55,683 nt of DNA from Roseomonas sp. (GTDB lineage: Bacteria; Pseudomonadota; Alphaproteobacteria; Acetobacterales; Acetobacteraceae), in contig JADCES010000033.1 of the NCBI GenBank assembly GCA_020250005.1, positions 1-55,683 on the forward strand. Reading direction: 5' to 3'. Shown here in pieces: positions 1-55,683 of this stretch (positions within the stretch are counted from its first letter, which is position 1; every line of letters begins with the position of its first letter). Under the pieces are notes generated by a model. It was not told where the DNA came from. It did no database searches and saw only the letters and a list, made by a program, of their open reading frames with translations. A program made the translations under genes and the position numbers.

Positions 1-13
1 GCTCTTCCGATCT
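1..13. other. Illumina adapter remnant at contig edge
   Basis: The first 13 bases, GCTCTTCCGATCT, are identical to the 3' end shared by the standard Illumina sequencing adapters. The genomic sequence therefore starts at about base 14, inside purM. This is a library or assembly artefact, not biology. It means the left edge is a natural contig end rather than an arbitrary cut. Confidence 0.9.
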
Positions 14-245
14 GGTTTTCGCCTTCCTGGCCGAAGCGGGGAATGTCAGCGCTGACGAGATGCTCCGCGTCTTCAATTGCGGGCTTGGCATGGTGCTGGC
101 GGTGCCGGAAGCCGGGGCGGAAGCGGCCACGCGCATGCTGACCGAAGCGGGTGAGGCACCCTTCCGCATCGGCCATCTGGAAGCCTTCAGTGGGCCGGCC
201 GGCATTCATATCCAGAACCTGCCCCAGGCCTGGCCGCGCGCATGA
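14..245 (+). CDS. purM: Phosphoribosylformylglycinamidine cyclo-ligase (AIR synthetase), C-terminal part
   Basis: This is the 3' end of purM; the first three quarters of the gene lie off the contig. PurM closes formylglycinamidine ribonucleotide to aminoimidazole ribonucleotide using ATP, step 5 of de novo purine synthesis, in the cytosol. The readable part contains the family's C-terminal signature, an FNCGLGM segment preceded by GNVSADEM, followed by the ending IGHLEAFSGPAGIHIQ. The stop overlaps the start of purN by 4 bases (ATGA at 242-245), the usual purMN arrangement with translational coupling. The first codons next to base 14 are corrupted by adapter sequence. Confidence 0.93.
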
Positions 246-916
246 AGCGGAAAAGACTCGCGCTGCTGATATCCGGGCGCGGGTCCAATATGGCGGCGAT
301 TCTGGCGGCGGCCGGGCCGGATTACCCGGCGGAACCCGTGCTGGTGCTGTCCAACCGCGCCGATGCGGCGGGGCTTGAGATTGCCAAGGCGCGCAGGGTG
401 CCGACCGTTATCGTGGAAAGCCGCGCCTTCAAGGGCGATCGCGCCGGGTTTGAAGCCGCCATGGAAGCCGAATTGGCCCGGCACAGCGTTGAAATCATTG
501 CCCTGGCCGGCTTTTTGCGCGTGCTGACGCCTGATTTCGTGCGGCGTTGGGAGGGGCGGTTGATCAATATCCACCCATCGCTGCTGCCGGCCTTTCCGGG
601 GCTGGATACCCATGCGCGCGCCTTGGCCGCGGGCGTGCGGCTGCATGGCTGCACCGTGCATCTGGTAACGGCGGGGGTGGATGAGGGACCCATCATCGCC
701 CAGGCCGCCGTGCCGGTTTTGCCTGAGGATACGGAAGCAAGCCTGGCCGCGCGGGTATTGGCGGCGGAGCATAAGCTTTACCCCGCCGCGCTTTCCTGGC
801 TGGCGGCGGGGCGCGTGCGGCTGGAAGCGGGGCGCGCCGTGATCACGGCGGCGGAATCTGCGCCCGATTCCCTGCTGAACCCCTTGCCCCGCGCGGCATT
901 GCTTTCTACACACTGA
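242..916 (+). CDS. purN: Phosphoribosylglycinamide formyltransferase
   Basis: PurN transfers the formyl group of 10-formyltetrahydrofolate to glycinamide ribonucleotide (step 3 of purine synthesis, cytosol). The 224-residue protein is typical in length. It has the phosphate-binding loop GRGSN at residues 12-16, the INIHPSLLP motif, and the three catalytic residues of the E. coli enzyme (Asn106, His108, Asp144) at Asn109, His111 and Asp147. The ATG at 242 lies within the purM stop, so the two are coupled. A tail of about 20 residues after the catalytic domain is poorly conserved in the family. Nothing suggests loss of function. Confidence 0.97.
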   Translation: MKRKRLALLISGRGSNMAAILAAAGPDYPAEPVLVLSNRADAAGLEIAKARRVPTVIVESRAFKGDRAGFEAAMEAELARHSVEIIALAGFLRVLTPDFVRRWEGRLINIHPSLLPAFPGLDTHARALAAGVRLHGCTVHLVTAGVDEGPIIAQAAVPVLPEDTEASLAARVLAAEHKLYPAALSWLAAGRVRLEAGRAVITAAESAPDSLLNPLPRAALLSTH

Positions 917-943
917 TTCAAGCGCCAAGATTTGGGGAAAGCC

Positions 944-1099
944 ATGGCTGAGAAAGAACATTATGATTTCGTCGAAGTGACCTCCGCCGATATTCTCGCG
1001 GATCGCCGTGGCGGCTGGGAAGATTTCACGCGCTTTGTCACCTGGTCCACCGGCGCCATCATTGTGGTGCTGGTGCTGATGGCGATTTTCCTGGTCTGA
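944..1099 (+). CDS. aa3-type cytochrome c oxidase subunit IV-like small membrane protein (51 aa)
   Basis: This short gene is easily missed. It has an ATG at 944 with an AGGAA-poor but purine-rich leader (GGGGAAAG), 51 codons and a TGA at 1097-1099. The protein has a polar N-terminus (about 1-30) with the segment WEDFTRFVTWSTG, then one transmembrane helix (about residues 34-51, rich in I, V and L). This matches the layout of the bacterial aa3-type oxidase subunit IV family (Pfam COX4_pro_2): a short acidic head, an F-x-R-x-T-W-S-T-like segment and one helix. In that family the subunit packs against the oxidase core in the inner membrane and is often encoded away from the main cox operon, as here. 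It lies 27 bases after purN and is followed by a strong terminator. The assignment rests on pattern only. Confidence 0.72.
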   Translation: MAEKEHYDFVEVTSADILADRRGGWEDFTRFVTWSTGAIIVVLVLMAIFLV

Positions 1100-1122
1100 C
1101 GCCGGGCGGATAGCGTCGCGGC

Positions 1123-1149
1123 AAAGGGGCGGTTTGGACCGCCCTTTTT
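1123..1149 (+). terminator. Rho-independent terminator after purMN and the oxidase subunit gene
   Basis: GGGCGG (1127-1132) pairs with CCGCCC (1139-1144) across a six-base loop. A run of five T follows at 1145-1149 and A residues precede the stem. It can act on the plus strand, and the A-run at 1123-1125 gives weaker support on the minus strand for the plsC operon, which ends at 1159. Confidence 0.8.
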
Positions 1150-1158
1150 GTTGTGTGA

Positions 1159-1869
1159 CTATCCTCGTGCCATCAGCCGCGCCGTTTCGGCCTCAATCTG
1201 CGCCTCCAGCGTTTCCATCAAGGGCTTGCGTGACAGCCCCGCCGGCAGGGCGGGCAGGATTGAGATCGCAATCACCCCCGGCGTCTTGTGAAAGGCGCGC
1301 CTTCCCCAATGTCGCCCGCTATTGGTCGCCACCGGATAGCAGGGCACGCCGCTACCCATGACCAGCGCGGCTACGCCGGGTTGATAGGTTACCCTTTCGC
1401 CGGGTGCTGAACGCGTGCCTTCCGGGAAGATCACCAAGGGGCGCCCTTCATCCAGCACGCGCTTGGCATCGCGCACCATGGCGCGTAGCGCCGTGCCCCC
1501 GCCATCGCGATCCACCGCCACCGCCCCGCTATGGCGCGCCACGCGCCCCCAAAAGGGCAGGTTCAGCAATTCGCGCTTCAGCACGTAATTCGGCTGATCA
1601 AGCAGCGCGAGCCAGACGAAAGTGTCAAAGGCCGATTGGTGTTTGGAGGCGATGATCGCCGCCCCCGGCGCGATGTTTTCCAAGCCGGTCACTGCCAAGC
1701 GAATGCCGCAAATGATGCGCAGCAGCCAGATGATGAAGCGCGCCCACAGATGGATGAAGCGGCGGATGAAGCGTGGATGGAAGGGCAGCAACACCATCGC
1801 GACAATGGCGCCAAGGGCCGTGATGGTCATGAAAAGCGCATTGAAGATGAAGGAACGCAGCCAGATCAT
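1159..1869 (-). CDS. plsC: 1-acyl-sn-glycerol-3-phosphate acyltransferase
   Basis: PlsC adds the second fatty acyl chain to lysophosphatidic acid to make phosphatidic acid at the inner face of the cytoplasmic membrane. The 236-residue protein shows a hydrophobic N-terminal segment (about residues 4-45), then the acyltransferase HX4D motif in KHQSAFDT and the glycerophosphate-binding FPEGTRS motif, in the correct order. The frame is open further upstream, but the ATG at 1869 is chosen because it overlaps the preceding gene's stop by 4 bases (ATGA, 1866-1869) and gives a normal N-terminus. It is the last gene of the ftsE-ftsX-ydcF-like-plsC run. Confidence 0.92.
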   Translation of the reverse strand: MIWLRSFIFNALFMTITALGAIVAMVLLPFHPRFIRRFIHLWARFIIWLLRIICGIRLAVTGLENIAPGAAIIASKHQSAFDTFVWLALLDQPNYVLKRELLNLPFWGRVARHSGAVAVDRDGGGTALRAMVRDAKRVLDEGRPLVIFPEGTRSAPGERVTYQPGVAALVMGSGVPCYPVATNSGRHWGRRAFHKTPGVIAISILPALPAGLSRKPLMETLEAQIEAETARLMARG

Positions 1870-2456
1870 ATTCGCCTTCCACCGAATATCGCCGAAAGCC
1901 CGAGCTCGGCGCCCAGGAACTTCATGTATTCGCCAAGCAGCAAACCCCAATTGCGCGGCTGCCAAAAGGCGCCCTCCGCACGGAGGCGGGCAGGCGTTAC
2001 GGGATGCGCCTGCACACGCAAGCCCGGCATGGTGCGGCGCAATTCCGTGCGCGCGCGCGGCATGTGGTAGCCCGCCGTTACCAGGGTGATCGTCTTTATG
2101 CCGCGCAGGCTTGCCCAGGCCGCGATTTCCACCGCATTGCCACGGGTGGACGCCGCGGCATGGCCAAGCTCCACCCGGCCATGCAGCTTCGCGGGATCAA
2201 GCCCGGCCCCGCGCGCCAGATCGGCAAGTCGCGATTCGGGATGCACGCCGGAGACAAAAAGCCGCGGTGCCAAGCCTTCATCAAGCAGGCGAAAGCCGGT
2301 CTCCACACGCTCTGTCCCCCCGGTCAGCACCACAATCGCATCGGTGGCGCTGGCATCCGCGGCACCCGCCTGCACGGCGCGCAGGAACCAGATGAAGCCA
2401 CCCATCCACAATAGCAGCAGCCCCAAAGCCAGGAACACAAGCCGCCGCAGCTTCAT
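1866..2456 (-). CDS. YdcF/DUF218 family protein
   Basis: This is a 196-residue protein of the DUF218 (YdcF/SanA/ElyC) fold. It has one N-terminal transmembrane helix (about residues 5-25) and then an extracytoplasmic domain. The domain contains IVVLTGG, the short motif TRGNA in the middle, and LVTAGYHMPRA, all typical of the family. Members are linked to envelope integrity and peptidoglycan-precursor metabolism in E. coli (ElyC, SanA), but the biochemical activity is mostly unknown. The start at 2456 is inside the ftsX stop (ATGA, 2453-2456), and the end overlaps plsC in the same way, so it is translationally coupled on both sides. This fits an envelope role. Confidence 0.88.
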   Translation of the reverse strand: MKLRRLVFLALGLLLLWMGGFIWFLRAVQAGAADASATDAIVVLTGGTERVETGFRLLDEGLAPRLFVSGVHPESRLADLARGAGLDPAKLHGRVELGHAAASTRGNAVEIAAWASLRGIKTITLVTAGYHMPRARTELRRTMPGLRVQAHPVTPARLRAEGAFWQPRNWGLLLGEYMKFLGAELGLSAIFGGRRI

Positions 2457-3310
2457 GGCAGGCGCCGCAACCACAATAGAATGCTCGCTATTGTCGCGGC
2501 CCAGGCAATCAGCGCGGCCGAGAGCGGGATGGCGGCAAGGCCCAAAAGCGGCAGGTCCTGCGCGGTAATCTCGGGCAGCATGGGCCCGGCAAGCTGCAAC
2601 AGCGCCCAAACCACGCCGACCGCCAAGCCCACCCCCAGAATCGCCCCCAGCAGGGCAAGCCAGGCGGTGCGGCGCGCGAAACGCCCGGCGATATCGCGAT
2701 CCGCCGCGCCCAGCATATGCAGCACCATCACGGAATCCCGCCGCGCGGCGATGCCCGCGCGTACCGCCAGCACCACCACTGAAGCCCCGACAACCGCGAC
2801 CAGCAGCACCACCATCAAGGCAGCTGCGGAAAGCGCCCGCGCCACGGCGGCCAGCCGCGCGACAAAAACGCCATGCGCTTCCGTCACGGCACCCGGCACG
2901 GCTTCCGCCACCCGATCGCCAATCAGCACCGGGTCGGCCGCCAGATCGGCCAGGCGCAATTCAATCACGCCGGGCAGCGGCAAACCCGCGACATCCCCCA
3001 GCCAGGGGCGCAGCAATTCCGCCATGCGGCCAGGGTCCACCGCCTGCGCTTCGCGCACCGCCGGCAGAGCGCGCAACGCCCCAAGCGCCGCTTCCATACG
3101 CGCTGGCGTCGGGTTTGGGATTTGCACCGTGACGGCCGCATTGGCGCCTTGCTGCCAGCGCTTGGCCATTTGGCTGACAGCCTCATGCCCGGCCAGCGCA
3201 CAGGTGGCGAAAAGCGCCATGGCGGCAATCAGCGCCACAAGCAGCCGATCCGCCAGCGCGCCGCGCAGGCCAATCGGGTCCCCCCTGCCGCCTGCGTCAC
3301 GGCGCATCAA
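2453..3310 (-). CDS. ftsX: Cell division protein FtsX (ABC-like permease)
   Basis: FtsX is the membrane partner of FtsE at the division septum, where FtsEX signals ATP hydrolysis to periplasmic peptidoglycan-hydrolase activators. The 285-residue product has an N-terminal helix (about residues 23-42), a periplasmic domain of about 115 residues, and three C-terminal helices (about 165-185, 212-240 and 255-280), the expected four-helix topology. The start ATG at 3310 overlaps the end of ftsE by 14 bases; an ATG one codon later is equally possible. The periplasmic loop is proline- and alanine-rich and poorly conserved, as usual in alphaproteobacteria. Confidence 0.9.
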   Translation of the reverse strand: MMRRDAGGRGDPIGLRGALADRLLVALIAAMALFATCALAGHEAVSQMAKRWQQGANAAVTVQIPNPTPARMEAALGALRALPAVREAQAVDPGRMAELLRPWLGDVAGLPLPGVIELRLADLAADPVLIGDRVAEAVPGAVTEAHGVFVARLAAVARALSAAALMVVLLVAVVGASVVVLAVRAGIAARRDSVMVLHMLGAADRDIAGRFARRTAWLALLGAILGVGLAVGVVWALLQLAGPMLPEITAQDLPLLGLAAIPLSAALIAWAATIASILLWLRRLP

Positions 3311-3971
3311 TGACGCGGCCTTCTGACAGGGTGATCACACGTGCCGGGTGGCGCGCGGGCAAATCCTCGGAATGCGTTGCAACCACAATCGCGGTGCCAA
3401 GCCGGTTCATTTCCACAAACAGCGCAATCAGCCGGCGGGCTTCGAACACATCCAATTCCGAGGTCGGTTCATCGGCGATCAGCAAGGCGGGGCGCGTGAT
3501 GATGGCGCGCGCAATGGCGATGCGCTGCTGTTCGCCGCCGGAAAGCTCAGCCGGCGCACGCCCTGCCTTTGCCGCAAGGCCGAGCCAATCAAGGATTTCA
3601 TTGACATCCTGCTTGACCGTGGCTTCTGCCCGACCCGCGAGCCGCAGCGGCAACGCCACATTATCCCAGGCGGAAAGATGGCCCAGCAGGCGAAATTCCT
3701 GATGCACCACGCCGATCTTGCGCCGAAGGGGCGGGAGTGCGGCGCGTTCCGCCTGCCCGATATCGGTCCCCAGCACCGAAACCACGCCTCGTGAGGGGCG
3801 AATGGCGGCCTGCATCAGCCTGAGGATAGAACTTTTCCCTGCCCCCGAAGGCCCCAGCAGCCAGGTAAAGCTGCCTTCCCCCAGGGCGAAGGAGATATCG
3901 CGCAAGGCCTCCTGCCCCGGGCCGCCCTGGGGTGTTGGATAGGCCAGCCCGACGCGCCCGAATCTCACCAT
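3297..3971 (-). CDS. ftsE: Cell division ATP-binding protein FtsE
   Basis: This is the cytoplasmic ATPase of the FtsEX complex. The 224-residue protein shows Walker A GPSGAGKS, a Q-loop in VVHQEFRLL, the signature LSGGEQQR, Walker B LLIADEPT and a switch histidine in ATHSED. FtsE normally carries GNLD after the Walker B; here it is SELD, a small deviation. The ATG at 3971 (MVRFGRVGLAY) is chosen over an upstream in-frame start because it begins the ABC fold at the usual place. Its start faces the divergent zinc-ribbon gene across a 79-base gap that must hold both promoters. Confidence 0.92.
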   Translation of the reverse strand: MVRFGRVGLAYPTPQGGPGQEALRDISFALGEGSFTWLLGPSGAGKSSILRLMQAAIRPSRGVVSVLGTDIGQAERAALPPLRRKIGVVHQEFRLLGHLSAWDNVALPLRLAGRAEATVKQDVNEILDWLGLAAKAGRAPAELSGGEQQRIAIARAIITRPALLIADEPTSELDVFEARRLIALFVEMNRLGTAIVVATHSEDLPARHPARVITLSEGRVIDAP

Positions 3972-4050
3972 GGGGCTTGTTTCGCATGGCAGGGGCTTCG
4001 GGCTCAATCTTTCGCTTGCCGAGAAGCCTTCAGTAACGGAAAATAGGCGC

Positions 4051-4476
4051 ATGGTGATCGAATGTCCGAATTGCGCTGCCGGGTATCAGGTGCCCCCGCG
4101 TCTGTTGCGCGACCGCTCGCGCCCGCTGCGCTGCGGCCAATGCGGGATGGTGTTCCCCATCCCGGAACCGCCCCTGCCCGCGGAGGAGCCTGCGGCCTTC
4201 CGCACGCCTGAACCGCCGCCGCCTTCGCCGCTGGTGGAGGAACCACGCCGAGCGCCAACGCCGCTGGCCGAGGAGCCACGACCCGAGCCTATGGCGCCGC
4301 CGGATCCCCCGGCCGAGGCGGCGCAAGGGGCATCATCGCGCGGGCTGCGTGCGGCCTGGGCGGCTTCCATTGCGCTGCTGATCGGCGGCGGGCTTACCGC
4401 CATTATTCAGCGCGATGCGGTGATGGAAGCCTGGCCGCCAGCGGCGCGGTTATTTGCGGCGCTTGGCCTGGGGTGA
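4051..4476 (+). CDS. Zinc-ribbon (MJ0042-type) single-pass membrane protein
   Basis: A 141-residue protein starts with a compact zinc ribbon: CPNC at residues 5-8 and CGQC at about 31-34, with an intervening YQVPPRLL segment. This is the MJ0042/zinc-ribbon_4 pattern common at the N-terminus of alphaproteobacterial proteins encoded near ftsE. A proline- and glutamate-rich linker follows (about 40-105), then one transmembrane helix (about 112-128). The true start is taken as ATG 4051 because the ribbon begins directly after it. The molecular role is unknown; the linker and single helix suggest a tethered cytoplasmic zinc-finger sensor or scaffold. It is divergent from ftsE, which is common in relatives. 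Confidence 0.82.
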   Translation: MVIECPNCAAGYQVPPRLLRDRSRPLRCGQCGMVFPIPEPPLPAEEPAAFRTPEPPPPSPLVEEPRRAPTPLAEEPRPEPMAPPDPPAEAAQGASSRGLRAAWAASIALLIGGGLTAIIQRDAVMEAWPPAARLFAALGLG

Positions 4477-4500
4477 ACGGCATAGGGGAGGAAGGGCGCA

Positions 4501-4770
4501 ATGACCCGTGAAGAGTTTGAAGCCGCGCTGAAACGCGATGGCTATGGTGTGTTTTACGGTGGTTTCCGTGCCAATGAGGAAAACCCCGAGCATGGCCATG
4601 ATTGGGATGCAAGGCTGATGGTGATTGGCGGTGAGATCACCATCACGCGCGATGGCAAGGCTGAGACCTTTCGCCAGGGTGATATCTGCGCCGTACCGGC
4701 GAATTACCCGCATGCTGAGAAGGTCGGCCCACAGGGTGTGGCGCTGATTGCGGGGCGGAAGGCGGTTTGA
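4501..4770 (+). CDS. Small cupin-fold protein
   Basis: An 89-residue protein that forms a single cupin barrel. The metal-site elements are a HGHDWDARLMV strand (first cupin motif; His and Asp/Glu ligands plausible at the GHDWD segment), GGEITIT, the glycine-containing turn FRQGDICAVPANYPHAE (second motif, with His in PHAE). Cupins of this size are metal-binding enzymes or ligand sensors, and no specific substrate can be read. A good Shine-Dalgarno (GGGGAGG) precedes the ATG by 8 to 9 bases. It lies 24 bases after the zinc-ribbon gene and may be co-transcribed with it. Confidence 0.7.
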   Translation: MTREEFEAALKRDGYGVFYGGFRANEENPEHGHDWDARLMVIGGEITITRDGKAETFRQGDICAVPANYPHAEKVGPQGVALIAGRKAV

Positions 4771-4810
4771 GGGGCTAATCCCTGCGCTGGCAGGGCTTGG
4801 CGGCGGCCGC

Positions 4811-4915
4811 TCAGTGCAAGGCGAGGGTTTCCATCAGGCGCTTTTCGATTGCCCCTGATGGATTCCGGCGGCGAATAGCGATTGCCAATCCCGCCCGGTG
4901 CCGGATGATTGCGTG
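4811..4915 (-). pseudogene. Possible C-terminal remnant of a GntR (FCD) regulator
   Basis: Read on the minus strand, a short open stretch ending at a TGA (4811-4813) encodes HRAGLAIAIRRRNPSGA followed by about 14 residues. It resembles the last helices of FCD-domain GntR regulators, where an HRA...AIRxRDPxxA pattern is usual. The part further upstream on this strand does not continue as a recognisable regulator in any single frame, so if real it is a decayed 3' end. The resemblance is short and could be coincidence. Confidence 0.22.
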
Positions 4916-5006
4916 AGTTTCCCAGCAGGCTTTCATAGCCGCTGGGCAAAACCGTGCCGATGATGTTGAGGCCACGGACATAAAGCCTGGCGCCGACTTG
5001 TGAGTG

Positions 5007-5107
5007 GAGCAGATCGCGTTCAGATGGAATCATCTGAACGGGTGAAGATGCTCGCAAAACAACGGCGTAAATCGTGTTGCGTGAACCCACGTGAATGCAA
5101 CATGCTC
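5007..5107 (+). repeat. 101-bp double-hairpin intergenic repeat, copy A
   Basis: This 101-base segment matches 25764-25864 in the same orientation with no gaps and about 8 substitutions (roughly 92% identity, counted by eye). It contains two hairpins in series, each bounded by GAGCA and TGCTC. The first has the perfect inner repeat GTTCAGATG / CATCTGAAC around GAAT. The second arm is partly decayed in this copy. It lies in a gene-poor stretch upstream of the interrupted response regulator. Confidence 0.85.
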
Positions 5108-5419
5108 CAGTCCGTCCGGATGCCGCCAGATGCTTTCTGGCCTTGTCCCAACAGAAAGGCGCAGGACAGCACAACAGTCAAAACCGCCTTTCATCGCGAC
5201 CCCAGGGCGCATCAATGCCCGCGCCCCCGAAAAGGCATTCATTGCCGGGGCTGCATAGCCCCCGAAAAAAAACAGGGCAACTGAACGCGAAACGGCAGAT
5301 TTGGCCCCTGCTTTGTACCAAACATCACAGAGTTCTTGCCCCCCCTGTGCTCAAAACCTCCTGACGGGTGTGGACCCGCCGAGTTTTGGTGACGTTTTTT
5401 GGCCGCGGGAGGTGTCTTG
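5108..5419. other. Non-coding stretch upstream of the interrupted regulator
   Basis: No gene is recognised here. The stretch has weak hairpins (for example CGGGT-GTGG-ACCCG near 5365-5378) and a T-run at 5395-5400 just before the ribosome-binding site GGGAGG (5408-5413) of the downstream gene. Together with the repeat at 5007-5107 and a weak hairpin at 4780-4795, it makes up a gap of about 650 bases without a convincing intact gene. Confidence 0.5.
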
Positions 5420-6202
5420 ATGCGTATCTTGCAACGGGAGGAAGGCGAGGCATCTGTTACCGGAAGCCCCAATCTTCGCTTTTTTCCGCAAAGCCGTTCA
5501 TTGCGGATTTCCATCCTTGGCGAGCAACGCGCCCTTGTTGCGGATTTGGGGACCTATCTTGAACAGCACCATCTGGCGGTTAGCCATTGTGCCGCGTTTG
5601 GCGAATTGCTTTCAGGCCTTGAAGCACAAGAATATTCACTGCGACCTGATATTGTGATCCTGCAGGTGGGGAGCATGCTGAACGGCGCGCTGGGCTACCT
5701 GCACCAGATACGCGGGCGGCCCGATGTATTCTGCATCGTGCTTGGCATGGATAATGATGAAGCAGCCAGGGTGGCGCGGCTTGAAGCGGGCTGCGATGCA
5801 TGCATGGTGATCCCAACCAGCCCAAGGGAAATCCTGGCGCGTATGCGCGCGGCGCTGCGCCGCGGGCTTCCTGATTCGCGTTTGGGACGCTCCCCACAAC
5901 CGGAGACACACACCTACCCATCAGCATCAGGCTTGCCTTCACGCATGGTCGAATTGGGGCTTGGCTGGAAGCTGTGCCAGACGCGCCGTGAGATCTATCG
6001 CCCGGATGGTACAAGCTGCTCGGCAACCACGGCAGAATTTGATCTGCTCGCCCGCCTGGTAAGGCAGCCCGGCGTGCCTGTCAGCCGCGAGCAGATATCG
6101 CAGGCAGTCTATCGGCGCAGTTATCGCGCTGAAGATCGATCGGTGGATAACCTGGTTGTACGGCTTTGCCGCAAGCTTGAACTGGACCCGAGACAACCAT
6201 AA
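5420..6202 (+). CDS. OmpR-type response regulator with degenerate receiver, truncated by an in-frame stop
   Basis: The gene is predicted to encode a 260-residue DNA-binding regulator. The receiver-like domain (about residues 28-148) has lost the phosphorylation residues: the acidic pair is Gly34-Glu35, the phospho-acceptor Asp is Gln82, the switch Thr/Ser is Gly109 and the conserved Lys is Ile131. It therefore cannot be phosphorylated in the canonical way. A winged-helix domain of the Trans_reg_C type follows (about 178-260), with the typical SREQISQAVY and DRSVDNLVVRLCRKLE segments. The TAA at 6200-6202 falls just before the final wing, and the same frame continues with the expected ending. 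The ATG at 5420 follows GGGAGG by 6 bases and is preferred over an upstream TTG. It has no adjacent histidine kinase. Confidence 0.8.
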   Translation: MRILQREEGEASVTGSPNLRFFPQSRSLRISILGEQRALVADLGTYLEQHHLAVSHCAAFGELLSGLEAQEYSLRPDIVILQVGSMLNGALGYLHQIRGRPDVFCIVLGMDNDEAARVARLEAGCDACMVIPTSPREILARMRAALRRGLPDSRLGRSPQPETHTYPSASGLPSRMVELGLGWKLCQTRREIYRPDGTSCSATTAEFDLLARLVRQPGVPVSREQISQAVYRRSYRAEDRSVDNLVVRLCRKLELDPRQP

Positions 6203-6373
6203 GCGCTGCAATCCATCCGCCTGATCGGCTATATGTTCGTTGGCTTTCAAGCAGCCCCGCAGGCCAGTGAGCCGAGACTTAGCCCCCCGCACATCAGAAA
6301 AGAGCTTGGACATATGGCCAATTTGGCCCGTGCGGCGGGGGCCTGGTTTCAGATGACAGCACCCGGTCTCTGA
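6203..6373 (+). pseudogene. Severed C-terminal wing of the response regulator, in frame after the stop
   Basis: Directly after the TAA at 6200-6202 the same reading frame stays open for 57 codons to a TGA at 6371-6373. It begins ALQSIRLIGYMFVGF, which corresponds to the conserved terminal beta-hairpin of OmpR-family DNA-binding domains (usual form T-V-R-G-x-G-Y-x-F). The upstream protein thus stops one residue before its own last structural element. This indicates a nonsense substitution, or less likely a sequencing error or readthrough. The last 40 or so codons are not recognisable. Confidence 0.7.
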
Positions 6374-6901
6374 CGCGTACAAGCTTCGCTGGGTACGCGC
6401 GTCTGTCTGATCCATTTTGCCGCGCCGTATCGCTTGCCCCATTCCTGAGGATAGGGGCTGGGTTGTCTGCCTGAAGGTCTGTGCGCTCCACTCGGGCTGC
6501 GTCCTGCCCTCGACAAAAACCAGGAACAGATGGGCTTCACCCTATGATTGTAAGGGTGAGCAGTGGCATCGGCATTCTCGCGCAGATCAGCCTTGGCGGA
6601 AGGAGTTGCAGCTTTTGGCCGCGCGTTCCATTACCTGTGATCACCGATGAAAAGTGCCGATCGACGTGGTGCGAGACTTGTGCGCCGCGGGAAAACAGGA
6701 ACCCTTTTCAGACTCTTGCCAAGATTTTCAAATGGTGGCTAGCCTGATCATCCAGGCGTGATCGTCACGCAAGACTTTGCCCAATTCGATTGGATGAGGA
6801 TGCATCCAAGCCCCAGCAGGGCAGTGAGACGGCGCAAAGCCACCAAATGGCCCTGAGAGAATTCTTTCAGTGCCGCGTTATTCTGGAGGAGACCAGGCCA
6901 C
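6374..6901. other. Gene-poor gap before the HpaI-like aldolase
   Basis: About 530 bases have no recognisable gene on either strand. Two small inverted repeats are visible: CGCGTAC/GTACGCG (6374-6380 and 6393-6399), directly at the end of the broken regulator and perhaps its old terminator, and TCACCCT/AGGGTGA (6537-6543 and 6553-6559). Short open frames exist but show no family resemblance. The last 20 bases hold the strong Shine-Dalgarno GGAGGAG of the aldolase gene. Confidence 0.5.
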
Positions 6902-7651
6902 ATGAATACCATCAAGCAAACCATCAAATCAGGCAAAACCGCCATCGGCACGACAGCGGGGCCGAATATTGATGTCTCGGTACTGGCTGATGCCGGCTTT
7001 GATTTCATCCTGTTCGATACGCAGCACTCGCCTTATGAGATCAAGCAGCTTGCGCCTTCCATCCAGGCGATGCGCGGCAAGAAGGCTGCCCCCTTGGTGC
7101 GCGTTGCCGCCAATCAGGCGGATCAGATCTGCTTCGCCTTGGATGCGGGCGCGCGTGGCATCATCGCCCCCATGATCAATACGCGCGCCGAGGCTGAGGC
7201 CATGGTGCGGTCCTGCCGCTACTACCCCGAGGGCAATCGCAGCAATGCCGGCGTACGCGGTGAATGGGGCGAATTCCCAAAATACCGCGACTATATGGAT
7301 ACGGTGAACAAGGAATTGGTCATTGTGCCGATGATCGAAACCAGGCAGGCGCTGGAAAATCTGGATGCCATCGCATCCGTCCCCGGTGTGGATGTGCTGC
7401 TGATCGGGCCTTCCGATCTTTCCATTGAATTGGATGTGCCGCTGGATTACGCTTGCGATACCTATCAGCGCGCGCTTGATAAGATTGCCGCAGCCGCCGC
7501 CAAGCACGGCATTGCGGCCGGCATGTATTTCATCCCGCCCGGCATGGAGCCGAATTTCTTCGTTGATAAGGGCTTCAAATTCTTCACCATGCCCTGGGGG
7601 CCTTGGGCCACCACCGGCATTCAGAACGCGATCGCCGGGATCAGGCGCTGA
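6902..7651 (+). CDS. HpcH/HpaI family aldolase
   Basis: A 249-residue class II (metal-dependent) pyruvate-type aldolase of the HpaI fold, cytosolic, which cleaves or forms 4-hydroxy-2-oxo acids. The four key residues of E. coli HpaI (His45, Arg70, Glu149, Asp175) all occur here with a constant offset of three: His42 in DTQHSP, Arg67 in LVRVA, Glu146 in PMIET and Asp172 in GPSDLS. The enzyme should therefore be active, but the substrate cannot be read from sequence. GGAGGAG precedes the ATG. It converges on the deacylase operon, separated by a hairpin, and sits beside amide- and peptide-degrading genes. This suggests it handles a carbon skeleton released by them. Confidence 0.88.
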   Translation: MNTIKQTIKSGKTAIGTTAGPNIDVSVLADAGFDFILFDTQHSPYEIKQLAPSIQAMRGKKAAPLVRVAANQADQICFALDAGARGIIAPMINTRAEAEAMVRSCRYYPEGNRSNAGVRGEWGEFPKYRDYMDTVNKELVIVPMIETRQALENLDAIASVPGVDVLLIGPSDLSIELDVPLDYACDTYQRALDKIAAAAAKHGIAAGMYFIPPGMEPNFFVDKGFKFFTMPWGPWATTGIQNAIAGIRR

Positions 7652-7656
7652 AAGCT

Positions 7657-7686
7657 ACGCCTGATCCCTTCGCAGGGGTCCGGCGT
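7657..7686. terminator. Hairpin between convergent genes
   Basis: ACGCC-T-GATCCC (7657-7668) pairs with GGGGTC-C-GGCGT (7675-7686) around the loop TTCGCA, with one mismatch and one wobble pair. No clear T-run follows on either strand. Its position between the aldolase stop and the stop of the deacylase gene suggests a shared terminator. Confidence 0.4.
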
Positions 7687-8714
7687 TACGCAATCTTCAA
7701 ATCACTCGCCAAATGGAACAGGCAATCGCCGCGCTTGGTGCGCGCGGGGATGCGCTGGCACATGACTATGCCCGCGGCCTTGAAGGTGATTTCTACCGGC
7801 GGCAACCACGGTGTTTCGGTGAAATGAATGCGCGCGGCGGGCGTGCCGGTGGCAACCATATCGCCCAATTGGACCAGCGGTTCAAACACGCCATTCTCCG
7901 GCGCATAGACGTAATAATCCTGCCCACGCACATCCAAGAACCGGGTGGGGGAGGGCGGTTCGACCCAGTCCGTTTGCGGCAGAATGCCAAGATGCACCAG
8001 CACATTGCGCACACCCCGCTCGGCAATCGCAAGGCCGGCGGGATTGACCGTACCTGAGCCGCCCAATTCGCTGCCAAGCGCAATCTTGCCACGCCGCTCC
8101 GCCCCGCTGCCGAGCGTTTGATTGCCACCCTGGCCTTGCGCGCCGCCCTGGATATAGGTGAAGGGCGCCCCAAAGGCGCGCAGCGCCGCCAATTGCTTTT
8201 GATATAGCGCGGGATCATTGGATTGTGTCGCCAGCGCGCAGGGCACGTAATTCAGCGATGACCCGCCCGAGTGTAAATCCATCACAAAATCCGCAAGCGG
8301 GATCAATTCGCTGTCAATGTAATGGGCGATTTGCCGCGTGACCGTGCCATCCGGATCGCCCGGAAAAATCCGGTTCAGGTTCAAATCATCAATCGGCGAC
8401 ACGCGCCGCCCCACAAGGGCTGCCGGGTAATTCGCCATGGTCAGGATGATGACGCGCCCCTTGATGTGCGCGGGGTCAAGCGACTTTGCCAGATTGGTCA
8501 GCGCCACCTGGCCTTCATATTCATCGCCATGATTGCCTGAGGTGAAGAGCGCGGTGGGCCCTTCGCCATTTTTCACCACCACAATGGGAATGGGCAGGAA
8601 GCCATAGGCGCTGTCATGGGTTGAATGGAACAGGCGGATGAAGCCTGTCTGCTTGCCATCCTTGTTGAAATCAACTTCGGAAACCAGGCGCGATTTGCGC
8701 GGCGCATCAGCCAT
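7686..8714 (-). CDS. Succinylglutamate desuccinylase/aspartoacylase family deacylase (DoeB-like)
   Basis: A 342-residue zinc carboxypeptidase-fold (M14-like) deacylase that hydrolyses N-acyl amino-acid-like amides in the cytosol. Zinc ligands are visible as His62 and Glu65 in GNHGDEYEG and His148 in DLHSGG. The N-terminus (DFNKDGKQTGF) and the SPIDDLNLNRIFPG segment resemble N-acetyl-diaminobutyrate deacetylases of ectoine breakdown (DoeB/EutE group). No other ectoine genes are present, so the substrate is open. The ATG at 8714 is used because it follows dppF-type gene 3 by 14 bases and gives the family's normal start. It is the last gene of the DMFase-Dpp operon. Confidence 0.85.
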   Translation of the reverse strand: MADAPRKSRLVSEVDFNKDGKQTGFIRLFHSTHDSAYGFLPIPIVVVKNGEGPTALFTSGNHGDEYEGQVALTNLAKSLDPAHIKGRVIILTMANYPAALVGRRVSPIDDLNLNRIFPGDPDGTVTRQIAHYIDSELIPLADFVMDLHSGGSSLNYVPCALATQSNDPALYQKQLAALRAFGAPFTYIQGGAQGQGGNQTLGSGAERRGKIALGSELGGSGTVNPAGLAIAERGVRNVLVHLGILPQTDWVEPPSPTRFLDVRGQDYYVYAPENGVFEPLVQLGDMVATGTPAARIHFTETPWLPPVEITFKAAGIVMCQRIPARTKRGDCLFHLASDLKIA

Positions 8715-8728
8715 GGTGCTTTCCCTAT

Positions 8729-9715
8729 TCAGGCTTGGGTCATCAAATGGCAGGCCACCTGATGGCCGGCCTGCGTCTCGGTAAGCGGTGGCGCCACTTC
8801 CTTGCATATCGGCATCACATGCGGGCAACGCGTATGGAAGCGGCAGCCGGAAGGCGGGTTGAGGGCGCTTGGAATATCGCCGGCGATGTTCTCTCGTTTG
8901 CCGCGTGACCGGCGTGATGGATGCGGCGCCGGCACGGCGGCGATCAGTGCCCGCGTGTAAGGGTGCTGCGGATCATTATAGATCACGCGCTTTTCAGCCA
9001 CTTCCACAATCTTGCCGAGATACATGACCGCAACCCGGTCTGAGATATGCCGCACCACCGAAAGATCATGCGCGATGAACAAATAGGTCAGCCCCATATC
9101 GCGCTGCAAATCCTGCAGCAGATTGACGATTTGCGCCTGGACCGAGACATCAAGCGCCGAGACCGCCTCATCACAGACAACAAAGCGCGGTTGCAGGACC
9201 AGCGCGCGGGCAATGCCAATCCGCTGGCGCTGACCGCCGGAGAATTCATGCGGAAAGCGATCCAGCGCACGGCGCGGCAGGCCGACGCGATCGAGCATTG
9301 CAGTGACCTGTTGGCGTCGCTCCACGCTGGATTTGGTGCCATGGATCACGAGCGGTTCGGCGATGATATCCTCGACCGCCATGCGCGGATTGAGCGCGCC
9401 GTAAGGGTCCTGGAAAATGATCTGCATGGAACGGCGAAATTCGCGCATCGCCGCACGGCCAAGCCCGGTGATTTCCTGCCCCTGAAAGCGAATGCTGCCC
9501 GCGGTCGGGTCCAGCAGCCGGATCAGCAGCCGCCCAAGGGTGGATTTGCCGCAGCCTGATTCGCCAACCAGGCCGAGCGTTTCACCGGGCATGATGCTAA
9601 GCGCCACATCATCCACCGCGCGCAGCTTGCTCGGCCGGCCGCCACGAAAAATGCCGCCGCCGCCCACATCGAAATGCTTGGCGAGGTTCGCAGCGCTGAT
9701 CAGCGGTTCGGTCAT
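8729..9715 (-). CDS. Dpp/Opp-type ABC transporter ATP-binding protein (DppF-like), system 1
   Basis: This is the second ATPase of a peptide/nickel-type importer, 328 residues. Walker A is GESGCGKST, the signature [15 protein letters not shown], Walker [13 protein letters not shown] (Ala where most have Pro), and the switch histidine lies in IAHDLS. The C-terminal oligopeptide-transporter extension is present, with the Cys-rich [14 protein letters not shown] segment that binds an iron-sulfur cluster in some homologues. The ATG at 9715 lies in the stop of the upstream ATPase gene (ATGA, 9712-9715). It powers uptake with the adjacent DppD-like partner. Confidence 0.93.
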
Positions 9716-10689
9716 GGGCCGGCCAATTCCTTGGCGCGCAGGCAGGCCGCCCAATGATCCGCTTCTTCCAGGATCAGCGGCGGCAGCGCCGCACTGCAAG
9801 AAGGCAGCGCATGGCGGCAACGTACACTATAGCGGCAACCTGGCGGGCGGCGTGCCGGGTCGGGCAGCGTGCCGGGAATGGCAATCAGCCGCGCGCGGTC
9901 TTCGGTGATGGAAGGCACGCATTCCAGCAGGCCGCGCGTATAGGGATGCACCGGGTGGTCGAAGATGCGCGCCACTGGTGCTTCTTCAATGACGCGCCCG
10001 GCATACATCACCAGCACGCGATCGGCGGTTTCCGCAATCACGCCCATGTTATGCGTGATGATCATGATCGCCATGCGGAATTCATCGCGTAAATCCATGA
10101 GCAGATCGAGGATTTGCGCCTGAATGGTCACATCCAGCGCCGTGGTCGGTTCATCGGCAATCAGGAGCTTTGGGTTGCAGGCAAGCGCGATGGCAATCAT
10201 CACGCGCTGGCGCTGCCCGCCTGACATCTGATGCGGGTAATCATCCAAGCGCCGCGCCGCTGATGGAATGCCCACCTTGTCCAGCATATCAATCGCGCGT
10301 TTGCGCAATGTGGCACCGGGCAGGTTTTCATGCGCCTTGATGGTTTCCATGATCTGATCGCCGATGGAAAACACTGGGTTCAGCGATGTCATGGGTTCCT
10401 GGAAAATCATGGCAATCCCGGGGCCGCGGATGCGCTGCATCTCTCGTGATGATAGCTTCGTCAGCTCCTGCCCCTGAAACTTGACGCTGCCGGCCGCGAT
10501 GCGCGCGGGCGGCGTGGGCAGCAGCCCCATGATGGTGAGCGCCGTGACACTTTTGCCGCTGCCGCTTTCCCCGACAATACCCAGGATCTCACCTTCCTTG
10601 AGGGAGAAGGAAGCATCCTCAATCGCGGTGATTTCGCCGCGCCCGGTCATGAAGGCCGTGGTTAGCCCCTGCACATCAAGCAAATTCAC
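9712..10689 (-). CDS. Dpp/Opp-type ABC transporter ATP-binding protein (DppD-like), system 1
   Basis: The first ATPase of the importer, 325 residues. It shows Walker [10 protein letters not shown]-loop [11 protein letters not shown], signature [12 protein letters not shown], Walker [13 protein letters not shown] and switch region ITHNMG, followed by the C-terminal oligo_HPY region with [14 protein letters not shown]. It overlaps the upstream permease gene and the downstream ATPase gene by ATGA junctions, so all four are translated from one message. Asn rather than Asp after the switch His is a small deviation common in DppD proteins. Confidence 0.94.
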
Positions 10690-11568
10690 TGTTGAATCCT
10701 GAGCCGGGGGTCAAGAACATCGCGCAGGCCATCGCCCAGAAAATTCAGGCCCATCACCGTGATCATGAGCGCAATGCCGGGGATGGTGATGATCCAGGGC
10801 GCTTCGCGCATGAAGTCGCGCCCCTCCGCCATGATATTGCCCCAGGTTGGCGTGGGCGGCACGGCACCAACGCCCAGGAAGGAGAGTGTCGCTTCAGACA
10901 GCACCGCAAAGGCAAAAAGAAAGGAAAGCTGCACAATCACGGGTGCCATGGCATTGGGCAGGATATGGCGCGTGAGGATACGCCAATGCCCCGCACCGGC
11001 AGCGACTGCCGCTTGGACGAATTCCATCTCTCGCAGCACAATCACAGAAGACCGGACAATACGCGCGGTGCGTGGAATATAGACAATGCCAAGCGCCAGA
11101 ATGACATTGAAGGTGGAAGGCCCGAGTACGGAAGTCACCGCAATGGCCAGCAGAATGGCCGGGAAAGCCATCAGCGCATCATTGATGCGCATCAGCAGAT
11201 TATCAATGCGCCGGAAATAGCCGGCAGCAGCGCCGATCAGAATACCGAACACTGCATTCAGCGCCACCACCGAAGCGCCGATCATCATGGAAAGCTGCGC
11301 CCCCCAGACCACGCGGGACCATAGGCTGCGCCCAAAACTATCCGTGCCGAAAACCCAGCCCTCACCAGGTGGCTTGAACTTGTTGCGCATGGAAAGCCGG
11401 TTGGGATCAACATCGGTAATCCACGGCGCCAAAACGGCAATGCTGGCAATGATCAGGAACAGGAAAAGCCCGGTCATGAACAACCGATGCCGCAGCAGTC
11501 GCTTCATGGTCGCGCGCGCGGGATGTTCGCGCTTCAGCGCAATGCCTTCGGCATCCAGCGCGGCGGCC

Positions 11569-11576
<8 letters not shown>
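10686..11576 (-). CDS. Dpp/Opp-type ABC transporter permease (DppC-like), system 1
   Basis: A 296-residue inner-membrane permease. The N-terminal cytoplasmic tail (about 1-30) is followed by a first helix, the DppC-specific periplasmic segment with GTDSFGRSLWSR, and five more helices. The EAA loop that contacts the ATPase is visible as VQAAVAAGAGHWRILTRHIL (about residues 203-222). The ATG at 11576 was chosen over an upstream start because it keeps an 8-base overlap with the DppB-like gene. The C-terminus GDGLRDVLDPRLR is typical. Confidence 0.92.
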
Positions 11577-12513
<937 letters not shown>

Positions 12514-12541
12514 GACTAGCCGCGCCCCCTAACGCAGGTTC

Positions 12542-14116
12542 TCAACGTTCAAGCCATACATTGGAAAAGCGCGGAATGCGGAAGGGCACGAAGCCCTTCA
12601 CATTGGCACGCGATGCCTGAACCTTGGTGAGTGACCCGAAGGGATAGGCATAGGCCCGTTCCAATACCAGGCGCTGCATGCGCACAAAGGCGGCTTGCCG
12701 GGCGGCGGGGTCGCGCAGGATGTTCATGTCATTCCAGGCGGCGAGCACATCCGGATCATCCTTGTCATCCCGCGGGCGATAGGCCGCATTGGGGGAAACC
12801 AGGAATTGCATCGTGGCCAGTGCGCCAAGGGCGGGCTGCGTGCCCCAACCGGAATGGAAGAAATGCCATTCCGTGGAATTGAGCCGCTGGGACATTTGCA
12901 CCGATGTCGGCCAATCCACCACGCGCAGTGACGCATTGATGCCAATGGCCTTCAATTGCTGTTCCATCACCAGCGCCGCATTATACATCGGCGTCAGGTC
13001 GCGATTGGTCAGGATGACAATCGGTTCGTTGCGATAGCCCGATTCACGCAACAATGTCCGCGCCAATTGCTGATTATTGATGTTGTAGGTTTCCTTGCCG
13101 GCATCCGTATAGCTTGGCTGATTCGGGTATTGGAACCCGACATTGAGCCGGAAGTTATTGTCGGAAGCCGCATCCATAATGTCTTCCATATTGAGCGCGG
13201 CCTGCACCGCGCGGCGGAAGGCAAGATTATTGGTGGGCGCGATGGAGGTATTGGGCAGCGCAATCTGAATCCACCAATTCTGCAAGGGCAGGATGGTGAT
13301 GGCCGGATTGCGCCGCAGCGCTTCCACCGAACGTGTCGGCACATCTTCCACCACATGCAGCGCGCCGGTTTCCAAGCCGGCCACGCGGGCGCTGGCTTCG
13401 GTCACGATGCGGAAGGTCACGGTATCAAGGCAGGCCACGCGATAGCCGCCAAAGCCCGTGCGCTGTTGATAGGCCGTATTGGGCCGATAGCCATCAAAGC
13501 GGCCAAGCCTGGCATGGCTGCCGGGCACGAATTCCAGCAGGCGGAAAGGCCCGGTGCCCACGGGGCGCAGCTGTTGGCGTTCATCATCCTTATGCTCGGA
13601 TGGGATGATGACAATGGGGACCGAGAAGGAAGACAGCGCTTCAATGAAGGTTGGCTGCACCTGCTTCATGCGAATGATGAAGGTGTGCGGATCGGGCGTT
13701 TCCCAGCCCGCCACATTATCCAAGGTGCTGCGTTGCAGGCCGATGCGATTGTACCGCTCAAAGGAAGCGGCGACATCCGCCGAGGTCATCGGCTTGCCAT
13801 TATGGAAGGTGATGCCCTGGCGCAGCCGGAAGGTATAGGTCATGCCATCGGGCGATTCCTGCATGGATTGGGCCAGTTCCGGGATGGGCGTATTATTCTC
13901 ATCGCGCGTGACCAGCGTCTCATAGATATTCATCGCGATATTGCGCGTGGAAATGGTGCTGGAGGTCATCTGATCCAGCGAATTCACATTGGCTTCCTGG
14001 CCAAAGACCAGATCGCCGCCGCGTGTGGGGCAGGTGAATGGGTTGGCCAGCAAAGGCGCCGCCGATAGCGCCATGGCAGCGGCAACAAGACCCGTGCTCA
14101 AACTCAGGCGTTTCAT
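12542..14116 (-). CDS. Periplasmic substrate-binding protein of Dpp-type importer, system 1
   Basis: A 524-residue family 5 solute-binding protein (SBP_bac_5). A Sec signal peptide is clear (residues 1-24, ending LLAN). The mature protein has the usual features: GGDLVFGQEANVNSLD, the ITFHNGKPMTSADVAASFERY signature region, VGTGPFRLLEF, and a C-terminal domain from about residue 300. The ligand class (peptide, amine, opine, other) cannot be decided from sequence. It is encoded between the DMFase-like enzyme and the permeases. This suggests it captures a substrate related to that enzyme's amide. Confidence 0.92.
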   Translation of the reverse strand: MKRLSLSTGLVAAAMALSAAPLLANPFTCPTRGGDLVFGQEANVNSLDQMTSSTISTRNIAMNIYETLVTRDENNTPIPELAQSMQESPDGMTYTFRLRQGITFHNGKPMTSADVAASFERYNRIGLQRSTLDNVAGWETPDPHTFIIRMKQVQPTFIEALSSFSVPIVIIPSEHKDDERQQLRPVGTGPFRLLEFVPGSHARLGRFDGYRPNTAYQQRTGFGGYRVACLDTVTFRIVTEASARVAGLETGALHVVEDVPTRSVEALRRNPAITILPLQNWWIQIALPNTSIAPTNNLAFRRAVQAALNMEDIMDAASDNNFRLNVGFQYPNQPSYTDAGKETYNINNQQLARTLLRESGYRNEPIVILTNRDLTPMYNAALVMEQQLKAIGINASLRVVDWPTSVQMSQRLNSTEWHFFHSGWGTQPALGALATMQFLVSPNAAYRPRDDKDDPDVLAAWNDMNILRDPAARQAAFVRMQRLVLERAYAYPFGSLTKVQASRANVKGFVPFRIPRFSNVWLER

Positions 14117-14170
14117 CCATGCTCTCCCGTTATTGATGGTGCGTTAGCTTCATGCGCGCGCCCCGCGGCG

Positions 14171-16381
14171 TCAACCATAATCGGCAAGCCCAGCGAAGCG
14201 GCGTACAACATTTTCCGTCAGCCGACTGATCGGCCCTTCAAACCCCCGGCGCCAGAGGCTCCCGCAATAGGTAATGGAACCAACCGCGAACACCGCACCA
14301 CCGCCTGGTGTTTCGAAATAGATAATCTCACCGCGCTTCAGCGCTTGCGCTTTTTCGCCATTCACGGTGTTCACATGCGAAAGCAATTCCTCCGGAACCG
14401 CGACAAAGGAAGCGGGCGGGTCTTCCGAAACAGCCAGAATCGCCGTGCCATCCGGTGTGCCAAGGGCTGGGTCCGCGCGGTCCAATTCAAAGCCGGCTGC
14501 CCCGCCGCCGGAAAGCCCGTAATCGCCAATGGTCTCGCCTTCCACGCCTTCGAACATCCAGGCATGACGCGCTTCACGCGCCGGTGGCAGCAGGCGGTAA
14601 TAGGTGCCTTCAAACAGACCCTGGCCAGAAAAGCCAACGCCTGCCAATTGCTGCGGCGGGCGACGATTGCGCCGCCACAACCCGCCATAGGCGCCATCGG
14701 TCTGGTGATAATATTCGCCAGGCTCGGCGGCCCAGGCGCGAATACCGCCCTCTGCCCGGCGGAGTTCAAACACACCTGGCATATCGGCGGGCTGCGCGAT
14801 GCGCCAATAAAAGCCATTGCCGCCGAGATACATCATGCGCCCGCCGCTGCGCGTATAAGTGTAAAGCGCATCAAGCGTTTGCGGCGTGTGATATTCCGGG
14901 TGCGATCCCGTCATCACCACTTTGTAATTCGCCAGCAGCGCCGCGCCTTCGGCATGCAAATCATGATCCGTGATCACATCAAACGCCAAGCCGCGCGCTT
15001 CCAGCCAGGCCAGGATATGCGTATCGGCGGGGTAGTGGCGCAGCCCCGATCCCTTTGCGTCATTGAAGGTGAGAAACCCAGGCCGCATGGTCATGATCGG
15101 GCGCAGCCGCGATGAAAAGGCGATGCCGCTATTATCCGGATGGCGATTATAGGTTGAGCGCCCATAGATCGGGAAATCATCCGGATTATGCGGGTAAGCG
15201 CCCCAAGCCGCGACGCGTGCGCGATAGGCGGCATCCGCATTGCCGCGGGAATGATTGGCATAAGCCTGATAGGTGAAAGTGGAAGCCAGAAACGCAATCG
15301 GCGCTGTCGCCGTGCCGCGCGGGGGCAGGACATAGAAGGGGATGTGATCTTCACCTTCTGCGCAGGAAACATGGAAGGCATAGGCGCCGGAACGCAAATC
15401 CGCCGGCACGTTGAAACTGAAATCATCCGCCCAGCCGCAATCGCTTAGATCATCGGCATGGAAATGAATGGCGGCGTAGTCGGCGGGGGCGTGCCGCCAG
15501 CACATCTCCGCACCCGACCAACGGGCGCCGACCACGGCGCGGGTTGGCACATTCACCAAATTGCCATGGCAGGCCTGCTGGCCGATATCCTCCACGCGCT
15601 GGGTCGCGATGCCGCGTGCGAAATCCCAGCCGGCGATCAAGCCTGGCGAAGCAGCGGAAAGCGGCGCATCCGGGCGCGGCCATTCGGCGCAAAACCCGGC
15701 CAGGATGGTGGGGTCTTCTATCTTGCCGGTCAGATGCGCGGTCGGCGCGGCAGCGTTTTCAGCTGCAATCATCACGACGCCCGCGCCATCGGGCAGCGCC
15801 AGACCGCTTGCCGAGATTTCCCGCGTACTGGCGGGGCTGGCATCTTCAATGCACTGCGCGCCGAGCAGGATGCGCCCCGTGGCGGGATCGGCACTCAGCC
15901 AAAGCCGATGCCAGCGGCGCAGCGCCAAGGGCGCGCCAAGGCCAAGCTGCCGCTCCCCGCCCGGCCAAGAAATGCGCGCCATCGGCCCATGCGGCCCCAC
16001 CGCCAGCATCACGCGGTACCCCGCCTGTTCTTCGCTGATCACGGCGGCTTCGGCGCTGGGCTGCGCCTGGAACCAGACCAGCGCGGTCCAGGTGGTGGGC
16101 CCCGCCGCGCGCTTGGGCGCTTTGGGGATCAGCGCATAGGACCCAAGCCGGATCGGCTGATGGCGCCCCTGAAATTCGGCATCGAAGCGCGCTGAAAGAT
16201 CCTCAAACCGCAGCCCCGGTCCGGCCGGATTGGGATCGCCCGAAATCACGCGGCGCAGCCTGGCCCGGTAGCGCCCGCCACTCGGCACGCTGATCTTCAC
16301 CGCCAGGCTTTCGCCGGGGCGCGCGGAAAAACGGTCCAGATAGCCGGTGATGGGCAATTCGGCGGGCTTGGCTTCGGCCAT
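14171..16381 (-). CDS. N,N-dimethylformamidase large-subunit-like amidohydrolase
   Basis: A 736-residue protein that resembles the large subunit of bacterial N,N-dimethylformamidase, an iron enzyme that hydrolyses small amides. An N-terminal beta-rich, LamG-like region (about 1-250) precedes the catalytic glutamine-amidotransferase-like region. From memory, the Paracoccus enzyme binds iron by Tyr399, Tyr440 and Glu521, with His519, Asn547 and Glu657 nearby. With a constant offset of 25, Tyr374, His494, Glu496 (in SHPEYHT), Asn522 and Glu632 match; Tyr411 is the likely third ligand. No small-subunit gene is visible. The ATG at 16381 is preferred over an upstream in-frame start. It is the first gene of the operon with the Dpp-type importer and deacylase. 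Confidence 0.8.
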   Translation of the reverse strand: MAEAKPAELPITGYLDRFSARPGESLAVKISVPSGGRYRARLRRVISGDPNPAGPGLRFEDLSARFDAEFQGRHQPIRLGSYALIPKAPKRAAGPTTWTALVWFQAQPSAEAAVISEEQAGYRVMLAVGPHGPMARISWPGGERQLGLGAPLALRRWHRLWLSADPATGRILLGAQCIEDASPASTREISASGLALPDGAGVVMIAAENAAAPTAHLTGKIEDPTILAGFCAEWPRPDAPLSAASPGLIAGWDFARGIATQRVEDIGQQACHGNLVNVPTRAVVGARWSGAEMCWRHAPADYAAIHFHADDLSDCGWADDFSFNVPADLRSGAYAFHVSCAEGEDHIPFYVLPPRGTATAPIAFLASTFTYQAYANHSRGNADAAYRARVAAWGAYPHNPDDFPIYGRSTYNRHPDNSGIAFSSRLRPIMTMRPGFLTFNDAKGSGLRHYPADTHILAWLEARGLAFDVITDHDLHAEGAALLANYKVVMTGSHPEYHTPQTLDALYTYTRSGGRMMYLGGNGFYWRIAQPADMPGVFELRRAEGGIRAWAAEPGEYYHQTDGAYGGLWRRNRRPPQQLAGVGFSGQGLFEGTYYRLLPPAREARHAWMFEGVEGETIGDYGLSGGGAAGFELDRADPALGTPDGTAILAVSEDPPASFVAVPEELLSHVNTVNGEKAQALKRGEIIYFETPGGGAVFAVGSITYCGSLWRRGFEGPISRLTENVVRRFAGLADYG

Positions 16382-16506
16382 GGTGGTTTCCTTCCCCTTT
16401 CCCGCAATGCTCCGCGCCCGGCCCGCCGCCGTCAACACCCGCCCGATGGTCAGGCGCGCCTGATCTGTGCAAGGCTTGGTGCAGGGATTGGTTCAAGAGG
16501 GTGCAG
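16382..16506. promoter_or_regulatory. Divergent promoter region, DMFase operon / class II aldolase
   Basis: This 125-base gap separates two divergently transcribed genes and must hold both promoters. No clear -35/-10 pair or operator palindrome stands out. The only sure element is the ribosome-binding site AAGAGGG (16495-16501), 5 to 6 bases before the ATG at 16507. Confidence 0.4.
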
Positions 16507-17271
16507 ATGACCGCCATCATCGAAAAACTGAGCGATAGCCGGGCCGAGGCGCGCGAATGGGAACTCCGCTGCGACATGGCGGCCGTGTTTCGTATTGGCG
16601 CCAGGCTCGGCTGGAACGAGCATATCGGCAACCACAACAGCCTGATGTTGCCCGATGAGGCCGAGCCGCGCTTCCTGATCAACCCGCGCGGCTATTTATT
16701 CCAGGAACTGAAAGCATCCGATCTGATTGTGTGTGACCTTGAAGGGCGCGTGCTGCGTGGTAGCGGTGAATTGCGCAAGGTCGCATTCCATATCCACACA
16801 CGCATCCATCTGGCCAATCCGGCAGCAACTTGCGTGATCCATGTCCATCCGCGGCATTTGACCGCGCTTTCCATGGTGCAGGGCGCGGAATTTGCGCTTT
16901 CGCATCACAACAACCTGCTGCTGAATGACCGCACGGTTTATGATGACGAAGGCGATCAGCCCGTGCATAGCAATGAAGAAGGGGACCGCATTGCGCGGCT
17001 GATGGGCGATAAAACCATCATGCTGATGCGCGGCCATGGCGTGACGGTGGTAGGCCCAACCGTGCATGACGCTTTCGACGAATGCTATATGGCGGAACGC
17101 ACCTGCATGTATCAATTGACTGCGATGCAAACCGGGCTGCCCCTGCACAAGCTGCCCGATAATCTGCGCCGCAATCATACGGGGCCATGGGGTGAAAAGC
17201 TGGATGCGCGGCTCCATCTGAATGCCTGGCGCCGCGTTTTGGACCGGGAAGAAGCTGATTACGCGCGCTGA
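16507..17271 (+). CDS. Class II aldolase/adducin family protein
   Basis: A 254-residue protein of the class II aldolase/adducin fold, cytosolic. Metal-binding histidines are visible at His112 and His114 in VIHVHPRH and in the later RGHG motif. The catalytic Glu of fuculose-phosphate aldolase would fall four residues before His95, where Lys91 is found. This matches the adducin-like branch rather than classical sugar-phosphate aldolases, so the reaction (aldol cleavage, decarboxylation or isomerisation) is uncertain. The start at 16507 is chosen because AAGAGGG lies at the right distance; a GTG six bases earlier would sit on top of it. It lies 42 bases before the first Bug receptor. Confidence 0.82.
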   Translation: MTAIIEKLSDSRAEAREWELRCDMAAVFRIGARLGWNEHIGNHNSLMLPDEAEPRFLINPRGYLFQELKASDLIVCDLEGRVLRGSGELRKVAFHIHTRIHLANPAATCVIHVHPRHLTALSMVQGAEFALSHHNNLLLNDRTVYDDEGDQPVHSNEEGDRIARLMGDKTIMLMRGHGVTVVGPTVHDAFDECYMAERTCMYQLTAMQTGLPLHKLPDNLRRNHTGPWGEKLDARLHLNAWRRVLDREEADYAR

Positions 17272-17313
17272 GACGATCATAAAAACTATAACTAAAAAAA
17301 ACGGGAGCAAACC

Positions 17314-18291
17314 ATGATCCAACGTCGTACCCTTCTTGCCTCGCCATTGGCGCTTGGCCTGGCAAGCCCTGCAATTGCGCAAGCCCCCTGGCCCAATCGG
17401 CCGATGCGGGTGATTGTCGGCTTCCCGCCCGGCGGTTCGCTCGACGTATTGTCACGGCTGATGGCCGAGGAACTCAGCCGCCGCACCGGTCAGCCGGTGG
17501 TGGTGGAAAACCGCGCCGGCGCGGCCGGCAATATCGGCGCCGATGCGGTAGCCAAGGCGGCGCCGGATGGCACAACTATCGGGACGGTCGGGTTCACCGT
17601 TCCGCTGACCGCGCCGGTTCTGTTCAACCGACTGCCCTTTGATGCGGAAAAGGACTTCGCCTGGGTTTCCGAGGTTTGGGAGCTTCCCAATGTCGCCGTG
17701 GTGCCGGCAGCGCATGTGCCGGCGCGCAACATCGCCGAATTCGTTGCCTGGGCGCGCCAGCAGCCGCGCGGGATCAGCTATGGCTCGCCCGGGGTTGGCA
17801 CATCGCCGCATCTTTCCGCGGCGCTGTTCCTGCATCGCCTGGGTATCGCCGGGGAACATGTGCCCTTCCGCGGCGCGGCGCAGACCATCCCGGCGATTCT
17901 CTCCGGCGATGTTCATTTCGCCATAGATAACCTCGCGAGCTATGTCCCTGTGATCCAGGAAGGGCGGATGCGTGCGCTGGGCGTAACCTCGGCTGAACGC
18001 TGGCCGACCATGCCCGATGTGCCGACACTTCAGGAAGCCGCCGGCGCCGCGGGTTTTGCCGCCGTGTCCTGGACCATGTGGGCTTTCCCTGCCGGGACGC
18101 CGGAACGGATGGTCCGCCGCCTGGCTGAGGAGATCGCCGCCATCAACTCAACGCCCGCAATCGTCGAAAGGGCGCTGCTGATGGGCGGGCGGCTGCTGCA
18201 TGGCGGGCCAGAGGCAGCGCGGGCGCGCATTGAGCGTGAGCGTGGGCTTTGGGCTGATATGGTGCGGATCTCAGGCGCGCGGATGGAATAG
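17314..18291 (+). CDS. Bug family (TctC-type) periplasmic solute receptor 1
   Basis: A 325-residue extracytoplasmic receptor. Twin-arginine-like or Sec signal (RR at 4-5, cleavage near AIAQA, residues 19-23). Mature protein begins with the family hallmark PNRPMRVIVGFPPGGSLD and contains the central GxxG region ISYGSPGVGTSPHLS, where Bug proteins bind carboxylate ligands through water contacts. Ligands in the family include di- and tricarboxylates, nicotinate and amino acids; none can be assigned. A ribosome-binding site GGGAG lies 8 bases upstream. It is followed by a paralogue 114 bases later and probably arose by tandem duplication. Confidence 0.93.
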   Translation: MIQRRTLLASPLALGLASPAIAQAPWPNRPMRVIVGFPPGGSLDVLSRLMAEELSRRTGQPVVVENRAGAAGNIGADAVAKAAPDGTTIGTVGFTVPLTAPVLFNRLPFDAEKDFAWVSEVWELPNVAVVPAAHVPARNIAEFVAWARQQPRGISYGSPGVGTSPHLSAALFLHRLGIAGEHVPFRGAAQTIPAILSGDVHFAIDNLASYVPVIQEGRMRALGVTSAERWPTMPDVPTLQEAAGAAGFAAVSWTMWAFPAGTPERMVRRLAEEIAAINSTPAIVERALLMGGRLLHGGPEAARARIERERGLWADMVRISGARME

Positions 18292-18405
18292 CGCTGGGTG
18301 AAGCCTGATTGCGTGCCGCGGCGCCGCGCTTCCGCCATTGACTTGGCTGGCGCCGCGCCCACAAGCTGACACGAGAAAACAAAAACGAAGAGGAGTGCAA
18401 ACGCC

Positions 18406-19383
18406 ATGCTGGGTCGTCGCCCATTGATTGCAGCCGCCCTTGCCGCGCCAGCGCTGCCACTGCCTGCACTTGGCCAGGCGCCCTGGCCCAATCGGCCGGT
18501 GCGCGTGATTGTCGGCTTCCCGCCCGGCGGGTCGCTTGATGTGATGACGCGTCTGGCCTGCGAGGTTTTGTCGCGCCGCTTCGGGCAGAATTTCATTGTC
18601 GAGACGCGTTCCGGCGCTTCCGGCAATATCGGCACGGAAGCCATCGCGCGCGCGACACCGGATGGTTACACCATCGGTACGATCAGCATGCATAATATCG
18701 TGATCAACCCGATGCTGTTCAAAACCCTGCCCTATGATCCTGAGCGCGATTTCGCCTGGATCAGCGCCATGTGGGATTTGCCCAATGTGGTGGCGGTGCC
18801 GGCGCAGCATGTGCCGGCGCAAACGCTCCAGGAATTCATCGCCTGGGCCAAAACGCGGCGGGGTGGCATCAGCTACGGATCTTCGGGTGTGGGCACCACC
18901 ATTCATCTTTCCGGCGCGTATCTTCTGGGACGCGCGGGGATTGAGGCGACGCATGTGGCCTTCCGCGGCGCGGCGCAGACCATCCCGGCCATGCTTTCGG
19001 GTGATATCCAACTCGCCGTGGATAACCTCGCGAGCTATGTCGGCGTCATTCAGGAAGGGCGTATTCGCCCGCTTGCGGTGACCTTGCCTGAGCGCTGGCC
19101 TGCCATGCCCAATGTGCCCACCATGGCGGAAGCGGGGATGGATGATTTCAACGTCAGCCCGTGGCATATGTGGGGCGGCCCGCGCGCCATGCCGCGCGAG
19201 ATTGTGGACCGGATTTCGTCCGAAATCCGCGCTGCCTTTGCCGATCCGGAATTGCAGCAACGCGCCATTGGCATGGGCGCGCGGCTGACGGGTTCAACGC
19301 CGGAAGAACTGGCCGCGCGGTTGAAGCGCGAACAGCCGATTTGGGCCGAGATGGTGAGGATTTCTGGCGCGCAGCCGGAATAG
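18406..19383 (+). CDS. Bug family (TctC-type) periplasmic solute receptor 2
   Basis: A 325-residue paralogue of the preceding receptor, with the same length and nearly the same ends. The signal peptide is residues 1-24 (cleavage near ALGQA). The mature protein has APWPNRPVRVIVGFPPGGS. The stretch around 18957-19045 is close to identical in DNA to 17869-17959 (the FRGAAQTIPA and DNLASYV regions). Signal peptides and loops have diverged more than the ligand pocket, suggesting related but not identical ligands. No membrane TctA/TctB partner is encoded in this window. Confidence 0.93.
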   Translation: MLGRRPLIAAALAAPALPLPALGQAPWPNRPVRVIVGFPPGGSLDVMTRLACEVLSRRFGQNFIVETRSGASGNIGTEAIARATPDGYTIGTISMHNIVINPMLFKTLPYDPERDFAWISAMWDLPNVVAVPAQHVPAQTLQEFIAWAKTRRGGISYGSSGVGTTIHLSGAYLLGRAGIEATHVAFRGAAQTIPAMLSGDIQLAVDNLASYVGVIQEGRIRPLAVTLPERWPAMPNVPTMAEAGMDDFNVSPWHMWGGPRAMPREIVDRISSEIRAAFADPELQQRAIGMGARLTGSTPEELAARLKREQPIWAEMVRISGAQPE

Positions 19384-19410
19384 GGAAGGGGGTCTTTTCA
19401 GCCCAAAACG

Positions 19411-19435
19411 GCGTGACCCCAACCGCGGGTCACGC
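19411..19435 (-). terminator. Terminator for the argD-argF operon
   Basis: GCGTGACCC (19411-19419) and GGGTCACGC (19427-19435) form a perfect 9-bp stem with a 7-base loop between the convergent ends of Bug receptor 2 and argF. On the minus strand the stem is followed by CGTTTT, giving a modest T-run, so it best serves argF. Confidence 0.6.
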
Positions 19436-19443
19436 GTGCAACG

Positions 19444-20394
19444 TCACGCCAGCCCCAAGGCCCAAAGCAGCACGCCCTTTTGCGCATGCAGGCGGTTCTC
19501 CGCCTCATCAAACACCACGCTTTGCGGTCCATCCATCACCTCATCGGTGATCTCCTCACCGCGATGCGCGGGCAGGCAATGCATGACAATCGCATCCGGC
19601 GCGGCATGCTTCAGCAAAGACGTGTTCAATTGATAAGGCGCCAAAAGATTATGCCGGCTTTCGGCGCGCCCATCACGCTCATCGGACATGGAAACCCAGG
19701 TATCGGTCACCACGCACCGCGCATCGCGCACGGCGGCGATGGGGTCATGGGTCAGCTCCACCTTGGCGCCTTGCGCGCGCGCCCAGGCAATCAACTCAGC
19801 CGGCGGCGCCAGTTCCGGGGGTGTCGCCAGCCGCAGCGTAAAGCCAAAGCGCGCCGCTGCCTGGATGAAGGATTGCGCAACGTTGTTGCCATCACCTGTC
19901 CAGGCCACCACCTGCCCGGCGATTGGGCCGCGATGTTCCTCAAAGGTCATGACATCGGCCATCAATTGGCAGGGATGCGATACATCGGTCAGGCCATTGA
20001 TCACCGGCACTGTCGCATGTTCCGCCAATTCACGGATCTTCTGCACATTATCGGTGCGCAGCATGATGGCATCCACATAGCGCGACAGCACCTTCGCGGT
20101 ATCGGCAGGTGTCTCACCTCGGCCAAGCTGCATATCCTTGGATGACAGCACAATCACCTCACCGCCCAATTGGCGGATACCCACTTCGAAGGAAACGCGT
20201 GTGCGGGTGGAGGGTTTTTCGAAAATCAGGGCAATGGATTTGCCAGCCAGCGGCTTGCCCGCAAGCTCACCGCGCTTGGCACGCCCGGCCACATCCAGCA
20301 TCCGGCGCAGCACCGCCGGTTCAAGATCCATCAATTCCAAAAAGTGGCGGGGCGGCGCATCGCCGCCCCTCACTGATTTCAACATGGCACTCAT
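19444..20394 (-). CDS. argF: Ornithine carbamoyltransferase
   Basis: ArgF joins carbamoyl phosphate and ornithine to give citrulline in arginine synthesis (cytosol). The 316-residue protein is typical in length and has all expected motifs: the carbamoyl-phosphate loop STRTR at residues 62-66, HPCQ in the middle, and the ornithine-binding [10 protein letters not shown] near the C-terminus. Its ATG (20392-20394) lies inside the argD stop (ATGA), so the two are translationally coupled, an arrangement common in alphaproteobacteria. Confidence 0.97.
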
Positions 20395-21593
20395 TGCGCC
20401 GCGGCTTGGGTACCGGCGGGCGTCAGGCGCTGGCAGGCGCGATCCAGCAGCGCCACCGCCTCATCCGCATCCGCTTCCGTGATGATCAAGGGCGGTGCCA
20501 AGCGCAGCACATTCATGCCCGCGGCGACCGTCAGCAGCCCCTCGGCCACGGCGGCATTCTGCATTTCGCCGTTATTCACCTCGGGTCGCAGCTTCAGGCC
20601 CAGCAGCAGGCCAGCGCCGCGCACATCCTCAATCACTGTCGGGTGCTTGGCGGCAAGGGCCAGCAGGGCGCGCCACAAATGCCGCGCCACCTGATCCACA
20701 CGCTCCAGGAAGCCGGGGGCAGAGACGACATCCATCACCGCATTGCCGGCGGCGCAAGCAAGCGGCCCGCCGCCATAAGTCGAGCCATGCGTGCCGGGCT
20801 TGAGATGCTTCGCCACATGTTCCTTGGCGAAAATACCACCCAGCGGGAAGCCGCCACCAATACCCTTGGCGGAGGACATCACATCAGGCTCGATCCCGGC
20901 CCATTGATGGGCCCACATCTTGCCGGAACGGCCCATGCCGGTCTGCACTTCGTCCAGCGCCAGCAGCAGCCCGTATTCATCGCACATGGCGCGCAATTCG
21001 CGCAGGAAACGCAGCGGCGCGGGGCGCACGCCGCCTTCGCCCTGCACGGGTTCAATCAGCACGCCGGCTGTATTCGGGCCAATCGCATCACGTACCGCAT
21101 TCATATTGTCGAAGGGCACATGATCAAAGCCTTCAACCGGCGGGCCGAAGCCGGCCAGGTATTTCTCATTCCCCGTGGCGGCCAGCGCGGCCATGGTGCG
21201 GCCATGGAAGGCGCCATCAAAGCAGATCAGCCGGTAGCGTTCCGGATGGCCGTTTTCCGCATGGTATTTGCGGACAGCCTTGATCATGCCTTCATTGGCT
21301 TCCGCACCGGAATTGCAGAAAAACACACTATCGGCGAAGGAATTTTCCACATGCCGCCGCGCCAGCGTTTCCGCCTGCGGAATGCGATACAGGTTGGAGG
21401 CATGAATGATCTTGCCCGCCTGTTCCGCAATCACCCGCGTCAGGTGCTGATGGCCATGACCGAGCGAGGAAGTCGCGATGCCCGCGCCGAAATCCAGGAA
21501 ACGTCGGCCATCTTCCGTCCAAAGTCGCGCGCCTTCGCCCCGCTCAAAGGCAAGGTCGGCACGGTTATAGGTCGGCATCAGGGCGGGAATCAC
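20391..21593 (-). CDS. argD: Acetylornithine/succinyldiaminopimelate aminotransferase
   Basis: A class III PLP-dependent transaminase, about 400 residues, that makes N-acetylornithine (arginine) and may also serve lysine synthesis. PLP elements are visible: [11 protein letters not shown] (phosphate cup), the DEVQTGMGR strand with its Asp, and [13 protein letters not shown] with the Schiff-base lysine. The family normally begins close to [10 protein letters not shown]. The GTG at 21593 starts exactly there with GGAG upstream and is chosen over an ATG at 21647 and an internal ATG at 21578. It is followed by argF in the same operon. Confidence 0.95.
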
Positions 21594-21675
21594 GTTTCCA
21601 GTCTCCAGCGCAACCGGCCCGGGCGCAGGCGACCATCGCCCCACCAAGGACCGGAAAGGCGAATCTTGCCGGAAA

Positions 21676-21701
21676 AGCGCGCGAGATGAAAGAGGCGCGC
21701 T
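21676..21701 (-). terminator. Terminator after the ABC-2 transporter operon
   Basis: AGCGCGC (21676-21682) pairs with GCGCGCT (21695-21701). On the minus strand the stem follows the stop of the permease gene (21705) within a few bases and is followed by TTTT, the layout of a rho-independent terminator. It insulates this operon from argD. Confidence 0.6.
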
Positions 21702-21704
21702 GAT

Positions 21705-22505
21705 CTATTCGCCGATATTCATCAAGGCGCCCCGCACACGCGCGGCCTGGAATTGCGCCATGAAAAGCCAGGCGGCGAGGCCAAGCCAGATCAGATCAAG
21801 CCCAAAGGCATAGGCCAGATGATCCCAGGCAAAGCGCCCTTCCAGCAGTGCGGCGCGCATGCCTTCAAACACATGCGTCGCCGGAATGGCGAGAGAGATC
21901 GGCTGCAACCAGCCTGGCAGCACCGAAACCGGGTAGAAAACCGCCGAAAACGGCGCCAGGCCGAATAGCACGCCCCAGGCCAAAGCTTCCGCCCCCGCGC
22001 CATGGCGAAGGATCAGCGCCGTCACCCCCAGCGCCACGGCCCAACCCATGGCCATGAGTGCGGCGAAGTAAAGCACGAGGCCCGGCCCAAGCGTCCAAAT
22101 GCCAAACCCGTACAACAAAAAGGCGAGCAGAATGGCCGGCCCCACGCCAATCGCCGTGCGCAGGATGCTCATGGCGACCAGGCCCGCCACCAATTCCTGC
22201 GGGCGGAGCGGCGCCACGAAGATATGGCCCAGATTGCGCGACCAGATTTCCTCCAGGAAGGAAATGGCAAAGCCCATTTGGCTGCGCAGCGTCACCTCCC
22301 ACAAGAGCACGCCGCCCAGCAGCACGCCGGCGGTGACACTGGCGGTATTGTTCTGCACGCCGGCAAGCCAGGCAGTGACAAAACCCCAGACCAGCATTTG
22401 CAGCACAGGCCAATACATCAGTTCCAAAACACGCGGCCAGGAACGCCGATAGAGCGCCAAATGCCGATACATCAGCCCCCAGACGCGCCGCGCCGCGCCG
22501 CTCAT
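21705..22505 (-). CDS. ABC-2 type transporter permease
   Basis: A 266-residue inner-membrane protein of the ABC-2 (NodJ/DrrB-like) export permease family. Six hydrophobic helices can be read from about residue 30 on, with the amphipathic N-terminus YRRSWPRVLELMYWPVLQMLVWGF typical of the family and the ABC-2 region AIPATHVFEGMRAALLEG near residue 210. It is coupled to the ATPase gene upstream (ATGA, 22502-22505). The pair probably exports a lipid- or saccharide-type compound or a drug; the substrate is unknown. Confidence 0.88.
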   Translation of the reverse strand: MSGAARRVWGLMYRHLALYRRSWPRVLELMYWPVLQMLVWGFVTAWLAGVQNNTASVTAGVLLGGVLLWEVTLRSQMGFAISFLEEIWSRNLGHIFVAPLRPQELVAGLVAMSILRTAIGVGPAILLAFLLYGFGIWTLGPGLVLYFAALMAMGWAVALGVTALILRHGAGAEALAWGVLFGLAPFSAVFYPVSVLPGWLQPISLAIPATHVFEGMRAALLEGRFAWDHLAYAFGLDLIWLGLAAWLFMAQFQAARVRGALMNIGE

Positions 22506-23248
22506 GCCGCGCGCCCCTGGCCGCGGGCGATATCCAGAAACACCTGTTCCAGATCATCGCGGCCATAGCGGGAGATCAAGTCATTGGGGCTGCCTTGATC
22601 CACAATCCGCCCGCCCTTCAGCATCAGCACGTGATCCGCAAGGCGTTCAACCTCAGCCATATTATGGCTGGCCAGCAGAATGGCCGCGCCGGCTTCCGCG
22701 CGATAGGCTTCCAACAGGCTGCGGACCCAATCGCCCGTATCGGGGTCAAGGCTTGCGGTGGGTTCATCAAGCAGCAGCAATTCCGGCCGATTGATCAGGG
22801 ATTTCGCCAGTGCCACGCGGGTTTTTTGCCCGGCCGAAAGCTGCCCCGCGGGCCGGTCCAGAAAGCCGGTCAATTGCAGGCGCTCCGCCAATTCCTCAAT
22901 GCGATCCTGCGCATGCGGTACGTTATAAAGATGCGCATAAACGCCAAGGTTTTCGGCAACCGTCAGCCGATGCGGCAGCGCGACATAGGGCGAGGAAAAA
23001 TTCATGCGCGCAAGTGCGGCGAAACGGTCCCGCGCCATGTCATGGCCCAGCACCACAACCCGCCCCGCACTTGGCACCAAAAGGCCGAGCAGCATGGCAA
23101 TGGTGGTGGATTTGCCGGCACCATTGCCGCCCAGAAGCGCCCAGGTGCTACCTGCGGGTTGGACGAAATCGAGGCCTGCCACGGCGGGCGGGTCGCTGTC
23201 CTTGTAGGTTTTCGACAGACCCTCGGCCTGGATCGCGGGAATCAACAT
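22502..23248 (-). CDS. ABC-2 type transporter ATP-binding protein
   Basis: A 248-residue ATPase paired with the downstream permease. Walker A is GGNGAGKST, the signature LSAGQKTRVALAKSL (Ala in place of the second Gly, common in ABC-2 exporters), Walker B LLLLDEPTASLD and switch His in ASHNM. The upstream in-frame extension is discarded because MLIPAIQAEGLSKTY starts at the normal position. The gene ends in an ATGA overlap with the permease. It lies in a minus-strand run after the EAL-like pair. Confidence 0.9.
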   Translation of the reverse strand: MLIPAIQAEGLSKTYKDSDPPAVAGLDFVQPAGSTWALLGGNGAGKSTTIAMLLGLLVPSAGRVVVLGHDMARDRFAALARMNFSSPYVALPHRLTVAENLGVYAHLYNVPHAQDRIEELAERLQLTGFLDRPAGQLSAGQKTRVALAKSLINRPELLLLDEPTASLDPDTGDWVRSLLEAYRAEAGAAILLASHNMAEVERLADHVLMLKGGRIVDQGSPNDLISRYGRDDLEQVFLDIARGQGRAA

Positions 23249-23293
23249 GGGGGGGCATATCGGCCCAAAGCGGCGTTTCGCCAAGCCATGGCT

Positions 23294-24472
23294 TCAGCTT
23301 GCGGGGCGCTGGCTTTCGATCAGGCGGCCCTGAAACAGGCGAATGCCCGCTTCCCAGCCCCAGGCAATAGCAGCGGGACGATCCGCGCCGGCCAGCACAA
23401 CCTGTTCAGCATTCAGCGAGAGTTTCTTGCGGAGTTCCGCCGTCGCCACACCTTCGGCGGCCGGGAAATCCTCAGACCATTTCAGGCGCAAAAAATTGAA
23501 CCCGGCGCGCTGGCCCGAGACCACCGTGGCCGCGAAGGGGGAGGCCGCTTCCAGCATCAGCCGATAGCCGCGCGCCTGCACAAAATTGCGCGCGAGCAGG
23601 AACAACTCGGGATCAGCGAGCACATCCTCCGCATCAAGCCCGATGATCAGCTTGTGCCGTTGGCTTTGCGGCATGATCGCATCAAGGCGCAGGAATTCGG
23701 TTGAGAAAAGGCTTTCCACACGAAGCGGCAGTGCGAGCTCTCGCATATCGCGCAATTCCTCAGGCCGCGCGATGTCGCTCAATTGCCGACGGTCGATGGA
23801 TTTCAACAACCGATGCGCGAAGGCGGGGGTTAGAGAGATGTCGCTGCCTGGCAAGAGTCTTTCGCAAATCTCCGCCAGTTCGGTCCGGCGATCTTCCCAG
23901 AGCATTTTAGTATTTTGCCCACCCGGTTCCAGCCAGCAGACCTTTTTACGGCGAAAAAAGATACTGAGATCGGCCGTCATCAGGCCACGCTCTGCTGAAG
24001 CCAGCGCTGCCGTATCCACTGCGCGTTCTTCAGGTTCCTCAAGCGTCATTGCCTGCATGGCAGCCACCATGCCAAGGCTGTCCTCAACGGCCGCCATCAC
24101 CGCGGCCGCCTGTTGCGGCAGCCGAAGCATGTGGACTGCCTTTTCCGCTTCGTCAGGCTCCAGCATTGAAAACAGAATTTTTTTCTGGTGTTCCAGCGCG
24201 TCGCTTGCATTGGGCAGCCCAATCGCCACCAAATCGCCCCCCGGCAATTTGAAGCCCCTGATCCGGGCCGTGCTGTTCAAGGGTTCCCAGGCTTCGCGCA
24301 GCAATTCTGCCCTTGTGCCGAAGCGTCGGGCGCGCGGCAGGGCCGAAAATCGCAGCATGAGCACCAGGCGCTCCTCACCCAGGGCGACCGCGTCGCGAAT
24401 GGCATTGGAAAGGGCGACAGCCCCAAGCGCTTCAACTGGCAAGGCCGCAGCTGTGGGGGCGACAGAACTCAT
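23294..24472 (-). CDS. Degenerate EAL-like protein, second of a tandem pair
   Basis: A 392-residue protein with no confident family name. Its C-terminal half (about residues 160-385) resembles a catalytically dead EAL domain: LIIGLDAEDVLADPELFLLA, then ARGYRLMLEA, FLRLKW, and a closing GIRLFQGRLI, which parallels the terminal QGY-type segment of EAL phosphodiesterases. The EAL, DDFG and other metal-binding motifs are missing, so no cyclic-di-GMP hydrolysis is expected. The N-terminal third is helical and unassigned. The ATG at 24472 overlaps the stop of the upstream paralogue (ATGA). No signal peptide or transmembrane helix is seen; probably cytosolic. Confidence 0.5.
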   Translation of the reverse strand: MSSVAPTAAALPVEALGAVALSNAIRDAVALGEERLVLMLRFSALPRARRFGTRAELLREAWEPLNSTARIRGFKLPGGDLVAIGLPNASDALEHQKKILFSMLEPDEAEKAVHMLRLPQQAAAVMAAVEDSLGMVAAMQAMTLEEPEERAVDTAALASAERGLMTADLSIFFRRKKVCWLEPGGQNTKMLWEDRRTELAEICERLLPGSDISLTPAFAHRLLKSIDRRQLSDIARPEELRDMRELALPLRVESLFSTEFLRLDAIMPQSQRHKLIIGLDAEDVLADPELFLLARNFVQARGYRLMLEAASPFAATVVSGQRAGFNFLRLKWSEDFPAAEGVATAELRKKLSLNAEQVVLAGADRPAAIAWGWEAGIRLFQGRLIESQRPAS

Positions 24473-25698
24473 GAACGACCCTCGGGCAATACGGCTTCCA
24501 GCAAAAGAGGCTTGTGGCAGCCGAGCCGATCGAAGGGGGAGGTCGCAAGCCCGCGGGCGCGACATTCTGAACGCAGGCAGCGCGCGGCTTCACTGCAACG
24601 TTCCATGCGGCTTGCGGTGATCAGCTCTTCAATCCAGGGACCAGCGTAAAGATGAATATCCTGGCTCAGTCCCCATGAAAGCGCCGCCACAGCATCGCAT
24701 GCACTGAGAATAAGACGCGCCGGGTCAAGGCGGCGCAAGGCCTTCAGCACTTGCGTATCATCCAGGGCCGGCGACCAATCCAGAATTAGCCAATCCGCCG
24801 GCAGGGCATCCGCTTCAACCAGGGAAAGTGCTGATGCCGAAAGCCCTGAAATGGCAATGCCCCAGGCCTGTTGCTGCAGCGCCTGCCGCCTGGTGGCAAG
24901 GTTGCTGATGGAAATGGCCTCATGCAGGGCAAGTGTCGCGTAAAGGGCGGGGGCGGCGGCGGGCAGCTGGTCCTCTTCTGTCTCCTCCGGCATGGGGGGC
25001 AGCAGATCGGGCGGCAAATCGAGCAATAGCGGGGCGATGGGCCCGCCGCCCATCAAGGATTTGCGCGTGCCCTCATCGCCAAGCGCTTCCAGGACGCGTT
25101 TTTGCAGCAAGGACTGCGCGTGGCGCAGCAGCGCCCGATCCTCGGCAATACTGCCAAGGTGCTGCCGCAGCGCTGTGTGGTCCAAGCCAAGACGTTGGAA
25201 CACCAATTTGGGCAGCCTTGTGTCGGTAATGCCAACAATGCTTTGCCGCCGATAGACTTGCGCGAGGTTGATCCGATCCAAGCGCGCATCGAGGTTGAGG
25301 GGTGAGATCGGCTCCGGCGGGGGCACTTCCAGGAATTGTGGCAGGCGGGCTGCATTCAGTAAGCTGATCAGCATGTGCTTGGATGCCGGCAGGGGCAATA
25401 AGTGCACCGCTGTCTTGCCCAAGATTTGCTCCAGCAGAAGCTGAAGCTTGCCCGCTTCGAAGCTGGGCAGTTCCGTCAGCAGCCAATCATGCGGGGCGAT
25501 TTCAACCAAAGAGCCGCCTTTGACATCAACCGCTTCCCGCATCAGGGCAAAAACCAAGCGCTGCGCTTCCAGCCGCGTGCCGGGAGAGACGCGCACAGCC
25601 GCGCGCCCGCCTTCATCGCGCAAGGCGCGCCTTAGCGCGTCCTGCAAGGACGTCTGGCTGAGCTGCAACTCAGGGGTGGCGGGGCGGATACTGGGCAT
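24469..25698 (-). CDS. Degenerate EAL-like protein, first of a tandem pair
   Basis: A 409-residue protein. The C-terminal part (about residues 130-380) has the same layout as the next gene's product: an opening LDARLDRINLAQVYRRQSI, later PLLLDLPPDL, LHEAISISNL, GIAISGLSASALSL, and LILDWSPAL, then a final LSQDIHLYAGP. These parallel EAL-domain strands, but every metal- and substrate-binding motif is replaced, and a short Glu/Pro-rich linker (PEETEEDQLP) splits the domain. It may bind a partner or nucleotide rather than hydrolyse it. The extra tail after residue 375 has several Cys. It is transcribed away from the double-hairpin repeat and is translationally coupled to its paralogue. Confidence 0.5.
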   Translation of the reverse strand: MPSIRPATPELQLSQTSLQDALRRALRDEGGRAAVRVSPGTRLEAQRLVFALMREAVDVKGGSLVEIAPHDWLLTELPSFEAGKLQLLLEQILGKTAVHLLPLPASKHMLISLLNAARLPQFLEVPPPEPISPLNLDARLDRINLAQVYRRQSIVGITDTRLPKLVFQRLGLDHTALRQHLGSIAEDRALLRHAQSLLQKRVLEALGDEGTRKSLMGGGPIAPLLLDLPPDLLPPMPEETEEDQLPAAAPALYATLALHEAISISNLATRRQALQQQAWGIAISGLSASALSLVEADALPADWLILDWSPALDDTQVLKALRRLDPARLILSACDAVAALSWGLSQDIHLYAGPWIEELITASRMERCSEAARCLRSECRARGLATSPFDRLGCHKPLLLEAVLPEGRS

Positions 25699-25763
25699 AT
25701 GTTTGTGATTTCTAACAGAAACCTACTAGCAAGGCGTATAAATTTGATCCACCTCGATCCTTA

Positions 25764-25864
25764 GAGCAGATCACGTTCAGATGGAATCATCTGAACGTGT
25801 GAAGATGCTCGAAAAACAACGGCTTAGAGCATGTTGCGTGAACCCACGTGAACGCAACATGCTC
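25764..25864 (+). repeat. 101-bp double-hairpin intergenic repeat, copy B
   Basis: This is the better preserved copy of the element at 5007-5107, same orientation and same length. Hairpin 1 spans 25764-25810: GTTCAGATG (25775-25783) pairs with CATCTGAAC (25788-25796), and GAGCA/TGCTC close the ends. Hairpin 2 spans 25827-25864 with a perfect 13-bp stem: GAGCATGTTGCGT (25827-25839) and ACGCAACATGCTC (25852-25864). It sits in the divergent region between the EAL-like pair and the Tim44-type gene. Confidence 0.87.
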
Positions 25865-26041
25865 GCGCGGTCCGGTCGCTGCTGTCGGTTGCCGGCAGCG
25901 GCGTGAATCGGCCTACCAAATATAGGGCAAGTGGTGCGCGGGGGCAGTTTTGGACTGGGAAAGGTTGGCATGAATCGCACCGCTAGCTTGTTTCGGCGTG
26001 GCTGGTTGCCTGCTCCGAGCCCTTCCCGTGCGTTTTACCCC

Positions 26042-26091
26042 TTCGCTTTCGTCAAAAAATGCCTATATTAAAAACTATTCATCTTGGGAGG
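26042..26091 (+). promoter_or_regulatory. Possible promoter and ribosome-binding site of the Tim44-domain gene
   Basis: An AT-rich patch stands out in GC-rich DNA, with TATATT (26064-26069) as a candidate -10 and a weak TTCGCT-like -35 about 16 bases upstream. GGGAGG (26086-26091) is the Shine-Dalgarno of the gene starting at 26103. The remaining sequence from 25699 to 26041, apart from the repeat, shows nothing recognisable. Confidence 0.35.
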
Positions 26092-26102
26092 TCCCGAATC
26101 CA

Positions 26103-27053
26103 ATGCGTCGTCCCGGTTACCTAGTCACCGCATTTGCGGCCTTGGCCATGGTTTTGGTCCCGGCCTTGGTTGAGGCCAAGCCGGGCGGAGGCTCATCTTC
26201 CGGCAGCCGCGGCAGCCGGACCTATTCCGCGCCGCCGCCGACCCAGACCGCGCCCAATACCGCGCGCCCGATGGAGCGCACGGCAACCCAACCTTCCGGT
26301 CCGCAGCAGTCCGGCGCGCCCGCGCGCCCTGGCATGCCGCCGCAAGCGCAGCCTCAGCGTTCCTTCATGGGCGCGCTGGCGGGTGGCCTTCTCATGGGCG
26401 GCCTGATCGGCATGCTCTTTGGCGGTGGGCTCCTGGGCGGTATCGGTGGCTTCGGCGCCGTGCTTGGGATGTTGCTGCAAGTGGCGCTGATTGGCGGCTT
26501 GATCTATCTGGCCTTCCGGCTGTTCCGCCGCCGTCAGCCCGCCCCCGCGATGGCCGGTCCTTCCGGCTATGCGCGGCAGATGGACCCGACCCCGATGGGT
26601 GGTGGCGCAGCCTCGGCCGGTGCCTATGCCGCGCCGGCGCGTGATGTCCAGCTTAGCCAGCAGGATTATCAGGCCTTTGAACGTGCCTTGATTGAGGTGA
26701 ATGCCGCCTGGTCGCGCCGCGACCTGAAGGGCCTGCGCGACTTCGCCACCCCGGAAATGGTGGGCTATTTCGCGCAGGATTACCGCGATCTGGATGCGCG
26801 CGGCTGGCGCAATGAAACCCGCGATGTGAAGCTGGAAGGCGGCGATCTTTCCGAAGCCTGGCATGAGGATGGGTTGGATTACGCCACCGTTGCCATGCGC
26901 TTCAGCCTGCTGGATGCCACTTTTGAGGAAGCAACCGGCAAGCTTGTGGAGGGCAGCACGACCGAGCGCCAAACCTCTACCGAGATGTGGACCTTTGTGC
27001 GCAGCGGTCCTGAGGAGCGCTGGCTGCTCTCGGCCATTCAGCAGACCACCTGA
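26103..27053 (+). CDS. Tim44-domain inner-membrane protein
   Basis: A 316-residue protein with an N-terminal signal or anchor (about residues 7-25), a Gly/Ser/Pro-rich linker (26-85), two close hydrophobic, glycine-rich helices (about 88-120 and 122-138) followed by FRRRQP, and a C-terminal Tim44-like domain (about 185-314). That domain is known from mitochondrial Tim44, ribosomal mL45 and bacterial homologues (TimA). In alphaproteobacteria such proteins are of poorly defined membrane function. The ATG at 26103 gives a sensible signal and has GGGAGG upstream. It is monocistronic: divergent from the EAL pair and closed by strong terminators. Confidence 0.87.
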   Translation: MRRPGYLVTAFAALAMVLVPALVEAKPGGGSSSGSRGSRTYSAPPPTQTAPNTARPMERTATQPSGPQQSGAPARPGMPPQAQPQRSFMGALAGGLLMGGLIGMLFGGGLLGGIGGFGAVLGMLLQVALIGGLIYLAFRLFRRRQPAPAMAGPSGYARQMDPTPMGGGAASAGAYAAPARDVQLSQQDYQAFERALIEVNAAWSRRDLKGLRDFATPEMVGYFAQDYRDLDARGWRNETRDVKLEGGDLSEAWHEDGLDYATVAMRFSLLDATFEEATGKLVEGSTTERQTSTEMWTFVRSGPEERWLLSAIQQTT

Positions 27054-27063
27054 GGTTGCCTTG

Positions 27064-27139
27064 CCGGCATGGCGCAAGCCGTGCCGGTTTGGCCTTGTGC
27101 CATACCGTGATCAGTTGCCGCTGATCCCGGTATTTTTTT
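27064..27139 (+). terminator. Tandem terminators after the Tim44-domain gene
   Basis: Hairpin 1 (27064-27087): a 10-bp stem closed by a GCAA tetraloop, followed by TTT. Hairpin 2 (27102-27133): ATACCG-T-GATCAG pairs with CTGATC-C-CGGTAT around TTGCCG and runs into seven T (27133-27139). The second is a textbook rho-independent terminator. Confidence 0.88.
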
Positions 27140-27242
27140 GCGCGCATGGCGCGGTGTAGGGATCAGGTTTTGGGTGCGAGAAAATACTCGCCTTTCACTG
27201 ATTGGTTCGTCTAGCCTTCCCGCAAAGAAGTGGGAGGAAGGC

Positions 27243-28211
27243 ATGGTTTTGCGGCTTGGTCGTCGTGCCCTCATGGCGGGCATGGCTGGCGCCTTGGTAA
27301 CACCTGCGCTGGCGCAGGCGCGGTTTCCGGACCGGCCCTTGCGCATGATGGTGCCCTGGACGCCCGGTGGCGCCACCGACATTCAGATGCGCGCGCTGTG
27401 TGAACAGGCGGCGAAGCGGCTTGGCCAACCCATTATCGTGGAAAACAAGCCCGGCGCGGGTGGGTCACTCGCCGCGCAATTCCTGGCGCGAGAGGCGCGG
27501 GCGGATGGCTATACGCTGGCGCAAATGTCCAACGGTACTTTCCGCATGCCGCTGATGCAGGAAAGGCCGCAATGGGACCCGATGCAGGATTTCACCTGGG
27601 TCATTCGCCTGGTGGGCTATATGGGTGGCGTGGTGGTGCGCCGCGATGCGCCCTGGCGCACCATGCAGGAATTGCTGGCCGATGCCCGCGCCAATCCGGG
27701 CAAGTTCAATTACGGCACGCCCGGCGCCAATACGACCGATATCCAGATGACCAGGCTCGCGCGGCTGGCCGGCATTGATTGGGTGACGGTGCCCTTCCGC
27801 GGTGCCGCGCCCAATCTGCAAGCGCTATTGGCCGGCGATATTCATTTCTCGGCGGAGACCAGCGCCTGGGCGGATATGGCCCTTGAAGGCCGCGTGCGTC
27901 CCCTGGCCGTATGGATGAGCGAAAGAGCGTCGCGCTTTCCGAATGTGCCCACCTTGCGAGAGGTTGGCTATGACGTATTGGGCGAAAGCACCTATGGCAT
28001 CGGCGGCCCACGTGGCCTGGACCCGGGTGTAGTGCGGGCGCTGCATGATGCCTTCAAGGAAGCGCTGTTTGACCCCGCGCATCTGGCGGTGATTGCGCGT
28101 TTCGACATGCCGGTGCGCTATCTGAACAGCGCTGATTACGCCGTGGCCGCCGCGGCGCATTTTGAGGATGAGCGCAGGACCGTGCAGGAACTTGGGCTCA
28201 GGCTTGGCTGA
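27243..28211 (+). CDS. Bug family (TctC-type) periplasmic solute receptor 3
   Basis: A 322-residue receptor. The signal peptide ends near ALAQA (about residue 23), with RR at residues 7-8. The mature protein opens with FPDRPLRMMVPWTPGGATDI, the Bug hallmark. It differs from receptors 1 and 2 in the pocket: GTPGANTTDIQM replaces the GSPGVGT-type loop. The ATG at 27243 follows GGGAGGAAGG. The 3' end forms one arm of a perfect inverted repeat shared with the convergent TRAP permease gene. Confidence 0.92.
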   Translation: MVLRLGRRALMAGMAGALVTPALAQARFPDRPLRMMVPWTPGGATDIQMRALCEQAAKRLGQPIIVENKPGAGGSLAAQFLAREARADGYTLAQMSNGTFRMPLMQERPQWDPMQDFTWVIRLVGYMGGVVVRRDAPWRTMQELLADARANPGKFNYGTPGANTTDIQMTRLARLAGIDWVTVPFRGAAPNLQALLAGDIHFSAETSAWADMALEGRVRPLAVWMSERASRFPNVPTLREVGYDVLGESTYGIGGPRGLDPGVVRALHDAFKEALFDPAHLAVIARFDMPVRYLNSADYAVAAAAHFEDERRTVQELGLRLG

Positions 28212-28231
28212 ATTTTCGCTTCAGCCAAGCC
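28201..28231. terminator. Perfect 12-bp inverted repeat spanning both convergent stop codons
   Basis: GGCTTGGCTGAA (28201-28212) and TTCAGCCAAGCC (28220-28231) are exact inverted copies around TTTTCGC. The left arm carries the receptor's stop (TGA, 28209-28211) and the right arm the TRAP permease stop (28221-28223 on the minus strand). A transcript from either side forms the same hairpin, so it is probably a bidirectional terminator or 3'-end stabiliser. Confidence 0.6.
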
Positions 28232-29507
28232 CCATCACGCGCGGCAACCATAGTGCCAAATCCGGCACGGTCATGACCGCGACAGCCGAAAGCAACATGG
28301 CCAGCACCAGCCAGATCACCCAAGGCACGGTGCTTTCCATGGAAACGCCGGCAATCCGGCAGGAGACCATGAGGTTCACCGCCATGGGTGGCGTGAATTG
28401 GCCGATGGCGATCATCATGGTCAGGACCACGCCAAACCAGGTCAAATCCCACTGAAAGGCAGCGGCAATCGGCAGCAGCAGCGGCAGCAGGATCAGAAAA
28501 ATCGAAATGCCATCCAGAAACATGCCGACAATGATCAGAAAAATCGTGAGCAGCGCGAGTGTCCCGGCGGAGCCAAGCCCAAGCCCCACCACCCATTCCA
28601 CAATCGGGCGCACAATACCAAGCGTGCTGGTGGACCAGGCAAAGACCGTCGCCAAGGCAATCACAATCAGGATGACGGCGGAGATTTCCCCGGCCTCCAC
28701 CAGCATTTCATAGACATCGCGGAGCTTCAGGCTGTGATAGACGAAAAAACCAATGAAAAGGCCGTAGAACACTGCAACCACGGCGGCTTCCGTTGGCGTA
28801 AAGAACCCAAGGCGCATGCCGCCCAGGATCACCACCGGCGCCATCAGCCCCCAAAACGCGTCCTTGAAGCTTTGCCAGACGGCAATCGCTTCCTGCTTGC
28901 GGGCCTTGCCGCCGAAATCCTTCAGGATGGAAATGATCACCACGGCGGCGATGATGCAAAGCCCAGCGAGAATTCCTGGGATCATGCCGGCGGCGAAAAT
29001 CGCGGGCACCGAAACCCCCGGTACCAGCACGGCATAGACAATGAAGGCAATGGAAGGCGGGATCAGGATATCGGTGGCCGCGGCTGCCCCCACGGTGCTG
29101 GCGATAAAGGGCCGCGGATAGCCATCCTCCGCCATGCTTTTTGTCACCACCTGGCCCACCGCCGCGCTGGTGGCGGGGCCCGATCCCGATATGCCGCCAA
29201 TCACCATGGCGACCAGTACGGCCACGGAAGCCAGCGCCCCGCGCCCCGCGCCCACCAGCGCGGTCGCGAAACGCACCAGGCGCAGCGCCACGCCGGTGCG
29301 GTCAAAAACGCTGCCCACCAGTACGAACATGGGAATGGCGATCAGCGGGTATTTGGCGATGCCGGCATAGACATTGGTTGGCATTGCCATGATGGATTGA
29401 TCCGCAAGCCAAATGGCAAAAGCGCCAGCCAGCCCAAGACAAATGGCGACCGGCACGCCGCCCGCCAGCAATAGCGCAAAGCCAAGAAACAGGATGGTCG
29501 CGATCAT
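28221..29507 (-). CDS. TRAP transporter large permease (DctM-like), system 1
   Basis: A 428-residue inner-membrane protein with about 12 hydrophobic segments, the catalytic membrane subunit of a TRAP carboxylate:sodium transporter. Family markers include GGISGSGPATSAAVG (about residues 106-120), the SIAFIVYAVLVPGVSVPAIFAAGMIPG segment, and FLDGISIFLILLPLLLP near residue 340. It works with DctQ, encoded 3 bases upstream, and the periplasmic DctP. The ligand is set by DctP. Confidence 0.94.
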   Translation of the reverse strand: MIATILFLGFALLLAGGVPVAICLGLAGAFAIWLADQSIMAMPTNVYAGIAKYPLIAIPMFVLVGSVFDRTGVALRLVRFATALVGAGRGALASVAVLVAMVIGGISGSGPATSAAVGQVVTKSMAEDGYPRPFIASTVGAAAATDILIPPSIAFIVYAVLVPGVSVPAIFAAGMIPGILAGLCIIAAVVIISILKDFGGKARKQEAIAVWQSFKDAFWGLMAPVVILGGMRLGFFTPTEAAVVAVFYGLFIGFFVYHSLKLRDVYEMLVEAGEISAVILIVIALATVFAWSTSTLGIVRPIVEWVVGLGLGSAGTLALLTIFLIIVGMFLDGISIFLILLPLLLPIAAAFQWDLTWFGVVLTMMIAIGQFTPPMAVNLMVSCRIAGVSMESTVPWVIWLVLAMLLSAVAVMTVPDLALWLPRVMGLG

Positions 29508-29510
29508 GGC

Positions 29511-30020
29511 TCAGCCATCCTCACCGCGTGCCAGCCGGATCAGCCGCCCCGCTGCGCGCGCAATCACCAGAAGAGAGATCAGCGGCAGCCAGCCCGTGTA
29601 AAGCCATTGCGGATTGCCAAGCCCGTTGGAGAGCACTTCAAAGCGATACTCATCATAGGCCAGTTTGGCGCCAAACACCGCCAGCAGGCCAAAGCAGATA
29701 ATGGCGAGCAGCAGCGCCAGCATTTCTGCCCGCCGCTGCCCTACCTTGCCCATCAGATCGGTAAAATAGCCAACCCGGATATGCCGCCCTGTTGCGATGG
29801 CCAGTGCCGCGCCGATCAGCGCCACCACCACCATCAGCACCACCGAATATTCCTCGGTGATGGCGAGTGAGACATTCGTCAGGTAGCGCGCCAGCACATT
29901 GGCTGCCGTGATCAGCGCCATGGCCGCCATGGCCATGGCGAGCAAGATACGTTCGAAACTGAGCGGAATACGGGTTTTCGGATCCGGAAGCGTTGCTCCC
30001 GGATCCAATTCAACACTCAT
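29511..30020 (-). CDS. TRAP transporter small permease (DctQ-like), system 1
   Basis: A 169-residue inner-membrane protein with four transmembrane helices (about residues 24-44, 58-79, 97-118 and 140-160). The conserved ARYL segment lies in helix 1 and EEYS before helix 2; a GRHIRV segment is in the loop, as usual in DctQ. It forms the scaffold subunit with DctM. The gene lies 6 bases after dctP and 3 before dctM. Confidence 0.9.
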   Translation of the reverse strand: MSVELDPGATLPDPKTRIPLSFERILLAMAMAAMALITAANVLARYLTNVSLAITEEYSVVLMVVVALIGAALAIATGRHIRVGYFTDLMGKVGQRRAEMLALLLAIICFGLLAVFGAKLAYDEYRFEVLSNGLGNPQWLYTGWLPLISLLVIARAAGRLIRLARGEDG

Positions 30021-30026
30021 GGTGCG

Positions 30027-31079
30027 TCAGGCAATCGCGCGCGCAATGGCAGCTTCGGCCTTTTGCACCAGCGCACTGCCCACGGTCTGGGCCCATTTGT
30101 CAAAGACCGGCCGCGTGGCGCGGGCAAAGGCCTGCTTTTCAGCCGGCGTCAGTTCCGCCACCGCCACACCGCGGCGGATGCATTCTTCGATGGAAGAACG
30201 ATCCCCATCAATGCCAAGCCCCTTGCGCGCGGCAGCAATTTGCCTCTGCGCGGCTTCACGGGCGCAGGCAATCACCAGATCGCGATCCGCCGGCGCGAAG
30301 CTATCCATCACAGATTTGGAGGCGACAAAAATCGCCGCATCCGCGCAGTAATTCCAGATGGTCAAATGGCGCTGTGCAAGCGTGTCCATCCGGAAACCAA
30401 GGAACAGATTGACCGGGTTTTCCTGCCCATCCACCGCGCCGGTGGAAAGCGCGGGTTGCAGATCAGCGAAAGACATCTGCACCGGATTGGCGCCAAGGCC
30501 CTGGAAGATTTCACTGAAAATCGCGCCCGCCGCGAAGCGGATCTTGAGGCCGCGCAGATCCTCCGGCCGGCGAATCTCACGCCGGCTATTGGAGATTTCG
30601 CGAAAACCATTCTCGCCCCAGGCGACCGGCACCACATCGCGGCTGGTCAGCGTGCCGAACAGATCGCGCCCGACTTCCCCATTGATGATGGCGTCATAGG
30701 CGCGGTGATTGGGCATCAGGAAGGGCAGCGAAAAAATGTTCATTTCACGGATTTGTGGGGAGATATTGATGGTGGAAAACACCGCCATATCAATCACGCC
30801 CTGGCGCATGGCGACCAATTCGCGCGTCTGATCGCCGCCGACCAATTGGCTGCCTGGATAAACCCGCATATTGATCCGCCCGCCGGAGCGCTGCGTGACC
30901 AGCTCGGCCCAGGTGAAGGCGCCGTCGGAAATGGGCAGCGGGCGGTTGCCCACGACCGAGACCTTGTATTCGGCCCGGTATTGCCCCTGGCCGCGCGCGA
31001 TGCTGGGGGCGGCCAGCGTCAGCGCGCCGGCGCCAAGCAGCAGGTTGCGGCGGGTCGCGCCCTGGAATTGGGTGGTCAT
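30027..31079 (-). CDS. TRAP transporter periplasmic receptor (DctP-like), system 1
   Basis: A 350-residue solute receptor. The signal has twin arginines (TRRNLLLGAGA, residues 9-19) and cleavage near SIARG. The mature domain has the conserved RRPEDLRGLKIRF region whose Arg usually clamps the ligand carboxylate, and the DGQENP motif. The ligand is presumably an organic acid. It is the first gene of dctP-dctQ-dctM and is divergent from an acyl-CoA synthetase gene 123 bases away. This suggests the imported acid may be activated as a CoA thioester. Confidence 0.93.
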   Translation of the reverse strand: MTTQFQGATRRNLLLGAGALTLAAPSIARGQGQYRAEYKVSVVGNRPLPISDGAFTWAELVTQRSGGRINMRVYPGSQLVGGDQTRELVAMRQGVIDMAVFSTINISPQIREMNIFSLPFLMPNHRAYDAIINGEVGRDLFGTLTSRDVVPVAWGENGFREISNSRREIRRPEDLRGLKIRFAAGAIFSEIFQGLGANPVQMSFADLQPALSTGAVDGQENPVNLFLGFRMDTLAQRHLTIWNYCADAAIFVASKSVMDSFAPADRDLVIACAREAAQRQIAAARKGLGIDGDRSSIEECIRRGVAVAELTPAEKQAFARATRPVFDKWAQTVGSALVQKAEAAIARAIA

Positions 31080-31202
31080 GGCATTCTTCTCCCTTTGGTT
31101 AAGTCCAGCCTATGATCCCCACTTGCCTAAGGCCGGCGCCGGAGGCAAGCGAAACATCGCATGAACCGCCGGAAAGGCGCATCGAAAGACAGGAGACGCC
31201 GC

Positions 31203-32765
31203 ATGATCCCGACTTCCAACCTGGGCGCCATGCTGCTGCAAACCGCCCGCCGCCTGCCGGATCGCCCCGGCCTGATCTGGCGTGACCGGGTCTGGAGCTG
31301 GGCGGAAATCGCCGCCAGGGCCAGTTCCGCTGCCGCCGGCTTGCGTGCGCGGGGGATCGGCGCCGGGGATCGCGTGCTGATCCATTCACGCAACAATAAC
31401 GCGATTTTCGAAGGTGTTTGGGCCTGCTGGCTGATTGGCGCCGTTTGGGTGCCGACGAATTTCCGCCTGAGCCCGCCGGAAGCCGCCTATCTGGCCGGGT
31501 CTTCGCGCTGCAAGGCGCAGATTTTTGACGTGGCCTTCCCCGAACATCGCGCCGCCTGCCGCGCGGAAAACCCGGCTTGCGTGCTGGATATCGCGATTGG
31601 CGATGGCGCCGGCTTCTCCTGGGAAGATTTGATCGCCGAAGGCACAAGCGCGCCCGTGACCGTAGCGGCCGATGTGGATCGCGACCATCCGGCCTGGTTC
31701 TTCTATACCTCTGGCACCACGGGCCGGCCCAAGGGTGGCATTCTGACCCATGGGCAGATGGCCTTTGTCATCAACAACCATATTGCCGATCTGATGCCGG
31801 GGCTGACCGAAAATGACGCATCTTTGGTGGTCGCGCCGCTGTCCCATGGCGCGGGCGTGCATGCGCTATCGCAAGTGGCGCGCGGCGCGGTTTCCATCCT
31901 GCTGCCTGGTGAGCGATTTGATGTGCCGGAAGCCTGGCGGCTGATTGAGACACATCGCGTTTCCAACATGTTCACCGTGCCGACCATTCTGAATGCGCTT
32001 TGTCGCGACCCTGCCGTGGATACGCATGATCATTCATCACTGCGCCACGTGATTTATGCCGGCGCGCCAATGTATCGGGAGGATCAGAAATACGCGTTGA
32101 GCAAGCTCGGCCCCTGCCTGGTGCAGTATTTCGGCCTGGGTGAGGTGACCGGCAATATCACCGTGCTGCCGCCCGCCTGGCATAGCCTCACGGATGATCC
32201 CGCCATGCCGATCGGTTCCTGCGGCTATCCGCGCACGGGGATTGAGGTTGCGATTCTGGACACCGCGAATGAGCCCTTGGCAGCGGGTGAAACCGGGGAG
32301 ATTTGCGTGCGCGGCCCTGCGGTATTCGCCGGCTATTTCGAAAATGATGCCGCCAATGAAAAGGCCTTTGCCGGTGGCTGGTTCCATACCGGGGACCTTG
32401 GCCATTTGGATACGCGCGGTTTTCTCTACATCACGGGCCGCGCTTCGGACATGTATATCTCTGGCGGGTCCAATGTGTACCCGCGTGAGGTGGAGGAAGC
32501 GCTGCTGACTCACCCAAGCGTTGCGGAAGCCTGCGTGGTCGGCGTGCCTGATCCGAAATGGGGCGAAAGCGGGGTTGCGGTGCTGGTGGCCGAAGCGGGT
32601 GCCCTGATTGATCCGGCTGCGGTGATGGCGCATCTGGATGGCCGGCTTGGGCGTTATAAATGGCCGGCCAAGATCGTGGTGTGGGATGCGCTGCCGCGTT
32701 CCGGTTACGGCAAGGTCCCGAAGAATGAGGTGAAGCGCCTGCTGAACGAACGCGGGCAGGCGTAA
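31203..32765 (+). CDS. AMP-binding acyl-CoA synthetase / ligase
   Basis: A 520-residue adenylate-forming enzyme that activates a carboxylic acid with ATP and transfers it to CoA. Motifs: P-loop YTSGTTGRPKGG, the AMP-binding YFGLGEVTG, GDLGHLD, hinge GRASDMYISGG and the C-terminal catalytic lysine in SGYGKVPK. The substrate (fatty, aromatic or short-chain acid) is not readable. The ATG at 31203 (MIPTSN) is preferred over an upstream ATG at 31161 that gives a basic tail. Its start faces the TRAP receptor gene; its end converges on ugpC with a 6-base gap. Confidence 0.9.
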   Translation: MIPTSNLGAMLLQTARRLPDRPGLIWRDRVWSWAEIAARASSAAAGLRARGIGAGDRVLIHSRNNNAIFEGVWACWLIGAVWVPTNFRLSPPEAAYLAGSSRCKAQIFDVAFPEHRAACRAENPACVLDIAIGDGAGFSWEDLIAEGTSAPVTVAADVDRDHPAWFFYTSGTTGRPKGGILTHGQMAFVINNHIADLMPGLTENDASLVVAPLSHGAGVHALSQVARGAVSILLPGERFDVPEAWRLIETHRVSNMFTVPTILNALCRDPAVDTHDHSSLRHVIYAGAPMYREDQKYALSKLGPCLVQYFGLGEVTGNITVLPPAWHSLTDDPAMPIGSCGYPRTGIEVAILDTANEPLAAGETGEICVRGPAVFAGYFENDAANEKAFAGGWFHTGDLGHLDTRGFLYITGRASDMYISGGSNVYPREVEEALLTHPSVAEACVVGVPDPKWGESGVAVLVAEAGALIDPAAVMAHLDGRLGRYKWPAKIVVWDALPRSGYGKVPKNEVKRLLNERGQA

Positions 32766-32771
32766 GCTTGA

Positions 32772-33839
32772 TCAGGCGGGCGGCGGAAGGCGCTTGCCAG
32801 TTTCAGCATCAAAGACATGCAGATGTTCGCTGCGCGGCGCGATATCCAGCACCGCGGCAGAAGGCGGCGCGCCGGGCAGGCGCAAGGCCATGGTTTCACC
32901 CGACGTAAGCTTGCCATGCACAACGCTTTCGGACCCCAGCGGTTCGATCAGATCGGTCATCAGGCGTAGCGGCCCAGGCAGGCTGATATGTTCCGGGCGA
33001 ATGCCAAGCGTCACTTTCTGCCCCGCACGCGCAGCATATTGGCCGGGCGGCAGGGTGAGGATATTGCCATCCGAAAGCGCGGCCCCCTTGGCATCTTCCG
33101 TGATGGTGGCGGGCAGGAAATTCATCGCTGGGCTGCCGATGAAGCCCGCGACATAGGTATCGGCGGGGCGCTCAAAAATCTCCATGGGGGAGGCGATTTG
33201 TGCCGCGCGGCCTTCATGCATCACCACGAGCCTATCGCCCAAGGTCATCGCCTCCACCTGGTCATGCGTGACAAAAAGGCTGGTGACACCAAGCCGGCGT
33301 TGCAGGCGCTTGATTTCCGCACGCATGGCAACGCGAAGCTTCGCATCCAGATTGGACAGCGGTTCATCAAACAGGAATAGCTTCGGTTCACGCACGATGG
33401 CGCGCCCCATCGCCACGCGCTGGCGCTGCCCGCCGGAAAGCTCCCGCGGGCGGCGATCAAGCAGGGCGGAAAGGCCGAGCAAATCGGCGGCTTCCTGCAC
33501 ACGGCGCCTGATGTCCTCCTTCGCAAGGCCACGAATGCGGAGCCCATAGGCCATATTGTCGAAGACGCGCATATGCGGATAGAGCGCGTAATTCTGAAAC
33601 ACCATGGCGATGTCACGCGCGGCAGGCTCAAGCGCTGTCACATCCCGATCATCAATCAGCACTGTCCCACCCGTGCTGCGCTCCAACCCGGCCACGATGC
33701 GGAGCAAGGTTGATTTGCCGCAGCCGGAAGCGCCGACAATCACAATCATCTCCCCATCCCGCACGGCAAGATCAATGCCATGCAGCACGCGCACCGCGCC
33801 AAAATTTTTGACGATGCCGGAAAGTTTGAGTTCAGCCAT
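32772..33839 (-). CDS. ugpC: sn-glycerol-3-phosphate ABC transporter ATP-binding protein
   Basis: A 355-residue MalK/UgpC-type ATPase: Walker [10 protein letters not shown], signature [15 protein letters not shown], Walker [13 protein letters not shown] and switch His in VTHDQVEA, followed by a TOBE/OB region (about 235-355) with [11 protein letters not shown] and the LGIRPEHI motif. It drives uptake of glycerol-3-phosphate (or glycerophosphodiesters) with UgpA and UgpE. It ends the minus-strand glpD-ugpBAEC run, 9 bases after ugpE. Confidence 0.93.
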
Positions 33840-33848
33840 GGGGGTTTC

Positions 33849-34733
33849 TCATTTCTCGGTCTCGACCAATCCCTTGACGAACCAGCGCTGCATCAGGATC
33901 ACAATGGCAACGGGCGGCAGAAGTGCCAGCACCGTGGTCGCCATGACCAGATGCCATTCCGTATCCCCCTGGGAGCCGAGCATTTTCACAATGCCGATCA
34001 TGATGGTTTCCACATCGGTGGAGGTCGTCACCAGCAGCGGCCAAAGATATTGGTTCCAGCCATAGACAAACAGAATGACAAAAAGTGCCGCGATATTAGT
34101 GGCCGATAGCGGCAGCACCACATCCTTGAAAAAGCGAATGGGCCCCGCGCCATCCATCTTGGCGGCCTCCACCAATTCATCCGGGATGGTCAGGAAGAAC
34201 TGTCGGAACAGCAAGGTCGCGGTGGCGGAAGCAATCAGCGGCACGATCAGCCCGGCATAGGTATTCACCAGGCCAAGGTCAGACACCACCTGGAAGGTCG
34301 GAAAGATGCGCACCTCCACCGGCAGCATCAGCGTGATAAAGATCGCCCAGAAAAACAGCATGCGGCCAGGGAAGGAAAAGAAGGCGACCGCATAGGCCGA
34401 GATGATGGAAATCGCGATTTTGCCGAAGGTGATCAGCAAAGCCATGATGGCGCTATTGAACATCATGGTGGAAACCGGGACGCCGGCGCGCTGCTTGTTG
34501 CCCTGCATCCAGACCGCGCCATAATTCGCCGCAGCTTCGGCGCCGGGCAAAAGCGGGACCTCACCGCGCCCGATGGTTGCGGCATCATGGGTGGAACCCA
34601 TCAGCACAATCCAGATGGGCAGCGCAAAAAGCAGCACGCCAAGCACCAGGATGATGTGAGTGAGCATATCCGCGCGGGGGTTGCTGCCGGCCATGCCCAT
34701 GGGGGCGGCGATGCTGTTGCGCGCTTCGGCCAT
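33849..34733 (-). CDS. ugpE: sn-glycerol-3-phosphate ABC transporter permease UgpE
   Basis: A 294-residue inner-membrane permease with six helices. The EAA loop that docks to UgpC reads LVEAAKMDGAGPIRFFKDVVLP (about residues 195-216). The N-terminal segment with a long periplasmic loop (ATIGRGEVPLLPG) is typical of UgpE. Its ATG overlaps the UgpA stop by one base (TGATG at 34731-34735), so translation is coupled. Confidence 0.93.
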   Translation of the reverse strand: MAEARNSIAAPMGMAGSNPRADMLTHIILVLGVLLFALPIWIVLMGSTHDAATIGRGEVPLLPGAEAAANYGAVWMQGNKQRAGVPVSTMMFNSAIMALLITFGKIAISIISAYAVAFFSFPGRMLFFWAIFITLMLPVEVRIFPTFQVVSDLGLVNTYAGLIVPLIASATATLLFRQFFLTIPDELVEAAKMDGAGPIRFFKDVVLPLSATNIAALFVILFVYGWNQYLWPLLVTTSTDVETIMIGIVKMLGSQGDTEWHLVMATTVLALLPPVAIVILMQRWFVKGLVETEK

Positions 34734-35614
34734 CAGTAATGCACCTTGCGTTCAATGAAGCGGAATTGCACGAGCGTGAGTGCCATGACCGCTATCATCA
34801 GCACGACCGATTGCGCAGAGGATGAGCCGATATCCAGATTGACCCGCCCATCAATATAGGCGCGGTAGATCAGGGTTTGCGTGGCATTGCCCGGGCCGCC
34901 CTTGGTGAGTGCGTCAATAATGCCGAAGGTATCGAAGAAGGCGTAGGTGATGTTGATGACCAACAAAAAGAAGGTGGTTGGCGACAGCAGCGGGAAGATC
35001 ACGGTGCGGAAGCGATGCAGGGGCGACGCGCCATCAATGGCAGCCGCTTCCAATACGCTGCGCGGGATGGATTGCAGCCCTGCCAGGAAGAACAGGAAAT
35101 TATAGGAAACCTGCTTCCAGGCCGCCGCCAGCACCACCACCAGCATGGCCTGATTGCCATTCAGCGTATAATTCCAGGCAACACCCGCTGCCTTCAGCGC
35201 GCGGCCAATCAGCCCAATATCGGGGTGGAACAGGAAGATATAGAGAATAGCGGCAACGGCAGGCGCCACCGCATAGGGCCAGATAAGCAGCGTGCGATAG
35301 CCATCCTTGCCACGAATATGCCGATCCGCGAGCACCGCCAGGCCAAGTGCCAAGCCCATCGCAAGCACGGTGACCGCCAATGAGAAGATGAGCGTATTGA
35401 TGATGACCTGATGATAAAGCGGGTCCGCAAAAAGATCCGTGAAATTCTCAAACCAGACGAATTGCTTGGAAATGCCAAAGGCATCCTGGCGGATGAAGGA
35501 ATACCAAATGGCTTCCCCCGCCGGCCAGAAGAAGAAGACAAAGGTAATGGCAAGCTGCGGCGCCAGCAGCAGATAGGGCAGCAGCTTATTGTTGAAAATC
35601 GCCTTACGCTGCAT
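34733..35614 (-). CDS. ugpA: sn-glycerol-3-phosphate ABC transporter permease UgpA
   Basis: A 293-residue inner-membrane permease, partner of UgpE. The N-terminus [29 protein letters not shown] closely matches UgpA of enterobacteria by eye. The EAA loop is [22 protein letters not shown] (about residues 188-209). An 11-residue gap and a terminator-like hairpin separate it from the upstream ugpB, which may lower its expression relative to the binding protein. Confidence 0.94.
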
Positions 35615-35684
35615 GTGGCCTCAACTGAGCATTCTCAAGCCAAGTGGACAACTTGGCGACTCGGAAAATGCGATCAAAGAAATG

Positions 35685-35716
35685 ACAAAACGGGGGCCGC
35701 CATAAAGGCGGCCCCG
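35685..35716 (-). terminator. Intercistronic terminator between ugpB and ugpA
   Basis: GGGGCCGCC (35693-35701) and GGCGGCCCC (35707-35715) form a perfect 9-bp stem with loop ATAAA. On the minus strand it is followed by CGTTTTGTC. It lies just after the ugpB stop (35725). A second hairpin, GCCAAGT/ACTTGGC (35639-35657), lies nearer ugpA. Partial termination here would give more binding protein than permease. Confidence 0.68.
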
Positions 35717-35724
35717 ATACGCGA

Positions 35725-37062
35725 TTAACGACGATTGGCGCGTTCAAAATTGCGCAGCACCACATTGGCGCGGCGATTGGCATTGGCCAGTAGTGTTTCG
35801 GTATTCTGCTGCCCTTGGAAGCCGCGCTCCAGCTCCTCCTGGATGATGTTCCGGATTTCCACAAAGCCGCCCAGGCGGAAGCCCTGGCTATTCGGTGTAG
35901 GTTCTGCGCGCGACAATTGGATAATGGCGGCGTCCGTGCCCGGGTTTTGGGTGTAGAAGCCCTCAGCCCGCGAAGCCTCATAAGCTGCCAGCGTCAGCGG
36001 CACATACCCAGTGACATGGTGCCACCACTTGTCCTGCTCAACATCCGAAATGAAGCGGTAGAATTCCGCAACACCGCGATATTCTTCCGCCGTGCGGTTG
36101 CGCGCGGTCAGCGTCCAAAGGCTGGCGCCGCCAATCACGCCATTGCGCGGGGATTGCAGCACATCATCATGATAGGGCAGCATCACGGAAGCCCAGCGGA
36201 ACTTGGCTTCGCGCTGCACCTGCGCCCGACCGGCCGAGGAATTGAAGGACATGGCGGCCTTGCCGGCGGGGAAGCTGGCGAAACCATCGGCATCGCGCCC
36301 GCCATAAACAAACAGGCCTTCGCGCTGCATTTCCAGGAGCATATTGGTATGCTTGGCGAAGATTGGCGCGGCGAGGTTCATTTCCGCATCCAGGCCTTCA
36401 AAGCCATTGGCCTTGGAAGCCAAGCCCACATCATGCATGGATGACATTTGTTCAAACATCACCCAGGTCGGCCAGGCGGTGCTGATCGGAATTTCCGCGG
36501 CATTCGTCGCCTTGATGCGCTGCGCGGCGGCGCGGATTTGCGCCCAGGTCTTGGGCAATTCGGTCGTGGAAAGCCCGGCCTTTTCGAAAGCTTCTAGATT
36601 GATCCACATGACCGCCGAGGATGAGTTATGCGGCATGGAAATCAGGCGGCCTTGCGTGTCGGAATAATAGCCGCGTACCCCGGCCAGATAGCGCTTGGGG
36701 TCGAGCGTAATGCCCACCTCGCCCAGCAATTCATGTGTCGGGCGGATGGCGGGGCCGGCGGCCATCATGGTGGCGGTGCCGACTTCAAACACCTGCGCGA
36801 TATGGGGCGGCGTGCCGGCGCGCCAGGCGGCAATCGCGCCTGTCATCACCTCGACATAGGAACCGCGGAAATTAGCGTTCACGCGAAAGCGCGATTGGCT
36901 TTCATTAAAGCGCGTCACCTGTTCGGCCACGCGTTCCCCAAGCGCCCCGCCCAGCCCGTACCAGAACTGGATTTCGGTGCGGCCCTGGGCGCGCACAGAT
37001 GGCGCAATAAACGGGGCCGCCAAAAGGCCACCGGTTCCCAGCAGAATGTCACGACGATTCAT
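35725..37062 (-). CDS. ugpB: sn-glycerol-3-phosphate periplasmic binding protein
   Basis: A 445-residue family 1 solute-binding protein. The signal peptide (residues 1-25) has twin arginines (MNRRDILLGTGG). Segments that match UgpB by eye are EIQFWYGLGGALGE, the EVGTATMMA block near residue 92, GYYSD near 131 and FNSSS-like HNSSSAVMWIN. In UgpB these surround the phosphate-binding pocket. It follows glpD by 93 bases and is separated from ugpA by a terminator-like hairpin. Confidence 0.94.
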   Translation of the reverse strand: MNRRDILLGTGGLLAAPFIAPSVRAQGRTEIQFWYGLGGALGERVAEQVTRFNESQSRFRVNANFRGSYVEVMTGAIAAWRAGTPPHIAQVFEVGTATMMAAGPAIRPTHELLGEVGITLDPKRYLAGVRGYYSDTQGRLISMPHNSSSAVMWINLEAFEKAGLSTTELPKTWAQIRAAAQRIKATNAAEIPISTAWPTWVMFEQMSSMHDVGLASKANGFEGLDAEMNLAAPIFAKHTNMLLEMQREGLFVYGGRDADGFASFPAGKAAMSFNSSAGRAQVQREAKFRWASVMLPYHDDVLQSPRNGVIGGASLWTLTARNRTAEEYRGVAEFYRFISDVEQDKWWHHVTGYVPLTLAAYEASRAEGFYTQNPGTDAAIIQLSRAEPTPNSQGFRLGGFVEIRNIIQEELERGFQGQQNTETLLANANRRANVVLRNFERANRR

Positions 37063-37155
37063 CTTCTCGCTCCCTCAATGTTGGCGATCGTTGCCCGATA
37101 CTGAGACCTTATTACAGGTAAAAGACGGTTTCGCGAAGCTTGTGTTGCGGGTTTT

Positions 37156-38649
37156 TCAGCCCCCCATCAGCCCGGCCAGCCTATCCCGCGCCCCGGCATC
37201 GAAGCGGAGCCCAAGCTTGCTCCGGCGCCAGAGCACATCTTCCGCCGATTCGGCCCATTCCTCCCGCTGCAAATACGCCAATTCGGCGGCGTGCAGATCG
37301 GCACCAATGGCCGGGCCAGGGTCCTGGCCCGGGGTGAAGATCCGCCAGGCGCGGGTGCCATAGGCGCGGAGTAGCCGGGTGCAAAGCGCCTCTGGCAGCA
37401 GCGGGAAGTCGCGCCGGAAGGCGGCAAGCAGCGCGGCGAAGCCATCGGGGGCGAAATCCCCGCCCGGCAGAGGCGCGCGGGCGGTCCAACCGGCCTTTTC
37501 GGGCTTCAGGCGAAGTTCGGCCAAGGCGGCCTCGGCCAGCTTGCGATAGGTGGTGATCTTGCCGCCGAAAATCGTCAAGAGCGGCGCCTGGCCCGCCGGC
37601 GCATCCAGTTTCAGCACATAATCGCGCGTCGCTTCCTGCGCCTTGCTCGCACCATCATCATAAAGCGGGCGGAGCCCGGAATAGGTCCAGACAATATCTT
37701 CGCGCTTTATCGGTGTGCGGAAATAGCCGGACGCGGCGGTGCAAAGATAGGCGATCTCGCCCTCAGAAATCTGTGGTACTTCTGCTGGATTCGGGTGATC
37801 CTCATCCGTCGTGCCGATCAGGGTGAAATCACGCTCATAAGGGATGGCGAAAATGATGCGGCCATCGGCGTTCTGGAAAATATAGGCGCGGTCATGATCA
37901 TAAAGCCGCGGCAGCACGACATGGCTGCCCTTGACCAGCCTGAGCCGCGCCGGCTGGTTGCTGCCCATCACCAAACCCTGCACGGCGCCAACCCAAGGGC
38001 CGGCGGCATTGACCAAGGCGCGGGCGTGGCATTCGGCAGTCCCATCTCTACCCTCAGCGGTGATATGCCACAGCGCGCCATCGCGCCGCGCGCCCGTCAC
38101 GGCCATGCGCGGATGAATGGCGGCACCGCGTTCCGCCGCATCCTTGGCGTTCAGCAGCACCAGGCGGGAATCCTCGACCCAGCAATCGGAATATTCAAAG
38201 CCAATGCGGTGCCCGGGGCTGAGCGGTGCGCCGAGCGGAGAGCGTGTCAGGTCAATGCGCTGCGTTGCCGGCAGCAACTTCCGTCCACCGAGGTGATCAT
38301 ACAAAAACAACCCAAGCCGCAGCAGCCAGGCGGGCCTGAGGCCCTGGTGATGCGGCAGCACAAAGCGCAGCGGCCAGATGATATGCGGCGCGATGCCGAG
38401 CAGGATTTCGCGTTCGATCAGCGCTTCACGCACCAGGCGGAATTCGTAATGTTCCAGATAGCGCAAACCACCATGGATCAGCTTGGTGGAATTGGCCGAA
38501 GTGCCGCCGCCGAGATCGCCCTTTTCAAACAGCGCCACGGAAAGCCCGCGCCCTGCGGCATCGCGCGCAATCCCCGCACCATTGATGCCGCCACCAATGA
38601 CGGCAAGGTCATAGGGTTCAGCCGGAGATAATGATGCGCGCAAGCTCAT
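37156..38649 (-). CDS. glpD: Aerobic glycerol-3-phosphate dehydrogenase
   Basis: A 497-residue FAD enzyme at the inner membrane that oxidises glycerol-3-phosphate to dihydroxyacetone phosphate and passes electrons to quinone. The N-terminal dinucleotide fold GGGINGAGIARDAAGRG (residues 18-34) is clear, with TKLIHGGLRYLEHYEF as the second FAD/substrate signature and the C-terminal DAO_C domain. Its start overlaps the end of the upstream hydrolase gene by 32 bases. It leads the ugpBAEC run and completes a import-then-oxidise pathway. Confidence 0.96.
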   Translation of the reverse strand: MSLRASLSPAEPYDLAVIGGGINGAGIARDAAGRGLSVALFEKGDLGGGTSANSTKLIHGGLRYLEHYEFRLVREALIEREILLGIAPHIIWPLRFVLPHHQGLRPAWLLRLGLFLYDHLGGRKLLPATQRIDLTRSPLGAPLSPGHRIGFEYSDCWVEDSRLVLLNAKDAAERGAAIHPRMAVTGARRDGALWHITAEGRDGTAECHARALVNAAGPWVGAVQGLVMGSNQPARLRLVKGSHVVLPRLYDHDRAYIFQNADGRIIFAIPYERDFTLIGTTDEDHPNPAEVPQISEGEIAYLCTAASGYFRTPIKREDIVWTYSGLRPLYDDGASKAQEATRDYVLKLDAPAGQAPLLTIFGGKITTYRKLAEAALAELRLKPEKAGWTARAPLPGGDFAPDGFAALLAAFRRDFPLLPEALCTRLLRAYGTRAWRIFTPGQDPGPAIGADLHAAELAYLQREEWAESAEDVLWRRSKLGLRFDAGARDRLAGLMGG

Positions 38650-39307
38650 CCGGCGTGGTCAGCATGGGGTAATGGCCCGTGTCAATCACATGCCAGCGCG
38701 CGTTGAGCTTTTCCGCGCAACGGCGCTGATGCGCCTCACCGGGATTGGCCGCCTGCGGGCAATAGATCACGGAAGCCTGCCAGGATTGCTGCCAGAAGCT
38801 TGGCAACTTCACGGGTTGGGTGAAGGTCTTGATTGGGTGCAGCGTCATGCGATCCGCCGCCCATTCGGCAAGGCCCTTTTCCATGCCAAGAAACAGCCGG
38901 TTCAGCGCATCATCCCGGCTGGGGCCAAGCGCGATATCCGTATTGATCGCGGCGGGGCGCGTGACGATGTCGCGAATCTTCTCGCCATCCATCAGCGCCA
39001 GCGCATCGGCAAACACAAGGCGGCCAATGCGGTCGCGTGCGCGTTCTGCCGCCGCTGCCATCACCATGCCGCCGGCCGAAGTGCCCACCAGCACCGCATC
39101 GCGCAGATCATGGTAATGGAGATATTCGGCTATTTCCTGACCATGGCTTTCGGTATCAATGCCGGCGCGAATCTGATGGCGCCGTTCAGCACAGCCATCC
39201 AGGGTTGGCGCATGCACGTCATGGCCAGCGGCGCGCAGCCTTTCGGCGACGAAGCGCCAGATCCAGCCGCCCTGATAGGCCCCGTGGATCAGAACAATGC
39301 TCGCCAT
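38618..39307 (-). CDS. Alpha/beta hydrolase (EstC-like esterase)
   Basis: A 229-residue cytosolic alpha/beta hydrolase. The catalytic triad is visible: Ser77 in GTSAGG (nucleophile elbow), Asp101 in FADAL or a later acid, and His212 in DTGHYPM. The oxyanion region is LIHGAYQGGW near the start. It resembles plant-type methyl/cyanohydrin esterases and bacterial EstC proteins. Overlap with glpD suggests one transcript. A role in releasing alcohols from esters is possible, but no substrate can be named. Confidence 0.85.
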   Translation of the reverse strand: MASIVLIHGAYQGGWIWRFVAERLRAAGHDVHAPTLDGCAERRHQIRAGIDTESHGQEIAEYLHYHDLRDAVLVGTSAGGMVMAAAAERARDRIGRLVFADALALMDGEKIRDIVTRPAAINTDIALGPSRDDALNRLFLGMEKGLAEWAADRMTLHPIKTFTQPVKLPSFWQQSWQASVIYCPQAANPGEAHQRRCAEKLNARWHVIDTGHYPMLTTPDELARIIISG

Positions 39308-39438
39308 CTCGTGTCCCCCGCTCTGACGGCCAGCTAAGCGCGAAACCCCAGGCTTGGAAAGGCAGGCGCGTCAGGGCTGGCAGAATGCGCAAGGCAGGCT
39401 AGGCTTGCGGCTTGGCAAAACCGAAAGGCGTTCCCCCC

Positions 39439-40389
39439 ATGCTGCGTCGTTCCCTGCTTTCCGCTGCTGCGCTTGGCCTGGCTGCCCCGGCATTCGCCCA
39501 GGCGCGGCCCTTGCGCATGATCATCCCCGTGGGTGTTGGCGGCGTGACGGATGTGGTGGGGCGCATTCTGGCGGATGCGCTGCAAACCCAGCTTGGCCGC
39601 CCGGTGGTGCCGGAGAATATCCCAGGCGCCGGCAGCACCGTGGGTGCGGCGGCGTTTCATCGCCTGCCCGCCGATGGCAATACGATTTTCATTGGCACCA
39701 ATAACCACCCCGTCATGCGCGCAGTCTATCCCAATTTCCCGCATGATCCCGTGACGGATTTCATCCCGCTTGCCTTGGTGGGCAGGCAGCCCTTTGTGCT
39801 GGCCGTTCATCCGGATGTGCCGGCGCGCGATGTCGCATCTCTGCTCGCGTGGCTCACGCAGAAAAAGGAAGAAGCGAATTACGGCGCGACCAATCCCGGC
39901 GCGACCAATCATCTGGCAGGCGAATTGTTCCGCCAGCTTTCCGGTGCCAGCTTCCCCAGCGTGCCCTACCGCACGGCCGCCAATGCGGTGCAGGATTTGC
40001 TCGCGGGGCGGATGAACCTGACGATTGATAGCCCCACCATGCTGGCACCCCTGATGCGCGATGGCCGCGTGCGGGGCTTGGCCGTCAGTTCCGCGACACC
40101 TTCTGACCTTGTGCCCGGCCTGCCCGCACTCGCGCAGGTTGGTGTGCCTGGCTATGAAGTCACGGCGTGGCAGGTGCTGTTTGCCAAGCCCGGCACGCCG
40201 GAAGAAGTACTCGCGCCTATCCGTGACGCAGCACTGCGCGCGGTAGCCGACCCCGCCGTGAAGCAGCGCCTGGCCGCGGCGGGTGTGGAAACCTGGCCCG
40301 ATCCTTCGCCCGCCGCCGCAGCGGCGCATGTGCAGGCGGAAGTCACACGCTGGGCGCCGATTGTCGCGCGCATGAATCTCGGGGGCTGA
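39439..40389 (+). CDS. Bug family (TctC-type) periplasmic solute receptor 4
   Basis: A 316-residue receptor. The signal peptide (MLRRSLLSAAALGLAAPAFAQA, cut near 21) has twin arginines. The mature protein shows RPLRMIIPVGVGGVTDV, a divergent Bug opening where the usual PPGG is VGVGG. The pocket region is NYGATNPGATNHLAGE, with a repeated GATN element. The ATG at 39439 is used; an upstream TTG at 39412 would add nine residues. The stop is 3 bases before the GGT-like gene, so the receptor is the first gene of that operon. This suggests the receptor and enzyme share a ligand. Confidence 0.9.
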   Translation: MLRRSLLSAAALGLAAPAFAQARPLRMIIPVGVGGVTDVVGRILADALQTQLGRPVVPENIPGAGSTVGAAAFHRLPADGNTIFIGTNNHPVMRAVYPNFPHDPVTDFIPLALVGRQPFVLAVHPDVPARDVASLLAWLTQKKEEANYGATNPGATNHLAGELFRQLSGASFPSVPYRTAANAVQDLLAGRMNLTIDSPTMLAPLMRDGRVRGLAVSSATPSDLVPGLPALAQVGVPGYEVTAWQVLFAKPGTPEEVLAPIRDAALRAVADPAVKQRLAAAGVETWPDPSPAAAAAHVQAEVTRWAPIVARMNLGG

Positions 40390-40392
40390 GCC

Positions 40393-42000
40393 ATGGCGTA
40401 TGAAGGCATTCGCGCGCATCGCCCCTTGATCATGGGTCGGCGCGGGGCGGTGGCAACGAATCATCCAGTCGCGACCGCGGCGGGGATGGAGATTCTGCGC
40501 GCCGGCGGTAATGCCGCCGATGCGGCGGTGGCGATTGCGCTCACGCTTGGGGTAGTGGAACCACATATGTCGGGCCTGGGTGGTGATGGTTTCTACCATG
40601 CCTGGAATGCGAAAACTGGCGCCAGTACCACCTATAACGGCACCGGCGCGGCGCCGACGGCGGCCACCATTGCGCATTATCGCGCAGCGGGCGGCATTCC
40701 GGTGCATGGCCCGCTTTCCGTCCAAACGCCCGGCATGGTGGCCGGCATTGCCGCGCTGCATGGCGCGGAAGGCAGCAAGCCTTGGGGCGCGCTATTTGGC
40801 CCCGCCATTGAGGCGGCGCGGGATGGTTTTGCTGCCACCCATGCGCTCCGTCATTTCGCCGGCGAAAATCGTACGCGGCTTTCGCCCGATGCGCTGAGTG
40901 CCGCGTTGTTCCTGCCGGAAGGCAAGCCGCCCGCCTTGGGGAATTTGCTGGTGCAGCCTGGCTTGGCGGCGACCTTGCAGCGTTTGGCCTCGGCAGGGCC
41001 CGCGGATTTCTACCAGGGCAGGCTTGCCGCGATGTTGGCCGCTGATCTGGAGAAGGCCGGCGCCTTGGTGCGCGCGGCTGATTTGGCCGGCGTGACAGCG
41101 GTGATCGCGCCGCCCATCGCCGTGCCCTATCGCGGTTTTGAATTACGCCAGACACCACCCAATTCCATGGGCTTCGCCATGGCGCAAATGGCGCGCATCC
41201 TGGATCGCTTTGATCTTGCCGCGCTTGGCTGGGGCAGCGCTGCGCTGATTCACCTGATGGCGGAAACAAAAAAACGCGCCTTCCTGGACCGCGAGGCCCA
41301 TGCGGGCGCGGTGAACCCGCCGCTTGATAAGCTGCTTTCTGCCGAACGCGCCGCGGAACACGCGGCCGCCATCACGGATCGCGCGGCACATTTGCCGGTG
41401 CGTGGCGCGCAGGAAACGGACACCACCTATTTCTGCGTGGTGGACCGGGACGGCAATGCGGTTTCCGCCATCCAATCCATCAACTCCGCCTTCGGTTCCG
41501 GCGTGACGGGCGCTGAGACCGGCATCCTGTTCAACAACCGCATGAGCTATTGGCATTTGGATGAAGGCCATGCCAATGCGCTGGCCCCCGGCAAGCGCGT
41601 GCGCCACACCATGAATGCGCCCATGCTAATGAAAGCCGGCAGGCCCTGGCTGATCTTCGGCACGCCGGGGGCTGACAATCAGGTGCAGGTGAATACCCAG
41701 GTGCTGGTCGCCTGCGCCGATTTCGGCATGGACCCGCAACAGGCGCTGGAGGCGCCGCGCTGGACATCCTCCCAACCCGGCCAGGAAAGCAATTACCCCC
41801 ATGGCGGGGAGGATTTGCTGACCATCGAACGCGGCATGGGTGCCGAGGTGATCAACGCCCTGGAAGCGCGCGGCCACCGCGTGAAGATTGTGCCCGATCT
41901 GGAGGGGCCATGCAGTGTGGAAGCCATTCGCGTGCTGGAAAATGGCGTGCGCATGGCGGCATCCGATCCGCGCCGGGATGGCTGGGCGGGGGCCTGGTGA
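40393..42000 (+). CDS. Gamma-glutamyltranspeptidase family amidohydrolase (cytosolic, atypical)
   Basis: A 535-residue Ntn-hydrolase of the GGT family, made as one chain that should cut itself before a catalytic Thr. The nucleophile is Thr344 in ETDTTYFCVVDRDGN, matching Thr391 of E. coli GGT. There is no signal peptide, so the enzyme is probably cytosolic, unlike classical GGT. The region that carries the gamma-glutamyl-binding Arg in E. coli (FRE motif) reads YNGTGAAP (residues 81-88), with no Arg. The oxyanion GG appears as GA (residues 426-427). A substrate other than gamma-glutamyl peptides is therefore likely. It is followed 47 bases later by a Dpp-type importer. Confidence 0.85.
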   Translation: MAYEGIRAHRPLIMGRRGAVATNHPVATAAGMEILRAGGNAADAAVAIALTLGVVEPHMSGLGGDGFYHAWNAKTGASTTYNGTGAAPTAATIAHYRAAGGIPVHGPLSVQTPGMVAGIAALHGAEGSKPWGALFGPAIEAARDGFAATHALRHFAGENRTRLSPDALSAALFLPEGKPPALGNLLVQPGLAATLQRLASAGPADFYQGRLAAMLAADLEKAGALVRAADLAGVTAVIAPPIAVPYRGFELRQTPPNSMGFAMAQMARILDRFDLAALGWGSAALIHLMAETKKRAFLDREAHAGAVNPPLDKLLSAERAAEHAAAITDRAAHLPVRGAQETDTTYFCVVDRDGNAVSAIQSINSAFGSGVTGAETGILFNNRMSYWHLDEGHANALAPGKRVRHTMNAPMLMKAGRPWLIFGTPGADNQVQVNTQVLVACADFGMDPQQALEAPRWTSSQPGQESNYPHGGEDLLTIERGMGAEVINALEARGHRVKIVPDLEGPCSVEAIRVLENGVRMAASDPRRDGWAGAW

Positions 42001-42047
42001 TGGCCCCCTTGTCGCGCCTGGCCCATCAAGCCTAGGCTGCAGGTGGG

Positions 42048-42965
42048 ATGCTTCATTTTCTAAGACGCCGCTTGACGGTTGCGATTCTGGTCGCGCTGAC
42101 GGTGCTGACGTTGAGCTTTTTGCTCACGCGGCTATCGGGCGATCTTGCCATTTCCATTGCCGGCCCAAATGCAACGCAGGAGGATATTGAGCTTATCCGC
42201 CGCGCCTATGGGCTCGATCGGCCGCTTTGGGTGCAGTATTTCGATTGGCTCTGGCGCGCATTGCAGGGCGATTTCGGCGATAGCTATTTCTTCAAGACGC
42301 GCGTGGCGCGCCTGATCATGGAACGCATGCCAATCACCATGACGCTTGGGCTGTGCGGCCTGTTCATCGCGCTTTGCGTCGCACTTCCCTTGGGCATTCT
42401 GGCGGCGGTCCGTGAAAATACCTGGGTGGATCGCAGCGTGCTGATGGTGGCGCTGATCGGCCAGGCCATGCCTTCCTTTTGGCTGGGGCTGATCCTGATG
42501 GTGGTGCTCGGCCTCAATCTGGGCTGGTTGCCGATCTCGGGCACCGGGTCCTGGCAGCATTACGTGATGCCATCCATCGTGCTGTCCTTTTCCGCCATCC
42601 CGTCACTGATGCGCCTGACGCGGAGCGGCATGATCGAAGCGCTCGCTTCCGATTACATCCGCACCGCCCGCGCCAAGGGGCTTTCGCGCCTTTCAATTTT
42701 GGTGAAGCACGGGTTTCGCAATGCGGCCATTCCGGTGGTTGCCATCGCCGCCGTGCAGCTTGGCTTCATGCTGGGTGGTTCGATTGTGATCGAAACCGTC
42801 TTCGCGCTGCATGGCGTTGGTTATCTGGCGTGGGAGAGTATCAGCAAGAACGACTTCCCCGTGGTGCAAGCCGTAGTGCTGGTGCTGGCGCTGATCTATA
42901 TCGGCCTCACGCTTTTATCTGACCTGTTGAATGCCGTGCTTGACCCGCGCTTGAGGTCGGCATGA
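42048..42965 (+). CDS. Dpp/Opp-type ABC transporter permease (DppB-like), system 2
   Basis: A 305-residue inner-membrane permease with six helices, a periplasmic GDLAISIAGPNATQE segment and the EAA loop YIRTARAKGLSRLSILVKHG (about residues 201-220). The C-terminus NAVLDPRLRSA is typical. It begins the coupled BCDF run and shares only ordinary family similarity with the system 1 DppB-like protein, so it is not a recent duplicate. Confidence 0.92.
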   Translation: MLHFLRRRLTVAILVALTVLTLSFLLTRLSGDLAISIAGPNATQEDIELIRRAYGLDRPLWVQYFDWLWRALQGDFGDSYFFKTRVARLIMERMPITMTLGLCGLFIALCVALPLGILAAVRENTWVDRSVLMVALIGQAMPSFWLGLILMVVLGLNLGWLPISGTGSWQHYVMPSIVLSFSAIPSLMRLTRSGMIEALASDYIRTARAKGLSRLSILVKHGFRNAAIPVVAIAAVQLGFMLGGSIVIETVFALHGVGYLAWESISKNDFPVVQAVVLVLALIYIGLTLLSDLLNAVLDPRLRSA

Positions 42966-43834
42966 GCACGGTGTTGCAACCGGCCGGCGCCGGCAATCGG
43001 CGACGCGTCTGGCGCAATGCGGGCGCGATCTTGGGCGCGGGCATTGTGGCCGTTGTCACCTTTGTCGCCATCTTTGCGCCGCTACTCGCGCCCTATGATC
43101 CCTTCACCATCAATCTTGGGCGGCGGATGATCCCGCCCATGTGGATGGAAGGTGGCACGCCCGAAAACATCCTCGGCACGGATCAATTGGGGCGCGATTA
43201 TCTTTCGCGCCTGATCTATGGCGCGCGGGTTTCCATGATCATCGGGGTCGCGACCATCATCACCTCCGGCGTCATCGGCACCTTTCTGGGCGTCATGGGC
43301 GGGTTTTATGGCGGGCGGATAGATGATGCCGTGGTCTTTGCCATCACGGCGCGGCTTTCCATTCCCGTCGTGCTGGTGGCCTTGGCTGTGGCGGGGCTTT
43401 TGGGGACCAGCTTCACCCTGGTGATCCTGGTGCTCGGGCTATTGCTTTGGGATCGTTTTGCCGTGGTGGCACGGTCCACCACCATGCAAATCCGCAACCT
43501 GGATTATGTGGCGGCAGCGCGTTGCGCGGGCTGTTCGCCCATGACCGTACTGCTCAAGGAAGTGCTGCCCAATATAGCGACGCATCTTGCCGTAGTCGCA
43601 ACGCTTGAAATGGCCTTGGCCATTCTGCTGGAAGCCGCGCTTTCCTTCCTGGGCCTTGGCGTACCGCCGCCCTTGCCTTCCTGGGGGCTGATGATTTCGG
43701 AAGCGAAGGAATACATGTTCTTCAGCCCCTGGGTCATCATGATCCCTGGCATTGCGCTCTTTATCCTTGTGCTTGGCGTCAATCTTCTGGGTGATGCCTT
43801 GCGTGACATGCTTGGGACGGATCTGTCGCGATGA
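42962..43834 (+). CDS. Dpp/Opp-type ABC transporter permease (DppC-like), system 2
   Basis: A 290-residue inner-membrane permease. After a short tail, the first helix (about residues 20-42) precedes the DppC-type periplasmic region with GTDQLGRDYLSRLIYGARVS. The EAA loop is YVAAARCAGCSPMTVLLKEVLP (about residues 180-201). It overlaps both neighbours by ATGA (42962-42965 and 43831-43834). The C-terminal [14 protein letters not shown] is the usual ending. Confidence 0.92.
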   Translation: MSTVLQPAGAGNRRRVWRNAGAILGAGIVAVVTFVAIFAPLLAPYDPFTINLGRRMIPPMWMEGGTPENILGTDQLGRDYLSRLIYGARVSMIIGVATIITSGVIGTFLGVMGGFYGGRIDDAVVFAITARLSIPVVLVALAVAGLLGTSFTLVILVLGLLLWDRFAVVARSTTMQIRNLDYVAAARCAGCSPMTVLLKEVLPNIATHLAVVATLEMALAILLEAALSFLGLGVPPPLPSWGLMISEAKEYMFFSPWVIMIPGIALFILVLGVNLLGDALRDMLGTDLSR

Positions 43835-44796
43835 GCGCGCTGCTTGAGGTTGAGGAACTGCGCGTCACCTTCGGCAGCACGGCAGCGGTTCGCGGCATTG
43901 CCCTGAAGGTTGAAAAGGGCGAGACCCATTGCCTGGTCGGCGAAAGCGGCTGCGGAAAATCTGTCACATCACTCGCGGTGATGGGGCTGCTCGCCAAGGG
44001 CGGCAAGCGCGAAGCGGCACGGCTTTCCTTTGCCGGTGATGATATTCGCGATTACGATGAAAAGCAGATGTCCCGCCTGCGCGGTGATCGCATGGCGATG
44101 ATTTTCCAGGAACCCATGACCAGCCTGAATCCGGCCTATACGGTGGGTTCGCAAATGACCGAGGTTTTGCGCCGCCATCGCGGCACGCCGCGCGCCCAAG
44201 CCGTGGACCGCGCCGTGGAATTGCTGACGCGGGTTGGCATTACCGCCCCCGGCCTCAGGCTTGGGCAATTTCCACATCAGCTTTCAGGCGGGCTTCGTCA
44301 GCGTGTCATGATCGCCATGGCTTTGATGTGCGATCCGGAATTGCTGATTGCCGATGAACCGACCACCGCCTTGGATGTAACGGTGCAAGCGCAAATCCTG
44401 CGCTTGTTGGCCGAACTGCAGAAAGACCTTGGCCTTGGCATTCTGCTGATCACGCATGATCTTGGCATTGTGGCCCGCGTCGCGGATCGCGTTTCCGTCA
44501 TGTATGCCGGCGAAGTGGTGGAAAGCGCGCGAACGGCCGAATTGTTTCGCGCCCCCCGCCACCCCTATACGCGCGGCCTGCTGTCCTGCGTGCCGGTGCC
44601 GGGCAAGGTAAAGCGGGATGAACCTTTGGGCTCCATCCCCGGCGTGGTGCCGCGTATTCCGCCAGGATTTACCGGCTGCGCCTTTCGGGACCGCTGCAAT
44701 TTTGCCGAGGCTGCCTGCGCCGGCGCCATTCCGCGGCGCAATGTCGGACCCGCGCATGAAATGCTCTGCATCCTGCCGGAAGGCGCCGGCGCATGA
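43831..44796 (+). CDS. Dpp/Opp-type ABC transporter ATP-binding protein (DppD-like), system 2
   Basis: A 321-residue ATPase: Walker [10 protein letters not shown]-loop [11 protein letters not shown], signature [12 protein letters not shown] (Leu for the usual Gln), Walker [13 protein letters not shown] and switch ITHDLG. The C-terminal oligo_HPY part has the [14 protein letters not shown] cluster. Its ATG lies in the DppC stop and its stop in the next ATPase start, giving coupled translation. Confidence 0.93.
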
Positions 44797-45746
44797 GCAC
44801 ACCCGCGATTGAAGTGCGCGGCCTGCGGCGCGAATTCCGCGCAAGCCAGGGGCTTTTCGCGCCGCCGCGCCGTGTGGTGGCGGTTGATGATGTCAGCTTT
44901 TCCGTCCCCGCCGGCAGCGTGCTTGGCGTAGTGGGCGAAAGTGGCTGCGGCAAGACAACGCTGGCCCGCATGATCCTTGGCCTTTTGGAACCAAGCGGCG
45001 GTGAGGTTTTGGTGGATGGCAAGCGGCTGGACGGCATGGATCGCCGCGCACGCGCCAGGCTGATCCAGCCCGTGTTTCAGGACCCGTTTTCCTCGCTCAA
45101 TCCGCGCCGGAGGGTGCGCGATATCATCGCCATGCCGCTGGTGGCGCAGGGCAATGTCGCGACCTCGGAAATTGATCGTCGTGTTGCCGAAAGCCTGGAA
45201 CGCGTCGGGCTTTCCACCGAACAGGGCACGCGTTTCCCTTCGCAATTATCGGGCGGTCAGCGCCAACGTGTCGCCATTGCGCGCGCCCTGGTGCTGCGCC
45301 CGCGCATTGTGGTTTGCGATGAACCGACCAGCGCCTTGGATGTTTCGGTACAGGCGCAAATCCTCAATCTGCTCGCGGAATTGCGGCGCGATCTGGGGCT
45401 GACTTATTTGTTCATCAGCCATAATCTGGCGGTGGTGGAGCATGTCGCGAGTGAGGTGGCCGTCATGTATCTCGGCCGCATCGTCGAACGACGCGAAAGT
45501 GAGGCGTTGTTTCGTGACCCGCGCCATCCCTATACGCGCGCACTTTTGGATAGTGTGCTGACCCCTGAACCGGGGCTTGGCGTGCCGGATGTCGGGCTTG
45601 GCGATATCATGCCTGATCCCGCGAATATCCCGCCCGGCTGCCGCTTTCATCCGCGTTGCCCGGCTTGTTTTGCGCCCTGTGCGGCGACAGCGCCGCGCAT
45701 CACCAGCCTGGAAGATGGGTTGGTGGAATGCCATTTGGCTGGCTGA
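44793..45746 (+). CDS. Dpp/Opp-type ABC transporter ATP-binding protein (DppF-like), system 2
   Basis: A 317-residue ATPase, partner of the upstream DppD-like protein: Walker A GESGCGKTT, signature [15 protein letters not shown], Walker B IVVCDEPTSALD, switch ISHNLA, and a Cys-rich end CRFHPRCPACFAPC. It is the last gene of the receptor 4-GGT-DppBCDF run. The probable binding protein lies convergently on the other strand. Confidence 0.93.
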   Translation: MSTPAIEVRGLRREFRASQGLFAPPRRVVAVDDVSFSVPAGSVLGVVGESGCGKTTLARMILGLLEPSGGEVLVDGKRLDGMDRRARARLIQPVFQDPFSSLNPRRRVRDIIAMPLVAQGNVATSEIDRRVAESLERVGLSTEQGTRFPSQLSGGQRQRVAIARALVLRPRIVVCDEPTSALDVSVQAQILNLLAELRRDLGLTYLFISHNLAVVEHVASEVAVMYLGRIVERRESEALFRDPRHPYTRALLDSVLTPEPGLGVPDVGLGDIMPDPANIPPGCRFHPRCPACFAPCAATAPRITSLEDGLVECHLAG

Positions 45747-45760
45747 GCCACAAATAAAAA

Positions 45761-45786
45761 ACCCCGCCCGGCATGACCGGGCGGGG
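45761..45786 (-). terminator. Strong terminator for the convergent binding-protein gene
   Basis: CCCCGCCCGG (45762-45771) and CCGGGCGGGG (45777-45786) form a perfect 10-bp stem with a 5-base loop. Six A (45756-45761) precede it, so on the minus strand the hairpin is followed by TTTTTT. It serves the binding-protein gene at 45808-47355 and may also stop plus-strand transcripts. Confidence 0.88.
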
Positions 45787-45807
45787 CCGTTGCGGTGCAG
45801 GATAGTC

Positions 45808-47355
45808 TTACCGCCACCGCGCCAGATAGAAGCGCGGCAGCTCATCGGCATAGGTCTTGAACTCCAATTGCCGCTGGAAAGCATAGGTATTCACGTAAGT
45901 ATGCAGCGGCACGAAATAGGCCATTTCCGTAATGCGCTTGATCGCCGCATCATAGGCGCGCTTGCGCACCGCCTCATCAGCGGAACTCCCGCCCTCATTC
46001 ACCAGATCAATCACCATCTGGTCGCGCGCATAATCCTCATTCCCGCCGGCGAACCATTGCGGCAGGAAGGCCGAGACGTCATTGATCGAAAAACTGCCCC
46101 AGCTTCCCATCCCCAGCGCCAATTCGCCGCGTTGTGAGCGTTGGATTTGCGCTGCCACCTGCATCAGGTTCAGGCGCGCACGAATGCCAACCGCTTGCAG
46201 GTAATTCTGCACCGCTTCAGACCATTGCCGCGGCTGGACATAGGAAGTGAGCTCCACATCAAAGCCATTCGGGAAGCCCGCTTCGGCCAGCAATTGCCGC
46301 GCCTTGGCGGGGTTGTATTCATACTGCACGGCGACATCGCCATTGCAGCCGAATTGCGATGGGTAGCAAGGCGCCGGCGGCACGCGCGAACCGCCCGTCA
46401 CCAGCTTTTCCGCCATGGCCTGACGATCAATCGCGTGGAAGATCGCCTGCCGCACCTTAAGGTGCGTCATGGGATTCCCGGCCCCCGTACGCCCAGCGGC
46501 ATCCATGGTCAGGTAGCCCACGCGCATGGATTCCTGCTGAACCGCCTGCAGGAAAGGCAAGCGATTCACATTGGCGATATTGTCTGGATTCATGTTCCAG
46601 ATCCAATCCACACGCTGCGCCAGAAGCTCGGTCAATTCTGTCGCGGCATCGGAAAGATAGCGGGCGGTAATGCGCTGAATGGCCGGCCGCCCCTTGGGGC
46701 CACCCTGGTAATAGCCGTCGAAGCGTTCGTATTCGACCCCATTGGAAACATCGACGCGCGTGAAGCGATAAGGCCCGGTGCTGATCGGCATGCGCGAAAA
46801 CCCATCAGGCCCCACCCTTTCGCGATAGGCCTTGGGCCAGATCGGCGTGACCATTGCCAGATAATCCAGGGCAGCCGGGGTCGGGCGCTTCATCTTCACG
46901 CGCACCGTATTGGCATCGAGCTTCTCCGCGCCTTCGATCCAGGCGTAATTGCCGGGCGTTGAAAGCCGCCCGCCCAATTCGGCGATGGTGTTCATGGTAT
47001 AGGTAACGTCATCCGGCCCGAAATCGCTGCCATCATGGAATTTGACGCCAGGCCTGATCTTGAAATCAATCGCAAGATTGCCCTGCCAGGCCCATTCCGT
47101 CGCCAGCGCCGGCACATTGCGGAAGGTATCCGGATCACGATGCACCAGCCCATCCATCGCCTGATGCGCAATGATGATCCCGGTGCGCTGGCTGTTGAAA
47201 TAGGGGTCAATATTCGGCACGGCATCGCGGAAGGCGACCCGCAGCGTATTGGCACTGCGCTGTGCCATCACCGGCCCGGCGCCAATGCCGCCCAGCGCCA
47301 AGCCGCCAGCGGCGGCGGCCACACCCTGCCCAAGGCCTCGTCTGCTGATCTTCAT
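45808..47355 (-). CDS. Periplasmic substrate-binding protein of Dpp-type importer, system 2
   Basis: A 515-residue family 5 binding protein. The N-terminus has an RRGLGQGVAAAAGG twin-arginine-like signal, cleaved near VMAQR (about residue 32). The mature protein has the usual DPYFNSQRTG, VKFHDGSDFGPDDVTYTM, and ISTGPYRFTRV segments and a C-terminal lobe from about residue 330. Its orientation is opposite to the permease genes but its 3' end abuts them, so it is probably the receptor for system 2. The ligand is unknown. Confidence 0.91.
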   Translation of the reverse strand: MKISRRGLGQGVAAAAGGLALGGIGAGPVMAQRSANTLRVAFRDAVPNIDPYFNSQRTGIIIAHQAMDGLVHRDPDTFRNVPALATEWAWQGNLAIDFKIRPGVKFHDGSDFGPDDVTYTMNTIAELGGRLSTPGNYAWIEGAEKLDANTVRVKMKRPTPAALDYLAMVTPIWPKAYRERVGPDGFSRMPISTGPYRFTRVDVSNGVEYERFDGYYQGGPKGRPAIQRITARYLSDAATELTELLAQRVDWIWNMNPDNIANVNRLPFLQAVQQESMRVGYLTMDAAGRTGAGNPMTHLKVRQAIFHAIDRQAMAEKLVTGGSRVPPAPCYPSQFGCNGDVAVQYEYNPAKARQLLAEAGFPNGFDVELTSYVQPRQWSEAVQNYLQAVGIRARLNLMQVAAQIQRSQRGELALGMGSWGSFSINDVSAFLPQWFAGGNEDYARDQMVIDLVNEGGSSADEAVRKRAYDAAIKRITEMAYFVPLHTYVNTYAFQRQLEFKTYADELPRFYLARWR

Positions 47356-47425
47356 GTCAATGGCTCCCTATTGAAAACCCAACACTAGAGATAAGCGCCG
47401 CCCCCCCGCAAGCATTGAGACAGTT

Positions 47426-48433
47426 TCAATCCACCGTCGCGCCGGAAACCCGCACTACCTCAGCCCATTTGGTGATTTCGCTCCGGATGAAGGCCTCAAA
47501 AGCTTCAGGGCTGGTGCCACCGGCGGGGGTCAAGGCGGGCGGCGCGCCGCCAAGTTCTGCAATGCGGGCAATATAGGCAGGGTCGCGCGTGATTGCGTCA
47601 ATCTCCGCCCCCAGCCTTTCAATGATCGGGCGCGGGGTGCGTGATGGTGCCTGCACGCCGAACCAGGCGGTGGCTTCAAAATCGCGAATGCCAGCTTCCG
47701 CCAGCGTCGGCACATCCGGCAGCGCCGCCGCGCGCACATTGCTGGTCACGGCCAAGGCGCGCAGCCGTCCATCGCGAATATGGCCGATGCAGCTTGGCAT
47801 GTTGTCGCACCCGGATTCGAGGCGCCCTGCCACAACCTCAACCAACATCGGCCCCGCACCACGGAAGGGAACATGCATGATATCCGTGCCGCTGCGCAAC
47901 TTGAACATTTCCATGGTCATATGCGGCGAACCGCCCGAACCGCTGCTGCCGTAATTGAGCTTGCCTGGATTGGCCTTCGCCCCCGCGATCAGATCGCTCA
48001 CGCTGCGATAGGGCGAATTGGCCGGGACGAAAACCACATTCGGCACCCGGATCGCGAGGCCAACCGCCGCCAAATCCTCGGGCTTGAAGGTCATGCGCGC
48101 ACCCCAGAGCGAATAATTGATCGCGGCGGTGGAAATGGTGCACATCAGCAACGTATAGCCATCGGGCTCCGACCGCGCGACAACTTCAGCACCGAGATTT
48201 CCCGTGGCCCCGGCACGGTTTTCGACAATCACGGGCTGGCCGATGCGCGCGGCCAGGCGCTCGGCCATGATGCGACCGGAGATATCGGTGGTGCCGGCGG
48301 GCGGGAAGGGGATCACCAGCCGCACGGGGCGCGTCGGGAAGGCCTGGGCGCGGGCAATGCCGGGGGCGGCCAAAGCGCCGGCCATGCCGGCCAGGATAAT
48401 GCGGCGGCCCAGCAGGGCGTTGTTCTTGGTCAT
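47426..48433 (-). CDS. Bug family (TctC-type) periplasmic solute receptor 5
   Basis: A 335-residue receptor with an N-terminal signal (about residues 1-30; RR in LLGRRIILAG; cut near ARAQA). The mature opening is FPTRPVRLVIPFPPAGTTDI. The pocket region is NYGSSGSGGSPHMTME. The ATG at 48433 (MTKNN) is preferred to an upstream ATG. It lies 10 bases downstream of receptor 6, and the two share the PPAGTTD-type opening, so they form a tandem, probably duplicated, pair that is distinct from receptors 1 and 2. Confidence 0.92.
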   Translation of the reverse strand: MTKNNALLGRRIILAGMAGALAAPGIARAQAFPTRPVRLVIPFPPAGTTDISGRIMAERLAARIGQPVIVENRAGATGNLGAEVVARSEPDGYTLLMCTISTAAINYSLWGARMTFKPEDLAAVGLAIRVPNVVFVPANSPYRSVSDLIAGAKANPGKLNYGSSGSGGSPHMTMEMFKLRSGTDIMHVPFRGAGPMLVEVVAGRLESGCDNMPSCIGHIRDGRLRALAVTSNVRAAALPDVPTLAEAGIRDFEATAWFGVQAPSRTPRPIIERLGAEIDAITRDPAYIARIAELGGAPPALTPAGGTSPEAFEAFIRSEITKWAEVVRVSGATVD

Positions 48434-48443
48434 TTTCTGTTCC

Positions 48444-49430
48444 TCATTCCACACGAATATCGGCTTGGCGGACCACATCGGCCCAGCGCGTCACTTCGGC
48501 GCGCATGAAGGCGGCGAAGCTTTCCGGGCTGGAACCGCCATCGGGCGTGAGCCGCGGCGGATCAGCGCCAAAGGCCGCGATGCGGGCGCGGAATTCCGCT
48601 TCCTTGCCAATCGCGTCCAATTCCGCACCCAGGCGCGCAATCACTGGCGCAGGGGTCGCGCTTGGCGCCAACACGCCGAACCAGGCGGTCGCCTCAAAAC
48701 CCGGCATGCCTTGCTCGGCAATCGTCGGCACATCCGGCAGCACCGCACTGCGCTGAGCCCCCGTCACGCCAATGGCGCGGATTTTTCCATCACGAATGAA
48801 GGCAAGCGCCGATGGGATATTGTCCATGCCAAGTTCAATCCGTTCCGCGACCATTTCGGTCAGCATGGGGGCGGAACCGCGGAAGGGCACATGGGTGATC
48901 TGGATCCCCTGGGCAAGGCGAATTTGCTCAATCACCACATGGGGGGAAGTGGCGATGCCGGCGGTGCCGTAATTCAGCCCACCGGGCTTGGCCCTTGCCT
49001 CCCGCGTCATGTCGGCAAGCGTGCGGATCGGCATGCGATTGGCCGCCATCAGCACATTGGGCACGCGGCACATCAGGCCGACCGCCGCCAAATCTTCGGG
49101 CTTGAACGGCATGCGATTGCCGAAAACGGCGAAATTGATCGCCCCGGTGCCGATGGTGGTGAGCAGCAGCGTATGCCCATCGGGTTCAGCGCGCGCGACG
49201 AATTCGCCGCCCACATTGCCTGAAGCGCCCGGGCGGTTATCCACCACCACCTGCTGCCCAAGCCGCGCGGCAAGGCGTTCGGCGGTGAGCCGCCCGACCA
49301 GATCCGTGGTGCCGGCCGGGGTAAAGGGGATCACCAGCCTGATCGGGCGGCTGGAAAGCCCCTGCGCCAAGGCGGGTAGGGGCAGGGCGGCGCCGAGCGA
49401 TAGCGCGCCCAGGCTGCGGCGGGTGATCAT
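48444..49430 (-). CDS. Bug family (TctC-type) periplasmic solute receptor 6
   Basis: A 328-residue receptor. Signal residues 1-22 have MITRRSLGALSLG, with cleavage near ALAQG. The mature protein opens with SSRPIRLVIPFTPAGTTDLV and has NYGTAGIATSPHVVIE in the pocket. The NRPGASGNVGGEFVARAEPDGHTLL stretch matches receptor 5 closely. The gene faces the NdvA-type exporter across a 135-base divergent gap that holds both promoters; no motif was found in it. Confidence 0.92.
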   Translation of the reverse strand: MITRRSLGALSLGAALPLPALAQGLSSRPIRLVIPFTPAGTTDLVGRLTAERLAARLGQQVVVDNRPGASGNVGGEFVARAEPDGHTLLLTTIGTGAINFAVFGNRMPFKPEDLAAVGLMCRVPNVLMAANRMPIRTLADMTREARAKPGGLNYGTAGIATSPHVVIEQIRLAQGIQITHVPFRGSAPMLTEMVAERIELGMDNIPSALAFIRDGKIRAIGVTGAQRSAVLPDVPTIAEQGMPGFEATAWFGVLAPSATPAPVIARLGAELDAIGKEAEFRARIAAFGADPPRLTPDGGSSPESFAAFMRAEVTRWADVVRQADIRVE

Positions 49431-49565
49431 GGTCTTTGCCTCCCGGAAGTTCGATTAAGCGCCAAAGTGGCCCGTGAACCCCGCCAGATCAACCCATTTC
49501 CGCCCCGGTTTTGGCTTCCCCGATTTGCACCCTATGATGCAGCCGATTCACAGGCGGCGGAGGCG

Positions 49566-51326
49566 ATGGAGTTTTTGCGGCTTTACGGAAGGGTGCTCAG
49601 GCTGCTGGCCGCGGATCGCGCGGTCGCGATTGGGCTCGCCTTGGCGGCGCTTGCGATTGCCGGGCTGCAATTCCTGGAACCGGTGCTGTTCGGGCGGGTG
49701 ATTGACCTGCTTGCCCGTTCGGATCGCATGCAGGAATCGGCGGTTTGGGCGGAAGCGCTTTCGCTGCTAATTCTCTGGGCGGCCATCGGGCTTTCGGCCA
49801 TTGGCGCCAATGTCACTGTGGCGCTGTTTGCGGACCGCATGGCGCATCGTAATCGCCTGAAGGTCATGCATGATTATTTCCAGCATGTGCTGTCCCTGCC
49901 GCTATCCTTTCATGGGGATACGCAATCGGGCCGGCTAATGAAAATCATGCTGGTGGGTTCCGATAACCTGTTCGGGCTTTGGCTTTCCTTCTTTCGCGAA
50001 CATCTGATCACCTTCATTTCCGCCATTGTGCTGTTGCCGCTCACGCTTATTCTGAATTGGCGCTTGGGGCTGCTGCTGATTGGCCTGGTGGTGATTTTCG
50101 GCAGCCTCGCGGCCTTTGTCATTCGCCGGACGGAAAACGCGCAGCGGCAGGTGGAAGCGCTCCATACACAATTGGCCGGTAACGCACAGGATGCGCTTTC
50201 CAATGTGATGGTGGTGCAATCCTTCACGCGCCTTTCCAGTGAGGCGCGGCTATTCAGCGATATCATCCGCCAGGTGATTACGCATCAATTCCCGGTGCTG
50301 AACTGGTGGGCGGTGGTTTCCGTCATGACCTCAGCCGCTTCCACCATTTGCGTCATCATGATCTTCATGATGGGCACCTGGCTGCATCTGCGTGGCCAGG
50401 CAACGGTGGGGGAGATCGTGTCCTTCATGGGCTTCGCCACCATGCTGATCGGCAAGCTTGAAGGCGCGGTGGGCTTTGCCTCCCGGCTTGTGCTGCTGAT
50501 GCCTTCTCTGTCCGAGATGTTTTCCGTGCTGGATGCGCGCACCACGGTGCCGGAAAAGCCCAATGCCTTGGATATCCCCCGCGCGAAAGGTGAGGTCGCG
50601 TTTGAAGACGTGGCCTTCGCCTATCCCGGCGGGTCGCCCATTTTCAGCCATGTGAATTTCGCGGCCGCACCCGGCAAGACCATTGCGCTGGTGGGCCCAA
50701 CTGGGGCCGGCAAATCCACCGCCATGGCGCTGTTGCAGCGGCTATGGGACCCGAAGGAAGGGCGCGTCACGCTAGATGGGCATGATCTGCGCGATATTTC
50801 ACTGGAAAGCCTGCGCCGTAATATTGGCGTGGTGTTCCAGGAAAGCATGCTGTTCAACCGCACCATTCGCGAAAACCTGCTGGTTGGCCGGCCAGATGCC
50901 TCGCAGGAGGATTTGGAGCATGCCTGCCGGCTGGCGGAAGCGCATGATTTCATCCAGCGCCAGCCCCATGGCTATGATACCATGATCGGCGAACGCGGCA
51001 GCTCCCTTTCCGGCGGGCAGCGCCAGCGCCTGGCCATTGCGCGCGCCCTGTTGAAGGACCCGCCAGTGCTGATTCTGGATGAGGCGACCAGCGCCTTGGA
51101 TGCCGCGACCGAAGCCCGCGTGCAAAAGGCCTTGGCGGCGCTGATGGCCGGGCGCACCACCTTCATCATCGCCCATCGGCTTTCCACCGTGCGCGATGCG
51201 GATGAGATTCTGGTATTCGCCGGCGGGCAAATCGCCGAACGCGGCGGCTTCAAGGAATTGGTGGCGCAAGGCGGGCATTTTGCGGAGCTGGTGCGCACCC
51301 AACTCACGGGTTCTGCCAGTACTTGA
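49566..51326 (+). CDS. ndvA: NdvA/ChvA-type ABC exporter (cyclic beta-1,2-glucan family)
   Basis: A 586-residue half-transporter with an N-terminal membrane domain (six helices, about residues 15-300) and a C-terminal ATPase: Walker A GPTGAGKST, signature [15 protein letters not shown], Walker B VLILDEATSALD, switch IAHRLST. The sequence EPVLFGRVIDLL near the N-terminus and TQSGRLMKIMLVGSDNLFGLWLSFFREHL match NdvA/ChvA proteins, which export cyclic beta-1,2-glucan in rhizobia, Brucella and Agrobacterium. No glucan synthase gene is nearby, so the substrate is unproven. The ATG at 49566 gives the family's normal length; the Shine-Dalgarno is close, and a GTG 99 bases earlier is an alternative. 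Confidence 0.85.
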   Translation: MEFLRLYGRVLRLLAADRAVAIGLALAALAIAGLQFLEPVLFGRVIDLLARSDRMQESAVWAEALSLLILWAAIGLSAIGANVTVALFADRMAHRNRLKVMHDYFQHVLSLPLSFHGDTQSGRLMKIMLVGSDNLFGLWLSFFREHLITFISAIVLLPLTLILNWRLGLLLIGLVVIFGSLAAFVIRRTENAQRQVEALHTQLAGNAQDALSNVMVVQSFTRLSSEARLFSDIIRQVITHQFPVLNWWAVVSVMTSAASTICVIMIFMMGTWLHLRGQATVGEIVSFMGFATMLIGKLEGAVGFASRLVLLMPSLSEMFSVLDARTTVPEKPNALDIPRAKGEVAFEDVAFAYPGGSPIFSHVNFAAAPGKTIALVGPTGAGKSTAMALLQRLWDPKEGRVTLDGHDLRDISLESLRRNIGVVFQESMLFNRTIRENLLVGRPDASQEDLEHACRLAEAHDFIQRQPHGYDTMIGERGSSLSGGQRQRLAIARALLKDPPVLILDEATSALDAATEARVQKALAALMAGRTTFIIAHRLSTVRDADEILVFAGGQIAERGGFKELVAQGGHFAELVRTQLTGSAST

Positions 51327-51399
51327 TCATGATCAAGGCATTCACGTGCTGACGCGGCAGGATGGGGTGGTTACGCAAACAACCTGAAGGCAGGCCATC

Positions 51400-51666
51400 A
51401 TGAACCATCGTCATCGCAAGGTATTGCACGCCATCTTCTCCCACCCCGTCAGCGCCAATATTGACCCCAAGGCGGTTGAGGCGGTGTTTGAGGAACTCGG
51501 CGCCGAGGTCGCCCATAATGGCTCAGGCCGGCTGGCCGTGAAGCTGAATGGCCAGGCCCATGCCTTCCACAATAGCCAGCACAGCCTTTCCAAGGATGAG
51601 GTAGTGGCCATTCGGCATTTTCTGACGCATTCTGGGGTGGATCCGGCGCGCGATTACCCGCTTTGA
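51400..51666 (+). CDS. Orphan HicA-like small protein
   Basis: An 88-residue protein that resembles HicA mRNA interferase-type proteins encoded in many alphaproteobacteria. It begins HRKVLHAIFSHPVSANID and ends with a helix-strand region containing HAFHNSQHSL and IRHFL, the HicA-like double-stranded RNA-binding fold (His in the usual catalytic strand may be in AFHN). No HicB antitoxin gene is adjacent: the flanks are the exporter (73 bases upstream) and a TRAP receptor (43 bases downstream). It may be a domesticated member without toxin activity. Family assignment rests on a short alignment by eye. Confidence 0.6.
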   Translation: MNHRHRKVLHAIFSHPVSANIDPKAVEAVFEELGAEVAHNGSGRLAVKLNGQAHAFHNSQHSLSKDEVVAIRHFLTHSGVDPARDYPL

Positions 51667-51709
51667 ATGCTGGGCGGGGGCGGGGCCGGGCAGAAGAAGG
51701 AAGAAACCC

Positions 51710-52696
51710 ATGAAGCTTCACCGTCGCGAATTCCTCGCCGGGGCCGCTGGTCTCGCTGCGCTGACCCCCAGCCTTGGCCATGCGCAAACCCGCTGGCAAA
51801 TGGCCACCCCTTACGCGGATGGCAATTTCCACACCCGCAATATCCGTACCTTCATTGAGGATATTCAAAGGGGCAGCAACGGCCAATTGACCGTGCAATT
51901 GCACAGCAATGGCTCGCTCCTCAGAATGCCCGAAATCAAGCGCGGCGTGCAGACCGGCCAGGTGCAGATGGGCGAGATTCTGCTGACCGCCTATGCCAAT
52001 GAAGACCCGCTGTTTGATGCGGATGCGCTGCCGCAGCTTGTGGTCAATTACGAACAGGCCAAGCGGCTTGCTGATCTGCAGCGCCCCTTCATTGAAGCGC
52101 GCTTCGCCCGCCAGGGCTTGAGCTTGCTGTATATGGTGCCCTGGCCGCCGGCGGGGCTCTATTCCCAGGAACCCGTGACCTCGCTTGAACAATTGCGCGG
52201 TCAGCGCTTCCGCACCTTCAGCCCCATGACCAATCGCTTCGCGCAATTGATCGGCGCGCAGCCCACCCTGGTGCAGGCGGCGGAATTGGCGCAAGCCTTC
52301 GCAACCGGCGTGGTGCAGGCGCAAATCACCTCCGCCGCCACCGGTGTGGATACGCAATCCTGGGATTATGCCAAGGTCTTCACGCCGCTCGGCTTTTCCA
52401 TGACCAAGAACGCGGTCTTCATTTCCCGCCGCGCTTTGCAGGGCTTGTCCGATCAGCAGCAGCAAATGATCCGTGACGCTGCCGCCACGGCTGAGCGCCG
52501 CGGTTATGAAATCTCCGAAGCGGCGGCCAAGGAAACCGAAGCGACTTTGGGTCAACGCGGCATGCGCGTACTGCAACCGACACCAAGGCTGCTTGAGGAT
52601 TTGACCCGCGTGGGCCGCACCATGGCCGATGAATGGGTGCAGCGCGCCGGAGAGGATGGCAAGAAGCTGCTGGATGCCTATCGCGCCAGTTCCTGA
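51710..52696 (+). CDS. TRAP transporter periplasmic receptor (DctP-like), system 2, copy 1
   Basis: A 328-residue solute receptor. The signal is residues 1-25, with twin arginines in HRREFLAGAAG and cleavage near HAQT. The mature protein contains HTRNIRTFIEDIQRG, LRMPEIKRGVQTGQ and the LEQLRGQRFRTF segment whose Arg clamps a carboxylate in this family. It has a near neighbour of the same length and layout 115 bases downstream. The C-terminal helix EWVQRAGEDGKKLLDAYRA is shared with that copy. Confidence 0.92.
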   Translation: MKLHRREFLAGAAGLAALTPSLGHAQTRWQMATPYADGNFHTRNIRTFIEDIQRGSNGQLTVQLHSNGSLLRMPEIKRGVQTGQVQMGEILLTAYANEDPLFDADALPQLVVNYEQAKRLADLQRPFIEARFARQGLSLLYMVPWPPAGLYSQEPVTSLEQLRGQRFRTFSPMTNRFAQLIGAQPTLVQAAELAQAFATGVVQAQITSAATGVDTQSWDYAKVFTPLGFSMTKNAVFISRRALQGLSDQQQQMIRDAAATAERRGYEISEAAAKETEATLGQRGMRVLQPTPRLLEDLTRVGRTMADEWVQRAGEDGKKLLDAYRASS

Positions 52697-52714
52697 TCAG
52701 AAACAAGGCAGAAT

Positions 52715-52748
52715 GGGCGTCGCCGGCTTGGCTTTTGCGGCGGCGCCC
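52715..52748. repeat. Strong hairpin between the two TRAP receptor genes
   Basis: GGGCGTCGCCG (52715-52725) pairs over its whole 11-bp length with 52738-52748 (one wobble pair) around a 12-base loop. No T-run follows, so it is more likely an mRNA-stabilising or pausing structure than a terminator. Confidence 0.55.
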
Positions 52749-52779
52749 CTTGCCATGCGTGACGGCAAAGGGGAAAACA

Positions 52780-52808
52780 GAGCCTCAAGGCTATAAACGG
52801 AGAGGCTC
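52780..52808 (+). promoter_or_regulatory. Inverted repeat overlapping the ribosome-binding site of TRAP receptor copy 2
   Basis: GAGCCTC (52780-52786) and GAGGCTC (52802-52808) are perfect 7-bp arms around a 15-base loop. The Shine-Dalgarno GGAG (52799-52802), 9 bases before the ATG at 52812, lies at the edge of the right arm, so pairing could hinder translation. Confidence 0.4.
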
Positions 52809-52811
52809 ATT

Positions 52812-53807
52812 ATGGAGAATTTGTCACGTCGCGCTGTCCTGCTCGGCGCTGCAAGCCTGCCATTGGCGGCACCCTTCATCGGCAAGGCCGTTGCCCAGAC
52901 GCGCTGGCAATTGGCCACCGCCTATCCGGATGGCAATTTCCACACGCGCAATTTGCGCGACTTCATCACGGAAGTGCAGGGCGCGGCGGGTGGCCTGCAA
53001 ATCCAGATGCATTCCAATGCGTCGCTTCTGCGCATGCCGGAAATCAAGCGCGGCGTGCAGACTGGCCAGGCGCAGCTTGGTGAGATTCTGCTGTCAGCCT
53101 ATGGCAATGAAGACCCCTTCTTTGAAGTGGATAGTGTGCCGCAGTTGGTGACCTCCACCGATCAGGCGCGCAAATTGGCGGAATTGCAGCGCCCCTATGT
53201 GGAAGCACGCCTGCAGCGCCAGGGTGTTACGCTGCTCTATATGGTGCCTTGGCCGCAATCGGGCTTTTATACCAATGTGCCAGTGGAAAGCGTGGAGACA
53301 CTGCGCGGCATGAAGATGCGCACCTTCAATGCGCTGACCAACCGTTTCGCCACCCTGGCGGGTGCAACGCCAACCCTGGTGCAGCAGGCGGAAGTGCCGC
53401 AAGCCTTCGCGACCGGTGTGGTGAATGCCATGGTCACCTCGGCCGCCACGGGTGTTGACGTGCAGGCTTGGGATTTCTGCAAATTCTTCACACCGATTGG
53501 CTTCACCCGCACCAAGAATGCGGTGTTTGTGCAAACCCGCGCCCTGCAAGCCCTGCCCGAGGCTTCCCAGCGCGCCGTTCGCGCCGCGGCAGCGGCAGCG
53601 GAAGCGCGTGGCTGGCAGGCATCGGAAGTGGAAACCGTCGAACGGCAGAATATGCTGGCGAGCCGCGGCATGACGATTGGCACGCCGTCGCCGGCGCTGA
53701 TGCAGGGCCTGGCGCGCATCGGCGCCACACAGGCCGATGAATGGGTCGCCAAGGCTGGCGAAGAAGGCAAGCGGCTGATGGATGCCTATCGGGCGGCGAT
53801 TGCCTGA
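52812..53807 (+). CDS. TRAP transporter periplasmic receptor (DctP-like), system 2, copy 2
   Basis: A 331-residue paralogue of the preceding receptor. The signal is residues 1-27 (RR in LSRRAVLLGAASL, cleavage near AVAQT). The mature protein repeats the HTRNLRDFITEVQG, LRMPEIKRGVQTGQ and LRGMKMRTF segments and is about 60% identical by eye to copy 1. Both copies sit before one DctQ-DctM pair, so the two receptors may feed the same membrane unit with different affinities or ligands. Confidence 0.92.
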   Translation: MENLSRRAVLLGAASLPLAAPFIGKAVAQTRWQLATAYPDGNFHTRNLRDFITEVQGAAGGLQIQMHSNASLLRMPEIKRGVQTGQAQLGEILLSAYGNEDPFFEVDSVPQLVTSTDQARKLAELQRPYVEARLQRQGVTLLYMVPWPQSGFYTNVPVESVETLRGMKMRTFNALTNRFATLAGATPTLVQQAEVPQAFATGVVNAMVTSAATGVDVQAWDFCKFFTPIGFTRTKNAVFVQTRALQALPEASQRAVRAAAAAAEARGWQASEVETVERQNMLASRGMTIGTPSPALMQGLARIGATQADEWVAKAGEEGKRLMDAYRAAIA

Positions 53808-53820
53808 AATTAAAGCGGGC

Positions 53821-53842
53821 GGGTCTTCCCCGACCGTTTTTC
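53821..53842 (+). terminator. Terminator-like element between receptor and membrane subunits
   Basis: CGGGTC (53821-53826) pairs with GACCG (53833-53837), with one bulged G, and is followed directly by five T (53838-53842). It lies 14 bases after the receptor stop and would reduce expression of dctQ and dctM relative to the receptors. Confidence 0.5.
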
Positions 53843-53864
53843 TGATTGTTGAAGGTGTGGGCTG

Positions 53865-54395
53865 ATGCGCAAGGCACTTGATTCGCTTTACCTGCTGGGG
53901 GGCGTGCTTGGCGGCATTGCCTTGGCCGCCATTGCCGCGATCATCATCGCGCAGGTGGTCGGGCGGCAATTCGGCCTAACGGTCTTGGGCGCTGATGACC
54001 TGACCGCCTTTTCGGTGGCTGCATCGGCAACCTTGCCGCTGGCCTATGCCTTCCGTCATGGTGCGCATATTCGCGTGGATCTGATCATCGGTCGGCTCAA
54101 GGGATCCGGCCGCTTCATCATGGAAAGCATTGCCCTGCTGCTGACCGCGGGACTCGCGCTATTTTTCGCCTATTCCATGCTCGATCTCGCCTGGGACAGT
54201 TTTGAGTTTGAGGATGTGGCACAGGGTTCCGTTGCCTGGAAACTTTGGGTGCCGCAGGGGCTTTGCGCTTTTGGCGCGGCGCTTTTCGCGCTCTGTCTTT
54301 TGGATGATTTGGCGGTGCATCTGACCGGCGGCACACCTTCCTATCGCAAGGCGGCGGAGATGAATGCGCTTGACCGTGCGGGGGAGGAACTCTGA
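53865..54395 (+). CDS. TRAP transporter small permease (DctQ-like), system 2
   Basis: A 176-residue inner-membrane protein with four helices (about residues 10-32, 43-62, 87-107 and 126-147). DctQ features: a VGRQF segment in the first helix, SATLPLAYAFRHGAHIRVDLI after the second. Its stop overlaps the dctM start by one base (TGATG, 54393-54397), so the two are coupled. Confidence 0.9.
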   Translation: MRKALDSLYLLGGVLGGIALAAIAAIIIAQVVGRQFGLTVLGADDLTAFSVAASATLPLAYAFRHGAHIRVDLIIGRLKGSGRFIMESIALLLTAGLALFFAYSMLDLAWDSFEFEDVAQGSVAWKLWVPQGLCAFGAALFALCLLDDLAVHLTGGTPSYRKAAEMNALDRAGEEL

Positions 54396-55683
54396 TGGAA
54401 CTCGCGCAAACCGAAGCCGGGCTTTTGCTGCTTGGCCTGCTTTTCCTGTTCCTTGGGCTTGGCGTCTGGATCGGGCTTGGCCTGATGCTGGTTGGGTTGT
54501 GTGGCGTGATCCTGCTGCCCATGCTGATGCCCTCCATGCCGACCTTCCCGGCGGAAAAGGTGATGGGGACAGCGATATGGCAATCGCTCGCCTCCTGGAC
54601 CTTGGCCGCGCTGCCGCTATTCATCTGGATGGGTGAGATTCTGTTCCGTACCAAGCTGTCTGAGGATATGTTTCGCGGCCTCGCCCCCTGGGTGCAGCGC
54701 CTGCCCGGGCGGCTGATGCATGTGAATGTCATTGGCTGCGGGATTTTTGCGGCTGTTTCGGGTTCCTCCGCCGCAACGGCGGCGACCATTGGCAAGATGT
54801 CGCTGCCCGCGCTTACGCAACGCGGTTATCATTTGCCGATGGCGGTGGGCAGTCTGGCCGGGGCTGGTACGCTCGGGCTTTTGATCCCGCCTTCCATTGT
54901 CATGATCGTTTATGGCGTGGCGGCGGAAGTTTCCATTGTGCGGCTGTTCATCGCCGGTGTCATTCCGGGCATCATGCTGATGGTACTGTTCAGCGGCTAC
55001 ATCATGGTCTGGTCCATGCTGAACCCAACGCTGACACCGCCGCGTGATCCTTCCATTCCGCTGTCGCGCAAATTGAAGGAAAGCGGCCAGCTTATTCCGG
55101 TGGTGCTGCTGATCATGTTTGTCATGGGCAGCATTTATTTCGGCTGGGCGACGGCAACGGAAGCCGCTGTCTTTGGCGTGGTGGGCGCGCTGGCGCTTTC
55201 CGCCTGGGGGCGCACACTCACCTGGAAAAGCTTTATTGATAGCCTGATGGGCGCCGTGCGGCTTTCCTGCATGATCAATCTGATCCTGGCAGGTGCTGCG
55301 TTTTTGACGCAGGCCATGGCCTATTCCGGCATTCCCGCCGCCATGGCGGCCTGGGTCGGCGCGCAAGGCTTCAGCCCTTACATGATCATCGCGTGCCTTA
55401 CGATCATCTATCTGGTACTGGGTTGCTTTATTGATGGCATCAGCATGATCGTGCTGACAGTTTCCGTTGTGCTACCGATTATCCAGGGTGCTGGGTTTGA
55501 CCTGGTATGGTTTGGGATCTTCATCGTGCTGGTCGTGGAGATGGCGCAGATAACGCCACCGGTTGGCTTCAACCTGTTTGTGCTACAGGGCCTGACCAAT
55601 ATGGGCATATTCAAGGTGGCGCGTTACACCCGGCCATTCTTTTTCATGATGGTGGTTGCTGTCGCGATTGTCACGATTTTCCC
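54395..55683 (+). CDS. TRAP transporter large permease (DctM-like), system 2, cut by the window end
   Basis: The ATG at 54395 opens a frame that runs to the window end without a stop (429 codons). The usual length of this family is about 430-440, so nearly the whole gene is present. The sequence has GCGIFAAVSGSSAATAATIGKMSLP, LGLLIPPSIVMIVYGVAAEVSI, FIDGISMIVLTVSVVLP and a final ITPPVGFNLFVLQGL, all TRAP large-subunit hallmarks. The product carries substrate across the inner membrane with the small subunit and whichever of the two receptors docks. Confidence 0.93.
   Translation, partial: MELAQTEAGLLLLGLLFLFLGLGVWIGLGLMLVGLCGVILLPMLMPSMPTFPAEKVMGTAIWQSLASWTLAALPLFIWMGEILFRTKLSEDMFRGLAPWVQRLPGRLMHVNVIGCGIFAAVSGSSAATAATIGKMSLPALTQRGYHLPMAVGSLAGAGTLGLLIPPSIVMIVYGVAAEVSIVRLFIAGVIPGIMLMVLFSGYIMVWSMLNPTLTPPRDPSIPLSRKLKESGQLIPVVLLIMFVMGSIYFGWATATEAAVFGVVGALALSAWGRTLTWKSFIDSLMGAVRLSCMINLILAGAAFLTQAMAYSGIPAAMAAWVGAQGFSPYMIIACLTIIYLVLGCFIDGISMIVLTVSVVLPIIQGAGFDLVWFGIFIVLVVEMAQITPPVGFNLFVLQGLTNMGIFKVARYTRPFFFMMVVAVAIVTIF

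Follow-up and report, generated by a model that had tools for sequence, protein, structure and literature searches.

The nearest described relatives of the locus analysed here belong to several separate systems. N,N-dimethylformamidase (DMFase) of Paracoccus (PDB 6lvb) is composed of a large subunit and the small subunit dmfA1, and the large subunit has no activity on its own (PMC7686228). Its residue Phe693 narrows the pocket and restricts substrate size. N-acetyl-(R)-beta-phenylalanine acylase is represented by the PDB entries 8huy, 8i59 and 8i5a, from which its name is taken; our literature search found no paper on it. Ectoine degradation employs DoeB together with an aminotransferase, DoeD, according to the accessible part of PMC3187862. 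For the class II aldolase superfamily, the available parts of two sources describe a relative, pyruvic oxime dioxygenase, that is an Fe(II) dioxygenase (PMC5216522), and a related dioxygenase in which a Glu from a different sequence position occupies the place of Glu73 of FucA (PMC11841055). In the literature searched we found no description of the seven-gene set reported below.

In the window, that is, the whole analysed stretch of 55,683 nucleotides of a Roseomonas sp. contig, a minus-strand set of seven genes at 7686-16381 encodes a DMFase-superfamily hydrolase, a five-gene Dpp-type importer and an AspA/AstE-type deacylase (Table 1). All frames are open at the coordinates that a first-pass annotation had given, the overlaps and short gaps that it described were confirmed, and its gene names agree with Pfam at the family level for every gene. 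With the chosen starts, the intergenic gaps range from -8 to +54 bases: 54 between the DMF-like and binding-protein genes, 28 between the binding-protein gene and dppB, -8 between dppB and dppC, -4 both between dppC and dppD and between dppD and dppF, and 14 between dppF and the DoeB-like gene. The start of the divergent class II aldolase-like gene was placed at the GTG at 16501; the ATG at 16507 is a better fit to the homologues. The importer set is complete by Pfam, with an SBP_bac_5 protein, two BPD_transp_1 permeases and two ABC ATPases with oligo_HPY. Reading by eye found a signal-peptide-like stretch at the N-terminus of the binding protein and no evident signal peptide on either the DMF-like or the DoeB-like hydrolase.

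Table 1. Features of the operon and its flanks, with positions in the window.
Feature	Position	Strand	Evidence
DMFase-superfamily (DMFA2_C) hydrolase, 736 aa, single-subunit type	14171..16381	-	PF20254 326 bits
Family 5 periplasmic solute-binding protein (SBP_bac_5), 524 aa	12542..14116	-	PF00496 237 bits
DppB-type permease (BPD_transp_1)	11569..12513	-	PF00528 + PF19300
DppC-type permease (BPD_transp_1 + OppC_N)	10686..11576	-	PF00528 + PF12911
DppD-type ATPase (ABC_tran + oligo_HPY), GTG start	9712..10689	-	PF00005 + PF08352
DppF-type ATPase (ABC_tran + oligo_HPY)	8729..9715	-	PF00005 + PF08352; NF008453 409.9 bits, cut-off 408
AspA/AstE-type zinc deacylase, DoeB-like, 342 aa (AstE_AspA_cat)	7686..8714	-	PF24827 129 bits
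Class II aldolase/adducin-like protein (Aldolase_II), divergent from operon	16501..17271	+	PF00596 140 bits
Divergent intergenic region, 119 bases, presumed shared control region	16382..16500	.	sequence
HpaI/HpcH-family aldolase (HpcH_HpaI), convergent, pathway link doubtful	6902..7651	+	PF03328 106 bits
Two TctC/Bug receptors, pathway link doubtful	17314-18291, 18406-19383	+	PF03401

The DMF-like hydrolase is 48% identical to N-acetyl-(R)-beta-phenylalanine acylase over 743 aligned positions, compared with 35% for the DMFase of Paracoccus aminophilus, and its best PDB match is 8huy with 701 bits, compared with 416 bits for 6lvb. All five residues of the iron site are kept (Y374, Y411, H494, E496 and N522 in its own numbering), in agreement with the earlier claim of conserved catalytic residues. 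Across the 54 rows, the DMFase iron ligands Y399, Y440 and E521 and the essential H519 are kept at their positions without exception, and N547 in 50. The Phe693 position is occupied by Ser in the window protein in the MAFFT alignment and by a gap in the HMMER alignment; Phe is found there in 8 of the 54 rows, all within the DMFase clade. In the midpoint-rooted tree, the main split (support 100/100) places the window hydrolase on the side of the acylase, opposite DMFase. The two share a 37-row group (88/87) whose inner order is unresolved, and the acylase falls outside the 24-row clade of the window enzyme (100/99). We know of no member of that clade with a known activity.

Of the 13 DMFase-clade rows, 12 have a small-subunit homologue directly upstream (the exception is L075), as against none of the 39 other-clade loci for which upstream DNA is available, the window included; L060, which begins inside its own DMF-like gene, was left out of this count. 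The small-subunit queries gave weak matches in L111 (E 0.37) and L112 (E 0.13), neither of them upstream, and a search with dmfA1, run without a positive control, returned no match in the genome of the window at E<=1. As sampled here, the family falls into two clades, one of two-subunit and one of one-subunit enzymes. Judged by sequence, the window enzyme is a single-subunit member of the DMFase superfamily that groups with the acylase rather than with DMFase. A true DMFase was rejected on the tree, the missing small subunit and the absence of Phe693, and the DMFase label of the first-pass annotation has to be dropped on the same grounds.

Gene order was surveyed across 78 loci, which held the 80 best matches from a pattern-based scan; a usable DMF-like match is present in 77 of them. 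Neighbouring genes in the relatives were called with a codon-based ORF caller. This search, which the first-pass annotation had proposed, showed that each of the 12 loci at 68-77% identity carries all seven genes together with the divergent class II aldolase-like gene. Culturable relatives that share the order include Neoroseomonas soli (L027) and N. oryzicola (L046). At an identity of at least 90%, all 16 loci have the binding-protein gene beside the DMF-like gene and on its strand, and the full seven genes are present in 11; in the remaining 5 the contig ends first. L025 and L034, two of the 12 loci, have kept the gene order at a dS of about 0.9-1.4, with a dN/dS of 0.07-0.17, and in five near kin dN/dS is 0.00-0.09. 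The seven genes and the divergent aldolase-like gene are under purifying selection, and their grouping exceeds chance. The conserved order supports the view of one operon, with the importer, the DMF-like and DoeB-like genes and the class II aldolase-like gene functionally linked.

A survey of family places used 40 of the 77 DMF-like rows, leaving out 37 rows below 49% identity, and 37 aldolase-like rows at 54% or more. Since some contigs, to judge by their length, carry two ids (L032 = G067/L098, L040 = G055/L099, L045 = G020/L100, L039 = G002/L101 and L033 = G051/L103), the counts of the two surveys are kept apart and not summed. According to the first-pass annotation, the functional link would fail if the DMF-like gene were far from the importer in relatives and separately transcribed, and the places are divided on this point. 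Within 9 kb of the DMF-like gene, a binding protein of this kind is missing in 12 of 28 places, some of them at contig ends; the two genes are divergent neighbours, which can have a promoter region in common, in 10 and co-directional in 6, the window's own included. Conversely, the binding protein lacks a DMF-like gene over the same distance in 9 of 25 places, again some at contig ends, and none of the 37 omitted rows is on the contigs of these 9. As the importer and the hydrolase are also found apart, their substrates may differ case by case.

None of the 11 NCBIfam models matched by the binding protein reaches the cut-off for a named specificity (such as DppA, OppA, GsiB or NikA), and DppA_dipep scores 52 bits against a cut-off of 1005. 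The closest PDB structures are 8vdx and 5u4o, followed by AgaA 6hlx; so many different ligand names occur among its solved relatives that we assigned no substrate. Related sets contain Dpp importers (the window type, L069), TRAP importers (L121, L122) or, in the Achromobacter group, other ABC genes recognized by means other than Pfam. Because ABC genes also lie upstream of true DMFase-clade genes (L078-L085), an importer beside such a hydrolase is non-specific.

Other partners recur as well. DMF-like and class II aldolase-like genes adjoin in five arrangements, one of which is the divergent arrangement of the window. The DMF-like gene precedes the aldolase-like gene in L101 (the same record as L039) and follows it in L102; in Palleronia (L121) the order is aminotransferase, DMF-like, aldolase-like and TRAP importer, and in Bradyrhizobium (L069) aldolase-like, DoeB-like, aminotransferase, DMF-like and importer. 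A class III aminotransferase goes with the DMF-like gene in L069, L111, L113, L120, L121 and nine Achromobacter-group loci; these calls rest on Pfam for L113 and L061 only and otherwise on similarity, NCBIfam or record annotation. The window operon contains no class III aminotransferase, and the best such enzyme found in its genome, on another contig, is 38% identical to the Palleronia one. ArgD and ArgF (19444-21647) were considered as pathway genes and rejected as arginine biosynthesis neighbours; ArgD shares just 28-34% identity with six of the aminotransferases that accompany DMF-like genes. In four places on contigs that carry no DMF-like gene, a DoeB-like gene immediately adjoins an aldolase-like one, at a distance of 17-67 bases. 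Two closely related loci, L107 and L108, have an M20 enzyme in place of the DoeB-like zinc deacylase; its top NCBIfam match is DoeB2 (347 and 349 bits, cut-off 550), and it passes the general amidohydrolase cut-off.

We consider it moderately probable that the locus is a catabolic operon for the import and then iron-dependent deacylation of a small N-acyl amine or N-acyl amino acid that probably bears a carboxylate and may be of the beta-amino-acid type. Uptake of the N-acylated compound would fall to the binding protein with DppBCDF, and the presumably cytoplasmic DMF-like enzyme, using a 2-Tyr-1-Glu iron site, would hydrolyse the amide and free the amine. The AspA/AstE-type zinc enzyme would take off a second acyl group or handle a sibling substrate, while the divergently encoded class II metalloprotein may work on a later carbon intermediate, for which aldol cleavage is not required. 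Gene content, order and conservation, the conserved iron-site residues, the absence of a small subunit and the recurrent partners are observed; metal content, flux direction, substrate class, step order and all chemistry are predictions from them. A more specific scheme, which we regard as rather unlikely, is a hitherto undescribed, doe-like pathway assembled from unrelated parts, whose substrate would be a diamino or beta-amino acid, doubly acylated (or cyclic): the DMF-superfamily iron hydrolase would take the role of DoeA, beside the DoeB-like zinc deacylase, a class III aminotransferase would take that of DoeD in the relatives, and the class II protein would really be an oxygenase or decarboxylase.

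Several other readings have to be weighed against this one. An operon for degradation of N,N-dimethylformamide or a short formamide would fit the Pfam family and the iron-site residues shared with DMFase, and the importer is no counter-argument, given the ABC genes adjoining L078-L085; the 35% identity, the exchange of the size-restricting Phe for Ser and the distribution of the small subunit, without which the large one is inactive (PMC7686228), make it extremely improbable. An ectoine or N-acetyl-diaminobutyrate pathway, in which the DoeB-like enzyme would be a true DoeB, is very unlikely. TIGR02994, the DoeB equivalog model, is the only NCBIfam match of this protein at E<=0.001, 6twl (DoeB) is among its closest structures, and DoeB is paired with the aminotransferase DoeD in the accessible part of PMC3187862. 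The score of 309.9 bits, however, lies below the cut-off of 402.7, the best structure match is 3cdx, with 6twl next, and the best match to the ectoine hydrolase model DoeA/EutD (TIGR02993) in the genome is 20.5 bits, against a cut-off of 613; all 14 control genomes likewise gave weak matches below it, which leaves this search with no positive control. The ectoine pathway was discarded on this score and genome search, and the DoeB label does not hold in its strict sense. General scavenging of peptides or N-acyl-peptides, with the two hydrolases acting on different imported substrates and no single linear pathway, is possible, if on balance unlikely. It would explain the oligopeptide type of the importer, the DMF-like genes without an importer, and the importer and DoeB-like genes without a nearby DMF-like gene (for example L088 and L096, and perhaps L095, where a DMF-like gene may be missing because the contig begins within the binding-protein gene); the seven-gene order kept in every locus at 68-77% identity and the rebuilding of a similar set with other importers in relatives argue against it.

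The full scheme of the first-pass annotation, with the class II enzyme and HpaI performing aldol cleavage, is highly improbable, even though both aldolase families adjoin the operon, and Caulobacter (L053) and Novosphingobium (L055) have distant HpaI-like (36-40%) and aldolase-like (32%) matches no more than 10 kb from DMF-like genes. The metal His triad (FucA His92, His94 and His155) is kept in 11 of 11 class II members; the FucA catalytic Glu73 and Tyr113 are replaced by Ala and His in all 11 in the sequence alignment, where a structural substitute is possible; E160 is invariant in the group and, in the available part of PMC11841055, another Glu fills the place of Glu73 in the related dioxygenase. 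Without Glu73 and Tyr113 aldol cleavage is unsupported, and a superfamily relative is an Fe(II) dioxygenase (PMC5216522, as far as the available part goes). The predicted structure of the class II protein is of middling confidence (mean pLDDT 71.6), and no conclusion rests on the model. The flanking families named earlier, HpcH_HpaI and TctC, were recovered, but not as pathway parts. Of the 16 near-kin loci (>=90%), 6 have HpaI, which is missing from L010, L011, L015 and L020 although the contig continues; at 68-77% it is present in 0 of 12. At least one Bug receptor (>=60%) lies within 4 kb in 12 of the 16 near kin and, again, in 0 of 12; two Bug queries can match one gene, and the two receptors could be separated only in L010, L011, L019 and L036. 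With their conservation confined to near kin, HpaI and the Bug receptors were left out of the core.

The results call for caution in reading genes of the one-subunit clade as evidence of DMF degradation. The plasmid records L120-L123, for example, carry genes annotated "N,N-dimethylformamidase beta subunit family" with no small subunit beside them. Members of this clade accompany importers, aminotransferases, a second deacylase or a class II aldolase-like protein, and such recurrent partners make the true substrate of these enzymes testable. Should the catabolic operon proposed here act on a naturally occurring amide of a beta- or diamino acid, it would represent a route to nutrients that has yet to be mapped in these bacteria.

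Compared with the known systems, the window hydrolase aligns with the acylase (8huy, 8i59, 8i5a) over nearly its full length and shares its iron-site residues and the Ser at the Phe693 position; the acylase differs in standing outside the 24-row clade. With Paracoccus DMFase it has in common the superfamily, the 2-Tyr-1-Glu iron site, His519 and Asn547, whereas DMFase, at 35% identity, has a small subunit and Phe693, lies across the main split and keeps other gene partners. The DoeB-like protein resembles DoeB (TIGR02994; 6twl) in its AspA/AstE family, full-length alignment and HGDE...DLHSGG...ELGG motifs; unlike DoeB, it scores below the cut-off, has no DoeA over its cut-off in the genome and sits behind a Dpp importer. 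Finally, the class II protein differs from FucA, which has Glu73, Tyr113, Asn29, Thr43, Ser71 and Ser72, and shares with it Gly44 and the three metal histidines.

The seven genes that the first-pass annotation had placed in this operon, from a DMFase-like (DMF-like) hydrolase through a binding protein and DppBCDF to a DoeB-like deacylase, are present with the order and coordinates it gave, and Pfam agrees with the family name of each product. With the chosen starts, the intergenic gaps along the operon are 54, 28, -8, -4, -4 and 14 bases. A further 119 bases separate it from the divergent class II aldolase-like gene, which is space for the control elements of both. Elsewhere in the window, a second transporter set matches the Dpp genes of the operon at the DNA level, and the host genome holds many paralogues of such sets. 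A response-regulator-like gene looks interrupted, its match to the DNA-binding domain Trans_reg_C stopping short at the frame end, and a tight row of genes encodes an FtsX-like permease with an ATPase, DUF218 and acyltransferase proteins.

Coordinates of features in the window and in loci of other genomes (L numbers)
Feature	Locus	Coordinates	Strand	Product
DMF-like hydrolase (first gene)	window	14171-16381	-	736 aa with chosen start
DoeB-like deacylase (last gene)	window	7686-8714	-	342 aa with chosen start
Class II aldolase-like gene	window	16501-17271	+	
Second transporter set	window	42048-45746		
Response-regulator-like gene	window	5399-6202		
FtsX-like permease row	window	1159-4052	-	
M20 hydrolase	L107	10221-11372		
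M20 hydrolase	L108	7394-8545		
Small ORF	L073	9646-9960		
Small ORF	L074	1855-2160		
Small ORF	L124	7651-7962		
Small ORF	L127	6597-6995		
Rubrerythrin and CCG protein	L098	17099-18927		
Rubrerythrin and CCG protein	L099	360-2967		
Rubrerythrin and CCG protein	L100	12353-14863		

Conservation of the gene set was counted twice. Scanning one genome per species by pattern yielded 92 matches, the best 80 of which form 78 loci; 77 had a DMF-like match long enough to be used (L064 was dropped) and were banded by identity to the DMF-like protein of the window. Among these best 80 of 92 matches, the binding-protein gene adjoins the DMF-like gene on the same strand in all 16 loci of the band at or above 90%. 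All seven genes are found in 11 of the 16, the contigs of the other 5 ending first, and the divergent aldolase-like gene in 14, the flanks of L017 and L024 being shorter than 400 bases. The 68-77% band (Neoroseomonas, Roseomonas, Pseudoroseomonas and Rhodovarius) has the complete seven-gene set together with the divergent gene in 12/12 loci. The binding protein is present in 11 of the 18 loci at 58-67% (10 divergent, 1 co-directional in Bradyrhizobium, L069), in 0/5 at 50-57% and in 0/26 below 50%. For the genes compared, dN/dS is 0.00-0.09 in five near kin, and 0.07-0.17 in L025 and L034, where dS is about 0.9-1.4. Residues 100-349 of the DMF-like protein, outside the catalytic domain, hold more than half of its changes in the five near kin (20/25 in L036).

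The second count covered 150 genomes of the same family, some of them common to the first. Here a DMF-like protein of at least 57% identity has the binding protein within 0.9 kb in 16/28 places (6 co-directional, the window's own included, and 10 divergent), and a binding protein of at least 58% lies beside a DMF-like gene in 16/25. The link between DMF-like gene and importer drawn in the first-pass annotation is therefore real but not obligatory: it is kept throughout the two closest bands, and the two genes are not side by side in the other places of the 150-genome count. The importer and the DoeB-like gene stand without a nearby DMF-like gene in L088 and L096 (also in L095, which is truncated by the contig start), and some DMF-like genes lack a Dpp-type importer of the window type. 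Such separate occurrences would suit the main rival explanation, that the two hydrolases scavenge independently; the intact sets in the closest bands speak against it, and we consider it unlikely.

The closest solved relatives of the DMF-like protein are two N-acetyl-(R)-beta-phenylalanine acylase sequences (701 and 700 bits; 48% identity), followed by DMFase (416 bits; 35% identity to the Paracoccus aminophilus enzyme). A tree of 54 rows, with the root drawn at the midpoint, separates 13 rows that include DMFase from 41 that include the window protein, with support 100/100. The window protein lies inside a 24-row group (100/99); the acylase falls outside this, in a 37-row group (88/87) whose inner order is not resolved. 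In DMFase, the iron ligands are Y399, Y440 and E521, H519 is essential, N547 is in the site, F693 is a constriction contributed by the neighbouring subunit, and the large subunit is inactive without the small one (PMC7686228). The ligand and H519 positions are kept in 54/54 rows and N547 in 50/54; the F693 position holds Phe in 8 rows, none of them outside the 13 on the DMFase side, and Ser in the window protein. Of these 13 rows, 12 (L075 is the exception) have a small-subunit homologue directly upstream of the large-subunit gene, against 0/39 judgeable loci of the other 41, the acylase row having no DNA here and L060 beginning inside its gene. Given the kept metal-site residues, the Ser and the missing small subunit, the window enzyme probably works like DMFase at its metal but sits in a one-subunit branch that can take larger substrates. 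It is no member of the amidohydrolase superfamily, the DMFase catalytic core being ThuA/glutamine-amidotransferase-like (PMC7686228). Four DMFase-clade genes (L073, L074, L124 and L127) are preceded by small ORFs of 101-132 aa, 'hypothetical protein' where annotated; these ORFs are related to one another and tied to the DMFase small subunit via ORFs of L077, L083 and L086.

The last gene encodes an AspA/AstE-type deacylase that scores 310 bits with the DoeB model TIGR02994, under the cut-off of 402.7; its best structure match is 3cdx, followed by DoeB (6twl). A search of the host genome, run without a positive control, found no ectoine hydrolase above its cut-off. L107 and L108, closely related to each other, have an M20 hydrolase directly 3' of the DMF-like gene, as if in place of the AspA-type enzyme. 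Among NCBIfam models this hydrolase matches DoeB2 best (347 and 349 bits against a cut-off of 550), and it is also above the cut-off of a general amidohydrolase model.

The divergent gene encodes a member of the class II aldolase/adducin family, and the first-pass annotation suggested aldol cleavage as a pathway step. Against E. coli FucA, the three metal histidines are kept in 11/11 aligned members; Glu73 and Tyr113 are replaced by Ala and His, each in 11/11, and Asn29, Thr43, Ser71 and Ser72 are also altered. Pyruvic oxime dioxygenase, of the same family, has none of these FucA residues and works with Fe(II); its description proposes that further proteins of this kind could be oxygenases too (PMC5216522). 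In that dioxygenase, however, a Glu from elsewhere fills the place of Glu73 (PMC11841055), and E160 is invariant in all 13 rows of a further comparison of this group. The protein may thus still catalyse aldol cleavage, though the FucA comparison gives no support for it.

DMF-like and aldolase-like genes adjoin in five arrangements: the window type, L101, L102, Bradyrhizobium L069 and Palleronia sp. LCG004 plasmid L121. The last lines up genes for a LacI regulator and a class III aminotransferase, then the DMF-like (48% identity) and aldolase-like (58%) genes, and finally a TRAP importer. A class III aminotransferase occurs together with the DMF-like gene in L069, L111, L113, L120 and L121, and in nine loci of the Achromobacter group (L058, L059, L061, L062, L065-L068 and L070). 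A malate/lactate-dehydrogenase-like gene (assigned by Pfam in L099, by clustering in the other four) lies 3' of the DMF-like gene in the divergent-type loci L098, L099, L100, L104 and L106. The DoeB-like and aldolase-like pair stands beside a Dpp-type importer without a DMF-like gene in L097, L116, L117 and L118 (cut by its contig end). Since ABC genes also lie upstream of two-subunit DMFase-clade genes (L078-L085), the importer is not singled out as specific. Overall, these sets look as if assembled from a kit that comprises an importer, an amide-cleaving enzyme or two, an aminotransferase and an aldolase-like protein. In L098, L099 and L100, genes for a rubrerythrin and a cysteine-rich-domain (CCG) protein lie 3' of the importer-DoeB operon, with a DUF3501 protein in L099 and L100 (Pfam on L099; the others by clustering).

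Altogether, we lean slightly towards the operon serving import and deacylation. Gene content, linkage and conserved metal-site residues are direct observations, from which we infer all of the chemistry. The substrate would be taken up by the binding protein and DppBCDF, undergo iron-dependent amide hydrolysis in the cytoplasm, then a second deacylation, and be broken down further with the class II protein. It would carry a carboxylate, judging from the acylase relative and from the way Dpp and TRAP importers replace one another. The observation in the first-pass annotation thus holds as a whole, and its interpretation in part. The parts themselves are familiar; their combination and the one-subunit clade merit a bench test. 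Compared with the two-subunit DMFase, the window enzyme has the same metal-site residues but no small subunit, and Ser in place of F693.
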